64,000 bases of DNA from Lachnospiraceae bacterium 3-1 (GTDB taxonomy: Bacteria > Bacillota > Clostridia > Lachnospirales > Lachnospiraceae), in assembly GCA_000403255.2 (NCBI GenBank), contig KE159591.1, positions 269,823 through 333,822 of the forward strand, in the 5' to 3' direction. The notes under the pieces are model-generated. The model had not been told where the DNA came from. It saw only the letters and a program-made list of their open reading frames with translations, and did not search any database. The first letter of the stretch is position 1; the number at the start of each line of letters is the position of its first letter. The position numbers and the translations under genes are program-made. This document shows positions 1-64,000 of the stretch, one piece after another.

Positions 1-365
1 TTCAAATATCTGGATACAGCAATTGTTGAATCTCTAACATAACTTATATCTGGTTCCTGATGTTCATCCAAAGGTGTTGGCACACATATCGCGACAAAAT
101 CAACATCTTTTATGAAACTAAAATCAGAAGTGGCGCTTAAAGTGCCTCTCTTTACCAATTCCGCTAGATCAGAGTCTACGACATCTCCTATATAATTATG
201 TCCCTCATTTATCATATCGACTTTAGATGATTGAATATCAAATCCAATCGTTTTAAAACCAGCCTTTGCCTTTTCAACTGCCAACGGCAAGCCAACATAC
301 CCCAACCCTACAACACCAGCTACAATCTCTCGACTTTCAATTTTTTTTAACAATCCCTCTCTCAT
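1..365 (-). CDS. Nucleotide-sugar dehydrogenase, N-terminal part (cut by window edge)
   Basis: This reading frame begins at an ATG at 365 and runs off the left edge, giving about 121 residues of the N-terminal NAD-binding domain. The Rossmann motif GVVGLGYVGLPLA lies near residues 18-30, and CVPTPLDEHQEPD near residue 97 is typical of the UDP-GlcNAc/UDP-ManNAc 6-dehydrogenase (WbpA/WecC/TviB) branch of the UDP-glucose dehydrogenase family. Such enzymes oxidise C6 of a UDP-sugar to a uronic acid in the cytoplasm. The catalytic cysteine lies outside the window. It sits 14 bases after the acyltransferase gene and is probably cotranscribed, supplying an acidic sugar to the same polymer. The exact substrate cannot be told from this part. 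Confidence 0.85.
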   Translation of the reverse strand, partial: MREGLLKKIESREIVAGVVGLGYVGLPLAVEKAKAGFKTIGFDIQSSKVDMINEGHNYIGDVVDSDLAELVKRGTLSATSDFSFIKDVDFVAICVPTPLDEHQEPDISYVRDSTIAVSRYL

Positions 366-379
366 TATATATTTCCTTT

Positions 380-1093
380 CTACTCTTCAATTCCCGCATC
401 TATTAAAAACTCTTTAAATGAACCATATATAGGTTCTGTTTGATAAAAAGCTTTTTCTACATCATCCGGCTCGTCGCCTGTGCAGGAAAAATTGTCAACT
501 TCATATTCTATTAATTTTGCTTTGTTTCTTGGAGTAAATAACCATTTAAATCCAGACAAATCCTTCGGTAATGGACTTCTGCCAAAAACTTCTTTGTACC
601 TAATTGCACACTCCTTCGCTTCTAACACCGTTTGCTGCTTTCTTTTTTCATATTGTTGTTCCAAAGTCCTTACAATTCTGGCAGGATTTCCAGCAATCAC
701 TACATTATCAGGAAAAACACCAGACACCACACTACCTGCGCCTACAATACAATTATCGCCTATAGATGCTCCCATCAAAATAACTGTGTTCATCCCCAGA
801 AAACAATTCTTACCAATTCTTGTGACTTTACCCTCGCCAAGCCATTCCCCATAAACTCTTCTAAGAACTGACAGACTATAATCATGTGTTAAAATAACAC
901 ATCCTCTTGTTATTTTTGTATATTCCCCAATACTCAGCAACCATGGCCGCGTATTATCAATCATTACATTTTCTGTATCGTACACTTGAACCTTATAACC
1001 AATTTTGCCCCCTCCCTTGCGCAAATTATCAAGATACTCTTCTGAAGAAATTTTTCTAAAAACTTTTCTAAAAACTTTTCTAAAATTAAACAT
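380..1093 (-). CDS. Left-handed beta-helix (hexapeptide) acyltransferase
   Basis: This 237-residue protein has a hexapeptide-repeat core of about residues 50-145 (INNxCIVGAG-like turns, ending in VIAGNPARIV), the signature of LbetaH O- or N-acetyltransferases of the CysE/LacA/WbbJ group. A candidate catalytic His is in LTHDYS near residue 70. It probably adds an acetyl group to a sugar of the polymer made by the neighbouring genes. A C-terminal extension of about 80 residues is not recognised. The start is supported by GAGGAG seven bases upstream, and it overlaps the end of the polymerase gene by 8 bases. The N-terminus contains an in-frame four-residue repeat (FRKV) from a 12-bp DNA repeat. 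Acceptor unknown. Confidence 0.8.
   Translation of the reverse strand: MFNFRKVFRKVFRKISSEEYLDNLRKGGGKIGYKVQVYDTENVMIDNTRPWLLSIGEYTKITRGCVILTHDYSLSVLRRVYGEWLGEGKVTRIGKNCFLGMNTVILMGASIGDNCIVGAGSVVSGVFPDNVVIAGNPARIVRTLEQQYEKRKQQTVLEAKECAIRYKEVFGRSPLPKDLSGFKWLFTPRNKAKLIEYEVDNFSCTGDEPDDVEKAFYQTEPIYGSFKEFLIDAGIEE
1049..1084. repeat. Three 12-bp tandem repeats at acyltransferase N-terminus
   Basis: Two perfect copies of aacttttctaaa (1061-1072 and 1073-1084) and one copy with a single mismatch (1049-1060) lie in tandem. They encode the FRKV repeats near the start of the acyltransferase. Because the unit is a multiple of three, copy-number change would lengthen or shorten the protein rather than switch it off. 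Confidence 0.85.
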
Positions 1094-2324
1094 TTTTTAA
1101 CTCCTCATCACAAATAGTTATTCTGAAATTATGTTTGTTATAATTAGTTATATGCATATACGACGCTACCAATATCCCAAAGGATGGCGCAATTAAATAG
1201 GAACTTGAAATAAACAATTGTCCAAACGCATAAGAAACTGAAATAATATATAAATTTTTAAGAGCCTTGTCGTCTACTCGTTTTACAACCATATAACATT
1301 TTATCGTAAAATATAACATAAAAAACAGAAAAATTATACCTAATCCTCCGAAGTCATATACTATTTCATATACAATATTATGTGCATACGTCCCAGGAGA
1401 AAACGGCTTCTTAAATGCATTGCATAAGTAGAGCCTATCTGCATAAAATCCCTTAATAGAAAAAATATTGTCAAACATTGTATCTTTGATATGATAGTAA
1501 AAGCTGTCTCTGCCAGACATGTTAAATAATTGACCGTTTTTCAAAAGATCTAATGTCCTGCTATTTCCCATCCATTCTGACAAAAAATCAATAATTACAT
1601 TTTTAAATAAAAAGGCAAAACCACCTACACTCACTCCTAACATTGTTGCTAATTTAACATTTGTTTTCTTTCCATAAAGAAAAACTATTAATATTGCTGA
1701 AATCACTATACATAAAAAACTTCCTCTTGAACCTGCCCATAAATTTGATACACAATACAAAGCAAAATAAAAATAATATACCCTTTTACCATATACTACA
1801 GCAAATAACAAGCTTAAGATAGCAGATAGAACAGCATGATAAGAAAAATCCATGGAATAACCACCATATATTTTATTATAGCATATATTTAATAAAGAAT
1901 ATACTGCCATAAAATATATATATATCCTTAACTCTCTCTCTAATCTTCCAAAATCTTCAATTTTACTAAAGATTATAATTATTGAAAGAAACGATAACAC
2001 CAATAAACCGCCTAAATCACTTATATAGCCTTGCATCTCTTTGCCATATCTAAATAAGGATATTCCAAATAAAGATAACCATATTATACATATGACGACT
2101 ACATTACGGCTAGTTGGAGATTCCAATAATTCATATCCAATAAATGCTAATAATATTAACAATACCATACGGCTAAACATGGTAAACCAACTCAAATTAT
2201 AAACACCTAATATTTGAGCTGATAATGAAACAATTTTTTGTAACATTCCCCATGATAATAAGAACGCAAACATTTTATATTTTACTGTATCTTTTTTTAT
2301 TTTTCTTAATTTCTCTATTTTCAT
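1086..2324 (-). CDS. O-antigen/capsule polymerase, Wzy type
   Basis: This 412-residue protein is almost entirely hydrophobic, with about ten to twelve membrane segments and a longer outside loop at roughly residues 245-320. It carries GSRGSF near residue 198 and GRDSFYY near 272. The sequence TYAHNIVYEIVYDFG near 313 is characteristic of Wzy/O-antigen ligase-type proteins. Family knowledge suggests it polymerises lipid-linked repeat units on the outer face of the membrane. Sequence identity in this family is low, so linkage and substrate cannot be inferred. Upstream lies a GT4 gene, downstream an acyltransferase it overlaps by 8 bases. The gene is markedly A+T-rich compared with the right half of the window. 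Confidence 0.8.
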   Translation of the reverse strand: MKIEKLRKIKKDTVKYKMFAFLLSWGMLQKIVSLSAQILGVYNLSWFTMFSRMVLLILLAFIGYELLESPTSRNVVVICIIWLSLFGISLFRYGKEMQGYISDLGGLLVLSFLSIIIIFSKIEDFGRLERELRIYIYFMAVYSLLNICYNKIYGGYSMDFSYHAVLSAILSLLFAVVYGKRVYYFYFALYCVSNLWAGSRGSFLCIVISAILIVFLYGKKTNVKLATMLGVSVGGFAFLFKNVIIDFLSEWMGNSRTLDLLKNGQLFNMSGRDSFYYHIKDTMFDNIFSIKGFYADRLYLCNAFKKPFSPGTYAHNIVYEIVYDFGGLGIIFLFFMLYFTIKCYMVVKRVDDKALKNLYIISVSYAFGQLFISSSYLIAPSFGILVASYMHITNYNKHNFRITICDEELKNV

Positions 2325-2340
2325 AAATATACCTTACTAT

Positions 2341-3459
2341 TTATCTTGCAGCGTCTATAATAGAAATTACATTATTTAGAGCATTGTTTGAATCCAAATA
2401 TTTTCTCGAGCTTTCCCTTATGTTATTTATCATTTCCCTATTATCTTCAGAACTGTTTCCACCATACATCGAATCATAATAATCAACTATTTTCTCAACG
2501 CTCAGGGCTGCAGGTGAATTCTCAAATTCTAATACATATGGTCTTAACTCTTCATACTCCTGGATATCTAACCGAATCCCTGTGACAATCGGTAATCCAA
2601 CAGCCAAATACTCTCTTGTCTTTAAACTACACGAAAGATAAACATCCTTTCTATAACCTGCAAGGGCATCCACAGACAAATTACACTTATTATATACACT
2701 CATTATTTCGCTATTATCTAAAAATCCATAAAACCTAGCGTTATTATCCAATCCGTATTCCATTATCTTTTTTTTGTAATCGTCTACTACTTGCCCATCT
2801 CCTACAAAATGCAAAACAACCTTACGTTGCCCACCGTTTTTGTAATATTCATACAACCCCTCTATCAATCGTTCGTACCCATGCCAAAACTGAAATCGTG
2901 CAACAATTGCTATATCAATAATTTCAGTACTTTCACAATTACCTCTTGCTGGAAGCGTTTCAAAATCATATCCGTTTATAATCTTAACCGTATTTACTCC
3001 AAAAACTTTTGCCTCATCCACTAATAATGGAATATAATCAATATATCTGCCTATCTTTTTCCGTGCAAATTTATCTTTCATTAAATATGGAATATCTTTT
3101 CTATTAACTACATATTCTTTATCATAAGGATAGGTTGGAATCTCCATAAAAATCAAAACAGATGGATTTTCCTTTTTTACTGCCCTTAAAAATTTCAAAA
3201 AAGCTCCTGACATAAATCCTGGTTTACGTAAATATATAAAATCATATTTTTCGATATTAGGAATTCTAACCCATTTTGGTACAAGATTGGTAAACGGTAA
3301 TCTGGCCCATAACTGATATCCTCTTATTAAGTTTCCCCCCATAAGATATTGTTCCATTATATATCCATGTTTTTTAAAACTTTCTATCTGACCTTTTATT
3401 TTCTTATTTACCCCTTTATCATCTAATTCATCGTACAAAATATACAATCCTTTTTTCAT
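2341..3459 (-). CDS. Glycosyltransferase, GT4-like (GT-B fold)
   Basis: The protein has 372 residues from the ATG at 3459, chosen because AGGAAGG lies just upstream; a longer in-frame start at 3477 lacks such a site. The C-terminal half shows a GT-B pattern: VARFQFWHGYERLIEGL near 185, HFVGDG near 215, FYGFLDNSEIMSVYNKCNL near 240, and KTREYLAVGLPIVTG near 280, where the E/K-containing helix contacts the nucleotide sugar. It is expected to be a cytoplasmic or membrane-associated enzyme adding one sugar to the lipid-linked repeat unit. It lies between a GT2 gene and the Wzy gene in one transcription unit. Donor and acceptor unknown. Confidence 0.78.
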   Translation of the reverse strand: MKKGLYILYDELDDKGVNKKIKGQIESFKKHGYIMEQYLMGGNLIRGYQLWARLPFTNLVPKWVRIPNIEKYDFIYLRKPGFMSGAFLKFLRAVKKENPSVLIFMEIPTYPYDKEYVVNRKDIPYLMKDKFARKKIGRYIDYIPLLVDEAKVFGVNTVKIINGYDFETLPARGNCESTEIIDIAIVARFQFWHGYERLIEGLYEYYKNGGQRKVVLHFVGDGQVVDDYKKKIMEYGLDNNARFYGFLDNSEIMSVYNKCNLSVDALAGYRKDVYLSCSLKTREYLAVGLPIVTGIRLDIQEYEELRPYVLEFENSPAALSVEKIVDYYDSMYGGNSSEDNREMINNIRESSRKYLDSNNALNNVISIIDAAR

Positions 3460-3492
3460 ATTGTTCCTTCCTATCATTTATCCTTGTGCTTC

Positions 3493-4428
3493 TCACAATA
3501 TTATACAAAATAAATCTTTTAGCCTGGCCTGCTCTGTCTGTGATGTGTATTTCTGATAATCACCTGAGAGAAGTTTATTAATATACATAAACAATGCTTT
3601 TATTCTCTTTTGCTCTATGATAGAAACCCTATATTGATAAAATGAAAGTGCCCTGTTTAAACACTCATATTGATTTTTATTATCAACAATTGTTAACAAT
3701 TCTTCGTACTTATCTCTTGATCTCACTCTGGTTACCTTTACATGATGTTTTACAGCTTGTATTGATTCATATTTTTTCTTTCGCTTTACCCCAACAACAT
3801 TGTTAACATGCTGTCTATATGATACTAACGTTTGATTTAAAACACGTATATTTCCTGCAAAAAGTGATAACCACCCAATATATTCATCATGTAACATATT
3901 TTTTGAAAGATCCATTCTATCCAACAAGACAACCTTTTTAAATGCCATACACATCCCTGTAAATATATTTCTTTTTAACATTTCATGGAATATATCCATT
4001 TTTTCCGAAAACTTTATTGTATCCCATAATGTTATTTCCTGTTTCCGCAAATTATCATCAGTAATATCAGCATTCGAAAAAACCAAAGTACATTTCTCGT
4101 CTTTTTCAAATTCTGCAATAAATTTTTCTACTTTATCAGAATGCCAATAATCATCTTGATCGCATAAAAAAATTATCTCGCCTTTAGCCGCTTTTATTCC
4201 ATCTGAAAAACTCTCAATTACACCTTGATTATATTCATGACGAATTACCCTGAACGGGACATCTACCTTTTCAAAACAACTATAAATTTTAGATATTGTG
4301 GAATCACTAGAACAATCATCACATATTATTATCTCATCTGGCAATCTTGTCTGCCGAAGTAAACTCTCTATCTGTTCCTCGACATATTTTTCTCCATTAT
4401 ATGTTGCCATAACAATACTTGTCGTCAT
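3493..4428 (-). CDS. GT2 family glycosyltransferase
   Basis: The protein has 311 residues from the ATG at 4428, preceded by AAAGGTGAG; an upstream TTG at 4452 is less likely. The GT-A fold opens with TSIVMATYNGEKYVEEQI, followed by IICDDCSSDST and the metal-binding region FLCDQDDYW near residue 98. CDQDD is typical of the rhamnosyltransferase-like GT2 group also seen at 52490 and 61297, with a conserved MLHDEYIGW near 180. It probably transfers rhamnose or a similar sugar in the cytoplasm. It is cotranscribed with flanking transferases. Donor is inference only. Confidence 0.82.
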   Translation of the reverse strand: MTTSIVMATYNGEKYVEEQIESLLRQTRLPDEIIICDDCSSDSTISKIYSCFEKVDVPFRVIRHEYNQGVIESFSDGIKAAKGEIIFLCDQDDYWHSDKVEKFIAEFEKDEKCTLVFSNADITDDNLRKQEITLWDTIKFSEKMDIFHEMLKRNIFTGMCMAFKKVVLLDRMDLSKNMLHDEYIGWLSLFAGNIRVLNQTLVSYRQHVNNVVGVKRKKKYESIQAVKHHVKVTRVRSRDKYEELLTIVDNKNQYECLNRALSFYQYRVSIIEQKRIKALFMYINKLLSGDYQKYTSQTEQARLKDLFCIIL

Positions 4429-4474
4429 TATATCTCGCTCACCTTTTATCAATTATATAGAATACTTTTGCGAT

Positions 4475-5296
4475 TCAATTCTTATAAAATCTTTTATATA
4501 TATATCTAAAGGAATTTTTAAACCAACGTTGCTTTTTTCCATACTTTACTTTACCAGTAATTTGACTTTCGTGATGAATAGCATGTATATTCTTATTATA
4601 AGATACTTCTTTTTTATTCTCCCTTATAATTTCAGCAATTAAATATTCTTCTGCATACATAAATATACTATCACGATTTTTTATTATAGCCTCTACACAA
4701 TCCCTTTTCAAAAAAAAACAGCTTCCATGAGCAGCATATATCTCTTCATCACTACGTTCATTTTCACTACATAATATTTTTCTTTTCATTAATGATAAAT
4801 TGATATACGTAGAAAAAAAGATTTTATTACTAAATACTGCATTATAAAATAAAATTTTAGATTTAGATGCCCTATGCGTCATAAATGGATTTTGTAATAT
4901 CCCTTCATCCGCCGTGGAAATATTAGGCGCTATGCACCAACTCTCATCCTTGCTATCGTCTGTAACAGCATGTTCAAAAAAATCCTCTTCACTAAATGTC
5001 ACATCTGTATTGGTAATCATTGCCCAAACATAAGGGTGCGTTTTAGAATATTTTTTCAATCCATATAGACATCCATGCAAATATCCTAAATTTTTTTTGG
5101 GCTCATAAACCTTATATGCGATCCCAGTACGATCCAATTCCTCTTTTAATTTATTTTTCTCTTCACACTTATTACAAGTAACTAAATAAATCAACTTATC
5201 AGCAATACTCTGTTTAGATAAGCCGATTGCAAAATTCTTAATCTCATCAATATTATCATAACAAACAACTGATATTGGTAAAACGGTAATTTCCAT
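4475..5296 (-). CDS. GT2-like glycosyltransferase
   Basis: This 273-residue protein begins VLPISVVCYDNIDEIKNF and carries NLGYLHGCLYGLKK near residue 90, the NxGYxxGxNxG-type element of L-rhamnosyl- and related GT2 enzymes. ITNTDVTFSE near 115 takes the place of the usual DxD motif. AAHGSCFFLKRDCVE near 190 matches the GSxFLxRR-like element of the same group. It is likely a cytoplasmic transferase for the same repeat unit. The start has AGAGGAAGAG upstream. It lies 13 bases after the orphan GT4 domain. The gene is A+T-rich, with a Lys/Asn-rich composition. Confidence 0.75.
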   Translation of the reverse strand: MEITVLPISVVCYDNIDEIKNFAIGLSKQSIADKLIYLVTCNKCEEKNKLKEELDRTGIAYKVYEPKKNLGYLHGCLYGLKKYSKTHPYVWAMITNTDVTFSEEDFFEHAVTDDSKDESWCIAPNISTADEGILQNPFMTHRASKSKILFYNAVFSNKIFFSTYINLSLMKRKILCSENERSDEEIYAAHGSCFFLKRDCVEAIIKNRDSIFMYAEEYLIAEIIRENKKEVSYNKNIHAIHHESQITGKVKYGKKQRWFKNSFRYIYKRFYKN

Positions 5297-5309
5297 AAGT
5301 CTCTTCCTC

Positions 5310-5870
5310 TTATTTGTTTAAATTGAAAGTTTCTATGATTGCTTTATATGATTGTTGCCTATCAAATAAATTTTCTGCAACCATCCGATGGTTTTTACCC
5401 ATCTCTTTTCGCAATTTTTCATTATTCATTAAGCGCTTAATCGCCCTCATTACATCATTGCTATCACCACAGGTACAGTTTATTCCACAACCATTTCTAT
5501 CCAACAATTTTCTATATTCCTCACATTCCTGCGTACTCACAACTGGCAATCCCGCCATCGCATAATCCATATGCTTATTGATAATACTCTGTGCAGCGCC
5601 CTTTTGTATTGGATTTACTGCAATATCACAATGGCATAATAACCATACCATCTCCGGATAAGCTAACATGCCGACAAAATTCACCGGTAATCCAATCGCT
5701 TCCTGCTCAAATTGCTTTCGTTTAGGCCCATCGCCAATAATGAAAAATTGCACCCTCTTTATATCATCATCAGATAATTTTCTTAATGCAGATAACACAG
5801 TTGTAATATCATAACTATGGCCTAACGTTCCGATGTACACTAAACGTATTTCCCCCCCCCTTATTTGCAA
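5310..5870 (-). CDS. Orphan GT4 C-terminal domain, out of frame with upstream GT4
   Basis: This frame encodes about 180 residues that align end to end with the C-terminal domain of the GT4 just upstream. Shared elements include YxGxLxxSYDI, CDIAVNPIxKG, SIINKxxDYAMAGLPV and EYRKLL. No N-terminal GT-B domain is present. Its start is unclear: a TTG at 5870 inside the upstream gene, or a GTG at 5840 that lies 11 bases after the G tract. The two frames meet at a 9-G run. With 8 or 11 Gs the upstream protein would read straight into this domain; with 9 Gs it ends after an unrelated tail. It may be a remnant, a sequencing slip, or a slippage-controlled extension. Alone, a half GT-B domain would probably not be a functional transferase. 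Confidence 0.6.
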   Translation of the reverse strand: MQIRGGEIRLVYIGTLGHSYDITTVLSALRKLSDDDIKRVQFFIIGDGPKRKQFEQEAIGLPVNFVGMLAYPEMVWLLCHCDIAVNPIQKGAAQSIINKHMDYAMAGLPVVSTQECEEYRKLLDRNGCGINCTCGDSNDVMRAIKRLMNNEKLRKEMGKNHRMVAENLFDRQQSYKAIIETFNLNK

Positions 5871-7053
5871 CGATACTTTCTACTATTTTTTGATAATTCG
5901 AATTTCGATCAAACCTATCTTTTCCTAATTTTCTAGAATTTTTCCCCATTTTTATCCTTAATTCTTCATCATCTGCCAATAACTGCAATGCCTTTGCAAT
6001 ATCATCTATATCTTCGCACAAACAATTTATTCCTGCACGATATTTTTCTAAAAGCTTACGGTATTCCTGAGATTCTTGTGTATTTATAACTGGCAGCCCA
6101 GCCATTGCATAATCCCCGACCTTATTTATTATACTTCCTGCTGAACCTTTACGAATAGGATTTACAGCAATATCGCATTCATTCAACTGCTCTACCATTT
6201 GGGGATAAGGCAAATTTCCAGTAAAAATATAATTTATTCCTGCTAATTGCGCTTGCCTCTCAAAAAAAACTTTCCGTCCCCCTTGTCCCATAACAATGAA
6301 TTTCAATCTCTTTTTACTTTTTGCTATTTTAATTGCTTCAATTATACTACTAATATCATAACTATCACTTAAAGAACCAACATACGCAACCTTTATTTCA
6401 TCTTCTTTTTCCTGTTGTCTGCCTGTCCGTGACGCATACTTATCAAAAACTTCTTTATCCGTTCCCAAATAAACTATTTTTGCCTCTTTGCACTTTTTAT
6501 TTACACGCAACGCCCTATTTGCATATGTTTGGGAAACCGCTACAATTCCATCTGCTGATGAGTAAATAAAATCAGCTTGTCTTTGCATAGGAAAAAAAAT
6601 CAGGTTGCTTATTATTGGTATATGAAATACCATTTTAAAAGCTTCCGGCCACAAATCTTGAACATCTACAATAAACCGAATATTATTTTTCCGACAAAAT
6701 TTGGCTGCAACACTAGCTACTGACAAGGAAGGAACTGCGGCATATATAATATCTGGCTTCTTTCTGCAATTCAAATACCTTTCTACATTTTTTGCTAAAC
6801 TATGATGGCTGATAAACCTTTTAAGACAAACATTTTTGGGATATCCAGGCTCATAAAGTGCAGTAACCTTACATCCCTCAAAATAGTCTGGAATAGATTT
6901 TGCCTGCCGTTTTAAGCTATGAGGAAAAGTTGTTGTAATTATTTCAACATTATTTTGTTCTGAAAGCATCTTAGCTAGATAAATAAATCGTCCATTCGTA
7001 GTTTCTAAATGTTCTAAATCACCTAAATATTGTGCTATAATAACTATATCCAT
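5815..7053 (-). CDS. Glycosyltransferase, GT4 (WcaI/WbuB-like)
   Basis: The protein has 412 residues from the ATG at 7053, with AGGAG six bases upstream. It is a complete GT-B enzyme: an N-terminal domain of about 1-215 with FIVDVQDLWPEAF near 138, then a C-terminal domain with VAYVGSLSDSYD near 225, CDIAVNPIRKGSAGSIINK near 300 and DYAMAGLPV. The family includes transferases using UDP-FucNAc, UDP-QuiNAc and similar sugars, which fits the UDP-bacillosamine genes next door; this is inference. The natural end is near K398. After that come three glycines encoded by the 9-G tract and an unrelated 11-residue tail, evidence of a frame slip. The following orphan domain duplicates residues of about 222-398. 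Confidence 0.85.
   Translation of the reverse strand: MDIVIIAQYLGDLEHLETTNGRFIYLAKMLSEQNNVEIITTTFPHSLKRQAKSIPDYFEGCKVTALYEPGYPKNVCLKRFISHHSLAKNVERYLNCRKKPDIIYAAVPSLSVASVAAKFCRKNNIRFIVDVQDLWPEAFKMVFHIPIISNLIFFPMQRQADFIYSSADGIVAVSQTYANRALRVNKKCKEAKIVYLGTDKEVFDKYASRTGRQQEKEDEIKVAYVGSLSDSYDISSIIEAIKIAKSKKRLKFIVMGQGGRKVFFERQAQLAGINYIFTGNLPYPQMVEQLNECDIAVNPIRKGSAGSIINKVGDYAMAGLPVINTQESQEYRKLLEKYRAGINCLCEDIDDIAKALQLLADDEELRIKMGKNSRKLGKDRFDRNSNYQKIVESIVANKGGGNTFSVHRNVRP
5852..5860. repeat. 9-bp G homopolymer (minus strand) at GT4 domain seam
   Basis: Nine Cs on the plus strand (Gs in the mRNA) lie exactly where the first GT4 protein should end and the duplicated C-terminal domain begins. With 9 Gs the first protein ends after NTFSVHRNVRP; with 10 it ends after KYV; with 8 or 11 it fuses in frame to the second domain. 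A run this long in A+T-rich coding DNA is unusual and slippage-prone. Confidence 0.9.
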
Positions 7054-7142
7054 TTTTCTCTCCTGAAACATTATATAAAAAATTTTTATGAAGTCTCTTT
7101 AAGTACGATATAATGGAAAAACAAATTTACGAAATCCAGCAC

Positions 7143-7748
7143 TCATAGATTTCCTCGGAATTCCTCCATAGTCGCCGATGTCTCACTATTGATCCCCTCA
7201 CGAGCCAACACAGTTTTTAGTGTCTGCAATAATATTTTTAAATCTCCAATAAAACTTATATTTTCCACATATCTAACATCCCATTCAAATTTTTCTTCCC
7301 AACTGATAGCATTACGCCCATGCACTTGTGCAAGTCCAGTAATCCCCGGACGCACCCTATGGCGCCTTCTCTGCCTTTTATTATAAAGCGGAAGGTATTT
7401 GACTAACAAGGGTCTGGGGCCTACAATACTCATATCCCCTTTTAATATATTAATCAATTCTGGCAATTCATCCAGACTTGTGCTTCTCAATTTTCTTCCA
7501 AAAGAAGTTAATCTTTCTTCATCGGACAATAAATTTCCCTTTGCATCTTTCGCATCTGTCATTGTCCGAAATTTATACATTTCAAATATTTTTTCGTCCT
7601 TTCCTGGACGTTTTTGTTTAAAAATAACTGGCTTCCCCAACTTCTTTCTCACCAAAATACTTATAATCAAAAAAATAGGACTCAAAATTACAATTGCCAC
7701 AAAAGACAACATAAAGTCTATCCAACGCTTTAAACATTTTCTATACAT
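7143..7748 (-). CDS. pglC: Initiating phosphoglycosyltransferase, PglC type
   Basis: This 201-residue protein matches the small monotopic phosphoglycosyltransferase family. It has one N-terminal re-entrant membrane helix (about residues 10-33), a basic/aromatic stretch with [13 protein letters not shown], the MYKFRTM motif, the catalytic Asp-Glu pair in [12 protein letters not shown] near 95, and SIVGPRPL. It transfers a sugar-1-phosphate from a UDP-sugar to undecaprenyl phosphate at the inner face of the membrane, starting a lipid-linked glycan. The neighbours pglD, pglE and pglF point to UDP-diNAc-bacillosamine as donor, which is inference from context. Its size matches PglC and not the larger WbaP-like protein at 34997. 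AAGGAAAAGG lies upstream of the start. Confidence 0.88.
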
Positions 7749-7761
7749 ACCTTTTCCTTCA

Positions 7762-9027
7762 TTATACTATTTTCTTTGCTGGAATTCCTACATATGTACC
7801 ACTTTCTGCTATATCCCTTACTACTACTGCTCCAGCCCCCACTGTCACACTATCACAAATACGTATATTGTTACTGACCACTGCACCAATTCCAATCCAA
7901 GAATTATTTCCAATCTCTACATTACCTGCAAGATGACTCCCCACAGATATATGAACATAGTTTCCTATCTTACACTCGTGATCAACAGAAGCAGAAGTAT
8001 TCACAATCACGCTAGTTCCTATTGCCACGTCAGCTTGAATAACTGCCCCGGCCATAATCACAGAACCTTTTCCCACTTTAATTATATTATCTGGCAATAC
8101 TGCCTTTGGATGAACCAGCGTCACAAGACTTACACCCGCTTTTTCATATCTTTCCTGAATTCGCTTCCTAATAACTGGATTTCCTACAGCAATTATTACA
8201 TCAAACTCTTCTTTATGGCTTACTGCAAATTCACTATTTCCAATCACTTTCTCATCTGTCTGCATCCATTTTTCGTCATCATCCAGAAAATAAATTTCCT
8301 CATAAATTCCAATTTCCTGAGCAATATCGAAAATAACTCTTCCATGCCCACTGGCACCTACTATAAGGAGCTTTTTATACCCCCCCCCGAAAAACTTTAC
8401 AGGTTTTGCTGGCATACCCATAGCGGTACAATCTGCTGGCAAATCACGCACTACAACTGCTCCAGCTCCTACAATCGTGTTTTCTCCAATCACTTTTCCT
8501 TGAATGATTTTACTTCCTGTACCTAATTCCACACCTTTTCTCACTTGTGTACACCCAGAAATATTCACTCCTGGGTAAACTGTGACAAAAGATTCCAAAA
8601 CCACATCATGTCCTATGGTACAGGAAAGATTTAAAATTACGAAATCCCTTATGACGATATTAACAGTAAGAATATTTCCTGAACAAATAATATTTCCCTC
8701 ACCCATGGACAAAAACTGGGATGCTTGCACATCTGGATCTATCAGATTAGGAAACTGAAACTTGCCAATGTGCTTTATTTCCGTAATGATCTTTTCTCTT
8801 ATTCTCGCCGATCCAATGGCACATACCACCGCCATAGAATCATCATATTCCCGAAGCTTCTCCATTCCTCCTAAAACTTTATATCCATTAATTTCTGTCC
8901 CTGACTCTACACCATCATCCAAATATCCCTCTATCTGCCAAATCAACTCTTTTTGGTTAATGCGCTCTATGAGCCATTGCACTTCTCTGCCAAACCCACC
9001 AGCGCCAAATATCAGAATCTTCTTCAT
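7762..9027 (-). CDS. pglD: Tandem-fused PglD/NeuD-like acetyltransferase (two complete units)
   Basis: This 421-residue protein holds two full acetyltransferase units joined by three glycines (214-216) encoded by a 9-G tract. Each unit has an N-terminal Rossmann-like pocket ([13 protein letters not shown] at 4-16; [13 protein letters not shown] at 220-232) and a left-handed beta-helix. Candidate catalytic histidines are His140 (TIGHDVV) and His350 (SVDHECKIG). Unit 2 looks most like PglD, which N-acetylates UDP-4-amino-sugars with acetyl-CoA; unit 1 is closer to general NeuD-type O-acyltransferases. The usual family length is about 200-215, so the protein is double size. Unit 2 has no evident start codon of its own near the seam, so its translation should depend on the fusion frame. 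It overlaps neither neighbour; pglE ends 1 base upstream. Confidence 0.88.
8380..8388. repeat. 9-bp G homopolymer (minus strand) at seam of doubled PglD
   Basis: Nine Cs on the plus strand encode Gly214-Gly216 between the two acetyltransferase units. In the present length the units are in frame. One G more gives a stop two codons after the glycines (gta taa). One G less gives a stop within six codons (ending tcc tta tag). Either change would cleanly truncate the protein after unit 1. Confidence 0.9.
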
Positions 9028-9028
9028 T

Positions 9029-10213
9029 TTATCTCCACAACTTTCTCACCACATCACACACACGTTCCAAATCCTCATCTGACATTTTACTGTCACTTGG
9101 CATACAGACACCACGTTCAAAAATCTCTCCACTGATGCTGTTATCTGCTCCTGTTTCTTCATCCACCACATGTAATTTTTCCACGAATGAAACGAAATCA
9201 CAATCTGAAAATACTGGCTGTAAATGCATTGGTTTCCAAATGGGCCGACTCTCCACATCATCTTCTTCCAACGCAATCATAATATCCAATGGCTTCACTT
9301 TACACTCTGCATCCAACTGGATAGAAGTAAGCCAGCAGTTACTTCTGGTATCTTCCATCATAGGCATAAAATGAATGCCATCCAAATCACCCAGATTTTC
9401 CTTATAATATTCATAAATATAACGTTTTTTCTCTACACGTTTGTCTAATACCTTCAACTGTCCTCTGCCGATTCCAGCCACAATATTGCTCATACGATAA
9501 TTATATCCAATTTCCGTATGTTGATACCATCGAGCAGGTTCTCTTGCCTGAGTTGCCCAATAAAGTACTTTTTTTGCCTTTTCTTCTGCATCTTCAGTAT
9601 TTATAAGTAGCATTCCTCCGCCAGAACTTGTTATAATTTTATTCCCATTAAAACTAATAATTCCATAATCGCCAAAAGTTCCTGTGAATTTTCCATGATA
9701 AATGGTTCCAAGACTCTCCGCCGCATCCTCAATCAATGGAACCTGATATTTTTTACAAATTTCAACAATCTCATCAATGTGAGCACAAATCCCATAAAGA
9801 TGTACTACCATCACTGCCTTTGGCATTTTTCCCTGTTTTTGATATTTTTCAAATGCAAGTTCCAAAGCCTTTGGATCCATATTCCAGGTTTCCTTATTAC
9901 TATCTATAAAAACCGGCGTTGCTTTCTCATAAACGATAGGATTCGCAGTAGCAGAAAAAGTCAGGGATTGACAAAATACAATATCCCCCTGACTCACTCC
10001 AATTGCCTTTAGCGCCATATGTATGGCAGCTGTCCCAGCAGAAAGAGCCACTGCCCTTTTTGCACCAAGCTTTGCTGTCATTTCTTTCTCAAATTCCGTT
10101 ACATTTTTTCCAAGAGGCGCAATCCAATTGGTGTCAAACGCCTCCTTTATATATTCCTGTTCATACCCTTCTTCACTCATATGGGGTGAAGAAAGAAAAA
10201 TATGCTGTTTCAT
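9029..10213 (-). CDS. pglE: DegT/DnrJ/EryC1/StrS aminotransferase, PglE-like
   Basis: The protein has 394 residues and is a PLP-dependent sugar aminotransferase. ALSAGTAAIHMALKAIG near 55 forms the phosphate-binding region. EDAAESLGTIYHGK near 160 supplies the Asp near the cofactor. SFNGNKIITSSGGGML near 184 contains the Schiff-base Lys, in the FNGNKIITSSGGG form typical of PglE/PerA-like enzymes. It would convert the UDP-4-keto-6-deoxy sugar made by PglF into the 4-amino sugar, the substrate of PglD. The order pglF, pglE, pglD, pglC follows the pathway. Start supported by AGGAGGAAG. Regiochemistry is inferred from context. Confidence 0.9.
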   Translation of the reverse strand: MKQHIFLSSPHMSEEGYEQEYIKEAFDTNWIAPLGKNVTEFEKEMTAKLGAKRAVALSAGTAAIHMALKAIGVSQGDIVFCQSLTFSATANPIVYEKATPVFIDSNKETWNMDPKALELAFEKYQKQGKMPKAVMVVHLYGICAHIDEIVEICKKYQVPLIEDAAESLGTIYHGKFTGTFGDYGIISFNGNKIITSSGGGMLLINTEDAEEKAKKVLYWATQAREPARWYQHTEIGYNYRMSNIVAGIGRGQLKVLDKRVEKKRYIYEYYKENLGDLDGIHFMPMMEDTRSNCWLTSIQLDAECKVKPLDIMIALEEDDVESRPIWKPMHLQPVFSDCDFVSFVEKLHVVDEETGADNSISGEIFERGVCMPSDSKMSDEDLERVCDVVRKLWR

Positions 10214-10333
10214 TTCTTCCTCCTGTAATACAAGCTATAGACTTATACATTGCTTTTCATTCTACTACAACCTTCCAATAATTGCAAATATTATTTTTCT
10301 GAAACCTGATACTTCCTATTTTCACAGTTTTCA

Positions 10334-10594
10334 TCAATACACAATAAACTTCTGTACTTTACTCAGTCTAAACCTTGAATTATCATTCTTTTTCATCAAA
10401 AAAGTAAAAATATTCATCAACCGCATAATATTTACATTATCCCCAATATACAATCGATATACCGCTGCCTCTATCATACCATATCCATCTTCGCTGATTT
10501 TCTCGTACTCCAAATCTTCCATTCCATCCATCAGCTCTTCCAATTCTTTTTCGTCTTGCAGATTATAAAATGACAACACCTTATCCGCTCTCAT
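10334..10594 (-). CDS. Small unknown acidic protein between pglF and pglE
   Basis: This 86-residue protein is not recognised. It has an acidic N-terminal half (KELEELMDGMEDLEYEKISEDG) likely helical, then a hydrophobic/basic C-terminal half (IMRLMNIFTFLMKKND). There is no signal peptide or clear membrane span. The start has AAGGGG seven bases upstream, which supports real translation. It lies 89 bases after pglF and 120 bases before pglE, and would be cotranscribed with them. Its place inside the bacillosamine module may mean a regulatory or accessory role, but no function can be assigned. Confidence 0.6.
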   Translation of the reverse strand: MRADKVLSFYNLQDEKELEELMDGMEDLEYEKISEDGYGMIEAAVYRLYIGDNVNIMRLMNIFTFLMKKNDNSRFRLSKVQKFIVY

Positions 10595-10683
10595 CCCATC
10601 GCCCCTTTTCTTCCATTCTCTTTCGTCTTTCTAATCTATATATTACTACAGTTTGTTGTGAATATCCCAGGTATGCGCAATAA

Positions 10684-12534
10684 CTATTGGGGATGATAGG
10701 TAGGTACAATCTCCTTCACCCACTTACGGATATCTGTTGGTTCCTCCACTACATAATCTTTTAGATTCTCAAGCTGCATCATAAAATGCTCCTCATCCAG
10801 CTTAATGGGCTTTCCTATGTGTATGAGCTTATTCGCTGTATCCTGGAGTCCCTCCTCATGCATCAGCATCTCTTCATACAGTTTTTCCCCTGGACGCAGC
10901 CCTGTATAAATAATCTGAATATCTTCTCCCGGTTTATGACCGGATAAAAGAATCAGGTTCCGGGCCAAATCTGCAATTTTTACTGGCTCTCCCATATCCA
11001 GGACAAAAATCTCTCCGCCTTTGGCATAAGCCCCCGCCTGAAGTACCAATGACACGGCCTCTGGAATCGTCATAAAATACCGGATAATATCAGGATGGGT
11101 TACCGTCACAGGACCGCCCTGCTCAATCTGCTTTTTAAACAAAGGAATTACACTTCCATTACTTCCCAGCACATTTCCAAAGCGCACTGCAACAAATTCC
11201 GTCCGTGAACGGTTGTTATAGGTTTGTATAATCATTTCACAGATCCGTTTGGTGGCCCCCATAATATTCGTAGGATTCACCGCTTTATCCGTAGAAATCA
11301 TAACAAAACGCTTTACTTTCCATTTATCTGCCGCCTGTACCACCTTCCAGGTACCAAGCACATTGTTCTTTACTGCCTCATTGGGGCTATCCTCCATCAA
11401 CGGCACATGTTTATGTGCGGCTGCATGATATACAATATCCGGCCGATACGTCTCAAAAATCATATCCATACGCTTGGTATTTCGCACAGAAGCAATTAAA
11501 ACCACCAGATTTAACTCTGGAAATCGATTCCTTAATTCATTCTGAATATCATAAGTAGTGTTTTCATAAATATCCACCAGCACCAGCATTTTCGGATTGT
11601 GGCCAGCCACCTGACGGCAAATTTCACTGCCAATCGATCCTCCGCCGCCAGTTACTAAGACAACCTTCCCAGCCACATATTCCATAATGGCAGACAAATC
11701 TACCTTTACAGGCTCCCGGCCCAGCAAGTCGTTCACATCTACTTCTTTTAACTTGCTGACCCCGACTTCTCCATTCACAAGCTGGTAAACACCCGGAAGA
11801 CGTTTCAAGTCGCAGCCTGTCTCCTTGCAGACATCTAAAATTGCTTTAATATCCTTAGCTGGAGCAGAGGGCATAGCAATAATAATCTCATCAATCCGGT
11901 AGCGCTTTACCAATTCTGGTATATTCTGACGATTCCCCATAACCTTTACACCATGAAGATAACTGCCCTCTTTTGATTTATCGTCATCTACAATACATAC
12001 CACCTGTTTGCTCACATGGTTGCTATTTCGAATTTCTTTGACCAGCAAGTTTCCAGCCGCCCCAGCGCCTACAATCATTACCCTGGAAGTATCTGTTCCA
12101 CTTCCCTGCCGACGAATCAATGTTCGAATCCCCCGGTAGGAAAAGCGGCTTAAGAATACCAAAATCCACAAAGACACTCCATAAAGGATATAATAACTTC
12201 TGGGCATCTGCACAGCAAAAAGAACCATCATTGTCATCTGGGCCAAAGCGGACAATGCACAGGCAAAGGTAATATTGATAAGCTCTGGTGCGCCAGCAAA
12301 GGTCCACAAGCTGCTGTATAACCGAAAACAATAAAAAATAATTGCCGTTGCTACCATTATCACCCATATATACTGTAAACTTTTCATTACATATACTTTT
12401 GGGATTGCACCATAATTTCCCTCAAACCGAATAAACAGCGCCAAAAGACTGGCCGCCACAATCGCAATCATATCATAAACAATCAAAAATATTCTTTTTA
12501 TGATAAGCTGATAATCTTTCATTTTCTGTTCCAT
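10684..12534 (-). CDS. pglF: UDP-GlcNAc 4,6-dehydratase, PglF/WbpM type
   Basis: This 616-residue membrane protein has four N-terminal transmembrane helices (about 12-130), a first Rossmann domain (VMIVGAGAAGNLLV near 151) and a second NAD-binding SDR domain (VLVTGGGGSIGSEICRQ near 293). The STDKAVNPTN element near 415 is typical of the large FlaA1/WbpM/PglF dehydratases. The family converts UDP-GlcNAc into the UDP-4-keto-6-deoxy sugar, the first committed step to bacillosamine or QuiNAc/FucNAc. Length fits the family (590-665). It is the first gene of the left operon, with its own promoter and a palindromic operator-like site. The start has AAGGTGAAG upstream. Confidence 0.92.
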   Translation of the reverse strand: MEQKMKDYQLIIKRIFLIVYDMIAIVAASLLALFIRFEGNYGAIPKVYVMKSLQYIWVIMVATAIIFYCFRLYSSLWTFAGAPELINITFACALSALAQMTMMVLFAVQMPRSYYILYGVSLWILVFLSRFSYRGIRTLIRRQGSGTDTSRVMIVGAGAAGNLLVKEIRNSNHVSKQVVCIVDDDKSKEGSYLHGVKVMGNRQNIPELVKRYRIDEIIIAMPSAPAKDIKAILDVCKETGCDLKRLPGVYQLVNGEVGVSKLKEVDVNDLLGREPVKVDLSAIMEYVAGKVVLVTGGGGSIGSEICRQVAGHNPKMLVLVDIYENTTYDIQNELRNRFPELNLVVLIASVRNTKRMDMIFETYRPDIVYHAAAHKHVPLMEDSPNEAVKNNVLGTWKVVQAADKWKVKRFVMISTDKAVNPTNIMGATKRICEMIIQTYNNRSRTEFVAVRFGNVLGSNGSVIPLFKKQIEQGGPVTVTHPDIIRYFMTIPEAVSLVLQAGAYAKGGEIFVLDMGEPVKIADLARNLILLSGHKPGEDIQIIYTGLRPGEKLYEEMLMHEEGLQDTANKLIHIGKPIKLDEEHFMMQLENLKDYVVEEPTDIRKWVKEIVPTYHPQ

Positions 12535-12582
12535 CTCTTCACCTTTTTATAAATTTTATCTTATGCAGACTACGCTTTTTAC

Positions 12583-12611
12583 ATTTTACTGCATTTTACC
12601 CTAAAATGCAA
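12583..12611 (-). promoter_or_regulatory. Promoter of the pgl operon
   Basis: On the minus strand TTGCAT (12606-12611) is followed after 17 bases by TAAAAT (12583-12588), a sigma-A-type promoter about 50 bases before the pglF start. An alternative, TTTACA-16-TATAGT, lies slightly further upstream. Confidence 0.55.
12591..12609. promoter_or_regulatory. Palindromic operator-like site in pglF promoter
   Basis: A perfect 8-bp inverted repeat, gcatttta-ccc-taaaatgc, lies between and overlapping the -35 and -10 elements of the pglF promoter. The position is ideal for a repressor. No cognate regulator gene is seen in the window. Confidence 0.5.
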
Positions 12612-12780
12612 ACTATAAAATGCCAAAACAACTGTAAAAAGCAAGTTCTGCTCTATATCTGCTTTCAGAGAAACCATTGATACATAGTATCCCACGTGTT
12701 CCATTCAATATCCTTCTTACCGTCTTTTACTATTTGGAAATTTTCCTCACTTCCTACAGGAAAAGAAGCAGTAATTTTAA

Positions 12781-12813
12781 ACTGGAAGCCATATACAATA
12801 TACAGCTTCCAGT
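12781..12813 (-). terminator. Probable terminator after the beta-helix gene
   Basis: A perfect 9-bp stem (actggaagc/gcttccagt) with a partly self-paired loop lies 23 bases after the stop codon on the minus strand. It is followed by TTTAAAATT rather than a pure T run, so efficiency is uncertain. Confidence 0.55.
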
Positions 12814-12836
12814 CAATCGTTATCGCTTATAAATAT

Positions 12837-15659
12837 CTATTTATTAATCTTCACACTTAATTCTTTGCTCCAATCCGTGTAAACCATAACTTTTTTATCT
12901 TTTTGATATCCACGAACTTTATAGAAATATGTTTTCCCTTTCTTCAGTCCGGTGACTGTGTAGGTTTTTCCACCGATATCAGCTACTTTTTTGAAGGATT
13001 TCCCTTTCTTTTGTGATTGATAGATCAAATAATTATTAATATCCTTTTGCTTTTTCCAGGATAAGGTCACTTTCTTTCCTTTTATATTTTTGACAGACTG
13101 TAAAGTCACTGGGGTGGTAGAAATTTTTTTCTGGGCTGTTTTTACTGTATTATTCTGGCAACCAGAAATTTTATTATCCTCAACTGTCACACTATACTTG
13201 TTGGAACTTACATAAATAGGATAAGTCGCTTTCTTTACCGTATTTCCTGTGATTTTTGCTTTTCCCTCATCCACATAAATTCCATAATTTGTCTTATTTC
13301 CTGTCAACTTATTATTTTTTACCGTATATGTGAAATTCTTCCCTTTCATCAAACGAATGGGATTATATTGATTTCCTGAAGAATTCGTTGTGGTCATGGT
13401 ATTGGAGCTAATTTCCATATTACTCTTGGCTCCTGCCACACGCACGCCATAAGCTGCCTTTCCTGTCATGGTATTCTTGGAAATCTTTTTCACTGTGCTG
13501 TCATCCGATATTTTTACCACACATCCATCTTTAGGGTTGGAGATGGAAATTGTATTTGATAATATGTTTTTGGCTGTTGATTTGTCTGTAACATAGATAC
13601 CATGCTTTTTTGCCCCTGAAATCTTATTTTCCGATATCTGGGAAAATTTACTTAAATCCAAATAAATACCACACTCCTTGGGATTTTTAATGGTATTTTT
13701 ACGAATCTTTCCTTTTACAACTCCACCGTTCCCACCTGCGATTCCATTGGTTCCTGCATTATTGATAACATTATTGTATATATCCTTTTCCACAGTAGAC
13801 TCATAAATCTCAATTCCTACTTCCTTTGTATTCGAAACTGTATTGCTATATATGCTCCGTACAAAAGACATCAAATGAAGGTAGATGCCATGCTCACCTG
13901 TTTTATCTACCGTATTATTGCAAATATCTCCTCTCACTCTTGCATGAGTATCAACGTAAATTCCAGAAAGGCATCCTTGTTTGCCTCCCTTTTTAATTTC
14001 CTCTTTCCAGCCCTTACTTGGTTTGTAAGTTCCACTGTTGGTTACAACATTATTTTCAATATTGCCTTTGACATGAGCAGTATCCTGATACACTGTGCTC
14101 TTACTTGCTGCCGGGCCCGAATAAATAGCAATTGCTGCATATGTCACATTATTTATTTTATTTCCGCTGATTTTTGTACAGTATGTATCTGCCTTCATCA
14201 TACTGTCTACAATAATTCCATAATCTCCTTCATTTCCATTATGGTTTCCACCGATTTTTTCCAATCGGTTATTACTGATTGCCCCACAATGAGATGCATG
14301 ATAAATTCCAATTCCATCCCCAGTACAATTGGTAATCTCATTATTTTCTATATTTCCAGCTACCACACTTCCTGTTTTGGAATTTCCACCCTTTCTCTCT
14401 GTCAATCCTGTAATAAGTATTCCAGTTCCTTTTCCATCCTGAACTTTATTATTAGCTATTTTACCTTTTACCGTACACTTTGTATAAAGCTGAATCCCAC
14501 TGTCTACAAAATTTTTCACAGTATTCCCAGATATATCCCCTGTGACAGAAGCTTGGTTAGACAAATAAATTCCATGTTCCCCTATTTCATTTACAGTATT
14601 ACTTGAAATTGCAGATGCTTTCGCGCCATCGGTAAGATAAATTCCCAAAAAACATTTATTTACTGTATTTTGCCCTATCTTTCCTGCCGCTGCGCCTCCT
14701 TTTAAATAAATTCCATTTACTTTCTTATCCGCTTTTGAAGATATACCAATCACAAAATTATTGGTCACCTCTGACAAAACTGTTTTTTCGCCGTCTAAGC
14801 TTATCCCTGCATCTGTGAAGTTCTGCATTCTACAGTTCTTAATGGAAGACACTGGTGTTTGTTTTAACGAAATTCCGCCGATTCCGCCATGGCAGCTGAC
14901 AGAGTCTATACTTTTAAATTCTGAATCTTTTGCATAAATTCCATTTTCTGTGTAGTTTTTAAAAACAGTATCTCTTAAAGATATTGATGAAGCCTGATTC
15001 GTATAAAGCCCACCGCCGTCTATGGTTCCCCCAGCAATGGAAACACGATTCACACCAGGTTTTATATATAAGGCATACTTACTGTTTTTACCCGTATATT
15101 TTATTGTACCATTCTGTAAATTTAAGGTAACATCTGAATTAATTGTAATATCATCCGATACATGCAATACAGCTCCATTTGCCATATTTAATGTAACATA
15201 ACTAGGAATAGCTAATGCAGATGTAAACTTATAATCACCCGTTTTTATAGTAATTGTACGGGGATTGGAAACAGTAGCGGATTGTGCCGCTTTTAAGGCG
15301 GCTTTCAACTCTTCTGCACTTCCAACTGTTATCGTTTCTCCTGCTGCTAACTCTGTTTTTTCAACATTTACTGTTTCCTCAGAAATAACGGCCTCACTGC
15401 TTAGGCTCCTTGGCCTCTGAATGTCTCCTTCTCCACTTTCTTCCAATAACTGCTCTGAGTCCTTACTCTCTTCCAATAACTGCTCTGAATTCTCACTCTC
15501 TTCCAATTGCCTTTCCTCTGGAATCTCCTCAAAAAATTCCTCCTCCATAGATTTCTCCACAGACTGCATTCTAACCCCTGAAACTTCTTGTGCATTTACG
15601 ATCATGTGGCTGCTGGTTAAAACAATTGCCAGACATATGGCTACTATCCTTCGTTTCAT
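12837..15659 (-). CDS. Secreted right-handed beta-helix protein with C-terminal Fn3-like domain
   Basis: This 940-residue protein starts with a signal peptide (about 1-23). A Glu/Ser-rich linker with 10-residue repeats (EQLLEES, about 45-75) follows, then a small EELKAAL-containing cap near 115. A long parallel beta-helix spans about 130-830 and is built from turns of the ISxNxV/GIYL type, as in pectate-lyase/NosD-like folds. It ends with a Fn3-like module (about 855-940: VTLSWKK, GKTYFYKVRGY). Such helices bind or cleave polysaccharides; no catalytic residues can be assigned. It is probably a surface glycan-binding protein or lyase acting on the polymer made here. It has its own promoter and terminator. 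No LPXTG anchor is seen. Confidence 0.85.
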   Translation of the reverse strand: MKRRIVAICLAIVLTSSHMIVNAQEVSGVRMQSVEKSMEEEFFEEIPEERQLEESENSEQLLEESKDSEQLLEESGEGDIQRPRSLSSEAVISEETVNVEKTELAAGETITVGSAEELKAALKAAQSATVSNPRTITIKTGDYKFTSALAIPSYVTLNMANGAVLHVSDDITINSDVTLNLQNGTIKYTGKNSKYALYIKPGVNRVSIAGGTIDGGGLYTNQASSISLRDTVFKNYTENGIYAKDSEFKSIDSVSCHGGIGGISLKQTPVSSIKNCRMQNFTDAGISLDGEKTVLSEVTNNFVIGISSKADKKVNGIYLKGGAAAGKIGQNTVNKCFLGIYLTDGAKASAISSNTVNEIGEHGIYLSNQASVTGDISGNTVKNFVDSGIQLYTKCTVKGKIANNKVQDGKGTGILITGLTERKGGNSKTGSVVAGNIENNEITNCTGDGIGIYHASHCGAISNNRLEKIGGNHNGNEGDYGIIVDSMMKADTYCTKISGNKINNVTYAAIAIYSGPAASKSTVYQDTAHVKGNIENNVVTNSGTYKPSKGWKEEIKKGGKQGCLSGIYVDTHARVRGDICNNTVDKTGEHGIYLHLMSFVRSIYSNTVSNTKEVGIEIYESTVEKDIYNNVINNAGTNGIAGGNGGVVKGKIRKNTIKNPKECGIYLDLSKFSQISENKISGAKKHGIYVTDKSTAKNILSNTISISNPKDGCVVKISDDSTVKKISKNTMTGKAAYGVRVAGAKSNMEISSNTMTTTNSSGNQYNPIRLMKGKNFTYTVKNNKLTGNKTNYGIYVDEGKAKITGNTVKKATYPIYVSSNKYSVTVEDNKISGCQNNTVKTAQKKISTTPVTLQSVKNIKGKKVTLSWKKQKDINNYLIYQSQKKGKSFKKVADIGGKTYTVTGLKKGKTYFYKVRGYQKDKKVMVYTDWSKELSVKINK
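15441..15510. repeat. 30-bp tandem repeats in the linker of the beta-helix protein
   Basis: Two 30-bp units (15441-15470 and 15471-15500) differing by a few bases, plus the first ten bases of a third, encode the EQLLEESxxS repeats of the N-terminal linker. Copy-number change would alter linker length in frame. Confidence 0.85.
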
Positions 15660-15697
15660 ATCTTCTCCTCCAATACTTTTGTCAAATTGCCGCTTTT

Positions 15698-15726
15698 ATT
15701 ATACATTTTCCTGTTTACTCCGTCAA
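15698..15726 (-). promoter_or_regulatory. Promoter of the beta-helix gene
   Basis: TTGACG (15721-15726) and TATAAT (15698-15703) are separated by 17 bases, a near-consensus sigma-A promoter on the minus strand 39 bases before the start codon. The short inverted repeat gtcaagattttgac overlaps the -35. This is among the strongest promoters seen in the window. Confidence 0.75.
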
Positions 15727-15773
15727 GATTTTGACCTTATTCGCTCTTTCTCTCTGGATCCTGTCCAATCTTT

Positions 15774-16865
15774 TTATTCCTTTTTCTTTGGACGCCCAAT
15801 AAGAACAGGGGCTTTTTTATTTACAAATTCCACCACACCATATTCAAAAATCAGAAGATGACAAAGCGTCATAAGACATTCGATATAATATTTGAGGCAC
15901 ACTTCTGATGATAAGGAAACTACATTGGCCCATCCCTTCACTATGATAGACTTAAATCCCAAGGCCCCATGAGTTGCCATCAGAATCAATGAGTTGCGCC
16001 CACACCATGTAAGAATGGGAAATTTATAATACTTTTCTAAATACTCCAAAATCAACATAAAGCCCACAGATCCACACAAAGCACAAATTATATACAATGT
16101 GGGATAAATACCAAAACGCATATTATTGTAATCTACGACTCCGGTATTAAATGGAAAAATCAAAATATTAGTAAAAAATAATACCACACCTAACACGAAA
16201 CGATACCGTTTATCTGAAAATTTTTGCAATAGCAAGTACAACAAATATCCTGCACCAAGAAAAAGAAATCCTGTAATTCCTTTTGTCAGAGTGAGAACAG
16301 GTATACGGATTATTTTATAAACATTGCCGGACACCATTCCCTCAAGCGTATGAAATGCACCATCCGTTCCAAAAAATACAATAAGCGCCAGGCTCACACA
16401 AAATATTCTTCCGATGAGATGGAGACGCATAACTAGGAAAAAGATAACCTCTGCAAAAAGCAGTGTGGTCAAAAACCATAACGCCTGAATTCCACCGAAA
16501 GACATAGTTTTGTATAAATCAACCGCCAAATCTTTGATCTGATCAACGGTCTCCTTCTCTTTTAGAATCCGGGTGCCAATCCGATACAAGATGACAATAA
16601 AGCTAAATGAAAAATATGGGAGCAGCAACATTCGCCCTCTTTTTAACGTAAACTCTTTAAAAGAAGTATCAAAAAGTCTTCCCATGCGGCAAATCAAAAA
16701 ACCTGAAACAAGAAAGAAAATGGGTATCTTAAATGTACTGAGCCATCTGTCAATTGGGTTTCCTAAAGCAGTAATATGTCCAAACATAACCCCCAGAATT
16801 CCAATCCCCTTGGCGGCATCCAAAAATATTAAACGTTTTTTGTCCTTATCCATCTGCACCATCAT
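15774..16865 (-). CDS. Acyltransferase-3 family membrane protein
   Basis: This 363-residue protein has about ten membrane helices and opens with RLIFLDAAKGIGILGVMFGH, the N-terminal motif of the acyltransferase-3 (OafA/NolL/WecH) family, with the conserved His in GH and a following Arg/Lys-rich loop (LKRGRMLLLPYFSFSF near 76). Such proteins move acetyl or similar groups across the membrane onto extracytoplasmic sugars. It sits at the end of the MBOAT/ACP/ligase cassette and may provide a second, acetyl-type modification of the same polymer, which is inference. The start at 16865 has GGAGG five bases upstream. It lies 11 bases after the DUF4886-type gene. Confidence 0.85.
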   Translation of the reverse strand: MMVQMDKDKKRLIFLDAAKGIGILGVMFGHITALGNPIDRWLSTFKIPIFFLVSGFLICRMGRLFDTSFKEFTLKRGRMLLLPYFSFSFIVILYRIGTRILKEKETVDQIKDLAVDLYKTMSFGGIQALWFLTTLLFAEVIFFLVMRLHLIGRIFCVSLALIVFFGTDGAFHTLEGMVSGNVYKIIRIPVLTLTKGITGFLFLGAGYLLYLLLQKFSDKRYRFVLGVVLFFTNILIFPFNTGVVDYNNMRFGIYPTLYIICALCGSVGFMLILEYLEKYYKFPILTWCGRNSLILMATHGALGFKSIIVKGWANVVSLSSEVCLKYYIECLMTLCHLLIFEYGVVEFVNKKAPVLIGRPKKKE

Positions 16866-16876
16866 AAAGTCCTCCG

Positions 16877-18862
16877 TTATTTTTTCGTTTCTGCCTTTCC
16901 TTTTATTGTATTTGAATAAGCGCTGTAATACACTTTCTTTGCTTCTTTCCTATAGGTTTTCACTCTGTAATAATATGTTTTTCCCTTTTTAACAGACCTG
17001 TCATAATAATATACTCTTTTGTTTGTACCAATGGTCGCTATTTTTTTATATTTGCCGCCTTTACTGGAAGCGCGGTAAACTGTATATCCGTTAGCCTTAG
17101 AATTTTTCTTCCATGTAATCTTCACATACTTCTTACTGGTTGCTGTCACCTTGATCTTTACGGTTCCCGGAATCGTCATATCCACTTTTTCACTTAATTC
17201 CGTTTCCGTCAGTATATGTCCTGACACTGCACTGACTTTATAATAATACTTTTTATTGATTTTCGCCGTACTATCTGTATAAGCAGTCCCTTTGGAAGCT
17301 CCAATATATTCATATTGACGTGTATTGCTGTTAAAACGATAAATTCGATATTGCGTAGCCTCAGCAACCTTATTCCAAGACAACCTTATCTTTCCACCAT
17401 TGGAAGAAACCCCCGTAATTTTAGCTGTTAGTTTTTCTGGTTTTTGCCCTGACACATATAACGTATAACTGGCTGATGCACTACTGCTACTGTTGTATCT
17501 TACTTTTATCACCGCTTTTCCCATTTTACAAGCTGTGACTGTTCCATCCGCTGAAACCTTTGCAACCTTGGTATTACTACTGGTCCATTTGTAGGAATCC
17601 CCTTCTTTCCCATTTCTAACCCTGGGTGTCAGCCGAATCCGATCTCCCAGATTTACCTGATAAAAATTTTTTCCAAAACTCAACTGTGGAATAACTGTGT
17701 TTTCTATTGTTACATTACATACTGCCATTAATCCTGTAGTTGTTTTTGCAATGACAGCTGTAGCCCCTTCCCCTACGCCGGTTACGTACCCAGTGTTAGA
17801 ATTTACCGTTGCAATTTCTGGATTGAGACTTTTCCAATACAGTACTCCTCCTGCAGTTGGGGCATCCACTGCTGCCCATAATTGCGCGCCTTTTCCAATA
17901 GACAATTGCAGTTCACTTTTACTTATGGTAATCTTGTCACGAATAAGAGAATTTAACATGGAAAGCTGAACATCATACAAATTACAACCGGACAGGTCTG
18001 TTGACTTTACTGTCGGTTTTTCTCCATATATTTCATGATAGAAACATGCCGCCACGAAATAATATCCCGCATAACTGGGATGCTTTAAATCTGTATCTAT
18101 CATATTAATGGCTGGATGCACGCAACTGCTATGGAACACCTTCATGCCTGCCGGGAGCATTTTCACCCCCAGGTGATTTTGTAATCTGGTGTACGCATAT
18201 AATGTCCTTTCTTGAAATTCCTCTATGGAAAGCATCCGTTTTGTTCCATCCACGTTTGTACTGGTACCATTAGAATAACCTGCCGTCTCATACAAAAGAA
18301 CTTGTGCCTTAGGCTGGTACGCCCTGATATACGTCATAAGCTGCCTAGCTGAAGGAAGCATTTCGTTTTCATACTGCTCAATTCCTGCCTTGGTGTAATC
18401 CTGAAAAATAATATAATCATATGTCTCCCTTTTGAATGCAGACATCATTCTATCAAAATAAGTCTTATATGCCTCCGTCCAGAACGCGTAATAAGACAAA
18501 TATGCTCCATTATTTGCAACTACTCTTACCTTTAAATTCTTGTGATTGGCTTTTGCTAGTTCCTGCAGAATCATGCCTACGTCTCCGTTATTCCGTTTCG
18601 TAAAACTATTTCCAATCATTAGAACCTTCACTTCCGGCTCTACAGGTTCTAGCCCTTCTGTTTCATCCTTTCCAGCATCATCCTTTGTCACATCATCCTT
18701 TGCTGCTTCTGCAGTTTGCGTGGCGTTGTCCGACAGCATGCCAGCATATGCAGCCAAATTTGAACCTCTCCAAATAACAAAAAATAAAAAACAGGCAAAC
18801 AGAAACCTTAAAGATTTTTTTATATTAACCGGATCTTCCATTTTTTTTATAATTGTCTGCAT
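16877..18862 (-). CDS. Secreted DUF4886-type SGNH protein with Ig-like and Fn3-like repeats
   Basis: The protein has 661 residues from the ATG at 18862, chosen for AGGAG seven bases upstream; the longer frame would run into the previous gene. An N-terminal signal/anchor helix (about 14-32) is followed by an SGNH-hydrolase-like domain. VKVLMIGNSFTKRNNGD near 75 has the nucleophile Ser in GNSF, and DLKHPSYAGYYFVAACF near 262 carries the catalytic His. Then come two BIg2-type Ig-like modules (about 300-465) and two Fn3-like modules (about 480-660). The fold suggests an esterase acting outside the cell on acylated glycans. Next to MBOAT and a DltD-like protein it may trim or transfer the acyl group. 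Substrate unknown. Confidence 0.82.
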   Translation of the reverse strand: MQTIIKKMEDPVNIKKSLRFLFACFLFFVIWRGSNLAAYAGMLSDNATQTAEAAKDDVTKDDAGKDETEGLEPVEPEVKVLMIGNSFTKRNNGDVGMILQELAKANHKNLKVRVVANNGAYLSYYAFWTEAYKTYFDRMMSAFKRETYDYIIFQDYTKAGIEQYENEMLPSARQLMTYIRAYQPKAQVLLYETAGYSNGTSTNVDGTKRMLSIEEFQERTLYAYTRLQNHLGVKMLPAGMKVFHSSCVHPAINMIDTDLKHPSYAGYYFVAACFYHEIYGEKPTVKSTDLSGCNLYDVQLSMLNSLIRDKITISKSELQLSIGKGAQLWAAVDAPTAGGVLYWKSLNPEIATVNSNTGYVTGVGEGATAVIAKTTTGLMAVCNVTIENTVIPQLSFGKNFYQVNLGDRIRLTPRVRNGKEGDSYKWTSSNTKVAKVSADGTVTACKMGKAVIKVRYNSSSSASASYTLYVSGQKPEKLTAKITGVSSNGGKIRLSWNKVAEATQYRIYRFNSNTRQYEYIGASKGTAYTDSTAKINKKYYYKVSAVSGHILTETELSEKVDMTIPGTVKIKVTATSKKYVKITWKKNSKANGYTVYRASSKGGKYKKIATIGTNKRVYYYDRSVKKGKTYYYRVKTYRKEAKKVYYSAYSNTIKGKAETKK

Positions 18863-18878
18863 ATGCTCACTCCTGCTA

Positions 18879-20222
18879 TTAAAATGCAATATTGACTTCC
18901 GACTCATGAGTCGGGTCACCACTCATTCGAAAAGTAACTGTGCATACTCCATGTTCTTCAGGGGAAATCTCAAAATACCGTTCTTTTGCAAAATCCTGCA
19001 CTAAATATTTCTCTCCATCTTTTGGCGTAATCTGAATACGATATTCCATTCCCTCATATCGGTTGGAAACCACCTTTACCCTTCTAACCTTTTCCTTTGT
19101 TGATGAATCTTTGATCTCCTTATAGCTCAGCCCGTATACCTTTGGCGGCAAATTGGACAATTTTTCTGCACATGACTGATAGAACATCTCTTCTTGTGTC
19201 ACCTTACCAGTTACTAAATCTACCACAAGATTACTGAAAATTTCTGCACCCTCGGCATTCAAATGATTATTGTCCTGGAACAAAGTATTTGTATCTGGAA
19301 AATATTCCTCTCTACAAAGATTAAAATCGTAATATTCAATTCCGGTACCTTCAATCAATTCTTTTACCTTCTCAATATAGTCGTCATAATTGCCGCGCCC
19401 TGCTGTAAAATACGTAGAAACTGGTGTCGCCACCAACCTTAACTTCACATCATTTTTTTTGCAATAATCTATAATCTGAAACAAAATCTCTGACCAAAGA
19501 TCCGGCATCGTATCAACGTTAATCGAACTGTAGCCAGCCGTATCAAAAGGATTTTCTTCTACTGTCTCATCACCAGCAATAAAACCTTTGCCCTGATAAT
19601 CATCCATATATTCATAATTTTTATATGCATCTGTACTCTTCTTTTGCAATACATTCCCGATATACTCTCTGTCTAATAGCTTGTCCCAATTTCTTCTGGC
19701 AAGCAAAAAACTATTTGCATAGCATTCAGGCGCCGTACTCTTTGTCAAGAGATTCACTTTCCTCATAGAGGGCCGTAAATAATCCGAAACAATGTAAACA
19801 TCCGTCAAATCCTCGCTCCGGTTCACTTTACTGCTGCGGGCAATGGTAAAGCTCATCTCCAGATAAACCTCCTTGAGATCATACCGTTCCACTGCTTCCT
19901 GAATCAATGCGTAGGAAACATCCAATGGCTGACGGGAACTTCCAATACAAAAGGAATTTACTCCAAGCCTCTCATCAAAAACAGAAGTCATAAAAGCACG
20001 ATAGCTATGAGACGCTCCTACGAACAAAACATCTATATTATCCTGATTATAAAACTCATGCATGGTAAGCCTTGTATAAGAGGATGTATCATCAATTAAA
20101 ATATAGCGTAGCCCCTGGTTGATTCCCAACACCATCGCTATCACAATAAAGAGAGCAAAAATACGTTTAAAAATATGGGCCGTTTTCATCATCCATGCCG
20201 GCCGATCCTGATCAATCTGCAT
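18879..20222 (-). CDS. Membrane-anchored DltD/AlgX-like SGNH protein
   Basis: This 447-residue protein has an N-terminal membrane anchor (about 16-36) and an extracytoplasmic SGNH-like domain: VLFVGASHSYRAF near 64 (Ser in GASHS) and FQDNNHLNAEGAEIFS near 318 with the Asp-x-x-His pair. Such proteins (DltD, AlgJ/AlgX, PatB) work with MBOAT proteins to move acyl groups onto extracellular polymers. Its gene follows the ligase gene with an 11-base overlap (GTATATGCAGATTGA), a sign of coupling. A good ribosome site, AAGGAAG, supports the start at 20222; a second ATG is at 20192. About 130 C-terminal residues are not recognised. Confidence 0.82.
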   Translation of the reverse strand: MQIDQDRPAWMMKTAHIFKRIFALFIVIAMVLGINQGLRYILIDDTSSYTRLTMHEFYNQDNIDVLFVGASHSYRAFMTSVFDERLGVNSFCIGSSRQPLDVSYALIQEAVERYDLKEVYLEMSFTIARSSKVNRSEDLTDVYIVSDYLRPSMRKVNLLTKSTAPECYANSFLLARRNWDKLLDREYIGNVLQKKSTDAYKNYEYMDDYQGKGFIAGDETVEENPFDTAGYSSINVDTMPDLWSEILFQIIDYCKKNDVKLRLVATPVSTYFTAGRGNYDDYIEKVKELIEGTGIEYYDFNLCREEYFPDTNTLFQDNNHLNAEGAEIFSNLVVDLVTGKVTQEEMFYQSCAEKLSNLPPKVYGLSYKEIKDSSTKEKVRRVKVVSNRYEGMEYRIQITPKDGEKYLVQDFAKERYFEISPEEHGVCTVTFRMSGDPTHESEVNIAF

Positions 20223-22254
20223 ATACTACTACTTCCTTCTTTTTCGCTAATAGTACTCCATCTGCTATGGGATATCCCAGTGCCACCATAGACCACACTC
20301 TATGGTTCTCAGGAATATCAAATCCATCCAAAACCGTTTTTACGGGTTCTGCATTCCGTAAAGTTGACAAAGCATTCAGCCATACAGAACCAATACCGTA
20401 GGACTGTGCTGCCAAAAACATATTTTCTGCTGCACAAGATGCATCTTGACATCCATTGACATTTCTCTCATCATTAGAAATTAATACAAGACAAGCTGGA
20501 TTTTCGAATCCATAGCAGTACACCTTATGTTCCTTTGCTGTTACAACTGCTGCTTCTTTTAGCCGCTGAATATTTTCTTTTTTCCGAATGACAGTAAACC
20601 GCCATGTCTGCATATTATGCCCAGATGGAGCATAATAACCAGCCTGTAAAATCATCTCCAGGATATTATCTGGAATGGCCTTATCCTGAAATTTCCGAAT
20701 ACTCCTTCGTGTTAAAATAGCCTGCATTACAGGATTCATCAATGTTTGATCCCCGTTTGACTCCCACATAGCTCGCAAAGCTTTCCGGTCTATCTTTAAC
20801 ATTCTGTTTCGTGGCAATTCAGAAATACAAATGTAAATGACCGGAATCTTATACCGTTCCATCCGAGTGGAAAGCCACTTACGTATATCATCTTCTGAAT
20901 ATTGATTATTTCTGACAACAACATATAACGCTGGCACAAACCCTAGAATTCCTTCTGGATCTGGGACCCCTATGCATGCACATTCCACAATGTTAGGGTA
21001 TTCTGAAGCAATATTTTCAACCTCTATCGGAGATACCTTCTCCCCACCTACATTGATAATATCATCGGCTCTTCCCAGCATATAAACAAGCTCATCTTCT
21101 ATATAAATCATATCACCAGTAAGTAGCCAGCCGCCCTGGAGGGTTTTTGCAGTCTCCTCCGGCTGATTCCAATATCCTGCCATCTGCATATCGCCTTTTA
21201 AGGCCATTCTGCCTGGATGTTCTCTATCGCTTACAATCTCTTCTCCTGCCTCATTCAACACCTTAACTTCCACATTCGGCAGTGGTTTTCCTAATGCCCC
21301 CACTTTCACAGGATCAGACGCCACTGCCGTGACATCCAAAAACAAAGCTCCTCCTGTCTCAGATGACCCCCATGTATTATAAATCTGTGTATTTGGCAAA
21401 ATACTTGTCAAATTTTTTCTCTGTTCTATTGATAAAGACCCTGCGCCTGCTTCAATCAAATGGAAGCGCCCCATAACCTCCGCAAATTTATCCTGCATCT
21501 GTCTGGAGATTGTTTCCACAGAAGCCGGCACTACTGACAAGGCCGTACAATCATATAAATCCAGATTATTCTCAATTTCCTTTGCAAAGGTAAATCCATT
21601 TTGAAGTATCAAAGTAGCTCCTCGGTAAAGCACCGCTCGAAGTACTCTTAATGCAAAAGAATGATTTAATGGCAAAGGCAGCAAAAGGCGTTCTTCTTCT
21701 TTCAATCCTATCCCCGCAAGAGTATTAGATAAAATCTGATACACAGCTTTAAAAGTCAAAATAACGCCCTTTGCACGTCCTGTAGTACCGCTTGTAAATA
21801 ACAATTCTGCAATTGTATCTTCCTTGGGCAATTCATATACGACTTCTGGAAGCTGCTCCTGTTCTTCATCTTCAGAGCATATTTGCCGCAGAGAATAGGT
21901 TTTGCATTCATTTGCATATTCTTTTAATGGTTTATCTGTCAGGAAAACAGCAGCATTTGTATCTTTATAAATAAATGCAGCATTTTCAGGCGTTGCATTC
22001 TTGTCAATAAATACTGCTACCGCCCCACAGAAATGAATCCCAAGATAAGCAGACACCATTTCTGTTTTGGATACTGCTGAAAATAAAACACAGTCCCCTT
22101 TTTTCACTCCCAGCCATGACAGTCTTCGGGCGATCAATTCCATCCGTTTTGCCAGCTCTCCATAAGTCAATTGTTCTTTCTTAAATGCCACAGCCAATTT
22201 GTCTGGCTGTTTTGAAGCCAATTCCAGTATACGATTTACAAGGGTATCATACAT
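20212..22254 (-). CDS. AMP-forming acyl ligase fused to nitroreductase
   Basis: This 680-residue fusion has an ANL adenylation enzyme at about 1-500: LLFTSGTTGRAKGV near 152, NTWGSSETGG near 295, WLLTGDMIYIEDELVYMLGR near 375, DDIINVGGEKVSP, and the catalytic Lys region RNRMLKIDRKAL near 485. A nitroreductase-family domain follows at about 507-680: LTRRSIRKF at its start and APSGHNMQTWRF near 542, both FMN-binding signatures. The ligase half is expected to activate an acid as acyl-AMP and load the carrier protein encoded 4 bases upstream, as DltA does. The flavin half could oxidise or reduce the carrier-bound acyl group, like oxidase domains of nonribosomal synthetases; that is inference. DltA is normally about 500 residues without this domain. 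Confidence 0.88.
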   Translation of the reverse strand: MYDTLVNRILELASKQPDKLAVAFKKEQLTYGELAKRMELIARRLSWLGVKKGDCVLFSAVSKTEMVSAYLGIHFCGAVAVFIDKNATPENAAFIYKDTNAAVFLTDKPLKEYANECKTYSLRQICSEDEEQEQLPEVVYELPKEDTIAELLFTSGTTGRAKGVILTFKAVYQILSNTLAGIGLKEEERLLLPLPLNHSFALRVLRAVLYRGATLILQNGFTFAKEIENNLDLYDCTALSVVPASVETISRQMQDKFAEVMGRFHLIEAGAGSLSIEQRKNLTSILPNTQIYNTWGSSETGGALFLDVTAVASDPVKVGALGKPLPNVEVKVLNEAGEEIVSDREHPGRMALKGDMQMAGYWNQPEETAKTLQGGWLLTGDMIYIEDELVYMLGRADDIINVGGEKVSPIEVENIASEYPNIVECACIGVPDPEGILGFVPALYVVVRNNQYSEDDIRKWLSTRMERYKIPVIYICISELPRNRMLKIDRKALRAMWESNGDQTLMNPVMQAILTRRSIRKFQDKAIPDNILEMILQAGYYAPSGHNMQTWRFTVIRKKENIQRLKEAAVVTAKEHKVYCYGFENPACLVLISNDERNVNGCQDASCAAENMFLAAQSYGIGSVWLNALSTLRNAEPVKTVLDGFDIPENHRVWSMVALGYPIADGVLLAKKKEVVVYAD

Positions 22255-22258
22255 ATCC

Positions 22259-22495
22259 TTAGCCCTCCTTACTCTGAAGTTTTGTCACCATTTTGGCCAG
22301 ACCAGCAATTGAATTAAAATTCTCTTCAATAATTTCTTCATAAGGAATTGTAATTCCAAACTCCATCGTCAAAGTTGCAATAATGCCTGTAATTGTGAGA
22401 GAATCCAAGATTCCATCATCTACCAGTGCATTGCTGGATGTAAAATCCACATCTGGGTACTCTTCTGTTAAAAGCTCTAAAATTTTTTCTTCCAT
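22259..22495 (-). CDS. Acyl carrier protein (DltC-like)
   Basis: This 78-residue acidic protein has the four-helix carrier pattern, with the phosphopantetheine attachment Ser in DDGILDSLTITGII near residue 36. It is the size of DltC and other small carrier proteins. It lies between the MBOAT gene (9 bases) and the ligase gene (4 bases), so the ligase should charge it and the MBOAT protein should accept its acyl group at the membrane. The start has AGGAGG upstream. The dltC symbol is not given because the cargo may not be D-alanine. Confidence 0.9.
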   Translation of the reverse strand: MEEKILELLTEEYPDVDFTSSNALVDDGILDSLTITGIIATLTMEFGITIPYEEIIEENFNSIAGLAKMVTKLQSKEG

Positions 22496-22504
22496 TTTTT
22501 CCTC

Positions 22505-23989
22505 CTAATAGCGTTCATATGCAAATGAACTGGCATCATATCCAGTGCCATATATGCCCAACATAAATATTGATACGAATGCAACTGCATAAAAGCTCCA
22601 TCTTGCCAGTGCATTCCAACCTGAAATTCTTTCCCTGATACTAGATTTTTCCTGTTGTATCCCTACAATCCATAAAATCCCTATGGATAGAACCAGAAGT
22701 TTCATGTCAATCTCTGCAAGACCTAAGGTGTAAATCGTTCCATCAAAAAGCTCCCACAGACGAAAAGAATGTGTCATTCCCAGCAAGATTTTCCAGGAAT
22801 TCCTTAGAGAACCAGGGGCTGTAATCAATCGTCCCACACAGAAAATAGCGGTGGTCCGAACCATCTGAAACAATTGCCAGGAAGAAGCCTCTGTGTTGAT
22901 ATGCAAGAATTTATTAAATTTTTTAATCTCCGGGGCAAATACGGTTGTGGTTATAATAATGGCTCCCCAATAAATTCCCCAAAGAACATAATTCTTCCCC
23001 GTTCCATGCCACAAACCTGTCAACAGCCAAACCACTGCAAGGGGAATCACATTCATCATCGCCTTACCGGTCCGCTTTCCAAAATGATTTCTGACCCATG
23101 TACTAAATTTAATTAATCTTGGAGAGATAACAATTGGCATATATACATAATCCTTAAACCATGCACCAAGTGTAATGTGCCATCTTCTCCAGAATTCAGC
23201 CGCACTTTTTGAAAAAAATGGCCGTTTAAAGTTATTTTCCAGCTGAATGCCTAAAATCTGAGATATCCCAATTACAATATCCATATATCCGGAAAAATCA
23301 CAATATAACTGTACCGTAGACAATATAACTGCCATTGTCAGGATTGCTCCACTTTCCAGATAGTTATCAAGTCCTCCAAATACTGTATCCACAAAAATAG
23401 CAGCCCGGTCGGCAATTACAAGTTTTTTAAAATATCCCCACATTGCCAACTGCACTCCGGCACACAAATTATCATAATCAAACTCATGCCCTTCCAGTAA
23501 CTGCCCGGCAATACTCTTATGCTTGGATATGGGGCCTTGGATAATTTTGGGAAAATAAAGTGTAAAAAGAAGTAATTTCAAATAATTTGTTTCCGCTTTT
23601 TCTTTCTTCCAATATACATCTGCCAAGTAACCAATCAAGGAAAATGTATAATACGATATCCCAAGAGGTACCACCAGCCAACGGTATTGCCATCCATAAT
23701 GAGACGATACTTTTGTTAAAGTCAAAAAACCAAGTAAAAGAACTACCGCAGCTGACAAAAGTAATCTCTTCTTTTTTATATCCTGGGATGCTTTTTCCAT
23801 CCAGATTGCCGCAAAATAGGTGATAGCAACTGTTGCGCAGGCAATGCAAAAAATATCCAGGCCCCCAGCGAGATAAAAATAGCAACTGCCCACCAGAAGA
23901 ACTATCCACCGAACCTTCTTTGGCACTATAAAATATATTATAATTAAGGCCGTCATAAAAAGAAAAAAATAAATAGATGTTAAACTCAT
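22505..23989 (-). CDS. MBOAT family membrane acyltransferase (DltB/AlgI-like)
   Basis: The protein has 494 residues from the ATG at 23989; the start matches typical MBOAT N-termini (SLTSIYFFLFMTALIIIYF then VPKKVRWIVLL). About ten membrane helices follow, with QGPISKHKSIAGQLL near 163, YSGYMDIVIGISQILG near 225 in the form FSGYMDIVIG, and WRRWHITLGAWFKDYVYMP near 262. The catalytic His lies in VWLLTGLWHGTGKNYVLWG near 325. It passes an acyl group from the carrier protein through the membrane to an outside acceptor. It is the first gene of the acylation cassette. No strong ribosome site is seen before 23989, only GGGATAAAG. Confidence 0.9.
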   Translation of the reverse strand: MSLTSIYFFLFMTALIIIYFIVPKKVRWIVLLVGSCYFYLAGGLDIFCIACATVAITYFAAIWMEKASQDIKKKRLLLSAAVVLLLGFLTLTKVSSHYGWQYRWLVVPLGISYYTFSLIGYLADVYWKKEKAETNYLKLLLFTLYFPKIIQGPISKHKSIAGQLLEGHEFDYDNLCAGVQLAMWGYFKKLVIADRAAIFVDTVFGGLDNYLESGAILTMAVILSTVQLYCDFSGYMDIVIGISQILGIQLENNFKRPFFSKSAAEFWRRWHITLGAWFKDYVYMPIVISPRLIKFSTWVRNHFGKRTGKAMMNVIPLAVVWLLTGLWHGTGKNYVLWGIYWGAIIITTTVFAPEIKKFNKFLHINTEASSWQLFQMVRTTAIFCVGRLITAPGSLRNSWKILLGMTHSFRLWELFDGTIYTLGLAEIDMKLLVLSIGILWIVGIQQEKSSIRERISGWNALARWSFYAVAFVSIFMLGIYGTGYDASSFAYERY

Positions 23990-24085
23990 AACTTTATCCC
24001 ACTGCTTTCTGCTTGTCTCAAAGCTACTAAAATGGGCGTTTCTGGCACCCAACGTATATTATACTACATTCATTATATTGGAAAG

Positions 24086-26011
24086 TCAAGTTTTTTCCCC
24101 TTGGCACTGTTGCGCTTTATTGATGTTTTTTCCTAATTCAAAATAAAACAAAAACCAAATAGGCTGTAAAAACATTCTCTCTAAATTCATAAACATGGAC
24201 AATACAACAAAAGAAAAAACCACTGAAAGACTCAAAAAATTTTTTCTTTTCCATACAGCGGAAACTCCGCCTGCAATTAACATAAGATACGGTATGATAG
24301 TGAATACTCCATATGAGTAAGCAATTTGCAACACCCCATTACTAGCGTCCATCCATCTTCGAAAAATGGTAAGAGTAGTATCATGTCCTTTCAGATTTAG
24401 GTGCCTGATATAATTTCCCCATACTGCCTGCCTATCCTTTCTGACAGCTTCCTGCCGTTCCAGTAGGCTTCGTATTCCAATCCCATTCTCATTTCCTGGT
24501 ACTGCCTCCTGCATTATCTCATACCTTTCATTTGTATATACAATATCTGTTCCCAGTTTCGAGGGAAGAAAACGATCCAAATAATGTACACTTCCCACCA
24601 CTACCGCCGACATAATCAATGAAACTACAATCAAAGCCATAGAATCTTTGATTACTATCCAACTTTTTCGTTGTTTCCACACAAATAAAAGAAAAACGAA
24701 AAAGCAGGTCAGCAGACACAAAAATGATCTGGCACAATAAATATAATACAAGCTGAGAGAAAGTCCAACTCCATTAGCCAAAATCTTTGTTATATGGCAG
24801 ATTCCTTCCCGCAGTTCTTCATTCCATTTTACCAAAAATGCAATCCAAACGCCTGTCATATAAAGAGCCATACTTTCACTGTCAGAAAAACATCCATTGT
24901 ACAAAATTCCTGGCGTATTCTCCCGAAAGATCAAACAATAAGAAACAATAATCGGGAAAATTCCAGTCAATCCCTGGACCATATCCTTAAGAAAAAAATC
25001 ATATTTTTCTGTATTCTGCCATAAAAAAAACACAAAACCAAAAATAATCCACAGAAAAAAACCTGCATAAGGAATATCCTTTTTTACTAATATATCTGAA
25101 ACAATTAAAAACGTACAAAAAGCAAGCCAGCCTGCGGCCATTGGATTTCTCCAGTCTTTTTTTTCCAATGGTTTTTCCCAGGACAAACATGCAATGATTA
25201 TCAACCCAAGCATCATTCCAAGAATACAATATCTGATCATCACTATATTTCTATTGTTGTATGATATGTTCAATGGAATCATCAATAAGAATAAGATTTC
25301 AAACAAACCAGTTCTTACGATTCTCCTTGTTCTCCCAGAAAATCTTTGATATAAATATGAACCTGCTCCATCCCCTACTGGGATGTAAAATCTCTGAGTC
25401 ATTTTGATTGCCAGATACCAATCATAATTTTTAAACAGATAAAGTATTCCGCTTATTACCAAGTATCCACAGAATATCCATACAATTTTCCACAAAAATC
25501 TCTTAATGCCAAAAAGAGCTTTTTTCTGGCATAATCTGGCAGCATGAATAGAAAACGTAGCTCCCTGCTGTCCAGAAATCTCTATCATAAAGAAAGAAAC
25601 CTTACTATTTACGTTAACATTAATATAATTCCATCCCTCTGTAACCACAGTCTCTACTGCCCGGACTACCGTTCCTTGTTCATTAAAAAAAGAAATTCTC
25701 CAGTACAAGTTTTCCGGTTCTATTTCCTCTAATTGAAAAGCTATTTGTTTCCATTTTTTTACATTGGACTCCACATCAAACCAAATCTGCCCAGGGTTCC
25801 CACTGACCTGGAAACCCTCTCCAACATACTGGCATGTATCCGTTCCATTTCTCAATTCATCAGAACTGAAATCATAAATGACTCCATCAGACCAGAAATT
25901 TTTCTGGTTGATTCTTCCATTTCCATGCCAGAGAAAAGCCAACATGGAAGATAATATAAAGCCCGTCATTATCCAGACATATACGTTCCATTTTTTTCCG
26001 CTATCAGTCAT
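24086..26011 (-). CDS. Polymerase/ligase-like membrane protein with outside beta-rich domain
   Basis: The protein has 641 residues from the ATG at 26011, which overlaps the previous stop (ATGACTGA); a start at 26032 is possible. One N-terminal helix (about 12-30) is followed by an outside domain of about 140 residues with a jelly-roll-like pattern (QIWFDVESNVKKWKQIAFQ, WYWRISFFNEQ-like strands). Then come about eleven to twelve membrane helices with a long loop near 480-560. The overall plan is that of Wzy/WaaL O-antigen polymerase or ligase proteins. The N-terminal domain is unusual and may bind glycan. Role in polymer assembly is inferred from topology and neighbours. Confidence 0.65.
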   Translation of the reverse strand: MTDSGKKWNVYVWIMTGFILSSMLAFLWHGNGRINQKNFWSDGVIYDFSSDELRNGTDTCQYVGEGFQVSGNPGQIWFDVESNVKKWKQIAFQLEEIEPENLYWRISFFNEQGTVVRAVETVVTEGWNYINVNVNSKVSFFMIEISGQQGATFSIHAARLCQKKALFGIKRFLWKIVWIFCGYLVISGILYLFKNYDWYLAIKMTQRFYIPVGDGAGSYLYQRFSGRTRRIVRTGLFEILFLLMIPLNISYNNRNIVMIRYCILGMMLGLIIIACLSWEKPLEKKDWRNPMAAGWLAFCTFLIVSDILVKKDIPYAGFFLWIIFGFVFFLWQNTEKYDFFLKDMVQGLTGIFPIIVSYCLIFRENTPGILYNGCFSDSESMALYMTGVWIAFLVKWNEELREGICHITKILANGVGLSLSLYYIYCARSFLCLLTCFFVFLLFVWKQRKSWIVIKDSMALIVVSLIMSAVVVGSVHYLDRFLPSKLGTDIVYTNERYEIMQEAVPGNENGIGIRSLLERQEAVRKDRQAVWGNYIRHLNLKGHDTTLTIFRRWMDASNGVLQIAYSYGVFTIIPYLMLIAGGVSAVWKRKNFLSLSVVFSFVVLSMFMNLERMFLQPIWFLFYFELGKNINKAQQCQGEKT

Positions 26012-27527
26012 TTTGGCATCCCTGCTTCCCATCTTGTATCATCAAAAATCCAACTGCAAAATAGAATGAGCTCCAAATCTGCCATACCATTGGCAGATCA
26101 TCTACAGATTCGATCATAGCCGAAATCACATACGTAAGCAAAATTCCCATCACCAGAAAAGACGTTTCATTTTTCCTTTCACATTCCCAATAGAGAAATG
26201 CCCTTCGGAATACTTCTATTAATAAAACAAATATTAAAATTCCTGCAAAAATCCCATATGTGTGCATCATTTTAAGAAATACATTATGGGCATAAGCGGA
26301 AACTCCGCCTACCAGCGCATCCCCTTCATGTCCCCAGAGATTCATCTGCATCAGGTATCCCTGCCATATGGTCAAACGCCCAGAAGTCATTTCATCCAAG
26401 GTACTGGCAGCGCCTTTCTTAGAAAATAGCGCTCCGCCTTTCACTGCAAATACCGCAGCAATAATAAGAAAAACAACCATCAATATGGCGAATACTCTAG
26501 AAGGAGATATCTTGATATTTTTTATTCTTCTTCCCAAAGCAAACAAACATGCCCAAACAAATAATACAATGCAAGATAAAATTGCCGTTCTGCATTGGGT
26601 TAACAAAATTAATCTGCAAGCAAACAAAAGCCCTGCCAGATAAAAAGTAATTTTCCAATACCGCTGTTTTTTTGAAAAAATCTGAAAGATACGATAAAGC
26701 ATAACCAAAACAAACAACACCAACATAATAGAAAAGGGATTGGGATTTTTCCACATTCCAGGGTAAAGAAATTCAGTGATATATAAGAATTCTTTTTTAT
26801 TCCACCATGGTTCTATGAAAAGACAATATCCTATGGTCAAAAGGTATAAAATCTCTACCGCCCTTGCAAAATCATTCCATATCTTTTCTGGTTCCTCTAT
26901 TCGCTCCCATGCCCGATAGAAAATACCAAAACTTGCCAGCATCCATAGTCCCAAAAATCCTGTCTTCTTCTGTATCACAAGATCTGATAAGATCTGTAGC
27001 AAACATAAGGAAAACCAGGCTATTTTTACTCCATTTAACTTATATTCGCATTTACGTTCTGGCAAGGTCCATACCGTCAGCATATAAAAAAACGCTAACA
27101 TGAAAATTACAGTATAGCCATAATATTTTCTAGCTCCTGCCATATGAGCCAAATAACCCACCCCTAGAATAAATGCTATCAGAATACTCCTAATCGTTGT
27201 TGTATATTGAGCACTGATCCTGGGCTTTTTAATATGCTCCAAAATAATATCTATCATTGATTCAAAAAATGACCATATTTTTTCCCCAATGCTTCTTACC
27301 CTAAGACAAAGCTTTTTTATCTGTTTTTGCACCAAAAAAGAGAATATAGATAACAGAAAAAAACAGCCAACGGAAAGCAGAATATATTGTTTCATATGAT
27401 ATTCTGCTCCATTTTCTGCACAATAAAACTGTGATAAATTTCCATTCGTCATGTACATAGCTGCAATTGCAAGACTCACGAAGCATTCCTGCAACATCCA
27501 ATATAAAAGTAAACGTTTTTTTTCCAT
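26004..27527 (-). CDS. O-antigen ligase/polymerase family membrane protein
   Basis: The protein has 507 residues from the ATG at 27527; a GTG at 27551 is an alternative. It has about twelve membrane helices and the Wzy_C-type loop: TQCRTAILSCIVLFV near 300, MTSGRLTIWQGYLMQM near 375, and SAYAHNVFLKMMHTYGIFAG near 405. The AHNxFLxxxxxYG pattern is the best-known signature of O-antigen ligases and Wzy polymerases. It probably polymerises a repeat unit or transfers a finished chain to its carrier. It overlaps the next membrane protein gene by 8 bases, so the two may act together. Its start is 29 bases downstream of the stop of the glycerophosphotransferase-like gene. Confidence 0.82.
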   Translation of the reverse strand: MEKKRLLLYWMLQECFVSLAIAAMYMTNGNLSQFYCAENGAEYHMKQYILLSVGCFFLLSIFSFLVQKQIKKLCLRVRSIGEKIWSFFESMIDIILEHIKKPRISAQYTTTIRSILIAFILGVGYLAHMAGARKYYGYTVIFMLAFFYMLTVWTLPERKCEYKLNGVKIAWFSLCLLQILSDLVIQKKTGFLGLWMLASFGIFYRAWERIEEPEKIWNDFARAVEILYLLTIGYCLFIEPWWNKKEFLYITEFLYPGMWKNPNPFSIMLVLFVLVMLYRIFQIFSKKQRYWKITFYLAGLLFACRLILLTQCRTAILSCIVLFVWACLFALGRRIKNIKISPSRVFAILMVVFLIIAAVFAVKGGALFSKKGAASTLDEMTSGRLTIWQGYLMQMNLWGHEGDALVGGVSAYAHNVFLKMMHTYGIFAGILIFVLLIEVFRRAFLYWECERKNETSFLVMGILLTYVISAMIESVDDLPMVWQIWSSFYFAVGFLMIQDGKQGCQND

Positions 27528-27556
27528 CCCGTACTCTTTCGTCAATGTCACTGTTA

Positions 27557-29539
27557 CTAAACCAATTTTAACTCTGCAAGCTTCTCGTAAATTCTTTCTA
27601 CATTTTTTCCATCATGAAATTCATTGATACTGTTATAATTTTCTTCATGCTCTTTTGTTCTGGCAACATCCAGCACAATTTTCTGGTTCTGGATTATCTG
27701 GCCAAGTATATCTTCAAACTCTTGTAAATCAAAAGCTCTCAGTCCAATATACTCCTCATCCCTTGGAATTAAATTGCCGCACACCTCTTCATACTCTTCA
27801 ATATCCTCTTGATAAAACAGCACTGCCGCTCCCTGGTAAAAGCTATTGTAAGCCACTGAAGAATAATCTGTAATCATCAATTTTGTTATTTCCAGCACCT
27901 GACTGATGGGACGATTCCACATACGCTCTTTTAAGGAAGTGGTTTCCAACAGATACTGTATCCTTGGATGGGCTACAATCAAAATCTTTTCCTCGGGAAC
28001 ATAATTTTTCAAGATATCATATAACTCTATAATCGCATGATAATACCTTGACTTTTCAAAATTATCCAGACGCTCCTCATATGGTTTAAAGGTCAGCATA
28101 ATGGTAACAAAATCTTCAGACTCAGCTGTAATATGCTTATAGGGAATGGTGCTGAAAATGGGCAATCCAGTAATCAATACCCGCTCTTCTGGAATTCTAA
28201 GCATATCTACAACAACATCCCTTTCTTTTTCACTTCCCACAAAAATATACTCTGGCTCTGCCTCTCTTCCTGCCACAAATGCAGACGTAGGACCATGGCA
28301 TTTCATGTATGTGACTCCATGCTGCAAAAACACAAACTTTAATTCTATCATTCTAAAACGAATATATTTATTTCCGCTTCGCAAAATGTTAAGATGTGCT
28401 GGCGCTTCTGTGGTAATCACATTGTTTGCTCGATAAACCAGCCAATAATATTTCGGCGAATATTTCAGGACTACATTTTTATCCTGGCAAATTCTTTCAT
28501 AATCCTCTGATTTTGGATCTATAATAAAATAATTGTCAGATGTTTGATTTTCCGATGCAAGAGAGAAAACCTCATACGTTCCCTCTTCCGCTTTCATCGT
28601 TTCTTTTTCAAAATACAGATTCACCTGTTTCTTGGAAAAATTACTTACTATTTTTCCACAATAATACAAGAAACGGGAAACTATTTTACTTTCCCAAAAA
28701 CGATATTTTCCTGTGGTTTCATACTCATCCGCCATCCTTGTCACAAGGACAATATTTCCTCTTGCATTCCTTCTAACAAAAATCATAAAACCATCACGAA
28801 TTATTTTTGCAATGGGGGCAAAATATTTTTTGGATACTTTGACTCTCCATTTTCTCTTTGGCAACCCATAAGGTATTTTAATTCCGTTGACTTCAATCTC
28901 CGCGCTGATATTTTTATCAATTGTGGAAACAGAATCCACAATTTCATCCATCCCCATTTTTATCTTTTGGATGGCGCCGCGCATGATCATTTTTATGATA
29001 TTAGTTTTTTGATCTGTAATGGGAAATTCACACTTACTGCAGACATTATCAGCGCAAACATTCTGTGTCCCTATTTGTAAATTGGAATATGCATTTATAA
29101 AATACCCAACCATACAAATCGAAAGTCTTCTTTTATTCATCCGCAAACTTAATATTTTAATTTTAAATGGCAACAGCCTTTTTAAAATAATCTCTGGCGC
29201 ACCTTTTGTATATTTGATTTTTTTATTAACCGAATACACTAAAATATATTCTCTCTCATCTTTAGGAAAAATATCCGCTTCTGGGTCAATTTCTGCCTGC
29301 TTTTCTTCCTGCTCATCCCCGGACTGTACTTCTCCTGTCTCCAAATCTTCCTCATATGGTTCAAAATAAAGGACACGGCTGCTATCTTCATCTTTCGTTG
29401 CCTTCACATAAGAGCCATAAACCTTGTTTTGTATCAATTCTGAAAGGTCAATCTCTTCCATGTCCAATTCATTTTTTCTTTTCCTGTGATTGTATATGGT
29501 TAATCTCCCATTCTCTTCCTTAATCTCTATTTGGCTCAT
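27557..29539 (-). CDS. CDP-glycerol glycerophosphotransferase family protein (TagF-like), long
   Basis: This 660-residue protein carries the family's catalytic half in its C-terminal 300 residues: LKFVFLQHGVTYMKCHGP near 403, then EYIFVGSEKERD, LITGLPIFSTIP, and LEITKLMITDYSSVAYNSF near 562. The family adds glycerol-phosphate or ribitol-phosphate from the CDP donor during teichoic acid synthesis at the inner membrane face. The first 330 residues are not recognised; residues 65-95 are very acidic. Two smaller relatives lie upstream at 31241 and 32896, interrupted by the tagGH-like exporter genes. Product chemistry is family-level inference; no CDP-glycerol synthase gene is in the window. Confidence 0.83.
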   Translation of the reverse strand: MSQIEIKEENGRLTIYNHRKRKNELDMEEIDLSELIQNKVYGSYVKATKDEDSSRVLYFEPYEEDLETGEVQSGDEQEEKQAEIDPEADIFPKDEREYILVYSVNKKIKYTKGAPEIILKRLLPFKIKILSLRMNKRRLSICMVGYFINAYSNLQIGTQNVCADNVCSKCEFPITDQKTNIIKMIMRGAIQKIKMGMDEIVDSVSTIDKNISAEIEVNGIKIPYGLPKRKWRVKVSKKYFAPIAKIIRDGFMIFVRRNARGNIVLVTRMADEYETTGKYRFWESKIVSRFLYYCGKIVSNFSKKQVNLYFEKETMKAEEGTYEVFSLASENQTSDNYFIIDPKSEDYERICQDKNVVLKYSPKYYWLVYRANNVITTEAPAHLNILRSGNKYIRFRMIELKFVFLQHGVTYMKCHGPTSAFVAGREAEPEYIFVGSEKERDVVVDMLRIPEERVLITGLPIFSTIPYKHITAESEDFVTIMLTFKPYEERLDNFEKSRYYHAIIELYDILKNYVPEEKILIVAHPRIQYLLETTSLKERMWNRPISQVLEITKLMITDYSSVAYNSFYQGAAVLFYQEDIEEYEEVCGNLIPRDEEYIGLRAFDLQEFEDILGQIIQNQKIVLDVARTKEHEENYNSINEFHDGKNVERIYEKLAELKLV

Positions 29540-29568
29540 TTTCGCTCCTTGCTTTTTTATTATGTTTT

Positions 29569-30303
29569 CTATTCCATAAATTTCTCGTATGCTGGCAGCA
29601 CTTCTTCCACACTTCCCTGCATTTTTATTTTTCCATCATGCAGCCATAAAATACTATCACACAAACTTTTCAATGTCTCTGAACTATGAGAGACGATAAT
29701 AACAGTCCTATCATCCTTTTGGATTAACTGTTTCATTTTTTTATAACTTTTCTTTTTAAATTTAGCATCTCCAACACTTAGCACTTCATCAATCAACATA
29801 ATATCTGTTTCTAAAATTGCCGTTATCGAAAATGATAATTTAGAATACATCCCTGAGGAATAGGTTCTCACTGGTCTGTCGATAAAATCTCCAAGTTCTG
29901 AAAATTTAATAATTTCTGCCATTTTTGAATTAATAAATTCTTCACTAAAACCAAGAAGAAGCCCTGAAAGATAAATATTCTCCCGGCCTGTCAGCTTTTT
30001 TTGAAAACCAACACCAATGGACAATAAGGAAATTGTATGATCATGAATATCTATGGTCCCTTCATCCGGTGAAAAAATTCCGGCAAGAGCACGAAGCAAT
30101 GTAGATTTTCCACTTCCGTTTTTTCCCACAATTCCTAATATTTGCCCCTTTTTTACTTTAAAAGAAATTCCCTTTACTGCCTCAAAAATTTCCACTTTAC
30201 TTTTTTTTAACTGGAACAAACTCTTTCGTATGGAAACTTTATTTAAACATCTATATTGTATTTTCAAATTATCCACTTCAATTGCGTATTCTGAACTCAT
30301 CAT
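29569..30303 (-). CDS. tagH: ABC exporter ATP-binding protein (TagH/Wzt type)
   Basis: This 244-residue ATPase has Walker A GIVGKNGSGKSTLLRAL near 56, a Q-loop region SIGVGFQKKLTGRENIYL, the signature YSSGMYSKLSFS near 143, and Walker B DIMLIDEVLSVGDAKFK near 160. YSSGM and EVLSVGD are typical of the polysaccharide/teichoic acid export subfamily. It lacks the C-terminal domain found in the Wzt-like protein at 38672. It overlaps the permease gene by 4 bases (ATGATGA), so the two form an exporter for the glycerophosphate-containing polymer. Symbol by family resemblance and context. Confidence 0.87.
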   Translation of the reverse strand: MMSSEYAIEVDNLKIQYRCLNKVSIRKSLFQLKKSKVEIFEAVKGISFKVKKGQILGIVGKNGSGKSTLLRALAGIFSPDEGTIDIHDHTISLLSIGVGFQKKLTGRENIYLSGLLLGFSEEFINSKMAEIIKFSELGDFIDRPVRTYSSGMYSKLSFSITAILETDIMLIDEVLSVGDAKFKKKSYKKMKQLIQKDDRTVIIVSHSSETLKSLCDSILWLHDGKIKMQGSVEEVLPAYEKFME

Positions 30304-31085
30304 GACACCTTCACATAACTATTTTCATTTTTATAAATCACAGAAACTCCAAGGATAGAAATAAGAATTCCAACAGCAAACCATAACAATAATACTTTTC
30401 GATGGGGAGGATTACAATATAGCATACATTCCCGCATATCATCTATCATAAGCGCAACTGGGTTACATTTTAATAAAATTGTGATATAAGGCTCTGGTAA
30501 TTTTCCTTTTATGGAATAAAAAATACCAGACATATAAAATACCAACCGCAGCAGCACATTCACAACATTTGCCAAATCTTCCACATACACTCCAAAATGA
30601 AGCATAATTGTGCTAAAAGCAAAAGTAATCACTAAAAGTGTCAACAACAACGGGATAATATACAATATGTTAAAAGATAGCTGTACACGATAGATCAACA
30701 TCATTATGATGACCAATGAAAAAGAAACCAGCATCTTAAACCCATTTGACATTATCTTTACGAAAATCAATATATATTTCGGTAAATAAACTTTTGCCAC
30801 AATATGATTGTTTTGGGAAACAATTTTTACACTTTGCTTTACGGTCTTTTCAAAAAACTGCCAACAAGATAAACCTATAAAAACAAAGATAGGAAAGTAT
30901 TGTATTTTCTGTCTGAACACAATCGATGAAATAAACGTATATACCAGCATAAAAAGCAATGGGTCCAAAATCCACCAAAGCCAACTTAAATGAGAATTCG
31001 CAACCTCCGATTTCAGCTCTGATTTTGCTGATACATATGCATAGTTGAAATACTTATTCACATCACGCCAAAATTTTTTAAACAT
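30300..31085 (-). CDS. tagG: ABC-2 type polymer exporter permease (TagG/Wzm type)
   Basis: This 261-residue protein has about six membrane helices and the ABC-2 export layout: SHLSWLWWILDPLLFMLVYT near 31, and a C-terminal ILLKCNPVALMIDDMRECML near 204. LKCNP is also shared by the permease at 39970. It is expected to export a lipid-linked polymer with the ATPase that follows. The start is supported by GGAG and lies just after a repeated sequence with a TTGACA element that may serve as its promoter. The neighbours are glycerophosphotransferase-like genes on both sides. Confidence 0.87.
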   Translation of the reverse strand: MFKKFWRDVNKYFNYAYVSAKSELKSEVANSHLSWLWWILDPLLFMLVYTFISSIVFRQKIQYFPIFVFIGLSCWQFFEKTVKQSVKIVSQNNHIVAKVYLPKYILIFVKIMSNGFKMLVSFSLVIIMMLIYRVQLSFNILYIIPLLLTLLVITFAFSTIMLHFGVYVEDLANVVNVLLRLVFYMSGIFYSIKGKLPEPYITILLKCNPVALMIDDMRECMLYCNPPHRKVLLLWFAVGILISILGVSVIYKNENSYVKVS

Positions 31086-31105
31086 TTTCTACTCCATATG
31101 TTATC

Positions 31106-31134
31106 TTTTTATTAGTAAATTTCCGTTATGTCAA
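31106..31134 (-). promoter_or_regulatory. Possible promoter inside repeat, upstream of tagG-like gene
   Basis: On the minus strand a perfect TTGACA (31129-31134) precedes TAAAAA (31106-31111) with a 17-base spacer, ending 20 bases before the tagG-like start codon. The -10 matches only four of six positions. The TTGACA belongs to the repeated sequence, so a second copy lies 77 bases upstream. Confidence 0.35.
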
Positions 31135-31159
31135 CCTGCCGTTTGGCGGGCCGCATGGC
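31113..31159. repeat. 47-bp direct repeat, copy 1
   Basis: This copy is identical over 47 bp to 31190-31236. It contains a GC-rich imperfect hairpin (cctgccgtttggcggg) and an A+T-rich end (tagtaaatttccgttatg). The period is 77 bp. The element fills the intergenic space between a tagF-like and the tagG-like gene and resembles a REP- or MITE-type intergenic repeat. Confidence 0.9.
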
Positions 31160-31166
31160 CATCCAT

Positions 31167-31193
31167 ACTATGGAAGTCGTAGACTTTCATAGT
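31167..31193. repeat. Inverted repeat between the two direct repeats
   Basis: The bases actatggaagtc and gactttcatagt form a 12-bp stem with one mismatch and a three-base loop (gta). The right arm runs into the second direct repeat. This could be a small RNA hairpin, a partial terminator or the end structure of a mobile repeat. Confidence 0.75.
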
Positions 31194-31236
31194 AAATTTC
31201 CGTTATGTCAACCTGCCGTTTGGCGGGCCGCATGGC
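31190..31236. repeat. 47-bp direct repeat, copy 2
   Basis: Perfect second copy of the repeat at 31113-31159, ending five bases before the stop codon end of the neighbouring tagF-like gene at 31241. On the minus strand it also carries TTGACA. Confidence 0.9.
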
Positions 31237-31240
31237 TAGC

Positions 31241-32908
31241 TTATAATAATTTATCCATAATAGCTCTGCAAATACGCTCACTATTATTATCGTCTACATA
31301 TTTAAAATAAGAATGATACTGCTTTTTTTGTTCTTCATTCAAAGAAAAATCCCTCTCTACGCATTCCCTGACATGTTCTATCAATTCCGTTTCATTTTTG
31401 GCAGTAGGTCCAAAAAGTTCCCGCTCCATATCAAGATAGCTTCCATGTACATTTAAATAATCTTTAAGGTCAAATTGATAAAACACAACTGGTTTCTTCT
31501 GATAAAACATGTCCCAGGATACACTGGAATAATCTGTAACCAACATCCGGGACTTCATCATAATCTCATTTAATGGTTCTTCTCCAAATGCAATAATTCT
31601 TATTCGGTCAGATTCTGCCAAAAATTCACGGATGTAGTCTTTAAATTTAGTATGCAGATAAAAATCCACCTTCAAATCATATTGACGCAGTATCTCATAA
31701 AAATGATTATTTCGCAATAAGGAATCATAATTTTTGTAGTAATCGCTTTTCTTAAATTGTTCTTCTGTACAATCTTCCAACCAGCTTCTCCAGGTTGGCA
31801 TGAGTAATATCCTTCGTTCCCCCTGAGATTGATCTTTCAAAACATCCCATCTCGCAAAACCAGTAACTGGGATTTGGCTTTCTGAATAACCAAAATGTTT
31901 TAATACAATCTCCTTTTCAAACTCGGAGGTTGTGATAAACAAATCACATTGCCCGCCCTTTCCCTTTCCATAAAAAGAGTCCACTTTCTTCATTGCAGTT
32001 ACACCATGCTGAAGAAACACAAGTGGTTTTCTTTTTATAAAGGGAACTAATGCACTCCCCTTTCTCCGCCAAGGATATACATGAGCCTTTGCATCTGTAC
32101 TAATGAGCAATTTAGCAGCCAATGCGTACGTAATATGTCGTATACTCATAAAAAGCAAAACATTCTTTTTATACTGCATCAGCTTGTCCCTGTCTGGTGA
32201 ATCCTTTGTTATCACATAATATATCTTACATTTCATCACCTGTTCCATATTATGCTCCATACAGTACTGAAAGAAATAATAACCGTTATCCTGAGCCATT
32301 TGTGAATATTTTTCATACACCAGGCAAATTCTTTTTCTTCGTAAATATAAAAAAGTGATACCAAAACGCAAGGCCGCCAGACGTTCTTTTAATTTTATTC
32401 TGTAATCGTCATACTCGCCTCTTTTCCGATATTGAAGGGCAATATTGCGTGCTCCATTCACATAGGGATAAAGAAACATTCCATCTGCAAATTGGAAAGA
32501 ATTTTCAAAAAAAATCGAACAGTATTTCGCAAAATTAAGGTAGCTGCGGTTTACCAGCTGCATATCTGCCTGCTGTTTTCCATCTGTCACTACTACAGAA
32601 AAAATCCAATTCAATGGCTTCCACGGGATTTCCTCCACTGAAATCTTACTTTCAAATATCAAACCTTTTTTATTCTTTTGGATTAGTTTCATCTCAAAAA
32701 TATATTCTGTTCTATCTACCTCCCTTTTTGTATCATAAGATAATTTCAAACCAGAATATTTTAGGTTATCATCTTCCACATTGGGCACACGAATTCTATA
32801 AACCAGAACATTGCCTTTGACTTTTGCAAATAATACTTTTCCCTCCACCTGTTTTTCTTCTATCTGTTTTAAAAAAACATTCATCCTGCATTTCCTCATA
32901 TGCGACAT
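31241..32908 (-). CDS. CDP-glycerol glycerophosphotransferase family protein (TagF/TagB-like)
   Basis: This 555-residue protein has the family core from about residue 195: FFQYCMEHNMEQV, LLISTDAKAHVYPW near 265, PLVFLQHGVTAMKKVDSFYG near 291, ILLMPTWRSWLEDC near 368, and RMLVTDYSSVSWDMFYQKKP near 459. The N-terminal 150 residues look beta-rich and are not recognised. It would transfer or polymerise a polyol-phosphate on a lipid-linked acceptor in the cytoplasm. It overlaps the upstream relative by 13 bases with AAGGA before the start at 32908; an ATG at 32884 with GAGGA is equally possible. Followed by the 77-bp-period repeat and exporter genes. Confidence 0.85.
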   Translation of the reverse strand: MSHMRKCRMNVFLKQIEEKQVEGKVLFAKVKGNVLVYRIRVPNVEDDNLKYSGLKLSYDTKREVDRTEYIFEMKLIQKNKKGLIFESKISVEEIPWKPLNWIFSVVVTDGKQQADMQLVNRSYLNFAKYCSIFFENSFQFADGMFLYPYVNGARNIALQYRKRGEYDDYRIKLKERLAALRFGITFLYLRRKRICLVYEKYSQMAQDNGYYFFQYCMEHNMEQVMKCKIYYVITKDSPDRDKLMQYKKNVLLFMSIRHITYALAAKLLISTDAKAHVYPWRRKGSALVPFIKRKPLVFLQHGVTAMKKVDSFYGKGKGGQCDLFITTSEFEKEIVLKHFGYSESQIPVTGFARWDVLKDQSQGERRILLMPTWRSWLEDCTEEQFKKSDYYKNYDSLLRNNHFYEILRQYDLKVDFYLHTKFKDYIREFLAESDRIRIIAFGEEPLNEIMMKSRMLVTDYSSVSWDMFYQKKPVVFYQFDLKDYLNVHGSYLDMERELFGPTAKNETELIEHVRECVERDFSLNEEQKKQYHSYFKYVDDNNSERICRAIMDKLL

Positions 32909-34107
32909 GGTAAATCCTTAATCGCCTGATAATTCCTTTCGCAATTGTTTCTGTCAAAAGTTTGATAAAAATTTTCCGTCCGTTCTTGGTAAATCTCTTC
33001 TATTGCAAAATCTCTTTCCATTGTTCTCTGCAATTCATATAATAAATTATTCAAATCCTTACAGACCTTACCAAAACCATCTTCCTCATAACTGAAATAT
33101 CCTTTGGGATAATGTCCTTTGCGGTACATTTCATAATCAAACTGATAATACACCAAAGGCTTTTTCATATATGCAAAATCCATCGCTATACTTGAATAAT
33201 CGGTAATCAAAAAGCTGGAATCCTTAAGCAACTCCTGAACATCGTACTCTGGCCATTTGGCAACTGTAATTTGAGGATGATTCATTGAAAAATATTCCGA
33301 ATATCTCTGCATTTCCCTATGGGGATAAAAAACCAGCTTTGTATTATATTTTTCCAATAAATGATATAACTCCTTGCTTTTTAAAAAGCCGCTCCAATGT
33401 CTATAATATTCAGTATTGGTAAAATCATCTACATTTTCATATTGATAAGATTTGGAGGTGGTAATTCCAATCCAGTTTCTCCAGGTGGGCATCACCAGAA
33501 TCTGCCTTCTTCCATCGCTTGTATCAAACAGATTATCAAACCGACAAAACCCTAATTTTTGCACCCACCCATCAGGATAGCCAAACCTGCTCTTTACATA
33601 TTGATATTCTTTTTCTACTGCACAGACAAATAAACGCATTTTTGTACGTTTATAATATAGAAATTCCATATCATCCTTCGTAATGCCATGCTGTAGAAAA
33701 ATCCTGATATTCTTATATATCCCATATACTTCTAAAAAATAGCAGACTGCTGCATTGGGTTTTCCACTCTTTTGAGAACTAATATTTTTTTCAGCAGAAA
33801 GATAGTACAGCCAATGAATGTAACTTCCAAACTGTATTACTTTTCCCAAATCTTTTACTCTGCTATAATCTGGCGAATCCTTATTAATCGCATACACAAC
33901 TGCTTGTTCAGGATGGTTTTCCACGATATATCGAAATAACCAATATCCATTATCTCTTGCTTCGTTTTCTGCATCACAAATCAGCCACAATCCTCTATGG
34001 AACCTACGAAATATCAACGAAACCGGCAGTGCAAGCAGAAATAAAATGATATGCCATAAATCTCTCCACCTGACCCTTTGAATCTTCTGCCATAAACTTT
34101 GTTCCAT
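32896..34107 (-). CDS. CDP-glycerol glycerophosphotransferase family protein (TagB-like)
   Basis: The protein has 403 residues from the ATG at 34107, chosen for AAGGAG upstream; the longer frame begins at 34143. It has one possible N-terminal membrane helix (about 18-38) and the family core: WLICDAENEARDNGYWLFRY near 45, IFLQHGITKDDMEFLYYKR near 135, LVMPTWRNWIGITT near 195 and FLITDYSSIAMDFAYMKKP near 305. Its size is that of TagB-type primases that add the first glycerol-phosphate to the linkage unit. With the two longer relatives it suggests a primase and two polymerases or modifiers of one polyol-phosphate polymer, which is inference. Confidence 0.85.
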   Translation of the reverse strand: MEQSLWQKIQRVRWRDLWHIILFLLALPVSLIFRRFHRGLWLICDAENEARDNGYWLFRYIVENHPEQAVVYAINKDSPDYSRVKDLGKVIQFGSYIHWLYYLSAEKNISSQKSGKPNAAVCYFLEVYGIYKNIRIFLQHGITKDDMEFLYYKRTKMRLFVCAVEKEYQYVKSRFGYPDGWVQKLGFCRFDNLFDTSDGRRQILVMPTWRNWIGITTSKSYQYENVDDFTNTEYYRHWSGFLKSKELYHLLEKYNTKLVFYPHREMQRYSEYFSMNHPQITVAKWPEYDVQELLKDSSFLITDYSSIAMDFAYMKKPLVYYQFDYEMYRKGHYPKGYFSYEEDGFGKVCKDLNNLLYELQRTMERDFAIEEIYQERTENFYQTFDRNNCERNYQAIKDLPCRI

Positions 34108-34191
34108 TTTTCTCCTTTCCACATTATACATGCCCAATTTCAAATATGCAATACTTTTATTCTAATGGGCAAATGTGATAAAAATTTGAGG

Positions 34192-34950
34192 TTATATCCT
34201 CCTTTTCAGCGCATGAAAAACATAATGGCAAAAAAAATATCCACTTTTCCATATAGAAAGATGCTCACAATTCCGATACATCTTCCATGTCCCATACACT
34301 GCATCCAACTTATTTGCGGATCTGCTTCCCCCATGCCTGCGGTATACAGATAACGGCTCATCTATCCCATACGCCAAATATCCATGACGAAGTATTTTCC
34401 ACCATGTGGCAGTGTCTTCTCCTCGAGCATTCAGAGGCATGTACAGTATATCATCTGGAATCTGTTCCCGGTCAAACATAACCGTTATCGTCGAAATGAT
34501 TGTATGTTTCAAGGCATATTTATAATCTACACTGGCTGGAACATGTACCACTTTTCCATTCCGCATCCCATCTTCCCCGGCAAATTCATAACCGGTAAAT
34601 GAAAATGCACACCCTTTCTCTTTCATAAATAAGAGCTGCTTTTCCAGCTTATTTTTATCCCACAAATCATCTGCATCCATATATGCCAAATATCTTCCAC
34701 GGGCCTTAACAATCCCCTGATTCCTAGTATATGCAGGTCCCATATTTTCCTTATTTTGATACAAATGCATCCGTTTGTCCTGATAATTCTTAATGAGCAA
34801 AACACTTCTGTCCTTGGAACCGTCATCTACAAAAATCAATTCCCAATTCTGATACGTTTGATTTAAAATACACTGTATTGTCTCTTCGATATATTTTTCT
34901 GAATTGTATACTGGAATTATAATACTAATTAAATCCTTATTTTCATCCAT
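34192..34950 (-). CDS. GT2 family glycosyltransferase
   Basis: The protein has 252 residues from the ATG at 34950 with GAGG seven bases upstream. The GT-A fold is plain: ISIIIPVYNSEKYIEETIQ at the N-terminus, ELIFVDDGSKDRS near 36, NQGIVKARGRYLAYMDADDLW near 80 with the DADD metal site, and ARGEDTATWWKILRHG near 178 holding the catalytic ED. It probably adds one sugar to the lipid-linked unit started by the WbaP-type enzyme encoded 47 bases upstream. Similar GT2 enzymes often use UDP-hexoses or UDP-HexNAc. Donor unknown. Confidence 0.85.
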   Translation of the reverse strand: MDENKDLISIIIPVYNSEKYIEETIQCILNQTYQNWELIFVDDGSKDRSVLLIKNYQDKRMHLYQNKENMGPAYTRNQGIVKARGRYLAYMDADDLWDKNKLEKQLLFMKEKGCAFSFTGYEFAGEDGMRNGKVVHVPASVDYKYALKHTIISTITVMFDREQIPDDILYMPLNARGEDTATWWKILRHGYLAYGIDEPLSVYRRHGGSRSANKLDAVYGTWKMYRNCEHLSIWKSGYFFCHYVFHALKRRI

Positions 34951-34996
34951 AACCAATCCTCAATTTCTATCATTATCCAGAACTCCCACTGTCTCC

Positions 34997-36358
34997 CTAC
35001 TTCTTAACAGCTGTCACCTGACCCTTGTCAATCCCTTCCGTATTTTCTTTCTGAAAAATAATCTTAAAGGTCATCAGCATCAGCTTCATATCCTGCCAAA
35101 AGGAATAAGTCTCAATATAAGTCAGATCCAGCTTTAGCTTATCATATGGAGTGGTGTTATACTTTCCATAGACTTGGGCATATCCAGTCAAACCCGCTTT
35201 TACTTTCAATCGAAAGCTAAATTCTGGTATGATAGCTTCATACTCTTTGGCAATGCTCTCCCGTTCTGGTCTTGGCCCCACAAAGGACATTTCCCCTTTT
35301 AGAATATTAAATATTTGTGGAAGCTCATCAAAATGGGTTCGCCGTATCACCCTGCCTACCGGAGTAATACGATCGTCATCCTTCTTTGCCAGCTGAGCTC
35401 CATTCCGCTCGGAATCCATCCGCATACTGCGGAACTTAATGATACGGAATCTCTCACCATCCCTGGTAAGACGCTCCTGGGTATAAAATACCGGTCCCCG
35501 GTCATATAATTTAATACTTGCCCCAATCACCAATAAAACCGGAGAAGAAATTACAATTGCCAGTAAAGAAAATACAAGATCTGCTGCTCTCTTTGCAAAC
35601 CGCTGCTCAATGGTTAATCCCCTGTTTCTAGATAACATCAAAGGAGAATCAAACAGATGAATCCGCTCTGTACCTGTTAAAATAATATCTGAAATTTTTG
35701 GCGTAATATACGTCCTCTTATTTTGGTCAAAGCAAAACTTTAAAATAGGATTGCGCATACTGGTAGGCAAATCGCAAAGCACCACCGCCTCATACTCCAA
35801 AATTCTGGTATACAGCTCTTCATACCCCAAATATACACTGGCTGTAGCGCAGACATTGTATTTATCTTTCCGGGAATTGATTTTGTCGATCAAATCATCT
35901 GGCGAATGCTTTCCGTAGATTACAATCATTTTTCTCGGGGGATACAACCTGGTGTAAGCAAAACGCACCATATACACCCCAGGCAGTATCACCAGATACT
36001 CCGCTCCTGTTAAAACTATCATAGGATGAATCGGCATATAGTCATTGGCAACCAGACATACCTGAAGATATCCAATCACATTGGCACAAAAAATGGAAAG
36101 AATCTGTGACAGGCAAATATCTGAAATTCGCAGATAACCAATTTTATAACCTCCAAAGGTTCTGGTAAAAAAGTACATAAACAATGCATAAATTCCTATC
36201 ACAGCCCAGTTTCCTCTGTTCCATGGGCGGTTTGCCTTCTCAATCATTGGATAATAAATTTCATACCAGGTATAGGCAAACATCAGCGTTTCCATCGCCA
36301 GCATAATATAATTTGCTGTCAAATTCAATAAATGCTTATACTGTTCTCTTTTTCTCAT
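34997..36358 (-). CDS. Initiating phosphoglycosyltransferase, WbaP/CpsE type
   Basis: This 453-residue protein has four to five N-terminal membrane helices (about 10-150), a Rossmann-like middle domain, and a C-terminal catalytic domain. There KRAADLVFSLLAIVISSPVL near 255 is the re-entrant helix, and IIKFRSM, THFDELPQIFNILKGEMSFV near 345 (the Asp-Glu pair) and VGPRPER follow. It transfers hexose-1-phosphate, often galactose or glucose, from UDP-sugar to undecaprenyl phosphate. It is a second initiating enzyme beside the PglC-type at 7143, so the window starts at least two lipid-linked glycans. AAGGATAGAG precedes the start. Confidence 0.9.
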   Translation of the reverse strand: MRKREQYKHLLNLTANYIMLAMETLMFAYTWYEIYYPMIEKANRPWNRGNWAVIGIYALFMYFFTRTFGGYKIGYLRISDICLSQILSIFCANVIGYLQVCLVANDYMPIHPMIVLTGAEYLVILPGVYMVRFAYTRLYPPRKMIVIYGKHSPDDLIDKINSRKDKYNVCATASVYLGYEELYTRILEYEAVVLCDLPTSMRNPILKFCFDQNKRTYITPKISDIILTGTERIHLFDSPLMLSRNRGLTIEQRFAKRAADLVFSLLAIVISSPVLLVIGASIKLYDRGPVFYTQERLTRDGERFRIIKFRSMRMDSERNGAQLAKKDDDRITPVGRVIRRTHFDELPQIFNILKGEMSFVGPRPERESIAKEYEAIIPEFSFRLKVKAGLTGYAQVYGKYNTTPYDKLKLDLTYIETYSFWQDMKLMLMTFKIIFQKENTEGIDKGQVTAVKK

Positions 36359-36396
36359 ACTCTATCCTTCGTTCCAGCCGCAGTCCCTTCGGTACC

Positions 36397-38595
36397 CTAT
36401 CTTCCAATTAGTCTGCGTACCCTCTTTTTCATCTGTCCCTTGGGATTCACCTTATCCATTAGCATTCCTGCTGTCTTTTCCTCCAAAATACTGATTTGGT
36501 AAGAAATATCTATTTGACACTTCCCCTTGGGGATTTCTTCTATTATAATCTTTGGGTCAGAATTGTCAAACAAAAAACAATTTTTCTCCATCATAAACCC
36601 AGTGGTGGTGTATTTCACAGGTATCATCTCGCCACCATCCTTGCCTCGCCAACGAAGCTTCACATCCTGCAAAATGCAAGCAGCGAGCGCCGGGTCAATC
36701 CAGATTTTTTGCGCTTTCTCTGGAACGGGAACCCTGCAGGATACCTTCCCACCATATCCCTGGTCGATAAAAAAGGAATGTTCCTCGGAAAATCCATGAC
36801 CATCATCCACATAGATCTGCATTCTTCTTTTATCTGCTTCTGCTAAAATTTCTCCCAAAGGAAACGCCTTTTTCCCAATCATAGGATAAAGTTCCCTGAC
36901 TGGTATATAGGTTCCTGTAATGTAATTCTGGAAATTCCGCTCCATAACCCGATAAATCTTCTTTTTTTCCTTGGTTATTCCAAATATTTTATAAAAATTA
37001 TAATCTTCTTTTAATTTCTTTCTATTTCCAGACGCCTCCAGATAATAGTGAAGCGCCCGATAAATAATATAATCTACAGGAACTGGAAAAGCAAATGTCC
37101 ACTCATAATCCAGCACATGCCAATTCCCATCTTCCGTAAGCAATATATTTGAAAAGATAAGGTCAATATCTGATACCGGAAATGACAGCTCCTGTTCCAG
37201 ACCAGATACTTCTCCAAACACCTGCCGAAACTCTGGTGTCATAGAAAACTTCTGCACAGAAGAAGATTCTTTGATTCTATTTATTGCCTGTTCCAACAGT
37301 TCTGCCGCCTCTTCTTCCTCTTCCTGTTCCAGCAGCCTGTCCAATTTTTCTTCCAGCGTCATACCCTCCAGATATGCAAAGGAAACCTTTTCCCCTATAA
37401 GCTTACACTGATTTACCAAAAGCAGCCCTTTTTCCTGCCAAAGTTCTTCCAGCCTATCCTTGGCCTCTACCATATTTGCCATATGCTTTCGCCCTTCTGG
37501 ATACTCTGGCTTCTTATATAAGAGTTTCCCCATTTCTCCTTTTCCAATACAGGATTGAGAGGAGACCTCATCCCTTTCAATGCCAGTTCGGAGTGAAAAT
37601 CTAGGGGCACGCCCAGCAGAATATTTCATATAAATCACTGGATTTGTTATTTTCTTGACCTTATCATCTTCCGACTCCTTATCCTTGACAATCTCAACAA
37701 AAAAAGAATTGCTGTACAAAGGAAAGAGACCATTTTCTAAAATCTGGTCAAAGACCTTCCCTTCATCCATCAACATCAAACGCCTTCGGTCAAAATTACA
37801 CAGATTCCGGTTCAATTCTCCAGGTTTTGGCAAATATTCATCTGAATAAATCATAAAAGGAAACTTATAATCTGGATAAGGGTAATAAAACTTATAGTTA
37901 TAACACCCGCACTCTTTTAGGATATGTTCCAATTCCGGCTTGGTAAAGGTTCTCACTCCTGCCTTTTTTCGATATCCTTCCAACCCTTCAAAAAAATTCC
38001 CCGTATGGTCTTCAGTACAACCTGCCCAATACTTTAATCCAAATTTATTTTCTATTGCAATCAGCAATTTTCCGCCTGGTTTGAGATGATTTAAAATGGT
38101 TGTAAGAAATTCATGGTAAGGCTTTTTACCTCCAATATACGCCTGTCCATATTCAAAGACTCCAATCAATGTTGCATAATCAAAATCCTTCTCCAGCCCC
38201 TTTTCAATATCCTGGAAATTGCCCACAAAAATTTCAATATTGCCCTTTTTCTGATTACGCACGCCATTGATCCTGCTGCGTTTCATGGAGAGATCCACGC
38301 AGGTGACCGTACCTGCCTTAGAAGCGGCCACACCAGTAACGGCGCCGCAACCAGAACCAATTTCCAGAACCTTAGTCCCCCTCTCAAAAGGATACCAGCT
38401 TAAAATATTTTCCCGCTCATGGGCAAGATGGTACATTACTGCCCAGTCCCGTTCCTTTGCAATGAGCTGATTATACTCTTCTTCTGGATATTTTTCCACC
38501 AGCTCCAAAATCCTGTCCTCGATTGCCCCATCACTATATAAATCTTTTCCTTCATAATACCTATCATTCAGGATAACATTTCCGATTTTTTCCAT
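36397..38595 (-). CDS. WbdD-like methyltransferase with kinase-like domain
   Basis: This 732-residue protein starts with a SAM-dependent methyltransferase domain (about 50-240: motif I VLEIGSGCGAVTG at 76-88, LKPGGKLLIAIENK near 171). The middle part (about 290-560) has features of a protein-kinase-like fold. D478 with N483 five residues later resembles the catalytic loop, and D496 in VLDYEW resembles the metal-binding Asp of DFG. A beta-rich C-terminal part follows. The plan and its place next to wzm/wzt match WbdD of E. coli O8/O9a, a methyltransferase/kinase that caps the chain end and so sets length before ABC export. No sequence comparison was possible, so the kinase call is inference. 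A poly-Glu stretch lies near 425. Confidence 0.72.
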   Translation of the reverse strand: MEKIGNVILNDRYYEGKDLYSDGAIEDRILELVEKYPEEEYNQLIAKERDWAVMYHLAHERENILSWYPFERGTKVLEIGSGCGAVTGVAASKAGTVTCVDLSMKRSRINGVRNQKKGNIEIFVGNFQDIEKGLEKDFDYATLIGVFEYGQAYIGGKKPYHEFLTTILNHLKPGGKLLIAIENKFGLKYWAGCTEDHTGNFFEGLEGYRKKAGVRTFTKPELEHILKECGCYNYKFYYPYPDYKFPFMIYSDEYLPKPGELNRNLCNFDRRRLMLMDEGKVFDQILENGLFPLYSNSFFVEIVKDKESEDDKVKKITNPVIYMKYSAGRAPRFSLRTGIERDEVSSQSCIGKGEMGKLLYKKPEYPEGRKHMANMVEAKDRLEELWQEKGLLLVNQCKLIGEKVSFAYLEGMTLEEKLDRLLEQEEEEEAAELLEQAINRIKESSSVQKFSMTPEFRQVFGEVSGLEQELSFPVSDIDLIFSNILLTEDGNWHVLDYEWTFAFPVPVDYIIYRALHYYLEASGNRKKLKEDYNFYKIFGITKEKKKIYRVMERNFQNYITGTYIPVRELYPMIGKKAFPLGEILAEADKRRMQIYVDDGHGFSEEHSFFIDQGYGGKVSCRVPVPEKAQKIWIDPALAACILQDVKLRWRGKDGGEMIPVKYTTTGFMMEKNCFLFDNSDPKIIIEEIPKGKCQIDISYQISILEEKTAGMLMDKVNPKGQMKKRVRRLIGR

Positions 38596-38671
38596 AATAG
38601 CCTATTCATCCTTTCCTCCTGCCAAAATCCCCAGCCGCAGCATTTTTAGTCACTATCTCACAAAGGATCTG

Positions 38672-39937
38672 TCATTCCCCCAGCACAACACTGGATTCCA
38701 TATCAAAATAACCTACGGTATTCTTATCTGAAATCACAGTCAGACTACATACATCATACAAACGGTGATGTACCTGGAATGCCTCTTTCTCATATCCGGT
38801 ACACCCAAAGGATAACAAATATTCTCCTCCTTGCAGCGTCATCCGCTGTGTAAAACTTACTTCTTGGATATCCCCTGCCTGCTTGGGCTCTGGAATCTGC
38901 TTTTCCAGCATCGTATTCGTTCCAGTAAGTTCAATTCCCATCAAATTTTTTAACGTAAAGGCAAAAATAGGCTCTGCCACATCTTCCTGAAACAAGACTT
39001 TCATCTTAATCGTACAAGATTCTCCCTTTTGGATAACATTCGTTATCTTACCTGTCTGATCCAGCACAGCAAAATCTATAATTTCTGCCTTCTTATCCCC
39101 ATATTCCAAAGTCTCTGGATTGATGGAGAGAGCATCCCTCCATTTTCCTCCGGTTTCTTGTGGATTCCAAAGAGAAGTATTCTCCTGCCGCTTGGCCTCC
39201 TCCTGCTCCACCAAAGCCATTTTGTAGCGATCCACCGCCTCCTTTGGGGTTCCTTCCATCACTTTCACTCCATTATTTAAAAGGACCGCCCGGTCACAGT
39301 ACTTGGTGATACTGCTCAATTCATGGCTTACAAAGAGAATTGTCTTGCCTAATTCCTTGAATTCTTCAAATTTTCGATAACATTTAGACTGAAAAAAAAC
39401 ATCTCCTACCGATAAGGCTTCATCCACAATGAGGATCTCCGGCTCAATATTAATTGCCACTGCAAAGGCAAGACGCACAAACATTCCGCTGGAATAAGTT
39501 TTTACTGGCTGGTGGACAAATGCGCCGATATCTGCAAATTCCAGGATTGCATCCATCTTTTTCCCAATCTCTTCTCTGGAAAATCCCATCATAGTCCCCT
39601 GCAAATATACATTTTCAATTCCTGTATACTCCATATTAAACCCAGCCCCAAGCTCTAACAATGCGGAAATTCTTCCATCTACCTCTACTTCCCCCTTGGT
39701 CTGGCTGATCACACCTGTAATAATTTTTAAAAGAGTAGATTTTCCAGATCCATTTGTTCCTATTATTCCTACGGTCTCCCCTTTTTTTATATCCAGGGTA
39801 ATATCAAAAAGGGCCGCATGTTCTCGGTAATTCTGCTTCCTGGAAAGCCCCAGAGCATCCTTAAGACGGGCAGTAGAAGTATCATAAAGCTTATATATTT
39901 TACTGACATGGGTCACTTTAATTGCTGTCTTTGGCAT
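38672..39937 (-). CDS. wzt: Polysaccharide ABC exporter ATPase with C-terminal domain (Wzt type)
   Basis: The protein has 421 residues from the ATG at 39937, preceded by GAGGAAAG; the frame extends further upstream but without support. The ATPase part shows GIIGTNGSGKSTLLKIITG near 55, YSSGMFVRLAFAVA near 150 and ILIVDEALSVGDVFFQ near 170. Residues of about 275-421 form an additional beta-sandwich-like domain (KAEIIDFAVLDQTGKI, LQGGEYLLSFG), as in Wzt of O8/O9a, where it recognises the capped chain end. It pairs with the permease 32 bases upstream. Together with the WbdD-like gene downstream it predicts cap-dependent export. Confidence 0.9.
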   Translation of the reverse strand: MPKTAIKVTHVSKIYKLYDTSTARLKDALGLSRKQNYREHAALFDITLDIKKGETVGIIGTNGSGKSTLLKIITGVISQTKGEVEVDGRISALLELGAGFNMEYTGIENVYLQGTMMGFSREEIGKKMDAILEFADIGAFVHQPVKTYSSGMFVRLAFAVAINIEPEILIVDEALSVGDVFFQSKCYRKFEEFKELGKTILFVSHELSSITKYCDRAVLLNNGVKVMEGTPKEAVDRYKMALVEQEEAKRQENTSLWNPQETGGKWRDALSINPETLEYGDKKAEIIDFAVLDQTGKITNVIQKGESCTIKMKVLFQEDVAEPIFAFTLKNLMGIELTGTNTMLEKQIPEPKQAGDIQEVSFTQRMTLQGGEYLLSFGCTGYEKEAFQVHHRLYDVCSLTVISDKNTVGYFDMESSVVLGE

Positions 39938-39969
39938 AATTACTTTCCTCATTTCACTCCATTGGTTAT

Positions 39970-40797
39970 TTATAGCACGTCCGCAAAATGTATCTTTAAT
40001 CGTTGAAACACGCCCACTCCCAAAAAGCAGACCAATAAGGTAAATACCCAAAAATAAATGGTAAGTCCTGGATGCTCCCAGAACCACACCTTATCAATAA
40101 ATGCTTCCCGATATCCTGTGACAATATAATACAGAGGATTACATTTTAATAAGACAAGAGCAAATCCTGGTATATTTGCCTTCATATCGTCAAGGTTCCA
40201 CATAATCGGGGTTGCCCAAACACCAATTTGCAAAGCTATATTTACGATCTGTCGGACGTCTGGAAAAAATACAGACACCGCGCTGGTCAGATAGCTCATT
40301 CCCAAGGCCAGCAGCAAAACGCCCATACTGTAATATACAGCCTGTATCACATAAAAATCTGGTGGATATCCATACAGTAAAAATAAACATACGGTAACCA
40401 CTACAAAAAACACATGCACAAAAATAGAAGAAAATACCTTGACCACTGGCAGGATATCAATATTGAACACTACCTTCTTCACCAGATAATTATACTCCAC
40501 CAGCACAGAGGTTCCTGCACTGATACAGTCAGAAAAGAAAAACCAAGGCACAATCCCTGCTACCAGCCACAGTACGTAAGGCAAGGGTAATTCTCCTCGT
40601 ATCGAAGCACGCATTCCAATTGCCTTGTCGAACACAAACCAATAAATCAACACCGTGATCACTGGCTGTACGAAGGCCCATATGGTTCCTAAATAGGAAC
40701 CAGCAAACTTTGTCTTAAAATCATTTTTAGCCAGACTTTGAATCAACTGGCGATTTTTGATTATCTCTGTAATGATATTTCCTGATGTCTGATTCAT
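39970..40797 (-). CDS. wzm: Polysaccharide ABC exporter permease (Wzm type)
   Basis: This 275-residue protein has six predicted membrane helices and the ABC-2 exporter pattern. FAGSYLGTIWAFVQPVITV near 29 is the N-terminal amphipathic/first helix region. YVLWLVAGIVPWFFFSDCIS lies near 75, and LLKCNPLYYIVTGYREAF near 212. It would move the complete lipid-linked polymer out with the Wzt-type ATPase. It is the first gene of the middle operon, with a good promoter 44 bases upstream of the start codon. The ribosome site is weak or distant (AGGA about 13 bases upstream). Confidence 0.9.
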   Translation of the reverse strand: MNQTSGNIITEIIKNRQLIQSLAKNDFKTKFAGSYLGTIWAFVQPVITVLIYWFVFDKAIGMRASIRGELPLPYVLWLVAGIVPWFFFSDCISAGTSVLVEYNYLVKKVVFNIDILPVVKVFSSIFVHVFFVVVTVCLFLLYGYPPDFYVIQAVYYSMGVLLLALGMSYLTSAVSVFFPDVRQIVNIALQIGVWATPIMWNLDDMKANIPGFALVLLKCNPLYYIVTGYREAFIDKVWFWEHPGLTIYFWVFTLLVCFLGVGVFQRLKIHFADVL

Positions 40798-40840
40798 ATA
40801 CTATTAATATTCCTTTTCTTTCTACTATTATGTTCCTATA

Positions 40841-40869
40841 AGTATATCATCTTTCCCCAAAATAAGCAA
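40841..40869 (-). promoter_or_regulatory. Promoter of the wzm-wzt operon
   Basis: On the minus strand TTGCTT (40864-40869), 17 bases, then TATACT (40841-40846) precede the wzm start codon by 43 bases. It lies in the 211-base A+T-rich gap between two divergent genes. Confidence 0.6.
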
Positions 40870-41008
40870 ATTTTCCCATATTTATAAAAAATTAGGAAAT
40901 TCTTAACAATTCCATGTGAAAACTCCCATTGTTTTTTTCCAGCAATTGTGATACCTTTATTATTAATTCAACATTTATTTTTTTATTATTGTATGGGAGG
41001 TCTTAACT

Positions 41009-41716
41009 TTGAGAAAAACATTAAAAAAAATCACTTCAATGATTCTGACATGTGCCATTCTTTTTTCTGGAATGTTTATTGTCCCCCAGGCAGGGAGCAC
41101 AGCACAAGCCGCAGCCAAATATTATTTACCCAGCTCCTACCGAAATATGGTATTTTACAGTGCTCCCGATGATTTACCGGCCACCTATGTGACTTTGAAG
41201 GTTTGCCAGAAAGGTTCTTTCAAAAAGCCGAAGGCTTCTTCCATCCGCTCCTTAACCACCAGCGACTCATCTGTGGCAAAGCCCTACATTGACAGATTCG
41301 GCAATATTCGAATTTATTTTTTCAAAAAACCTGGAGCTGCCACAATTTCCTTTCGGATTGGAAAGCAGGTCTTAAGGTCCAAAATCACTGTAAAAGAATA
41401 CAGCAATCCATTGAGCAAGTTTAAAATTGGCAAGAAAAATTTTCTTTCCCGGTTTTCCTCTTCTACGGAATACAATTACTTTTATGAAAATCCAATAAAC
41501 AACCAAACTGTTTCTATCAAAACCGCCAAGGGATGGAAAATTTCTTCTATGAAAATGAAATATGGCTCTGGAACCTATGAAATCAGTTCCTGCAGCAAAT
41601 CTTCTTTTTCAAAACGGGTAACCTTTGTCAGTGATGCCGACTATATTACTCTGACCATGTATCATGCAAAAACAAAATCATATGTTACATTGACCTTAAA
41701 CTGTATAAAAGAGTAA
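41009..41716 (+). CDS. Small secreted protein of unknown function
   Basis: This 235-residue protein has a clear signal peptide (about 1-34, ending near AQAAAK). The mature part has a BIg2-like Ig pattern at about 60-130 (IRSLTTSDSSVAKPYIDRFGN, GAATISFRIG) followed by an unrecognised Ser/Lys/Tyr-rich part. The start is a TTG at 41009 with GGGAGG eight bases upstream. It is one of only two plus-strand genes and is transcribed divergently from the wzm operon, ending in a strong terminator. No anchor motif is seen, so it is probably released or held by binding to wall polymers. Function not known. Confidence 0.8.
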   Translation: MRKTLKKITSMILTCAILFSGMFIVPQAGSTAQAAAKYYLPSSYRNMVFYSAPDDLPATYVTLKVCQKGSFKKPKASSIRSLTTSDSSVAKPYIDRFGNIRIYFFKKPGAATISFRIGKQVLRSKITVKEYSNPLSKFKIGKKNFLSRFSSSTEYNYFYENPINNQTVSIKTAKGWKISSMKMKYGSGTYEISSCSKSSFSKRVTFVSDADYITLTMYHAKTKSYVTLTLNCIKE

Positions 41717-41740
41717 AGCTGCCATTGGCAGCTTTACTCT
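41710..41740. terminator. Strong bidirectional terminator
   Basis: A perfect 14-bp stem (agagtaaagctgcc/ggcagctttactct) with a three-base loop is followed by TTTTAT on both strands. The plus-strand stop codon lies inside the stem. It separates two convergent secreted-protein genes. Confidence 0.92.
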
Positions 41741-41760
41741 TTTTATAGAAAACAGATCCG

Positions 41761-43830
41761 TTACTTTTTCACTGTAATAATCTTTCTTCCACTCCATGCA
41801 CCATATACCTTCTTCCCTTTGGAATCCTTCTTATATGCTCTGACCTGTACATAATATTTCTGATTCTTTTTCAGCTTCGTCAAGGTCTTTGCAGTAGACG
41901 AAGTAGAAGCGCTCTTTGCAGATTTCATTTTTGAATTTGTTGCATAACGGACTTGATAACCTTTTGCACCGCTAACCTTATTGATGGCAACTTTTATCTT
42001 CTTCCCTGAAACATTCGTAAGCTTTTTGATAGAGCCTTTTCCTACGCTGACTTTTTTCCACTTTGCATAAAGAGTCATATTCTTGGTAACTGCTTTATCA
42101 AAATTCCATTTTTTCGTATATTTGCTGTCCGTATACCAGCCTTCAAAAGTATATTTGCTTCGTTTGGGATTGCTGGGCTTCTTAACGGTCTTACCCCAGA
42201 CTACCTTTTTGGATGATATCGTCCCATATCCCCTGGTATCAAATTTCACTGTATAGGTCTTTTTCTTCAGGGTATTGGAGGTAATATTACTATCCCACAT
42301 AGTGTCACACACAGCAACTGCTTTTACTGTAGTATTATTTTCCACCTCAAATGCACCCATATAGCGATAGCTTCTGGAGGATGCAGAGGAAGGCTCCACG
42401 CCGTCTACCGTATAATAAATATCAGCCCCTGGCGTAGATGTACTTAATGTAACTATGAATCCCTCTGTGGTATTGGTTTTTGAAATCGTTGGAGCTGCAG
42501 CCTTTTTGGAAGGTGTTCCAATGGTCCCAATGGAGGTTGCCGTTGCACCGGAATCCTGAGTAGCATCTGGCGTCAATCCCTGATAAAAAGGTTCTGGCTG
42601 ATGATATCCTCCCTGATCCAGCTTTCCCATAATCATGGCCGTACTGCGATTAAAATGCAGATAGATCATTTCCCCATATGCGCCGTCTACATCATCCCAG
42701 GTACAATCAATATGATACCAGGAATCATTTAAAGAAATCATATTCCACGCATGGGCAGAACTGGTAAGACTTATGGTATCTACACCTGCGCCATTCATTA
42801 AAACCGTAAAGGCTTTGGTATATCCGGCACATACCGTATAATTCTCACAGAATACGCTGTATGCACTTTGATGATACAGGGTATGGGGATTTGTCTGATA
42901 AGCATGGTCATACAGCACCTTCTGGCAAATGAGATCGTGGGCAATCTTTGCCTTCTCCACATCTGTCTTCCCTGCTTTTACCTGGGACACCATAGCATCA
43001 ATCTGCGCCTTCACCTTTGCAGTCTCTGCTGCCCTGGTATTTCCATTGGCAAAGCCATCGTAAATGATAGGGAACATTGCACCGCCACCGCTCAAATAAC
43101 CATTTCCCAGGAAATAATACTGGGGATTGGAATAGTTAAACATTAAAAATATGTCCCCTGCCCGCTCTCCGGTCAAACCAAAATATGTATAGCTGACTCC
43201 TTTCCCTGTGATAGAATAAACTTTACCTTGTACCAATTGTTTTTCTGCATTTTGGAGCCCGCTCAAATACCCTCGGAGTAATTGATCCAGCATATCCCAG
43301 AAATTTTTCTCATTTTGTTTCAATCGGTTATAAATATAGTTGGTGGAATAAATATCCCAGGAAGAATCATATTTCTGTGATCCCAAAACCGTGGAACGAG
43401 GCATCAGTGTTCCATCTGCATCTTCCTCAACATCCATCACACCCAATAATTCCGCAGTTTCTTCTGATATCTCAACCACCTCTGGGCGTTCCATCCCACC
43501 CATTGGCGGCGTCCACTCCTCCATCGACTGCTGGTTCGGCGTCCCTGCTTCCTCAGAAGCCAGATCCGCTGGCTCCTCTGATTCTAATTCCACCTGGCTG
43601 TCTTCTTGGGTATTTTCCAGGCTCCGCCTTCTCACCTCTTCTGGAAGGTCCGTCTTTGGCAGTTCTATTTTCTCACCAGATTCTTCCCGCCTGGACCCCT
43701 CTTCCATTTCAATTCCATGTTCTTCCTCAACTATCCCTTCCACATTCGCTGACGCTGCAAATACCTCTGTAGGAACCATAGAAAATGTCATGATTCCTGC
43801 CAGGAAAAATGCTAAAATTCTCTTCTTCAT
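41761..43830 (-). CDS. Secreted transglutaminase-like protein with InlB-type and Fn3-like modules
   Basis: This 689-residue protein has a signal peptide (1-25) and a Glu/Pro-rich linker of about 130 residues. A transglutaminase-like domain follows at about 270-400, with the catalytic Cys in FCENYTVCAGYTKAF near 333, His in SSAHAWNMI near 360 and Asp in WYHIDCTWDD near 375. Next are a chitobiase C-terminal-like module (ADIYYTVDGVEPSS near 475), one InlB B-repeat (FEGWYTDSKYTKKWNFD near 565) and a Lys-rich Fn3-like module at the end. Such domains act as cysteine proteases or crosslinkers on the cell surface. It may bind and remodel wall material. Start supported by AGGATAAG. Confidence 0.87.
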   Translation of the reverse strand: MKKRILAFFLAGIMTFSMVPTEVFAASANVEGIVEEEHGIEMEEGSRREESGEKIELPKTDLPEEVRRRSLENTQEDSQVELESEEPADLASEEAGTPNQQSMEEWTPPMGGMERPEVVEISEETAELLGVMDVEEDADGTLMPRSTVLGSQKYDSSWDIYSTNYIYNRLKQNEKNFWDMLDQLLRGYLSGLQNAEKQLVQGKVYSITGKGVSYTYFGLTGERAGDIFLMFNYSNPQYYFLGNGYLSGGGAMFPIIYDGFANGNTRAAETAKVKAQIDAMVSQVKAGKTDVEKAKIAHDLICQKVLYDHAYQTNPHTLYHQSAYSVFCENYTVCAGYTKAFTVLMNGAGVDTISLTSSAHAWNMISLNDSWYHIDCTWDDVDGAYGEMIYLHFNRSTAMIMGKLDQGGYHQPEPFYQGLTPDATQDSGATATSIGTIGTPSKKAAAPTISKTNTTEGFIVTLSTSTPGADIYYTVDGVEPSSASSRSYRYMGAFEVENNTTVKAVAVCDTMWDSNITSNTLKKKTYTVKFDTRGYGTISSKKVVWGKTVKKPSNPKRSKYTFEGWYTDSKYTKKWNFDKAVTKNMTLYAKWKKVSVGKGSIKKLTNVSGKKIKVAINKVSGAKGYQVRYATNSKMKSAKSASTSSTAKTLTKLKKNQKYYVQVRAYKKDSKGKKVYGAWSGRKIITVKK

Positions 43831-43905
43831 TTACTTATCCTGCCTTTCTTTGCGGCTATTCCCAGGTATTTAACTCTCCTCTTCACCGATTCGTTTTACT
43901 GCTTC

Positions 43906-44493
43906 TCACTTTCCTTGACTGGCACGATTCTTTACATATTCCTCCAGTCCACCCCAAACTTTATCCTTATCCGATAATGTTAAATCTTCCTCTGACATTC
44001 CCTCTGGCATAGGCCATTGAACCCCAATCTTACTATCCTTCCACAACAGCCCGCCTTCATCATTGGGATGATAAAAATCTGTCACCTTATAGCAGAATTC
44101 TGCATACTCTGAAAGAACCACAAACCCATGGGCAAATCCCTTAGGAATAAAAAACTGCTTTCTATTCTCTGCAGACAAGATTACTCCAAACCATTTTCCA
44201 AAAGTTTCAGAACCTTCCCGCAAATCCACTGCAACATCAAACACTTCCCCGTTCACCACGCGCACCAGCTTATCCTGGGGATAATTAATCTGAAAATGCA
44301 GTCCCCGCAGTACTCCCTTCTTGGAGGCAGACTGGTTATCCTGTACAAAAGTACAATCAATCCCTGCCTCTGCAAAATCATTGTAATTATATGTTTCCAT
44401 AAAATAGCCCCGCTCATCTCCAAATACCGCTGGCTCAATTACTTTTAACCCTGCAATCCCATTGCAATGATCTGTTACTTTAATCTTTCCCAT
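43906..44493 (-). CDS. rfbC: dTDP-4-dehydrorhamnose 3,5-epimerase
   Basis: This 195-residue cupin enzyme shows RGYFMETYNYNDF near 27, the conserved GVLRGLHFQ near 58 with the catalytic His, AVDLREGSETFGKW near 85, and FAHGFVVLSEYAEFCYKVT near 122. It epimerises C3 and C5 of dTDP-4-keto-6-deoxy-glucose, the third step to dTDP-L-rhamnose. Length fits RmlC (180-200). It lies 73 bases after rfbA; AGGAG precedes the start. The substrate-making rfbB is 15 kb away in the same locus. Confidence 0.96.
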   Translation of the reverse strand: MGKIKVTDHCNGIAGLKVIEPAVFGDERGYFMETYNYNDFAEAGIDCTFVQDNQSASKKGVLRGLHFQINYPQDKLVRVVNGEVFDVAVDLREGSETFGKWFGVILSAENRKQFFIPKGFAHGFVVLSEYAEFCYKVTDFYHPNDEGGLLWKDSKIGVQWPMPEGMSEEDLTLSDKDKVWGGLEEYVKNRASQGK

Positions 44494-44566
44494 TGTTTTT
44501 CTCCTTTTGACAGCTCCACTTTCTGCTGCCTTAACTCATTCCCAAATATTTATCGTTTTCAAAGGC

Positions 44567-45445
44567 CTAAAGCCCCTCTGCGATTTCCATCAAATACTGC
44601 CCGTACTCTGTTTTCAGTAATGGCTCTGCCAGCTTCTTTAACTGCTCCACATCAATGAATCCCCGCTTATAAGCAATTTCTTCGATACAGGAAATATACA
44701 ACCCCTGACGTTTCTGGAATGCAGATACAAAATCTGCGGCTGCCAGCAGCATATCATGATTCCCTGTATCCAGCCAGGCAAATCCCCGGCCTAAGGTTTC
44801 CACTTTCAGATTTCCTCTCTGCAAGTATTCATTATTCACGCTGGTAATCTCAATTTCCCCTCGGGCAGAGGGCTTCACATTCCTCGCAATTTCCACCACA
44901 TCGTTATCGTAAAAATATAATCCTGGCACTGCATAATTAGATTTTGGATGCTCTGGCTTTTCTTCAATTGAAATAGCAGTTCCGTCTTCTGCAAATTCCA
45001 CCACGCCATATTCCCGTGGATTTCTTACATAATATCCAAAAATTGTGGCTCCTGGCTGACTCTCGGTACGCTCTGCGGCCTCCTTCAACACTTTGGAAAA
45101 GCTTTGTCCATAAAAGATATTATCTCCCAACACCAAAGCCACTGCATCTTTTCCAATAAATTCCGCTCCAATCACAAAAGCATCTGCAAGTCCCCGAGGC
45201 TCCTCCTGCACTGCATAAGCAAACCTCATCCCAAGCTGGCTGCCATCTCCCAGCAGATTTTCAAACACTGGCAAGTCTCTGGGTGTGGAAATAATCAATA
45301 CCTCACGAATCCCTGCAAGCATCAACGTAGACAAGGGATAGTAAATCATTGGCTTGTCATACACAGGCATAATCTGCTTGGAAATTGCCTTTGTCAATGG
45401 GTACAACCTGGTTCCGGAACCTCCGGCTAAAATAATTCCTTTCAT
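44567..45445 (-). CDS. rfbA: Glucose-1-phosphate thymidylyltransferase
   Basis: This 292-residue protein has the nucleotidyltransferase start [17 protein letters not shown], then [20 protein letters not shown] near 27, [12 protein letters not shown] near 105 and [12 protein letters not shown] near 222, all characteristic of RmlA. It makes dTDP-glucose from dTTP and glucose-1-phosphate, the first step of dTDP-rhamnose synthesis. Length (290) is standard. It has its own promoter just upstream and a GGAGGAG ribosome site, and forms a pair with rfbC. Confidence 0.97.
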
Positions 45446-45476
45446 AGAGCTCCTCCAAATACGTTATTTTTAGCTT

Positions 45477-45505
45477 ATTCTAGCATTTTTTTCCTATGTA
45501 TGCAA
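45477..45505 (-). promoter_or_regulatory. Promoter of rfbA
   Basis: TTGCAT (45500-45505), 17 bases, then TAGAAT (45477-45482) on the minus strand, about 32 bases before the rfbA start codon. It suggests rfbA-rfbC can be transcribed independently of the large upstream secreted-protein gene. Confidence 0.6.
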
Positions 45506-45511
45506 GGCGTA

Positions 45512-48352
45512 TCACGTTTTTCGATACATGCCTGTAATTCTGGAGGATTTATAACCTGGAACAATTTTTTTCCAGGATTTCGCTCCCAGCATCCCCAGGT
45601 ATTTCTTGGTATATTTCGTAGATTTGGAAGTATCCATGTATTTAAACACATTGAATGCCTCTTTTCCAGAAATTCCCATGCTCAATCCCTGAGCAACCTC
45701 TACCGGATGATCCGCATAGCTTCTTATAATAAAAGCGTCTATCATAGGATTGCAGGCTGCAATGTAATAACTGTAGGCAAGAGCCGCTGCCTGATTTGCC
45801 TGCCCCCAGGTGGAAGAATATCCCTGCTCTGACAAAATAATCCGCACAGAGGAGCCATAGGTCTTTTTGATGTAATTGGTCAACACCTTTATGTTTTTCA
45901 TTGTAATGTAAGGTGTACTCACATTATTGGTAATTCCAAATCCATCCCAAAAATTGGTATAAGTCAATGGGCTGGAATATGCATGGTAGGCCAGATTCCA
46001 TTTCAATCCCTTTTGAATATTTTTTAACTGCTTGACAAAAGCAGCAATGGAATATTTCACGCTGTATCCCCCGGATACTGCAGTATTCCAGTAATTATCC
46101 ATACAGATAAATAAACGTGCATTGGAGTACTGACTGCGAACCCCGTAATATAATGCCCGAAATGCATAGGCATATGCTTTGAAATAAGCCTTCTCCGACA
46201 TGCTTCCTTTGTAATGCCAGCCTGCTGGGTTATTGATCTCATTTCCAAGAATCCAGTTGGATACATAGCATTCCTTCCTACCAAATATCATGCCAAGATA
46301 AGAAAAAATAGCTTCCATTTTCTCTCTAGAGGAATTACTGGTCACATTCCAACTATAGTATGGCGCAGCGCCTGCCACCCTTGCCTTAGGAGCAATTAAA
46401 TCCGTTTGCCCAGGGGTCCAATCCAGCATTACCTGTGCAGTCACCACAATATTCCTCTTATTACATTCCATAACAATCTGCCGGTAAATATCCATTCCAT
46501 TAAAATAATAGGTCTTTCCATTATATTTGTAAGGCACTGTACCATTGTTGCATACCATGGAAACGGTAAAATTCATAAAATTTTGTTTTGCATCACAGGA
46601 AAGAACTTCATCCAATGTACTGGAAAACTGAATTCCCTTTTTGGTCTTCCCAGGCTTATATTTTGACTTATTTGATGCTGCTTTCTCCGGATTGTTCACA
46701 TAAGAAGTCCCGCTGAGCAGATGATATTTCCCACTTTTTTTCACAGCTATCCCAAACATGGAAGTGACATATCCCTGGTTTTCCGAAGTTTTCAAGTTAA
46801 ACGTAATTTTTGTCTTCTTGTAAACCTTGGCAGCTGCTTTGTATACATTCTGGCTCATGGGATTCATATATACCAGATAATAGTAATCATCGGAGCTTGC
46901 AATCCGCTTTTTAATGGTAGCCTTCACTGTCACCTTCCCAGTTCCAGTGGCTTTACAGCTGGTGATTTTTGCAGAGCCCTTTGTGGCTTTTGTGGTGCAT
47001 TTTTTCCACTTTGCATATAACTTTAAATTTCCGGTATTTCCTTTTTTTATCTCTCCAATCCTCTTTTTCAAGCTGGATGTTTTGTACCACCCATCAAAAT
47101 CATATCCCTTCCGAGTAGGTCTTGGAAGGGTAAAAGCATTATTTGCCGTATATGTTTTCTTGGGGGATTTTGGCATCTTTCCCCCTCTGGGATAGTATGT
47201 AATCGTATATTTTACTGCCTTCCATTTGGCGTATAACGTTACTGTATCATCCTTTTTTGTTGTAAGATTGCTTACCTTCGCGCCATTGGAATAGCTCTTT
47301 CCTTTCCCATCCTTGCTTGTATTCCATCCTGCAAAGGTAAATCCCTTCTTTTTAAATTTATTTTTACTCAAACTGCTGGCAGTTCCATAGAAATGGCTGC
47401 TGACTGCCATAGTTCCGCTGGTTGCACCATTCCCATCATACTTTACTTTGTATGGATTGCCCGACCACACTGCATAGAGAACTACTGTTCCACCGTCTTC
47501 ATCTGTAAGGGATTTGACTTTTTCCTTATCTGCATAATTAATTCCCTTTCCATCCGGCCTTGTGTTCCATCCAACATAAGTGTAACCTGTTCTCTTAAAT
47601 TTATTCTTTGGCAATGTTTTGTTTTTCCCATACTCCACCGCTACATCACTCATTTCCCCGGTTCCGCCGTTGGCATGAAAACGAATGGTATAAGCTCCCC
47701 GTTTCCAGGTTGCCTGAAAGGTGATTTCCGCCCCATCCTGATTGGAAAGATTTAAAACGGAAGCCCCTTGTAAATAAGTGTAAGACACACCTTCAATTTT
47801 ACAGGTCCATCCGGTAAACACATATCCTTTTCGAGTAAATGTATTGGTTGCTAAAGCTTTTTCTTCGTCATACCGGAACACCTGGGGGGACATTTGTCCG
47901 GTTCCTCCTCCTGCCGTAAACTTTATGGTATAAGTGATGGGCGCCCATACTGCTGTCCATGTCAAATCAGATTGCACAGGCTGGGGATTGTTCAGATCAT
48001 ACTGCTGTCCTGCTTCATCCACCCAGCACTGAAATTTATATCCTGTCTTTGCGGGGATTGGAATCTGTTGGAACTGAATGGTTTCCCCTTTTTTTACTTT
48101 CATCTCTACAGATGTTCCTGAGATTCCTGTTACTGTACCGCCGGCAAAATCAAACTTAACGGTACATTCCTCTTTTTCTGCATCACCACCGCTTACATCG
48201 CTTGGTTCATCTGGCTGGGTTTCATTTTCTCCTTCCAGCTCCACTCCACCTGGCTCCGCTTTCTGAACACTTCCCATTGCATATAAAGGCTCCACTTCTG
48301 TACAAAACAGAAGAATTACCGCTAAACACAAGGATATCATTCTTTTTTTCAT
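45512..48352 (-). CDS. Secreted DUF5722-like protein with five InlB-type repeats
   Basis: This 946-residue protein has a signal peptide (1-25) and five InlB B-type repeats between about 60 and 445, each ending in a GW...YAxW-type strand (GYTYVGWNTRPDGKG, GFTFAGWNTSKDGKG, VTLYAKWKA). After a short beta module (about 450-560) comes a TIM-barrel-like part (about 580-946) with MLDWTPGQTDL near 650, VSNWILGNEINNPAGWHYKG near 705 and RIILSEQGYSSTWGQ near 865. The NEIN and SEQG glutamates are placed as in glycoside hydrolases and fit DUF5722. It may be a surface glycosidase for the polymer made here. Substrate unknown. It is sandwiched between wzx (3-base gap) and rfbA. Confidence 0.85.
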   Translation of the reverse strand: MKKRMISLCLAVILLFCTEVEPLYAMGSVQKAEPGGVELEGENETQPDEPSDVSGGDAEKEECTVKFDFAGGTVTGISGTSVEMKVKKGETIQFQQIPIPAKTGYKFQCWVDEAGQQYDLNNPQPVQSDLTWTAVWAPITYTIKFTAGGGTGQMSPQVFRYDEEKALATNTFTRKGYVFTGWTCKIEGVSYTYLQGASVLNLSNQDGAEITFQATWKRGAYTIRFHANGGTGEMSDVAVEYGKNKTLPKNKFKRTGYTYVGWNTRPDGKGINYADKEKVKSLTDEDGGTVVLYAVWSGNPYKVKYDGNGATSGTMAVSSHFYGTASSLSKNKFKKKGFTFAGWNTSKDGKGKSYSNGAKVSNLTTKKDDTVTLYAKWKAVKYTITYYPRGGKMPKSPKKTYTANNAFTLPRPTRKGYDFDGWYKTSSLKKRIGEIKKGNTGNLKLYAKWKKCTTKATKGSAKITSCKATGTGKVTVKATIKKRIASSDDYYYLVYMNPMSQNVYKAAAKVYKKTKITFNLKTSENQGYVTSMFGIAVKKSGKYHLLSGTSYVNNPEKAASNKSKYKPGKTKKGIQFSSTLDEVLSCDAKQNFMNFTVSMVCNNGTVPYKYNGKTYYFNGMDIYRQIVMECNKRNIVVTAQVMLDWTPGQTDLIAPKARVAGAAPYYSWNVTSNSSREKMEAIFSYLGMIFGRKECYVSNWILGNEINNPAGWHYKGSMSEKAYFKAYAYAFRALYYGVRSQYSNARLFICMDNYWNTAVSGGYSVKYSIAAFVKQLKNIQKGLKWNLAYHAYSSPLTYTNFWDGFGITNNVSTPYITMKNIKVLTNYIKKTYGSSVRIILSEQGYSSTWGQANQAAALAYSYYIAACNPMIDAFIIRSYADHPVEVAQGLSMGISGKEAFNVFKYMDTSKSTKYTKKYLGMLGAKSWKKIVPGYKSSRITGMYRKT

Positions 48353-48355
48353 CGT

Positions 48356-49876
48356 TCATCCCTCTTCTTTCTTCTTTGGCATCCACTGTCCTAATTTTTT
48401 TAAATAAGGAAATATATATTCCATTGTAATCGGCTCCTTTAAGAAAAGCAGCACAATTCCATAAATACCAAAAAACAATGCCGCCGTAGCCGCCAAAATT
48501 ACAAAACAGCTCTTTTCCAATGAAAACATTCCACTCACCACAGGTGCAAGAGCATATCTGACCACCCAGGCAGCGAGAGATGCTGGCAAAAGTCCTGCTA
48601 TGTAATAAAATAATTTAAAATCTTTTTTGACTTCTGCCAGAAATGTTCGCAGTACCTGCATCTGTACCAACACAACTACCCATTCTGCCGCCAGGGTTCC
48701 GATGGACGCACCGGAAGCTCCAAGCTTTGGAATCAACAGTATATTCAAAAGTAAATCTGTGATGGCTCCTGCAATCATAGACGTGAGCACTTCCTGCTCC
48801 CGGTCCGTAGGAACAAGAATCTGCATCCCTAAGATATTTGACAGCCCAATGAAAATCACCGTAGGCATAATCAAACGCATGGGCCAGGCTGCTGGCTGGT
48901 AAGCTGTCCCAGACAGCAAACCAATGCTTTCCTCTGCGAACATGGTAAAATACACGGTTAATGGCAAAGACATCAGTGCAACAAACCCAAGAGCTTTTGA
49001 CGCCATCCGCTTAAACTCCTGCTGCATTCCCTTTTCTATATAATAGGAAAGCCTTGGCAGCAAAACCGTACCGATTGAGGTCACAAGGCTTGTCACAATC
49101 GTCTTAATTTTTACTGCTGCATTATAATAACCAGCCTGTTCATCACCGCTGATAAATTTCAACATAACAATATCCAGGTTCGTATAGATACTAGTGGCAA
49201 CGGTCATAGCACAAAAAATCCCAATGGGTTTTAAGTGTTTGCGAAAATTATAATTTCCAACAGGCTTCAAACTAATATATTTTCCTAGCCGTAGAAAATT
49301 AAATAGGTAAGATCCCACATTGGATATTACAGTAATCCCACCATAGATAATATAATCCCCGGTATCATGTACAAAAAGGAACATCAATATGACGCCAATT
49401 ACCTTAAATATCAAAGAAATCACGGTAATATAAGCATACTCCTCTAACGCGGAATATAACCAGTTTACCCCTATCATATTCAAAAGAATCGTTGTACTTA
49501 TAACCAAAAGAAGGGTCCGGTCCTCTGCAAATTTAGGAACAAGATACAGCGAAGCTCCAAAAGCCCCATAAACCAGAACGGTCATAATAATATTTATAAA
49601 TAAAATTTCCTGTACCGTTCTAGAGAGCTTCTCTTTGTCATCCCGAACCTGAGCGCAGGCCCGAATACCATAAGTAGGTATCCCTAACATGGAGACCATG
49701 GAAAAATAGGTAATCACCGCTGTGGCTGATGCAATTTTTCCATTTCCCACTGGAAGCAGCACCCGGGAGACATAAGGAAACGTAATCAATGGAAATATAA
49801 ATGCAGATGCCGTCAAAATGAAATTCATAATGAAATTAAAGGTTACAGAATGTTCTTTTTTCATTTTTATTGCCAA
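48356..49876 (-). CDS. wzx: Lipid-linked oligosaccharide flippase, Wzx type
   Basis: The protein has about 506 residues from a TTG at 49876 with AGGAAG upstream; an ATG at 49864 is the alternative. It has about 14 membrane helices and the polysaccharide-transport pattern: NFIMNFILTASAFIFPLITF near the start, PYVSRVLLPVGNGKI, YFSMVSMLGIPTYGIRACAQ, and SGDEQAGYYNAAVKIKTIV near 255. It flips undecaprenyl-linked repeat units to the outside for Wzy-type polymerisation. It follows the tandem-GT2 gene. It is the only flippase seen, beside two ABC exporters. Confidence 0.92.
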   Translation of the reverse strand: MAIKMKKEHSVTFNFIMNFILTASAFIFPLITFPYVSRVLLPVGNGKIASATAVITYFSMVSMLGIPTYGIRACAQVRDDKEKLSRTVQEILFINIIMTVLVYGAFGASLYLVPKFAEDRTLLLVISTTILLNMIGVNWLYSALEEYAYITVISLIFKVIGVILMFLFVHDTGDYIIYGGITVISNVGSYLFNFLRLGKYISLKPVGNYNFRKHLKPIGIFCAMTVATSIYTNLDIVMLKFISGDEQAGYYNAAVKIKTIVTSLVTSIGTVLLPRLSYYIEKGMQQEFKRMASKALGFVALMSLPLTVYFTMFAEESIGLLSGTAYQPAAWPMRLIMPTVIFIGLSNILGMQILVPTDREQEVLTSMIAGAITDLLLNILLIPKLGASGASIGTLAAEWVVVLVQMQVLRTFLAEVKKDFKLFYYIAGLLPASLAAWVVRYALAPVVSGMFSLEKSCFVILAATAALFFGIYGIVLLFLKEPITMEYIFPYLKKLGQWMPKKKEEG

Positions 49877-49908
49877 TACCCTTCCTACAAAAGCATATCC
49901 TATGGTGT

Positions 49909-52368
49909 CTAATTCTTTCCGCAAAGGCTGCAGTCAAAACGGTCCACCGCAAAATTCCTGTTATAATATGGGTCCCCCATCTCAAAAATATGCTTCCATC
50001 TCTTTTCAAAATACATGGTTTCATTGTTGAATCTTTCTATTTTATCCTGTGTAGTATCGCTTCCTCTTGATTTTGATTCATAATGGAATAATTCTGCAAA
50101 TGGGTTATACACAATCAGCTTCCCAAGCTTACGAATTCTCAAACACAGGTCAATATCATTAAATGCCACCGCAAGGTTCACATCAAACCCTTCCACTTCC
50201 TCAAATTCCTTTTTTCCTATCATAACACAGGCAGCAGTAACCGCGCTATAGTCCTGCTGGGTAATTACCCTGGCAAAATATCCCACCTGGCTATGGGGAG
50301 TATTGGAGAAAATATGCCCTGCAATGCCCCCAAGTCCAATGATCACTCCAGCATGCTGAATCGTGCCGTCTTCAAAATAAAGCCTTGCCCCAACTGCGCC
50401 TACATCCTCCCGCATGCAAAAACCTAAAAGCTCCTGTATACAATCCTCATTGATGATTTCTGTGTCATTATTCAAAAACAGGAAATAATCTCCCTTGGCT
50501 TGTGCTGCACCATAATTGTTGATGGCAGAATAATTAAATTTATCCTTCCAATAGAGTACCTGCACTTTGGCATTTTGTTTTTCAATGGAATCATAATACG
50601 CAAAAGTCTCTTCCTCTTCGCTGTTATTTTCCACAATCAAAATCTCATAATTCTGGTAGGTGCAGTGAGCAATGGAATCCAGACACTTTTTCAGGTCATC
50701 GACATGATCTTTATTGGGAATGATAATAGATACCAAGGGTTCTTCCTCCAGTGTATAATGGGTACGGTACACACCGAGACATTCCGTTTGGCTGACTTTG
50801 GTATTCTTCCACCCAATCCGGTTATAATGTGCCTGAATTGCACGAGCTCCTGCTTCAAAGGCATACATCTTGCTCTCAGGATTCTCTGCTGTAGAATCCT
50901 CATGAGCCCGCCAATGATACAATATCTTTGGAATATGATAAATGTGTTCTGCCACCTCGGAACACCTCAGCACAAAGTCATAGTCCTGCGCCCCGTCAAA
51001 CTCAGGATTCAGCTTACCTGCCTTTTCCAATACAGACCGCTCCACCACCACCAAATGGCAGAAATAGTTGGTAGAGTTCAACAAATCCTTATTAAAATCC
51101 GGCTTAAAATGGGGCTGGAAATACCGTTTTCCCTCTCCATCCACTTTATCCTCATCGCTGTACACCATTTCCATATCTGGATGGGTATTCAAAACCTTGA
51201 CACATTCATAAAGAGCATCTGGCGTCAACAAATCATCATGATCTGCAAATCCAATAAAATCCCCAGTAGCTATGTCAATGGCCCGGTTTGTGTTTTCTGA
51301 AATGCGCAATTGTTCTTTGTTATATACCACTTTAATTCTTGAATCCGACTTTTCCAGCTTCTTTAATATTCCCAAAAGAGGGGAATCTTTTCCGCTTCCA
51401 TCTGAGAAGCATAATTCCCAATTGGCATACGTCTGCCCCTTTAAGGAATCTACCAGCTCCAGCAGATACTTTTTAGGGGTCTTATATAATGGAACCACCA
51501 TGCTAATTTTGGGTTCTTTGGGAAACTGGTGTTTTTTCTGTTTTTCCAAGGTTTCCTGATCTGGCAAATGCTTTTCCAGCCATTTCTGGTAATCCTCACC
51601 CCCATGCTTGGTCAACTTTTCCTTCACCCGCTTCAAAGTGATTTTCAAGCCAAACCGCTTCCAGTAAGAACCTGTCTTTTTCACATTCAAGCAAGCCTCC
51701 TCTGCAAATTCTTTCACTTTGGAAGGATGTAACGGCAATACCTCCTGAATGGTATGTTTTCCATAGCCAAAGCATATCCTTACTTTTTTCTCTTCCCCTT
51801 TCTGATAAACAAGCTGGAATCCTTTTACATTTTCCGGGACAGCCTCTGGGAAAGCTTCAATCACATCCCGCCGATAGCCATACTTAAGCTCTGATGGTAC
51901 CGCCTGTCCATGCTTATCTAAAATATCCACCTTCACACCGCCAATATCAATATACCAGCCAGTAATTTCAACCCTTCCATTCACCTCTGAAATATTTTCA
52001 ATGGTATAACGCAGGTCCTTGCGGTATTTTAAAAGTTTCCCCATTCCAATATGATAGACTCTTCTCCTTCTCTTTCCGTCATGCTCATAAATCTCCAGCT
52101 TCTTCTTCGATTCCAGATTTTCTGGAAGTCTGCCAGAAAATGTGTATTCTGTATTGACCAGATAGGGATACTTCGCGTACATCCTGCGGACCTCCACTCC
52201 CTCTCGCACTTTTCGGCTCAAAGGCACACGTTCCCCATCGATAAACAACGCAATCTTGTTGCTGCCCATTTTATTTTTGGAGTAAACTCCTCGAAACACA
52301 AACACATCCTTATCGTCCAGGTGGAAATGTGTTTCCATAATTTCAAATCTATTATCCTTGCTTTTCAT
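49909..52368 (-). CDS. Two-domain GT2 glycosyltransferase with N-terminal beta-rich region
   Basis: This 819-residue protein has an N-terminal part (about 1-265) with beta-rich modules of unknown role, then two GT2 domains. Domain 1 (about 285-520) has ISMVVPLYKTPKKYLLELV, NRAIDIATGDFIGFADHDDL with the DHDD site, and FDGAQDYDFVLRC. Domain 2 (about 545-790) has VSIIIPNKDHVDDLKKCLDS, NYGAAQAKGDYFLFLNNDTE with the NND(T) site, and FNDIDLCLRIRKLG. Tandem GT2 proteins of this kind build alternating rhamnan or galactan backbones; that is family knowledge. It is the first gene after a divergent promoter region. The single-domain relative at 53419 resembles domain 1. Confidence 0.9.
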   Translation of the reverse strand: MKSKDNRFEIMETHFHLDDKDVFVFRGVYSKNKMGSNKIALFIDGERVPLSRKVREGVEVRRMYAKYPYLVNTEYTFSGRLPENLESKKKLEIYEHDGKRRRRVYHIGMGKLLKYRKDLRYTIENISEVNGRVEITGWYIDIGGVKVDILDKHGQAVPSELKYGYRRDVIEAFPEAVPENVKGFQLVYQKGEEKKVRICFGYGKHTIQEVLPLHPSKVKEFAEEACLNVKKTGSYWKRFGLKITLKRVKEKLTKHGGEDYQKWLEKHLPDQETLEKQKKHQFPKEPKISMVVPLYKTPKKYLLELVDSLKGQTYANWELCFSDGSGKDSPLLGILKKLEKSDSRIKVVYNKEQLRISENTNRAIDIATGDFIGFADHDDLLTPDALYECVKVLNTHPDMEMVYSDEDKVDGEGKRYFQPHFKPDFNKDLLNSTNYFCHLVVVERSVLEKAGKLNPEFDGAQDYDFVLRCSEVAEHIYHIPKILYHWRAHEDSTAENPESKMYAFEAGARAIQAHYNRIGWKNTKVSQTECLGVYRTHYTLEEEPLVSIIIPNKDHVDDLKKCLDSIAHCTYQNYEILIVENNSEEEETFAYYDSIEKQNAKVQVLYWKDKFNYSAINNYGAAQAKGDYFLFLNNDTEIINEDCIQELLGFCMREDVGAVGARLYFEDGTIQHAGVIIGLGGIAGHIFSNTPHSQVGYFARVITQQDYSAVTAACVMIGKKEFEEVEGFDVNLAVAFNDIDLCLRIRKLGKLIVYNPFAELFHYESKSRGSDTTQDKIERFNNETMYFEKRWKHIFEMGDPYYNRNFAVDRFDCSLCGKN

Positions 52369-52392
52369 GCTCGTTTCTCCCTATTTTAAATA

Positions 52393-52422
52393 TTGAATAC
52401 AATCTACCTATTATGGTATAAT
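52393..52422 (+). promoter_or_regulatory. Promoter of the plus-strand GT2 gene
   Basis: TTGAAT (52393-52398) and a perfect TATAAT (52417-52422) are separated by 18 bases, leaving a leader of about 60 bases before the ATG at 52490. The -10 lies inside a palindrome. Confidence 0.6.
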
Positions 52423-52448
52423 ATCATATAATATCGTTGATATTATAC
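52416..52448. promoter_or_regulatory. Palindrome over the divergent promoter region
   Basis: A perfect 10-bp inverted repeat (gtataatatc ... gatattatac) with a 13-base centre spans the plus-strand -10 and puts a second TATAAT on the minus strand facing the two-domain GT2 gene. It could be an operator controlling both divergent genes or two back-to-back -10 elements. No regulator gene is nearby. Confidence 0.5.
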
Positions 52449-52489
52449 GCGCCGAAGTGCAATACCCGTGATTTTCAAGGAGGTTTCCC

Positions 52490-53422
52490 ATGCATACTGC
52501 ACCAACTGTCAACATTTTATTAGCTACATACAACGGAAGCAAACACATTCGCAAACAATTAGACAGCCTTCTAGCACAAACGTATCCCCATATCACCATC
52601 TACATCCGTGATGACGGCTCTCAGGATAATACCGTTGAAATTGTCAAAAAATATATCGCTGACAACTCTTCCACAAAAAAAATTACCCTTCTTGACAATG
52701 ACGGCGTCAACTTGGGATGTCCGGCATCCTTCTACCAAATCCTAAAAGAATGTAAAACAGCGGATTACTACGCATTCTGTGATCAGGATGATGTGTGGTA
52801 TCCTGATAAAATCAAATGGGCTGTGGAGAAACTATCCAAATCCCCTCAAAAAGTGAAACCCTTGGTCTATTTTTCCGCTTATGAATATTATACGGATACC
52901 GGAAAATTCTTACGCCAGTCCCCACCTCAGAAAAAACATATCACCCTTACAGATGTTCTTTACTATACGCCTGCTTCTGGTTTTGTCCTGGTCTTTAATG
53001 AAGCAGCCCGTCAAGAACTGATTCTTTCTGTTGCTCCCGGAAAGGAGCTTCATGACCGCTGGCTTCTGAGAGGAGCCGCATGTTTTGGCTCTATTATTTA
53101 TGATCCCCGTTGTTCTGCTGCCCATGTCCGTCATGCCAAAGCAGTGACTGCGGAAGATTCTGGTAATTCCAGCCTGATTCGAAGCTTTCTCAAAAATGAA
53201 ATCTGTGGCACTGCCATGTGTGACAGCAAAAAATACCTGCAGCATTTTCAGAAAACCTTTCAAAAAAGACTTGGCAAATCACAGCGAAAAATTTTGGCCC
53301 TTTTTACTGCTCCAAACACCCTAACGCGCCAAATCCGAAAACTTTTTTATCCAAGACGGCTGCGTGCCCGTTTTGCTGGTGAAATCGCTATCCGCATCTT
53401 GTTTTTGATTGGGAAAATCTAA
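52490..53422 (+). CDS. GT2 glycosyltransferase, rhamnosyltransferase-like
   Basis: This 310-residue protein opens NILLATYNGSKHIRKQLDSL, followed by IYIRDDGSQDNTVEIV near 37, YYAFCDQDDVWYPDKIKWA near 92 with the CDQDD site, and LHDRWLLRGAACFGS near 185. It is close in plan to the proteins at 3493 and 61297 and to streptococcal RgpB-type rhamnosyltransferases, including a basic C-terminal tail ending IAIRILFLIGKI. It probably adds rhamnose from dTDP-L-rhamnose. The ribosome site AAGGAGG is very strong. It is the only plus-strand transferase, with a promoter of its own, and its stop overlaps the stop of the converging gene at 53419. Confidence 0.87.
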   Translation: MHTAPTVNILLATYNGSKHIRKQLDSLLAQTYPHITIYIRDDGSQDNTVEIVKKYIADNSSTKKITLLDNDGVNLGCPASFYQILKECKTADYYAFCDQDDVWYPDKIKWAVEKLSKSPQKVKPLVYFSAYEYYTDTGKFLRQSPPQKKHITLTDVLYYTPASGFVLVFNEAARQELILSVAPGKELHDRWLLRGAACFGSIIYDPRCSAAHVRHAKAVTAEDSGNSSLIRSFLKNEICGTAMCDSKKYLQHFQKTFQKRLGKSQRKILALFTAPNTLTRQIRKLFYPRRLRARFAGEIAIRILFLIGKI

Positions 53423-55080
53423 AGGGTTTTCCCTTTTTTTCGAAATGTAAATCTTCCATCCCCTTCCCAAAGGTTGGGGTTGTATGCCAGGTCCCCATGT
53501 TTCCATTCCCCTTCCCACTTCTTCTTGAGCCGGGACAGATCCTTGGGGTTCATTTCATAAGAACCCTGTTTCTTTTTGCACAGGATTTTCAGCTTACTAT
53601 CTGCTACTGTTTCATAACCGCAGCCTCGCATCCTTGCAAAGAAATCTACTTCTCTTGCAGGAAAGGAAAGACTCTCTGAAATCCGCCCTGCTGCCTCCCA
53701 TGCTTCCCTGGAAAACATAACAAAATCCAACGGAAGGGTACTGACATTTTCCGAAAGATCCGCTCGGTGGCAATATCCTCGGTAAATTTCCGGCAAACCT
53801 TCAAACAAAGGGTATACATTTCCTTCTTTTGATACCATCATACCACTCATTAAAATTTTCCGTTTCCTGTTAAGAATGCACCCAGAGACAGCTCCAATAC
53901 GCTTTTCCTGACAAAAGCTTAAAAGCTCCTCCAGCCAATTTTCTCCCTCTGGTTCCATTCCTTCCCCCACCATTACAATATAGTCTTCCTTTGTCTCTTC
54001 TATTTCTCTATTGTTCTGGTTTGGCGCATAATAGTAAGAAGCCTTGGTCCATTTTGAAACCTTCGTCCGATCCTTTAGCCATTTTCGCTGTTTCTCACCT
54101 GCTGCAAGCACCGCCACAGACATCCTTTTGTTTCTCACATATTTGATACGATAGATTCCCAAATCTTTTGTAAGAGCTACTTTCCCCTCCACTCCCTGAC
54201 CTTTCAGATAAGCATGGATTGCCTTTTTCCCATTTTCATAAGCATACCTCTTGGAACCAGGATCGTATGCCGTAGAGGATGGATGAATGCGCCAATGGTA
54301 CAGCACCTTGGGAACATGGTAAAAGCTTGCGCCCTTACTTTTACACCGCAAAACAAATTCATGATCCTGCGCTCCATCATAAGCGCCATCCAATCCCCCA
54401 GCCTTCGTTAAAATTTCCCTGGAAAACACAAGAAAATGACAAATATAATTGTTTCGCCGCAGCAACTCCTCATTGTAATCTGGCTTAAAGCTGGGATCAC
54501 AGTAAATACCCGAATCCCCTACCATCTTATCCTCATCAGAATACAGCATATCCGGCCGTGGATTTGCCTCATTCAAAGCTTTTACCATTTCATATAATGC
54601 ATTCGGCGTTAATAAATCATCATGATCCAGCAATGCCAGATATTCCCCTGTGGCCATCTCAAATCCCCGATTGGTATTTTCAGAAATTCCTTCATTTTTT
54701 TCAAGCCTCTGGTAAGAAATGCGGTCATCCTGATAGCTTTTCAATACATTCACTACCGCGTCTGTTCTGCTGCCATCTGCCAGACATAATTCTAATTTCC
54801 CATAAGTCTGGCACAAAACAGAATCTAAAAGCTGACGCAAAAAAGTTCTGTCCGTTTCGTAGGTAGGCACTATGATACTGATCAACGGCTCATATTCCCA
54901 TTTCTTCTGCCGCTGAGCCAAAAGCTCTTCCTCAGATGGAAAATAGCTGTCCAGGCATTTTCGGTATCGCCTGTTCCTGGTTTGAAAATCACACCACTCC
55001 CGGAACCTATAATAAAAATCCCGAAGCCCATATTGTTTTAACAGGGCAAAGCCCATACTTGCCTGTGTTTTAAAGTCCAT
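53419..55080 (-). CDS. GT2 glycosyltransferase with C-terminal extension
   Basis: This 553-residue protein has an N-terminal helical part (about 1-60) and a GT2 domain (about 63-310): LISIIVPTYETDRTFLRQLL, LCLADGSRTDAV, NRGFEMATGEYLALLDHDDL with DHDD, and YDGAQDHEFVLRCK. A second, weaker half (about 325-530) looks like a degenerate second GT2 domain without a clear metal site. It resembles domain 1 of the 49909 protein and probably builds the same backbone. It overlaps the upstream gene by 11 bases, with AAAGGAGG before its ATG, and converges on the plus-strand gene with overlapping stops and no hairpin between. Confidence 0.85.
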   Translation of the reverse strand: MDFKTQASMGFALLKQYGLRDFYYRFREWCDFQTRNRRYRKCLDSYFPSEEELLAQRQKKWEYEPLISIIVPTYETDRTFLRQLLDSVLCQTYGKLELCLADGSRTDAVVNVLKSYQDDRISYQRLEKNEGISENTNRGFEMATGEYLALLDHDDLLTPNALYEMVKALNEANPRPDMLYSDEDKMVGDSGIYCDPSFKPDYNEELLRRNNYICHFLVFSREILTKAGGLDGAYDGAQDHEFVLRCKSKGASFYHVPKVLYHWRIHPSSTAYDPGSKRYAYENGKKAIHAYLKGQGVEGKVALTKDLGIYRIKYVRNKRMSVAVLAAGEKQRKWLKDRTKVSKWTKASYYYAPNQNNREIEETKEDYIVMVGEGMEPEGENWLEELLSFCQEKRIGAVSGCILNRKRKILMSGMMVSKEGNVYPLFEGLPEIYRGYCHRADLSENVSTLPLDFVMFSREAWEAAGRISESLSFPAREVDFFARMRGCGYETVADSKLKILCKKKQGSYEMNPKDLSRLKKKWEGEWKHGDLAYNPNLWEGDGRFTFRKKGKTL

Positions 55081-57262
55081 AGCTGCCTCCTTTCACCGTT
55101 TTTGCTCCCTTACGTCTCCTTACCTGTTGACAAATCATTTCGATACATTTTATCACAGACAACATCCCTGCAAGATTAAACAACGGATATGCTGCACTTA
55201 GATACATATAACTAATGGAAGGACAATTTTCCAAATGGGTTACTGCCACTCCTGCAAACAATACCAGTAAGCTGAGCATAATACCAGTAATCACCAGCCA
55301 TGCATTTCCTATATGGTGAGATTCTTCCCTCGGTAAGTGGGAATGCAGGTCCTTTTCTGTTATACCATCACGCTTTTTCTGGAACCATCCCCATATAGCC
55401 AAAACAGTAAACACAACATAGGATGCCAGACCGCCCCAAGCCAAACTATTTCCAATCCCTTGATATATATTGTTTATCACATTGCACCTTTTTACTGCCC
55501 GCTCTGCCTTTTCATGATTTTCCTGCATTTTATCATTATTGAAATACCCATCAATAGAACCAATGCAATTCTTCTCATCCTTCTCCTGCAATCCTGCATT
55601 GGAAAATCCAGTTCTAGAGATTTGCTTACTACCTTCATATGCAGTAATGTAAAACTCAGGAGATTCTTCCTCACCTTCATAGTCCCATTCCAGTTCAAAA
55701 CGGCACTTGTCCGCTCCCTTTACATTATGGTAATTTTCTCCTACATCTTCGCTTTCATAGAATTTTATCTGCTCCAATCGATTTCCCGCTTCGTCCTCCA
55801 TATAAACCTTCAGGTTCTTCAAATCATAGCCTGGATATGCAATCCACCCCACACAATAGTAGTCTGTGTCTATAGGATTGTAATAAGACTTCTCACGGGT
55901 AATTGTCTCAAATGCCCGGCTTCCCACCATACTGTTCTTCTTCAATGCACAGGTACCAGAATACATATCCTGGTGGCTTGCCACATAACTCCAGATTGTT
56001 CCAATGGTTTCCACCAGTTCCTGACCTTCTTTTGGAGTGGACAGGTGATAGGAATCTAAAAACGTTTTTTCCTTTAATTGGATCTGTCCAGCATTCACAG
56101 CAGCCATCAATTCTTCATAAACCTTCCGGTAAAATTCATTGACTGACTGGTAATCCTTATAATGCCCCGCCTCTGCAACTGCCTCAATCAAAGCCCACCC
56201 AATCCAGCCATCTTCTACATTCCCGTCTCCAGGATGGGTGTCATACTCATCATATTCATCCATTTGCGCTTCCACTTCTCCCTGAATGGTGGAAAGGGTG
56301 GGAGAAAGGCTGCACAGCCTTTGAAATGTCTTCCTGGAAAGACTGATATTCTCGGTAGAATCTTTCGCATCTATTCCAGTCATCAGAGATGTTGCAGGGC
56401 CATAGTAGGCAATCCTTGGCCCTCCATAAACCTTTGTATTCACTATATCCACAAAATGTGATGAAAATATGATACCCAAAAATGGAAGGATTAATAATAC
56501 CATCCGAAAGCATATTTGAATATTTCCTCTCCAAAAATTATACTGCTCACATGATTCCGGGGATAGCACAAACATTTTTCTGTTTTTTATTATAATAACA
56601 GCCGTTGCCAAAAGTACCGCTAAGGTAAAGGGAAGTACCCAGATGGTATCGCTTTTGGTCTCCCACAAATATCCCAAACTCCCTGCTGCCAAAATAGTCC
56701 AAATACAATTTCTTAGAAATGATTTTTCTGCTATTTCAAAATACAGGTTCAGCAGGCTGCCAAACACCCAAAGGGTCAAGGCAGCAGCAAAACCATTGCG
56801 GTATACTCTCTGTCCGGTATGGATTGCCACCATAACAGGGTGAAACAATGTCACAGCATAAATGATACACAGCACCCATTTTTTTTTCACCACATGACTG
56901 ATGGCATATAATAGAATAAGGCTCCCCAAAATATACAGCAGATTTGTCGCCATGATATAGGGCAGCCTCAAACGATGAATTACTGCAAGATAAATAGAAA
57001 AACCAACTTCCTTTGTAAAAATATAACAGGAAAATGGACCTGTCCATTTTCCCCCTAGTAGATTCAACGCCCAATTTGTCAATAACGCATCATCACAGCC
57101 TGCAGACACCAACGGGTAAATCACCAGACCACGAAGCATCCACAACCTTACCAAAGATAATCCCATGATTACGATTAGAAAGCTTTTTGACTTCCATAAT
57201 AACCCTGTGTTCTGTTGGACGACAGACTGAATCTGATGCTTTATCCCTTGTTTCTTACTCAT
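55070..57262 (-). CDS. Large multi-spanning membrane protein, possible GT-C transferase
   Basis: The protein has 730 residues from the ATG at 57262 with AGAGG upstream; an ATG at 57343 would overlap the previous gene. About eleven membrane helices are seen, with a first outside loop containing SAGCDDALLTNWALNLLGG near 55. An acidic pair there is typical of GT-C enzymes that use polyprenyl-phosphate sugars. A long hydrophilic region (about 320-610) contains two beta-rich parts. It follows directly (13 bases) a polyprenyl-phosphate-sugar synthase gene, so the pair may decorate the polymer outside the cell. The transferase function is inferred from topology and this neighbour. Confidence 0.65.
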   Translation of the reverse strand: MSKKQGIKHQIQSVVQQNTGLLWKSKSFLIVIMGLSLVRLWMLRGLVIYPLVSAGCDDALLTNWALNLLGGKWTGPFSCYIFTKEVGFSIYLAVIHRLRLPYIMATNLLYILGSLILLYAISHVVKKKWVLCIIYAVTLFHPVMVAIHTGQRVYRNGFAAALTLWVFGSLLNLYFEIAEKSFLRNCIWTILAAGSLGYLWETKSDTIWVLPFTLAVLLATAVIIIKNRKMFVLSPESCEQYNFWRGNIQICFRMVLLILPFLGIIFSSHFVDIVNTKVYGGPRIAYYGPATSLMTGIDAKDSTENISLSRKTFQRLCSLSPTLSTIQGEVEAQMDEYDEYDTHPGDGNVEDGWIGWALIEAVAEAGHYKDYQSVNEFYRKVYEELMAAVNAGQIQLKEKTFLDSYHLSTPKEGQELVETIGTIWSYVASHQDMYSGTCALKKNSMVGSRAFETITREKSYYNPIDTDYYCVGWIAYPGYDLKNLKVYMEDEAGNRLEQIKFYESEDVGENYHNVKGADKCRFELEWDYEGEEESPEFYITAYEGSKQISRTGFSNAGLQEKDEKNCIGSIDGYFNNDKMQENHEKAERAVKRCNVINNIYQGIGNSLAWGGLASYVVFTVLAIWGWFQKKRDGITEKDLHSHLPREESHHIGNAWLVITGIMLSLLVLFAGVAVTHLENCPSISYMYLSAAYPLFNLAGMLSVIKCIEMICQQVRRRKGAKTVKGGSYGL

Positions 57263-57275
57263 CCTAAATTCCTCT

Positions 57276-58430
57276 CTACTTATGCCTGATATGCAAAATA
57301 CCAATAAAAAAGCTGCCAAATACCACTTCAATTCCCACCACAATCAATAGCATAGCAGGAATGGTGATCCGCATCATATTTTCTGGTGATAGTCCTCCAA
57401 AACCGGTATTTCCCCAGATACAGAACGCCACAATGGTAATTACAATTCCGGCCAAAAACAGCAAAAGCCCTATCACAACTCCCCGTTCTGTCGAGGTTTC
57501 TTCCAACCAGTGATCCAACTTGCTTTCTGTGGGAATGAACCCTGTCACACTGGCATAAGAACGGACAAATAAGGAAAACATTACAAGGTTAACCCCTACC
57601 ATCATAGCGGCTGCAGAATACATCAAGGTATGAACCCCCAGTCCTACAGACCCGATCCGAATATTTCCAAGGCTCAGTACTACCGTAAAAATCAATCCCA
57701 GGAAAAAGAGAATCAGCCCTGGATACATAAACAGCCAGTTGGGGCTATGCATCAATAAAAATTTCAGGTGCCGCCAGCCATCGGACCAGCTTCGCAGATG
57801 CGGAGCATGGGAACGCCCATCTTTTTTCAAGGTAGTGGGCACTTCTGCAATTTTTAGATGGTTTAAGGTTGCTTTTACCACCATCTCACTGGCATATTCC
57901 ATACCCGTAGTCACCAGTCCCAGTTTTAAGATAGCTTCCCGGTTATAGCCTCGCAATCCACAATGGTAATCCCCAATTTTACATGGAAAAAACAGCCTTG
58001 CAATAAAAGATAATACGGGATTACCAAGATATCTGTGAAGAGGCGGCATAGCTCCTGGTTCGATCCCGCCTTTGAAGCGGTTTCCCATCACCAAATCATA
58101 TCCTTCCCGCAATTTCTCTACAAAAGGCCCAAGATGCAAAAAGTCATAGCTGTCATCTGCATCCCCCATAATCACATATTTTCCAAGAGCGCCATTACAG
58201 CCTCCAATCAGAGCTGCCCCATAACCCTTTTCTGGCACATTTACGACTCTTGCCCCATTTTCCACAGCAATCTGCCTGGAACCATCGGTACTTCCGTTGT
58301 CCGCAATCACAATCTCACCTTTGACGCCACTTTCTTTTAGATAAGTCTTAGCTTTTCCAATGCAGGTCGCCAGGGTTTCCGCCTCATTGAGACAGGGCAT
58401 AAGTATCGTAAGTTCGTACTGTTCACTCAT
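57276..58430 (-). CDS. Polyprenyl-phosphate glycosyltransferase (DPM1/GtrB-like)
   Basis: This 384-residue protein has a GT2 domain: LTILMPCLNEAETLATCI at the start, IVIADNGSTDGSRQIA near 39, KGYGAALIGGCNGALGKYV near 68, and MGDADDSYDFLHL near 91 with DADD. Three or four C-terminal membrane helices (about 235-380) follow. It resembles dolichyl/undecaprenyl-phosphate mannose or glucose synthases (DPM1, GtrB), which make lipid-phosphate sugars for GT-C enzymes. The next gene is a multi-spanning candidate partner. AAGGAG precedes the start. Sugar unknown. Confidence 0.88.
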   Translation of the reverse strand: MSEQYELTILMPCLNEAETLATCIGKAKTYLKESGVKGEIVIADNGSTDGSRQIAVENGARVVNVPEKGYGAALIGGCNGALGKYVIMGDADDSYDFLHLGPFVEKLREGYDLVMGNRFKGGIEPGAMPPLHRYLGNPVLSFIARLFFPCKIGDYHCGLRGYNREAILKLGLVTTGMEYASEMVVKATLNHLKIAEVPTTLKKDGRSHAPHLRSWSDGWRHLKFLLMHSPNWLFMYPGLILFFLGLIFTVVLSLGNIRIGSVGLGVHTLMYSAAAMMVGVNLVMFSLFVRSYASVTGFIPTESKLDHWLEETSTERGVVIGLLLFLAGIVITIVAFCIWGNTGFGGLSPENMMRITIPAMLLIVVGIEVVFGSFFIGILHIRHK

Positions 58431-58444
58431 TCTATTTCTCCTTA

Positions 58445-59248
58445 TTATTCAATGGTATTGGATTCTTCACCCTTAATATAAAAACGCATAATAAAGCTTG
58501 CAATCCATTTGGGCCAGAATTTCAGGAACATTTCATAATCCTCCTGTGCTCTGACATTTCCATTATTAATGGTTACAGAAGTCTCCGATTCCACATGAAT
58601 CCTGTGAAAAGTTAGGGGTGATTTCTCATAGACAAATTCACCCTTTTCTCTGGATAAAATTTCCCATGCCTGCCAGTCAATATTACTTTTAAATCCTGGA
58701 ATAAATACAGTGGCAGGCAGATCATCCTTTATGTAAGTTACAGAAGGACAGGAAATGGGATTCCCCATAGACAAAATCCTCCTGCGCACAAAACGATTTC
58801 CGTGAAAAGCTTTGATTCTTAACGGCAACAACATAAGACGCTTGATCCTCAAAAGCTTATTCCCGGAAACTACCCGCCCTTCCCGCAATTCATTGTAATC
58901 GGTAAAATAAATCAGCGGATGCTTTGCTCCATTTACTCCCTCTAACATTTTTTTCACATACTCTGGACGATACATATCATCCTGGTGCGCCAGGGTAATC
59001 AGTCTGGTTTTGCAATGATGATATGCAAAATTCCAGTCATTGGCAATTCCTGCCGCACCATGGTTGATAAACAAGGGAATCTGATACTCTTTTGCCAAAT
59101 TCCTAATATGGTCATTATCGGTGGAGGTAGTTATAATAATATTAGTACTTATCGTCTGCTTCTTTAATGATTCAATACATTCTCGCAGGAAAGGACTTTC
59201 CTTATAGGCGCAAATTGCGAATGTATGGTCTTTCGCTCCAAATTCCAT
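58445..59248 (-). CDS. GT2 family glycosyltransferase
   Basis: This 267-residue protein begins HTFAICAYKESPFLRECIES and has IIITTSTDNDHIRNLAKEY near 37 and GIANDWNFAYHHCKTRLITL near 66. AHQDDMYRPEYVKKML near 88 contains the metal-binding QDD. The C-terminal part has an IDWQAWEILSREKG element near 195 that may hold the catalytic base. It is a cytoplasmic sugar transferase of the rhamnose-rich polymer pathway by position, between rfbB (11 bases) and the GtrB-like gene (14 bases). Donor unknown. Confidence 0.83.
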   Translation of the reverse strand: MEFGAKDHTFAICAYKESPFLRECIESLKKQTISTNIIITTSTDNDHIRNLAKEYQIPLFINHGAAGIANDWNFAYHHCKTRLITLAHQDDMYRPEYVKKMLEGVNGAKHPLIYFTDYNELREGRVVSGNKLLRIKRLMLLPLRIKAFHGNRFVRRRILSMGNPISCPSVTYIKDDLPATVFIPGFKSNIDWQAWEILSREKGEFVYEKSPLTFHRIHVESETSVTINNGNVRAQEDYEMFLKFWPKWIASFIMRFYIKGEESNTIE

Positions 59249-59259
59249 ATTCTGTCTTC

Positions 59260-60342
59260 CTATTTATCCTGATACATCTCTTCATAATATTTCTGATAAT
59301 CGCCGCTGGTAACATTTTTCATCCATTCCTCATGCTCAAAAAACCATGCAATCGTCTTTTTGATTCCTTCCTTAAACATAGTTTCTGGTTCCCAGCCAAT
59401 TTCTGCCTTAATCTTATCTGGTGCAATGGCATATCTTCGATCGTGGCCCTTCCGGTCTTCCACATAAGTAATCAGATCTGTACTCACCAGCTCTCTTCTA
59501 GGATCTCCTTCTGGCAGCATTTCCTGCAATGTCTCAAGAATAATATGGATAATCTCAATATTCTGCTTCTCATTGTGACCACCAATATTATAAGTCTCAC
59601 CTAATTTTCCATGCTCCTGCACCATATCAATTCCCTTTGCATGGTCATCCACATAGAGCCAGTCCCTGACATTTTTTCCATCGCCATATACTGGAAGCTT
59701 CTTTCCCTGTAACGCATTGTTGATAATCAGCGGAATTAGCTTTTCCGGGAATTGATAAGGACCATAGTTATTGGAACAATTGGTGATATTTGCCGGAAAA
59801 TGATAGGTATCAATGTATGCCTTTACCAAAAAATCCGAACTCGCCTTACTTGCAGAATAAGGACTGTGGGGGGCATATGGAGTGGTTTCATAGAAATAAC
59901 TTCCATCATCCTCTAAGGAGCCATATACCTCGTCCGTGGACACATGAAGAAACTTTTTTCCCTCCAGAAAGGTTCCATCCTCCTGTTCCCAGGCTTCCTT
60001 TGCACAATTGAGCATTACTGCCGTTCCCAATACGTTGGTCTGCACAAATATCTCAGGGCTCTTAATGCTTCTGTCCACATGGCTCTCTGCTGCAAAATGC
60101 ACCACACGGTCAATATCATTTTCTGCAAAAATCTTACGGATTGCCTCTTTGTCGCAGATATCTGCCTTTACAAAAGTATAATTCTCTTTAGATTCCACAT
60201 CCTTTAAATTTTCCAGATTCCCGGCATACGTCAGCTTGTCCACATTGATAATCCTGATTTCATCACCATATTTGCGGAACATATATTGAATATAATTGGA
60301 CCCAATAAAGCCGGCTCCGCCTGTTACCAGATAAGTTTTCAT
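59260..60342 (-). CDS. rfbB: dTDP-glucose 4,6-dehydratase
   Basis: This 360-residue SDR enzyme has TYLVTGGAGFIGSNYIQYMF at its start, VHFAAESHVDRSIKSPEIF near 84, HVSTDEVYGSL near 132 and YAPHSPYSASKASSDFLV near 160 with the catalytic Tyr-x3-Lys. These are RmlB signatures. It converts dTDP-glucose to dTDP-4-keto-6-deoxyglucose. Length is normal. AGAGGAG precedes the start. It lies 65 bases after rfbD. Confidence 0.97.
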   Translation of the reverse strand: MKTYLVTGGAGFIGSNYIQYMFRKYGDEIRIINVDKLTYAGNLENLKDVESKENYTFVKADICDKEAIRKIFAENDIDRVVHFAAESHVDRSIKSPEIFVQTNVLGTAVMLNCAKEAWEQEDGTFLEGKKFLHVSTDEVYGSLEDDGSYFYETTPYAPHSPYSASKASSDFLVKAYIDTYHFPANITNCSNNYGPYQFPEKLIPLIINNALQGKKLPVYGDGKNVRDWLYVDDHAKGIDMVQEHGKLGETYNIGGHNEKQNIEIIHIILETLQEMLPEGDPRRELVSTDLITYVEDRKGHDRRYAIAPDKIKAEIGWEPETMFKEGIKKTIAWFFEHEEWMKNVTSGDYQKYYEEMYQDK

Positions 60343-60407
60343 ATTAATTTCTCCTCTTTCATCATATTTGTATCACATTTGATTCTTAAAATAATATTAA
60401 TGTTTTT

Positions 60408-61283
60408 CTATTCTTTTATAGAGTCCATATAGCTTTTTAATGCTGTCTGCCAGTCTGCCATTTCAAAATTACTGGTCAGCTTTATCATATAATTTTCCAG
60501 AACAGAATAAGCCGGTCGCTTCGCCTGATTTGGGTTATCCTTCACATATTCCTCTGTAGTCACTGGTTCTACGATTGTGTTTTTTCCTGCTAATTTAAAA
60601 ATCTCTTTGGCAAATTCTGCCCAACTGCAGCTTCCCTCACAGGTGGCATGGAACAATCCATAATTCTCTGTGGGCTCCAAAAAGTGTATCATTTTTGCCA
60701 ATTCCTCCGCGCTGGTAGGACTTCCTAGCTGATCCTTTACCACACGCACCTTCTCATGGTTCTCTGACAAACGCAGCATTGTCTTGACAAAATTCTTTCC
60801 TTCTCCATACAACCAAGCTGTCCGTAGAATAAAGAAACGGTCTGCAAAATCTTTGACAAAATTTTCCCCTTCCAGCTTCGTCTTTCCATAAGCGCTATTA
60901 GGACCTGTGGCGTCAAATTCCGTGTAGGGTCTTGTCCCATTTCCATCAAACACATAATCGGTAGATACATGAATGATTTTTGCTCTTCCTTCAGCGGCTG
61001 CAATACTTAAATTCCTAGGGCCAATGGCATTGATCCGATATGCGCTGTCCCACTGCTGTTCACAAAGGTCTACGGCTGTATGCGCTGCACAGTTGATAAT
61101 CACATCTGGTTTTGTTTCACGCACAAAACTCATAACCTGATCAATGTCTGTGATATTCAAAGCGCTAACGCCTTCTCCTGCCTGCACATCCGTATTGATC
61201 AATTCCACGGTACTCTTGTCATATTCTTTGTTCAATGCTCTTCCTAGCTGTCCACCGCAGCCTGTAATCAATATTTTTTTCAT
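60408..61283 (-). CDS. rfbD: dTDP-4-dehydrorhamnose reductase
   Basis: The protein has 291 residues from the ATG at 61283, which has GGAGG five bases upstream; ATGs at 61286 and 61295 are too close to or before that site. It shows ILITGCGGQLGRALNKEY at the start, VINCAAHTAVDLCE near 65, IHVSTDYVFDGNG near 97 and NSAYGKTKLEGE near 124 with Tyr-x3-Lys. It reduces the 4-keto group to give dTDP-L-rhamnose, the last step. With rfbB it forms the right half of the split rhamnose gene set. Confidence 0.96.
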   Translation of the reverse strand: MKKILITGCGGQLGRALNKEYDKSTVELINTDVQAGEGVSALNITDIDQVMSFVRETKPDVIINCAAHTAVDLCEQQWDSAYRINAIGPRNLSIAAAEGRAKIIHVSTDYVFDGNGTRPYTEFDATGPNSAYGKTKLEGENFVKDFADRFFILRTAWLYGEGKNFVKTMLRLSENHEKVRVVKDQLGSPTSAEELAKMIHFLEPTENYGLFHATCEGSCSWAEFAKEIFKLAGKNTIVEPVTTEEYVKDNPNQAKRPAYSVLENYMIKLTSNFEMADWQTALKSYMDSIKE

Positions 61284-61296
61284 CATTTCCTCCATA

Positions 61297-62184
61297 TTAT
61301 AACATTCTGTTTATCAGAAATAATATTCTCATGATAACCTCATCCAATACACTCTGACGAAACATTTCTCGATTTCCAAGGAGTCTTATCCTGCCAGGGA
61401 GCTTTTCTGCTGCTAATATCTTTTGCACCAAAGCATCCTTTTTTTTGTCTCCCTGATATAGCCTGGAAAAATCTGTAAGCTGCCCTTTTAGTTTTCCATG
61501 ATTTTTTCTCAAATAGGCGGCTTTTGACTGCACTGCACCCCAGAAACCGCCTTTTGCTCCTACTACATTCTGCTCATGCTGCCGGTACAGAATATATGCA
61601 TGGCTGTCAAATATTACACTTCCTACATAAGATGCTGCCAGATAGGTCCACCAGTCATGGAGAATTGCATGTTCTGGGAGCCTTGCCGATAAAATATCAG
61701 CAAGTTCCCTGTTCAGCACTGCCGTACACCCAGTACAGATACATTCTACCACTGCATTTCCAAATCCTGGCCTGAGCTGTGTTTGATTCTGCTTTTTCAT
61801 AGGGCAAAGATTTCGATCCACCAGAATCTTATTGCTGCAGTATAAGGCAGGACCCTTTTCTTTTTTCAGCCTGTCAACCGCAGCCTCAATCTTATTCTCC
61901 AGCCATACATCATCCTGATCACAAAAAGCCACAAATTCTGCGTCACTTTTTTTTAACAATTCAAAAAAACTTTTTGCAACACCCACATTTTTTCCTGGAT
62001 AATACCGAATATTATCATATTTTTCACTGTAATGTTCTAGTATTTTTTGTGTATTATCTTTCGAACCGTCATCCCGGACAAGAATCTCCAAATTCTTCCA
62101 GGTCTGCCCAAGAAGGCTCTCCATCTGTTCTTCCAAAAACTGCTCTCCTTGATACGTGGACAACAGAACCTGTACCTTTTCCAT
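61297..62184 (-). CDS. GT2 glycosyltransferase, rhamnosyltransferase-like
   Basis: This 295-residue protein has VQVLLSTYQGEQFLEEQMES, ILVRDDGSKDNTQKILEHY near 35, FVAFCDQDDVWLENKIEAA near 88 with CDQDD, and AILHDWWTYLAASYVGSVIF near 172. It shares its plan and its ending (EVIMRILFLINRML) with the plus-strand protein at 52490. It probably transfers rhamnose early in the backbone or linkage unit. It directly follows the HPr gene with only 9 bases between, so no separate promoter or terminator is visible. It is the first glycan gene after the housekeeping flank. Confidence 0.87.
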   Translation of the reverse strand: MEKVQVLLSTYQGEQFLEEQMESLLGQTWKNLEILVRDDGSKDNTQKILEHYSEKYDNIRYYPGKNVGVAKSFFELLKKSDAEFVAFCDQDDVWLENKIEAAVDRLKKEKGPALYCSNKILVDRNLCPMKKQNQTQLRPGFGNAVVECICTGCTAVLNRELADILSARLPEHAILHDWWTYLAASYVGSVIFDSHAYILYRQHEQNVVGAKGGFWGAVQSKAAYLRKNHGKLKGQLTDFSRLYQGDKKKDALVQKILAAEKLPGRIRLLGNREMFRQSVLDEVIMRILFLINRML

Positions 62185-62193
62185 ACCTTTTTA

Positions 62194-62457
62194 CTATTCT
62201 CCCAGGCCGCTCTCTACCGCATTTACAACTGCGGCAAGGGCTTCTTCCTCATCCTCGCCTTCACACACAAACTCTATGGAATCACCAGATTTAATACATG
62301 CTCCCAGCACGCTTAACACACTTTTTGCATTGGCTGTTCCGCCTTTAAAATTAAACGTAATCAATGATTTAAATTTCACTGCTTCTTTACATAAAATTCC
62401 TGCTGGCCGTAAATGTAAACCGGTAGGATTTTTAATTTTCACTTTCTGACTAACCAT
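62194..62457 (-). CDS. ptsH: Phosphocarrier protein HPr
   Basis: This 87-residue protein has the active-site His15 in NPTGLHLRPAG and the regulatory Ser46 in NAKSVLSVLG, both at standard positions, plus Arg17. HPr passes phosphate from enzyme I to sugar-specific PTS components, and its Ser46-phosphorylated form acts in carbon catabolite control with CcpA. It is 55 bases after glmM and 9 bases before a rhamnosyltransferase-like gene. Enzyme I is not nearby. TTGGAGGAAA precedes the start. Another possibility is a Crh-like paralogue, but His15 is present. Confidence 0.95.
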   Translation of the reverse strand: MVSQKVKIKNPTGLHLRPAGILCKEAVKFKSLITFNFKGGTANAKSVLSVLGACIKSGDSIEFVCEGEDEEEALAAVVNAVESGLGE

Positions 62458-62512
62458 TTTCCTTCCTCCAATACAGTTTTCACCATTGGGATGTGTCCCT
62501 CCTTATGGTAAA

Positions 62513-63862
62513 CTACAACATATTCTTCCTAATTAAGTCTGCCAGTTCTTTTGCATCGCGGTTGATCTCCCCTTGATCCTTTCCCTCTATCATAACACGA
62601 ACCATTGGTTCTGTTCCTGAGGGACGAATCAGAACTCTTCCTTCCCCTGCAAATTTCTGTTCCAGCTTCTGAACTGCCTGGGCAATCTCAGGATATTCCA
62701 TAAAGTGTTCTTTTTTATGGTTCGGCACCTTAGCATTCACGAGAGCCTGTGGTAACACTTCCATAATCTGTGACAACTGGGAAAGGGGTTCTTTTGTTTC
62801 AACCATAACCTCCAACAAATGCAATGCACTTAGCAGACCATCTCCAGTGGTATTTTCATCCAAGAAAATAATATGCCCTGACTGCTCTCCACCAATATTA
62901 TACCCATTTTCTCTCATATTTTCCAAAACATAGCGATCTCCCACTTTTGTCTGTTCAATATGAATTCCTCGTTCTTTTCCCATCAACGTAAATCCCAGGT
63001 TGCTCATCACAGTTCCTACTATTGTGTTCTTTTTCAGCTTCCCGTGATCCTTCATGTAGTTTCCGATAATCGCCATAATTTGATCACCGTCAACCACTTC
63101 CCCTTTTTCATCCACAGCAAGCAAACGGTCTGCATCTCCATCAAATGCAAGACCCAAATTCGCTTTTTCATACACAACCCTTGCCCGCAACTCATCCATA
63201 TGAGTGGAACCACAATTGGCATTGATATTTGTGCCGTCTGGATTTGTGTGAATTGCCACAAGATTAGCTCCAAGTCCTTTTAAGGTCTCTACTGCTGTGT
63301 AGTGAGAAGCTCCCTCTGCACAGTCAATAACAATTTTCATACTACTCAAATCCACCGGAACCGTCTTTTTCATAAAAAAGACATACTCTTCCCTGGCATC
63401 AAACCGATAACTGATATTTCCAATACCAGATCCAAGAGGCATGGCAACATCTTTCATACCATTTTTAATCAAAGCCTCTATTTCATCCTCCAACTCATCC
63501 GAAAGCTTATACCCTTCCCCATTGAAAAATTTAATTCCATTAAACTCCATAGGATTGTGAGATGCAGAAATCACAACTCCTGCCTCTACTTTATGCTTTC
63601 TAACTAGATATGCGATAGCTGGGGTAGGAACCACCCCCATATACACTGCATTTGCTCCTACGGAACAAATGCCTGCCATCAATGCATTTGCCAGCATACC
63701 ACCCGAAATCCTGGTATCACACCCTACAATAATGGTAGGCTGATATGATTTCTCTTTGGTCAGCACATAAGCTCCTGCCTGCCCTAATTGCATCGCTAAT
63801 TCAATCGTAAGCTCTGTGCCTGCTACGCCTCTTACTCCATCTGTTCCAAACATTCTTGCCAT
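62513..63862 (-). CDS. glmM: Phosphoglucosamine mutase
   Basis: The protein has 449 residues from the ATG at 63862, chosen for GGAGG upstream and because it starts ARMFGTDGVRGVAGTELT as GlmM does. The active Ser is in VVISASHNPMEFNGIKFF near 100, metal-binding DGDADR near 240, sugar loop GGEQSGH near 323 and the phosphate loop RPSGTEPMVRVMIEG near 405. It converts glucosamine-6-phosphate to glucosamine-1-phosphate for UDP-GlcNAc, feeding peptidoglycan and the bacillosamine pathway in this locus. The gene usually follows cdaA-cdaR in Firmicutes. Confidence 0.97.
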   Translation of the reverse strand: MARMFGTDGVRGVAGTELTIELAMQLGQAGAYVLTKEKSYQPTIIVGCDTRISGGMLANALMAGICSVGANAVYMGVVPTPAIAYLVRKHKVEAGVVISASHNPMEFNGIKFFNGEGYKLSDELEDEIEALIKNGMKDVAMPLGSGIGNISYRFDAREEYVFFMKKTVPVDLSSMKIVIDCAEGASHYTAVETLKGLGANLVAIHTNPDGTNINANCGSTHMDELRARVVYEKANLGLAFDGDADRLLAVDEKGEVVDGDQIMAIIGNYMKDHGKLKKNTIVGTVMSNLGFTLMGKERGIHIEQTKVGDRYVLENMRENGYNIGGEQSGHIIFLDENTTGDGLLSALHLLEVMVETKEPLSQLSQIMEVLPQALVNAKVPNHKKEHFMEYPEIAQAVQKLEQKFAGEGRVLIRPSGTEPMVRVMIEGKDQGEINRDAKELADLIRKNML

Positions 63863-63923
63863 AATTTCCTCCATTCTGCGGTCAGCTCTCTCATACAATC
63901 TCTTTTTACTGGGGTTTCCATCC

Positions 63924-64000
63924 TCACCGCTCTGTGCTGTCCCCACGATTTTCACCCTGTTCTTCTTCATCTATCGAGGGGGTACCTGGACCATCCTCAT
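63924..64000 (-). CDS. C-terminal tail of an upstream gene, possibly cdaR (cut by window edge)
   Basis: A frame entering from the right edge encodes 24 residues of acidic/polar tail (EDGPGTPSIDEEEQGENRGD...) and stops at 63924, 61 bases before the glmM start. In many Firmicutes glmM follows cdaR, whose YbbR-domain protein often ends in such a low-complexity tail. The identity is inferred from gene order only; another frame cannot be excluded. Confidence 0.4.
   Translation of the reverse strand, partial: EDGPGTPSIDEEEQGENRGDSTER

Follow-up and report, generated by a model that had tools for sequence, protein, structure and literature searches.

Positions 18,879 to 23,989 of the window, a 64,000-nucleotide stretch of DNA from Lachnospiraceae bacterium 3-1, encode a Dlt-like cassette in which the acyl ligase is fused to a nitroreductase domain. 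The cassette may attach a carboxylic acid other than an alpha-amino acid to a surface polymer, with reductive tailoring inside the loading enzyme; we give this reading a probability of roughly 0.5. By homology, the ligase domain would activate the acid with ATP and then load it onto the phosphopantetheine arm of the carrier protein. The acyl group on the carrier would next be altered by the fused FMN nitroreductase domain, most probably through reduction of an activated C=C bond. A membrane O-acyltransferase (MBOAT), which bears an FxYxx[F/Y] peptide at its C terminus, would then take the acyl group off the carrier and onto the tyrosine of this peptide, and a DltD-like serine protein would hand it on to a hydroxyl group of the polymer; the shuttle step and the acyl-serine step are both modeled on homologous systems. 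In the window, the acceptor polymer may be one that contains glycerophosphate. Reduction, its occurrence on the carrier-bound form and the anionic character of the acid, discussed below, are the more conjectural parts of the scheme.

Genes and domains of the cassette

The four genes form a tight minus-strand operon in the window's open reading frames (MBOAT, carrier protein, ligase-nitroreductase fusion, DltD-like protein), with intergenic gaps of 9 and 4 bases and an overlap of 11 bases between the final pair. The MBOAT (22505..23989) matches PF03062 with 52 bits, and its sole NCBIfam match is the DltB model TIGR04091 (163 bits, under the cut-off of 375). It ends in the hexapeptide FAYERY (22508..22525). 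The same F.Y..[FY] ending is found in 31/31 MBOATs examined, a set without the MBOAT of L049, which is truncated by a contig end; passages of PMC12148441 describe FxYxx[F/Y] as an acyl-shuttle peptide at the MBOAT C terminus. The small carrier protein (22259..22495) matches PF00550 with 24 bits, over the cut-off of 20.8, and its phosphopantetheine attachment site can be read in the sequence as GILDSL; against the DltC model it scores 28 bits, below the cut-off of 68.

The fusion protein (20212..22254; 680 aa) gives an AlphaFold2 model with a mean pLDDT of 87 and a pTM of 0.69. Its ligase part matches PF00501 at residues 13-362 (207 bits) and PF13193 at residues 411-484. At residues 513-661 (20272..20718), PF00881 is matched over the entire profile (1-167) with 97 bits, against a cut-off of 23.5; this whole-domain match places the C-terminal part in the nitroreductase superfamily and rules out a chance domain match.

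The fourth protein (18879..20222) has no match in Pfam or NCBIfam. Foldseek lists the DltD crystal structures 3bma and 6pfx first, at TM-scores of only 0.32-0.39 and with 171/447 residues of the model below a pLDDT of 50. Ser71 is kept in 29/29 and His320 in 28/28 profile rows, and the model has an N-terminal helix at residues 9-42, consistent with a membrane-anchored, DltD-like SGNH-type protein. Also on the minus strand, at 27557..34143, lie three genes of the CDP-glycerol glycerophosphotransferase family (PF04464 at 27557-29539, 31241-32908 and 32896-34143) and an ABC-2 exporter pair (PF00005 and PF01061 at 29569-31085).

Dlt systems are known for the addition of D-alanine. As in the Dlt pathway of teichoic acid D-alanylation (DltA, DltB, DltC, DltD and DltX), an AMP-forming ligase, a small carrier, an MBOAT and a DltD-like protein are encoded together, and by homology the acyl donor would be carrier-dependent. 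Unlike that pathway, the cassette has a ligase that is not of the amino-acid type and that carries a nitroreductase domain, and the peptide motif is on the MBOAT; no separate DltX, sought as a frame of 25-120 aa ending in F.Y..[FY], was found in window positions 17001-26500. The C-terminal FxYxx[F/Y] peptide and the SGNH partner are shared with PatA/PatB and other MBOAT-SGNH pairs, which passages of PMC12148441 describe as using acyl-CoA, without a carrier protein. In contrast, a carrier and a ligase are encoded beside the cassette MBOAT. With its own shuttle peptide, yet adjoining a carrier, this MBOAT is a mixture of the Dlt and PatA designs, and its carrier dependence would join two mechanisms that are held separate in those passages.

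Distribution and inheritance of the fusion

The original prediction allowed that the fusion might be an artefact of assembly or read-through. This is ruled out, because 21 distinct loci carry the fusion, for the most part in Lachnospiraceae; three whole-genome loci were dropped as duplicates of L036, L045 and L046. Lactonifactor longoviformis DSM 17459, a laboratory strain of a commensal, is the host of L036. The fusion is present in 8/299 genomes of the family sample and in 16/17 loci of a second collection, from which L048 (Pedobacter, 24% identity) was left out. L047, which is among these 16, has a broken reading frame and is absent from the ligase alignment, the ligase tree and the pocket counts, so these sets contain 20 rather than 21 fused ligases. 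The degraded locus L099 is in no count, and only two nitroreductase stretches from it were offered to the nitroreductase tree. Among 19 intact aligned homologues, identity to the window's fusion protein is 40-68%. At E<=1e-75, a threshold that more distant relatives would escape, 2/391 genomes of the class sample were found (that of the window and another from the family, in which the ligase is unfused) and 1/299 of the phylum sample (the window's own); outside the phylum, the survey is a scan for close relatives.

In the test of co-occurrence proposed with the original prediction, the fusion is found together with MBOAT and carrier genes: an MBOAT lies beside it in 20/21 loci and a carrier in 19/21, in the order MBOAT, carrier, fusion in 15/21. 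The Dlt-like cassette itself also stood up, both in its set of domains and in the FMN-signature residues kept by the nitroreductase. In the nitroreductase tree of 48 rows, the 21 fused domains form one clade (support 99/97), so ligase and nitroreductase have been inherited together. Because of this single clade and the kept FMN signature, the fusion looks old and constrained.

Possible action of the nitroreductase domain

The FMN-signature residues are common to 21 fused and 22 standalone nitroreductases; the other five of the 48 tree rows, four divergent standalone sequences and the second nitroreductase of L047, were omitted from this comparison. R516, S518, R520, N611, N627, G660 and Y661 are kept in 21/21 fused domains, and the domain is predicted to bind FMN. 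Five further residues (G582, D595, R597, N598 and Q603) are invariant in the fused domains only.

A precedent is FbiB: according to passages of PMC6450877, a C-terminal nitroreductase domain is fused there to a ligase and reduces a C=C bond of the substrate with FMNH2. The FbiB ligase is unrelated (gamma-glutamyl, F420), and in those passages the enzyme works with no carrier and no export. The PDB relatives of the window's nitroreductase domain include enzymes called reductases but also albonoursin synthase (8uc3, E 2e-7), an oxidase. Since strict anaerobiosis is probable for the hosts, reduction seems likelier than oxidation.

Oxidation would turn the scheme around: the domain would dehydrogenate the carrier-bound acyl group, like the oxidase domains of nonribosomal peptide synthetases (NRPSs) or cyclodipeptide oxidase, to give an unsaturated or heteroaromatic ester. 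BmdC, one such oxidase, has a nitroreductase-type fold. According to passages of PMC8795117, it is an FMN enzyme that works with an adenylation/carrier system in the course of NRPS assembly, and it depends on contact with the synthetase. The kinship with albonoursin synthase also fits, as does L052, a fusion without an MBOAT that lies within an NRPS/PKS cluster of genome G278. Both points also weigh against the reading that we prefer. We nevertheless consider oxidation unlikely, since O2-driven reoxidation would be hard to provide in probable strict anaerobes. Moreover, the substrates that BmdC oxidizes are thiazolines in peptide synthesis, with no surface polymer involved in the passages of PMC8795117, and Pfam and NCBIfam find no cyclization domain in the cassette.

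The domain could also act off the carrier, either before loading, on the free acid or a separate small molecule, or as a supplier of reduced flavin, leaving the carrier-bound acyl group unchanged. Many of its relatives carry annotations as general flavin or nitro reductases that use NAD(P)H, and at 6 loci examined (L100-L104 and L106) standalone relatives lie away from any cassette profile match. This possibility seems improbable to us, because a single old fusion with residues invariant only in fused domains suggests a dedicated, ligase-coupled role. Less probable again is a structural or redox-sensing part with no reaction of its own. Two unfused ligases (L053 and L054) fall inside the fused clade of the ligase tree, so the ligase can exist without the nitroreductase; L054 has an MBOAT, a carrier and its ligase, and the nitroreductase is therefore dispensable there, which counts against the preferred reading as well. 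Against such a passive role stand the FMN signature, intact in every fused domain, and a nitroreductase part whose conservation exceeds that of the ligase part in 15/19 rows, matches it in 1 and falls below it in 3.

Possible substrate of the ligase and possible supply modules

The preference for an acid other than an alpha-amino acid rests on the ligase pocket. At the position assigned to the Asp that binds an alpha-amino group, Ser199 is found in 20/20 intact fused ligases, and Asp is absent in 36/36 cassette ligases. The alpha-amino acid that the original prediction had entertained as substrate is thus not borne out. The same genome has a second Dlt-like cassette whose ligase, the amino-acid-type paralogue L115, has this Asp and passes an amino-acid adenylation model. 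Ordinary D-alanylation by an odd DltA would account for the four kinds of parts shared with DltA-D, but it is very improbable, because the amino-group residue is not Asp in any cassette ligase and the fusion scores 126 bits with the DltA model TIGR01734, where another ligase of this genome scores 299 and the cut-off is 560.

His198 and Arg203 (codon at 21646..21648) occur in 36/36 cassette ligases; from the alignment and position numbering, Arg203 is predicted to line the acid pocket. The ligase of L052 has most pocket residues in common with the cassette ligases. L115 has Lys at the Arg203 position, so a positive residue there does not prove that the acid is anionic. A search on malonyl-CoA synthetase and its acid-binding Arg gave no result. 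On the side of an amino acid, the ligase has its best sequence match in the PDB with LgrA, the linear gramicidin synthase, an amino-acid-activating NRPS. In favor of a different acid, o-succinylbenzoate ligase leads the 50 Foldseek matches listed, with malonate, anthranilate, coumarate and ferulate ligases among them; the NRPS adenylation protein CytC1, in this list too, points the other way. Anion-type importers adjoin 10/16 unfused relatives versus 0/21 fused loci, as raw counts uncorrected for relatedness and contig ends; the 16 come from 17 unfused matches of the family sample, with G212 left out. For the importer and short-chain reductase (SDR) groups, single members (L060, L058, L063 and L068) were scanned for families and the rest placed by blastp clustering. 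The conserved pocket Arg and the importers beside unfused relatives weakly suggest an anionic acid.

A full-text search of open-licence papers returned related subjects only and no published description of this gene combination. A broader and, on balance, doubtful reading is that Lachnospiraceae share one acyl-export chassis, consisting of a carrier, an MBOAT with an acyl-tyrosine peptide and a DltD-like protein, served by interchangeable supply modules: an amino-acid ligase with a PLP enzyme, an acid ligase with a DASS-type or SsuA-like importer, an acid ligase with FabG-like reductases, or the ligase-nitroreductase fusion. The module in the window would load an unsaturated anionic acid produced inside the cell, perhaps a C4-dicarboxylate like fumarate, reduce it on the carrier and esterify the polymer with an anionic group. 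Such an ester would shift surface charge in the direction opposite to D-alanylation. More generally, a cassette that exports a redox-tailored acid other than D-alanine from a carrier would mean that the surface polymers of gut bacteria bear chemically distinct esters in addition to acetyl and D-alanyl ones. With the flavin domain fused to the ligase, redox tailoring can be put to a direct test on the purified protein; the NRPS/PKS relative in G278 gives another way to learn which acyl group is used.

Cassette architecture and its relation to Dlt

The four cassette genes lie on the minus strand where the original prediction placed them: MBOAT at 22505-23989, carrier at 22259-22495, the ligase-nitroreductase fusion at 20212-22254 and a DltD-like protein at 18879-20222, the first three separated by 9 and 4 bases and the last two overlapping by 11. 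The nitroreductase domain predicted in the ligase is indeed complete (PF00881, 97 bits, profile positions 1-167), and by Pfam the fusion runs from a whole AMP-binding domain and C-terminal subdomain through a short linker to a whole nitroreductase domain. GILDSL is the attachment site of the carrier. The fourth protein has no family match by sequence in Pfam and NCBIfam scans; the first PDB matches of its AlphaFold2 model are DltD crystal structures. Because the model's pLDDT is low (mean 65, with 171 of 447 residues below 50) and the TM-scores are 0.32-0.39, the protein is DltD-like by predicted fold only. Two of its residues are conserved throughout the profile rows: Ser71 (29 of 29) and His320 (28 of 28).

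The ligase-nitroreductase cassette is a real, conserved architecture, for which full-text searches of open-licence papers found no published description. In a family sample of 299 genomes, 23 contain a ligase relative (E<=1e-60) and 8 the full fusion; of 17 loci found by pattern in a second collection, 16 carry both domains. Removing three duplicates leaves 21 distinct fused loci, the window among them, mostly labelled Lachnospiraceae or other Clostridia. Class and phylum samples (2 of 391 and 1 of 299 genomes matched at E<=1e-75) contain no fused match besides the window's own genome. The proposed co-occurrence holds among the fused loci: MBOAT is found in 20/21, carrier in 19/21 and an SGNH profile in 17/21. 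Fifteen loci are arranged as MBOAT, carrier, fusion; MBOAT follows the fusion in L038, L040 and L049, and no carrier is seen in the short upstream stretch covered at L041.

Several fused loci differ from this pattern. L040, with 61% identity to the window protein, is the one from a metagenome-assembled genome labelled Chloroflexi (rumen), reflecting either gene transfer or a mislabelled bin. In L047 (8140-12666), a frame change interrupts the ligase, two additional genes separate it from the carrier, and a second, tandem nitroreductase gene is missing the RRSxR motif from its start. At L052 (5833-18001, G278:C13), the fusion sits without MBOAT inside an NRPS/PKS cluster, flanked by ketosynthase-carrier, condensation-adenylation-KR-carrier and adenylation-carrier proteins.

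The cassette works like Dlt, as the original prediction held, but membership in that system does not follow: it misses the DltA model, the amino-group Asp, the DltB cut-off and a separate DltX. Because these are defining features, we class it with carrier-dependent MBOAT-SGNH acylation, as a new form of it, rather than as a Dlt system. The window's genome carries a second, Dlt-like cassette (L115, 5690-11196, on G000:C22), encoding an amino-acid-type ligase, a PLP decarboxylase-family protein, a carrier, an MBOAT and an SGNH protein; the host therefore has the fused cassette on top of this one. The L115 ligase scores 331 bits against the amino-acid adenylation model TIGR01733 (cut-off 317) and 299 against the DltA model (cut-off 560).

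History of the fusion

In a tree of 48 nitroreductase domains (21 fused, 27 standalone), all fused domains form one branch (support 99/97), and the one standalone member within it is the second nitroreductase gene of L047. The ligase tree (39 rows) places 20 fused ligases together with the unfused L053 and L054 in a single branch (support 99/98), L052 branching first. The simplest reading would be one fusion followed by two losses, a reading kept tentative because the root is a midpoint root and long branches occur among the rows. Compared with the window protein, the nitroreductase part has the higher identity in 15 of 19 rows, the two parts tie in L040, and the ligase part is ahead in L045, L046 and L012.

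L054 (9548-14604, G249) combines a fused-clade ligase that has no nitroreductase with an MBOAT that has no WHG motif, and is possibly decaying or re-purposed. A degraded fused cassette (L099, 9241-12093, G198) and an unfused one (L067, 7713-11835, G226) each have an unrelated-looking standalone nitroreductase gene oriented away from the cassette; these two pair in the nitroreductase tree on long branches (support 100/99).

Candidate substrates of the ligase and nitroreductase

Among the best 50 of 1949 fold matches of the ligase, o-succinylbenzoate ligase leads, and FadD13, anthranilate, ferulate, malonate and coumarate ligases and the amino-acid protein CytC1 are included. By sequence, the amino-acid NRPS linear gramicidin synthase is the best PDB match, with o-succinylbenzoate ligase next. 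When the pocket strand (LPLNHSFALR) is aligned, His198 falls on the His of both MenE and 4-coumarate ligase, and the residue of 4-coumarate ligase opposite Arg203 is an Asn; Ser199 falls at what we take to be the position of Asp in amino-acid enzymes (pocket numbering of GrsA and 4CL). All 36 cassette ligases (20 fused, 16 unfused) have His198 and Arg203; at position 199 every fused ligase has Ser, and the unfused ones have Ser, Thr, Ala or Val. Arg206, Glu268, Thr294 and Gly302 are kept in 20/20 fused ligases, that of L052 among them, and are variable in the unfused; this suggests one substrate for the whole fused clade, although shared ancestry could also account for the conservation.

The unfused relatives examined (16 of 17 unfused matches from the family sample) have an MBOAT in 11 loci and a carrier in 13, with neither seen at L059 and L066. 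A DASS-type anion symporter gene lies beside or between the cassette genes in five (L055, L056, L060, L062, L065), and an SsuA-like binding-protein gene occurs in another five (L057, L058, L059, L066, L067), accompanied in four by permease and ATPase genes. Scanned in one member per group, the symporter exceeds the PF03600 and PF00939 cut-offs but not that of the DASS model, and the binding protein exceeds the NMT1_2 but not the SsuA cut-off. Neither gene is found within up to 7 kb on each side in any of the 21 fused loci (Fisher p 2.3e-5, uncorrected for relatedness or contig ends), which would fit an acid made inside the cell. DASS proteins carry carboxylates or sulfate. Importers beside the unfused relatives, together with Arg203, weakly favour an anionic acid; in the amino-acid-type L115 ligase, residues 199 and 203 are Asp and Lys, and a positive residue at the latter position is therefore, on its own, no sign of one. 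FabG-like SDR genes occur in three unfused loci (L063, L064, L068), adjoining carrier and ligase at L068 (9277-9999) and L063 (10670-12646), and are perhaps another kind of redox tailoring.

In the nitroreductase domain, all 21 fused and all 22 standalone sequences compared share R516, S518, R520, A542, P543, N611, N627, G660 and Y661, and Q549 is kept in 20/21 and 22/22. Invariant in the fused set only are G582, D595, R597, N598 and Q603 (position 597 is Asp or Glu in 15/22 standalone domains); Y584, Q628 and G655, each 22/22 in standalone domains, are unconserved in the fused. We read this pattern as a flavin site kept and a substrate side changed, in which the fused-specific residues may face the substrate. 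The first PDB sequence relative is 3ek3, named Nitroreductase (115 bits), and the 37 relatives include an oxidase, albonoursin synthase.

Proposed steps, export and polymer surroundings

The most likely order of steps is ligase, nitroreductase, MBOAT, DltD-like protein, polymer. The ligase would convert acid and ATP to acyl-AMP and then acyl-carrier; the nitroreductase would reduce the loaded group with FMNH2; the MBOAT would take it onto its own C-terminal Tyr; and the DltD-like protein would pass it via Ser to a polymer hydroxyl. Reduction is preferred over oxidation because the hosts are, we assume, probably strict anaerobes and because of the analogy with FbiB. FbiB, likewise a ligase with a fused nitroreductase domain, reduces a C=C with FMNH2 (PMC6450877). 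For the opposite redox direction, BmdC offers a parallel (PMC8795117).

For export, DltX and the PatA C terminus share an FxYxxF peptide whose Tyr accepts the acyl group, and MBOAT/SGNH pathways besides Dlt are described as working without a carrier (both PMC12148441). F.Y..[FY] forms the C terminus of all 31 MBOATs examined, and the L115 MBOAT likewise ends in such a peptide (FIYAQF); most have a carrier encoded beside them, and thus these cassettes seem to pair a carrier as donor with a shuttle built into the MBOAT. No DltX-like short frame occurs in window 17001-26500. WHG, presumably the MBOAT catalytic motif, is present in 30 of the 31, the exception being L054.

The cassette sits within a surface-polymer locus. 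The genes upstream of it that run the same way include three of the CDP-glycerol glycerophosphotransferase family, one exporter pair of ABC-2 type and one of Wzt type, a sugar transferase and a glycosyltransferase. On the downstream side there are genes for an acyltransferase-3, a polysaccharide epimerase, an aminotransferase, a further sugar transferase and more glycosyltransferases. The polymer of the window may resemble a teichoic acid. Among up to 15 genes compared per locus, the window's phosphotransferases have matches in the window only, and the acceptor may therefore differ from host to host. Directly downstream of the cassette (12837-18922), the acyltransferase-3 gene is accompanied by genes for a 681-residue Big_2-repeat protein and a 940-residue beta-helix protein.
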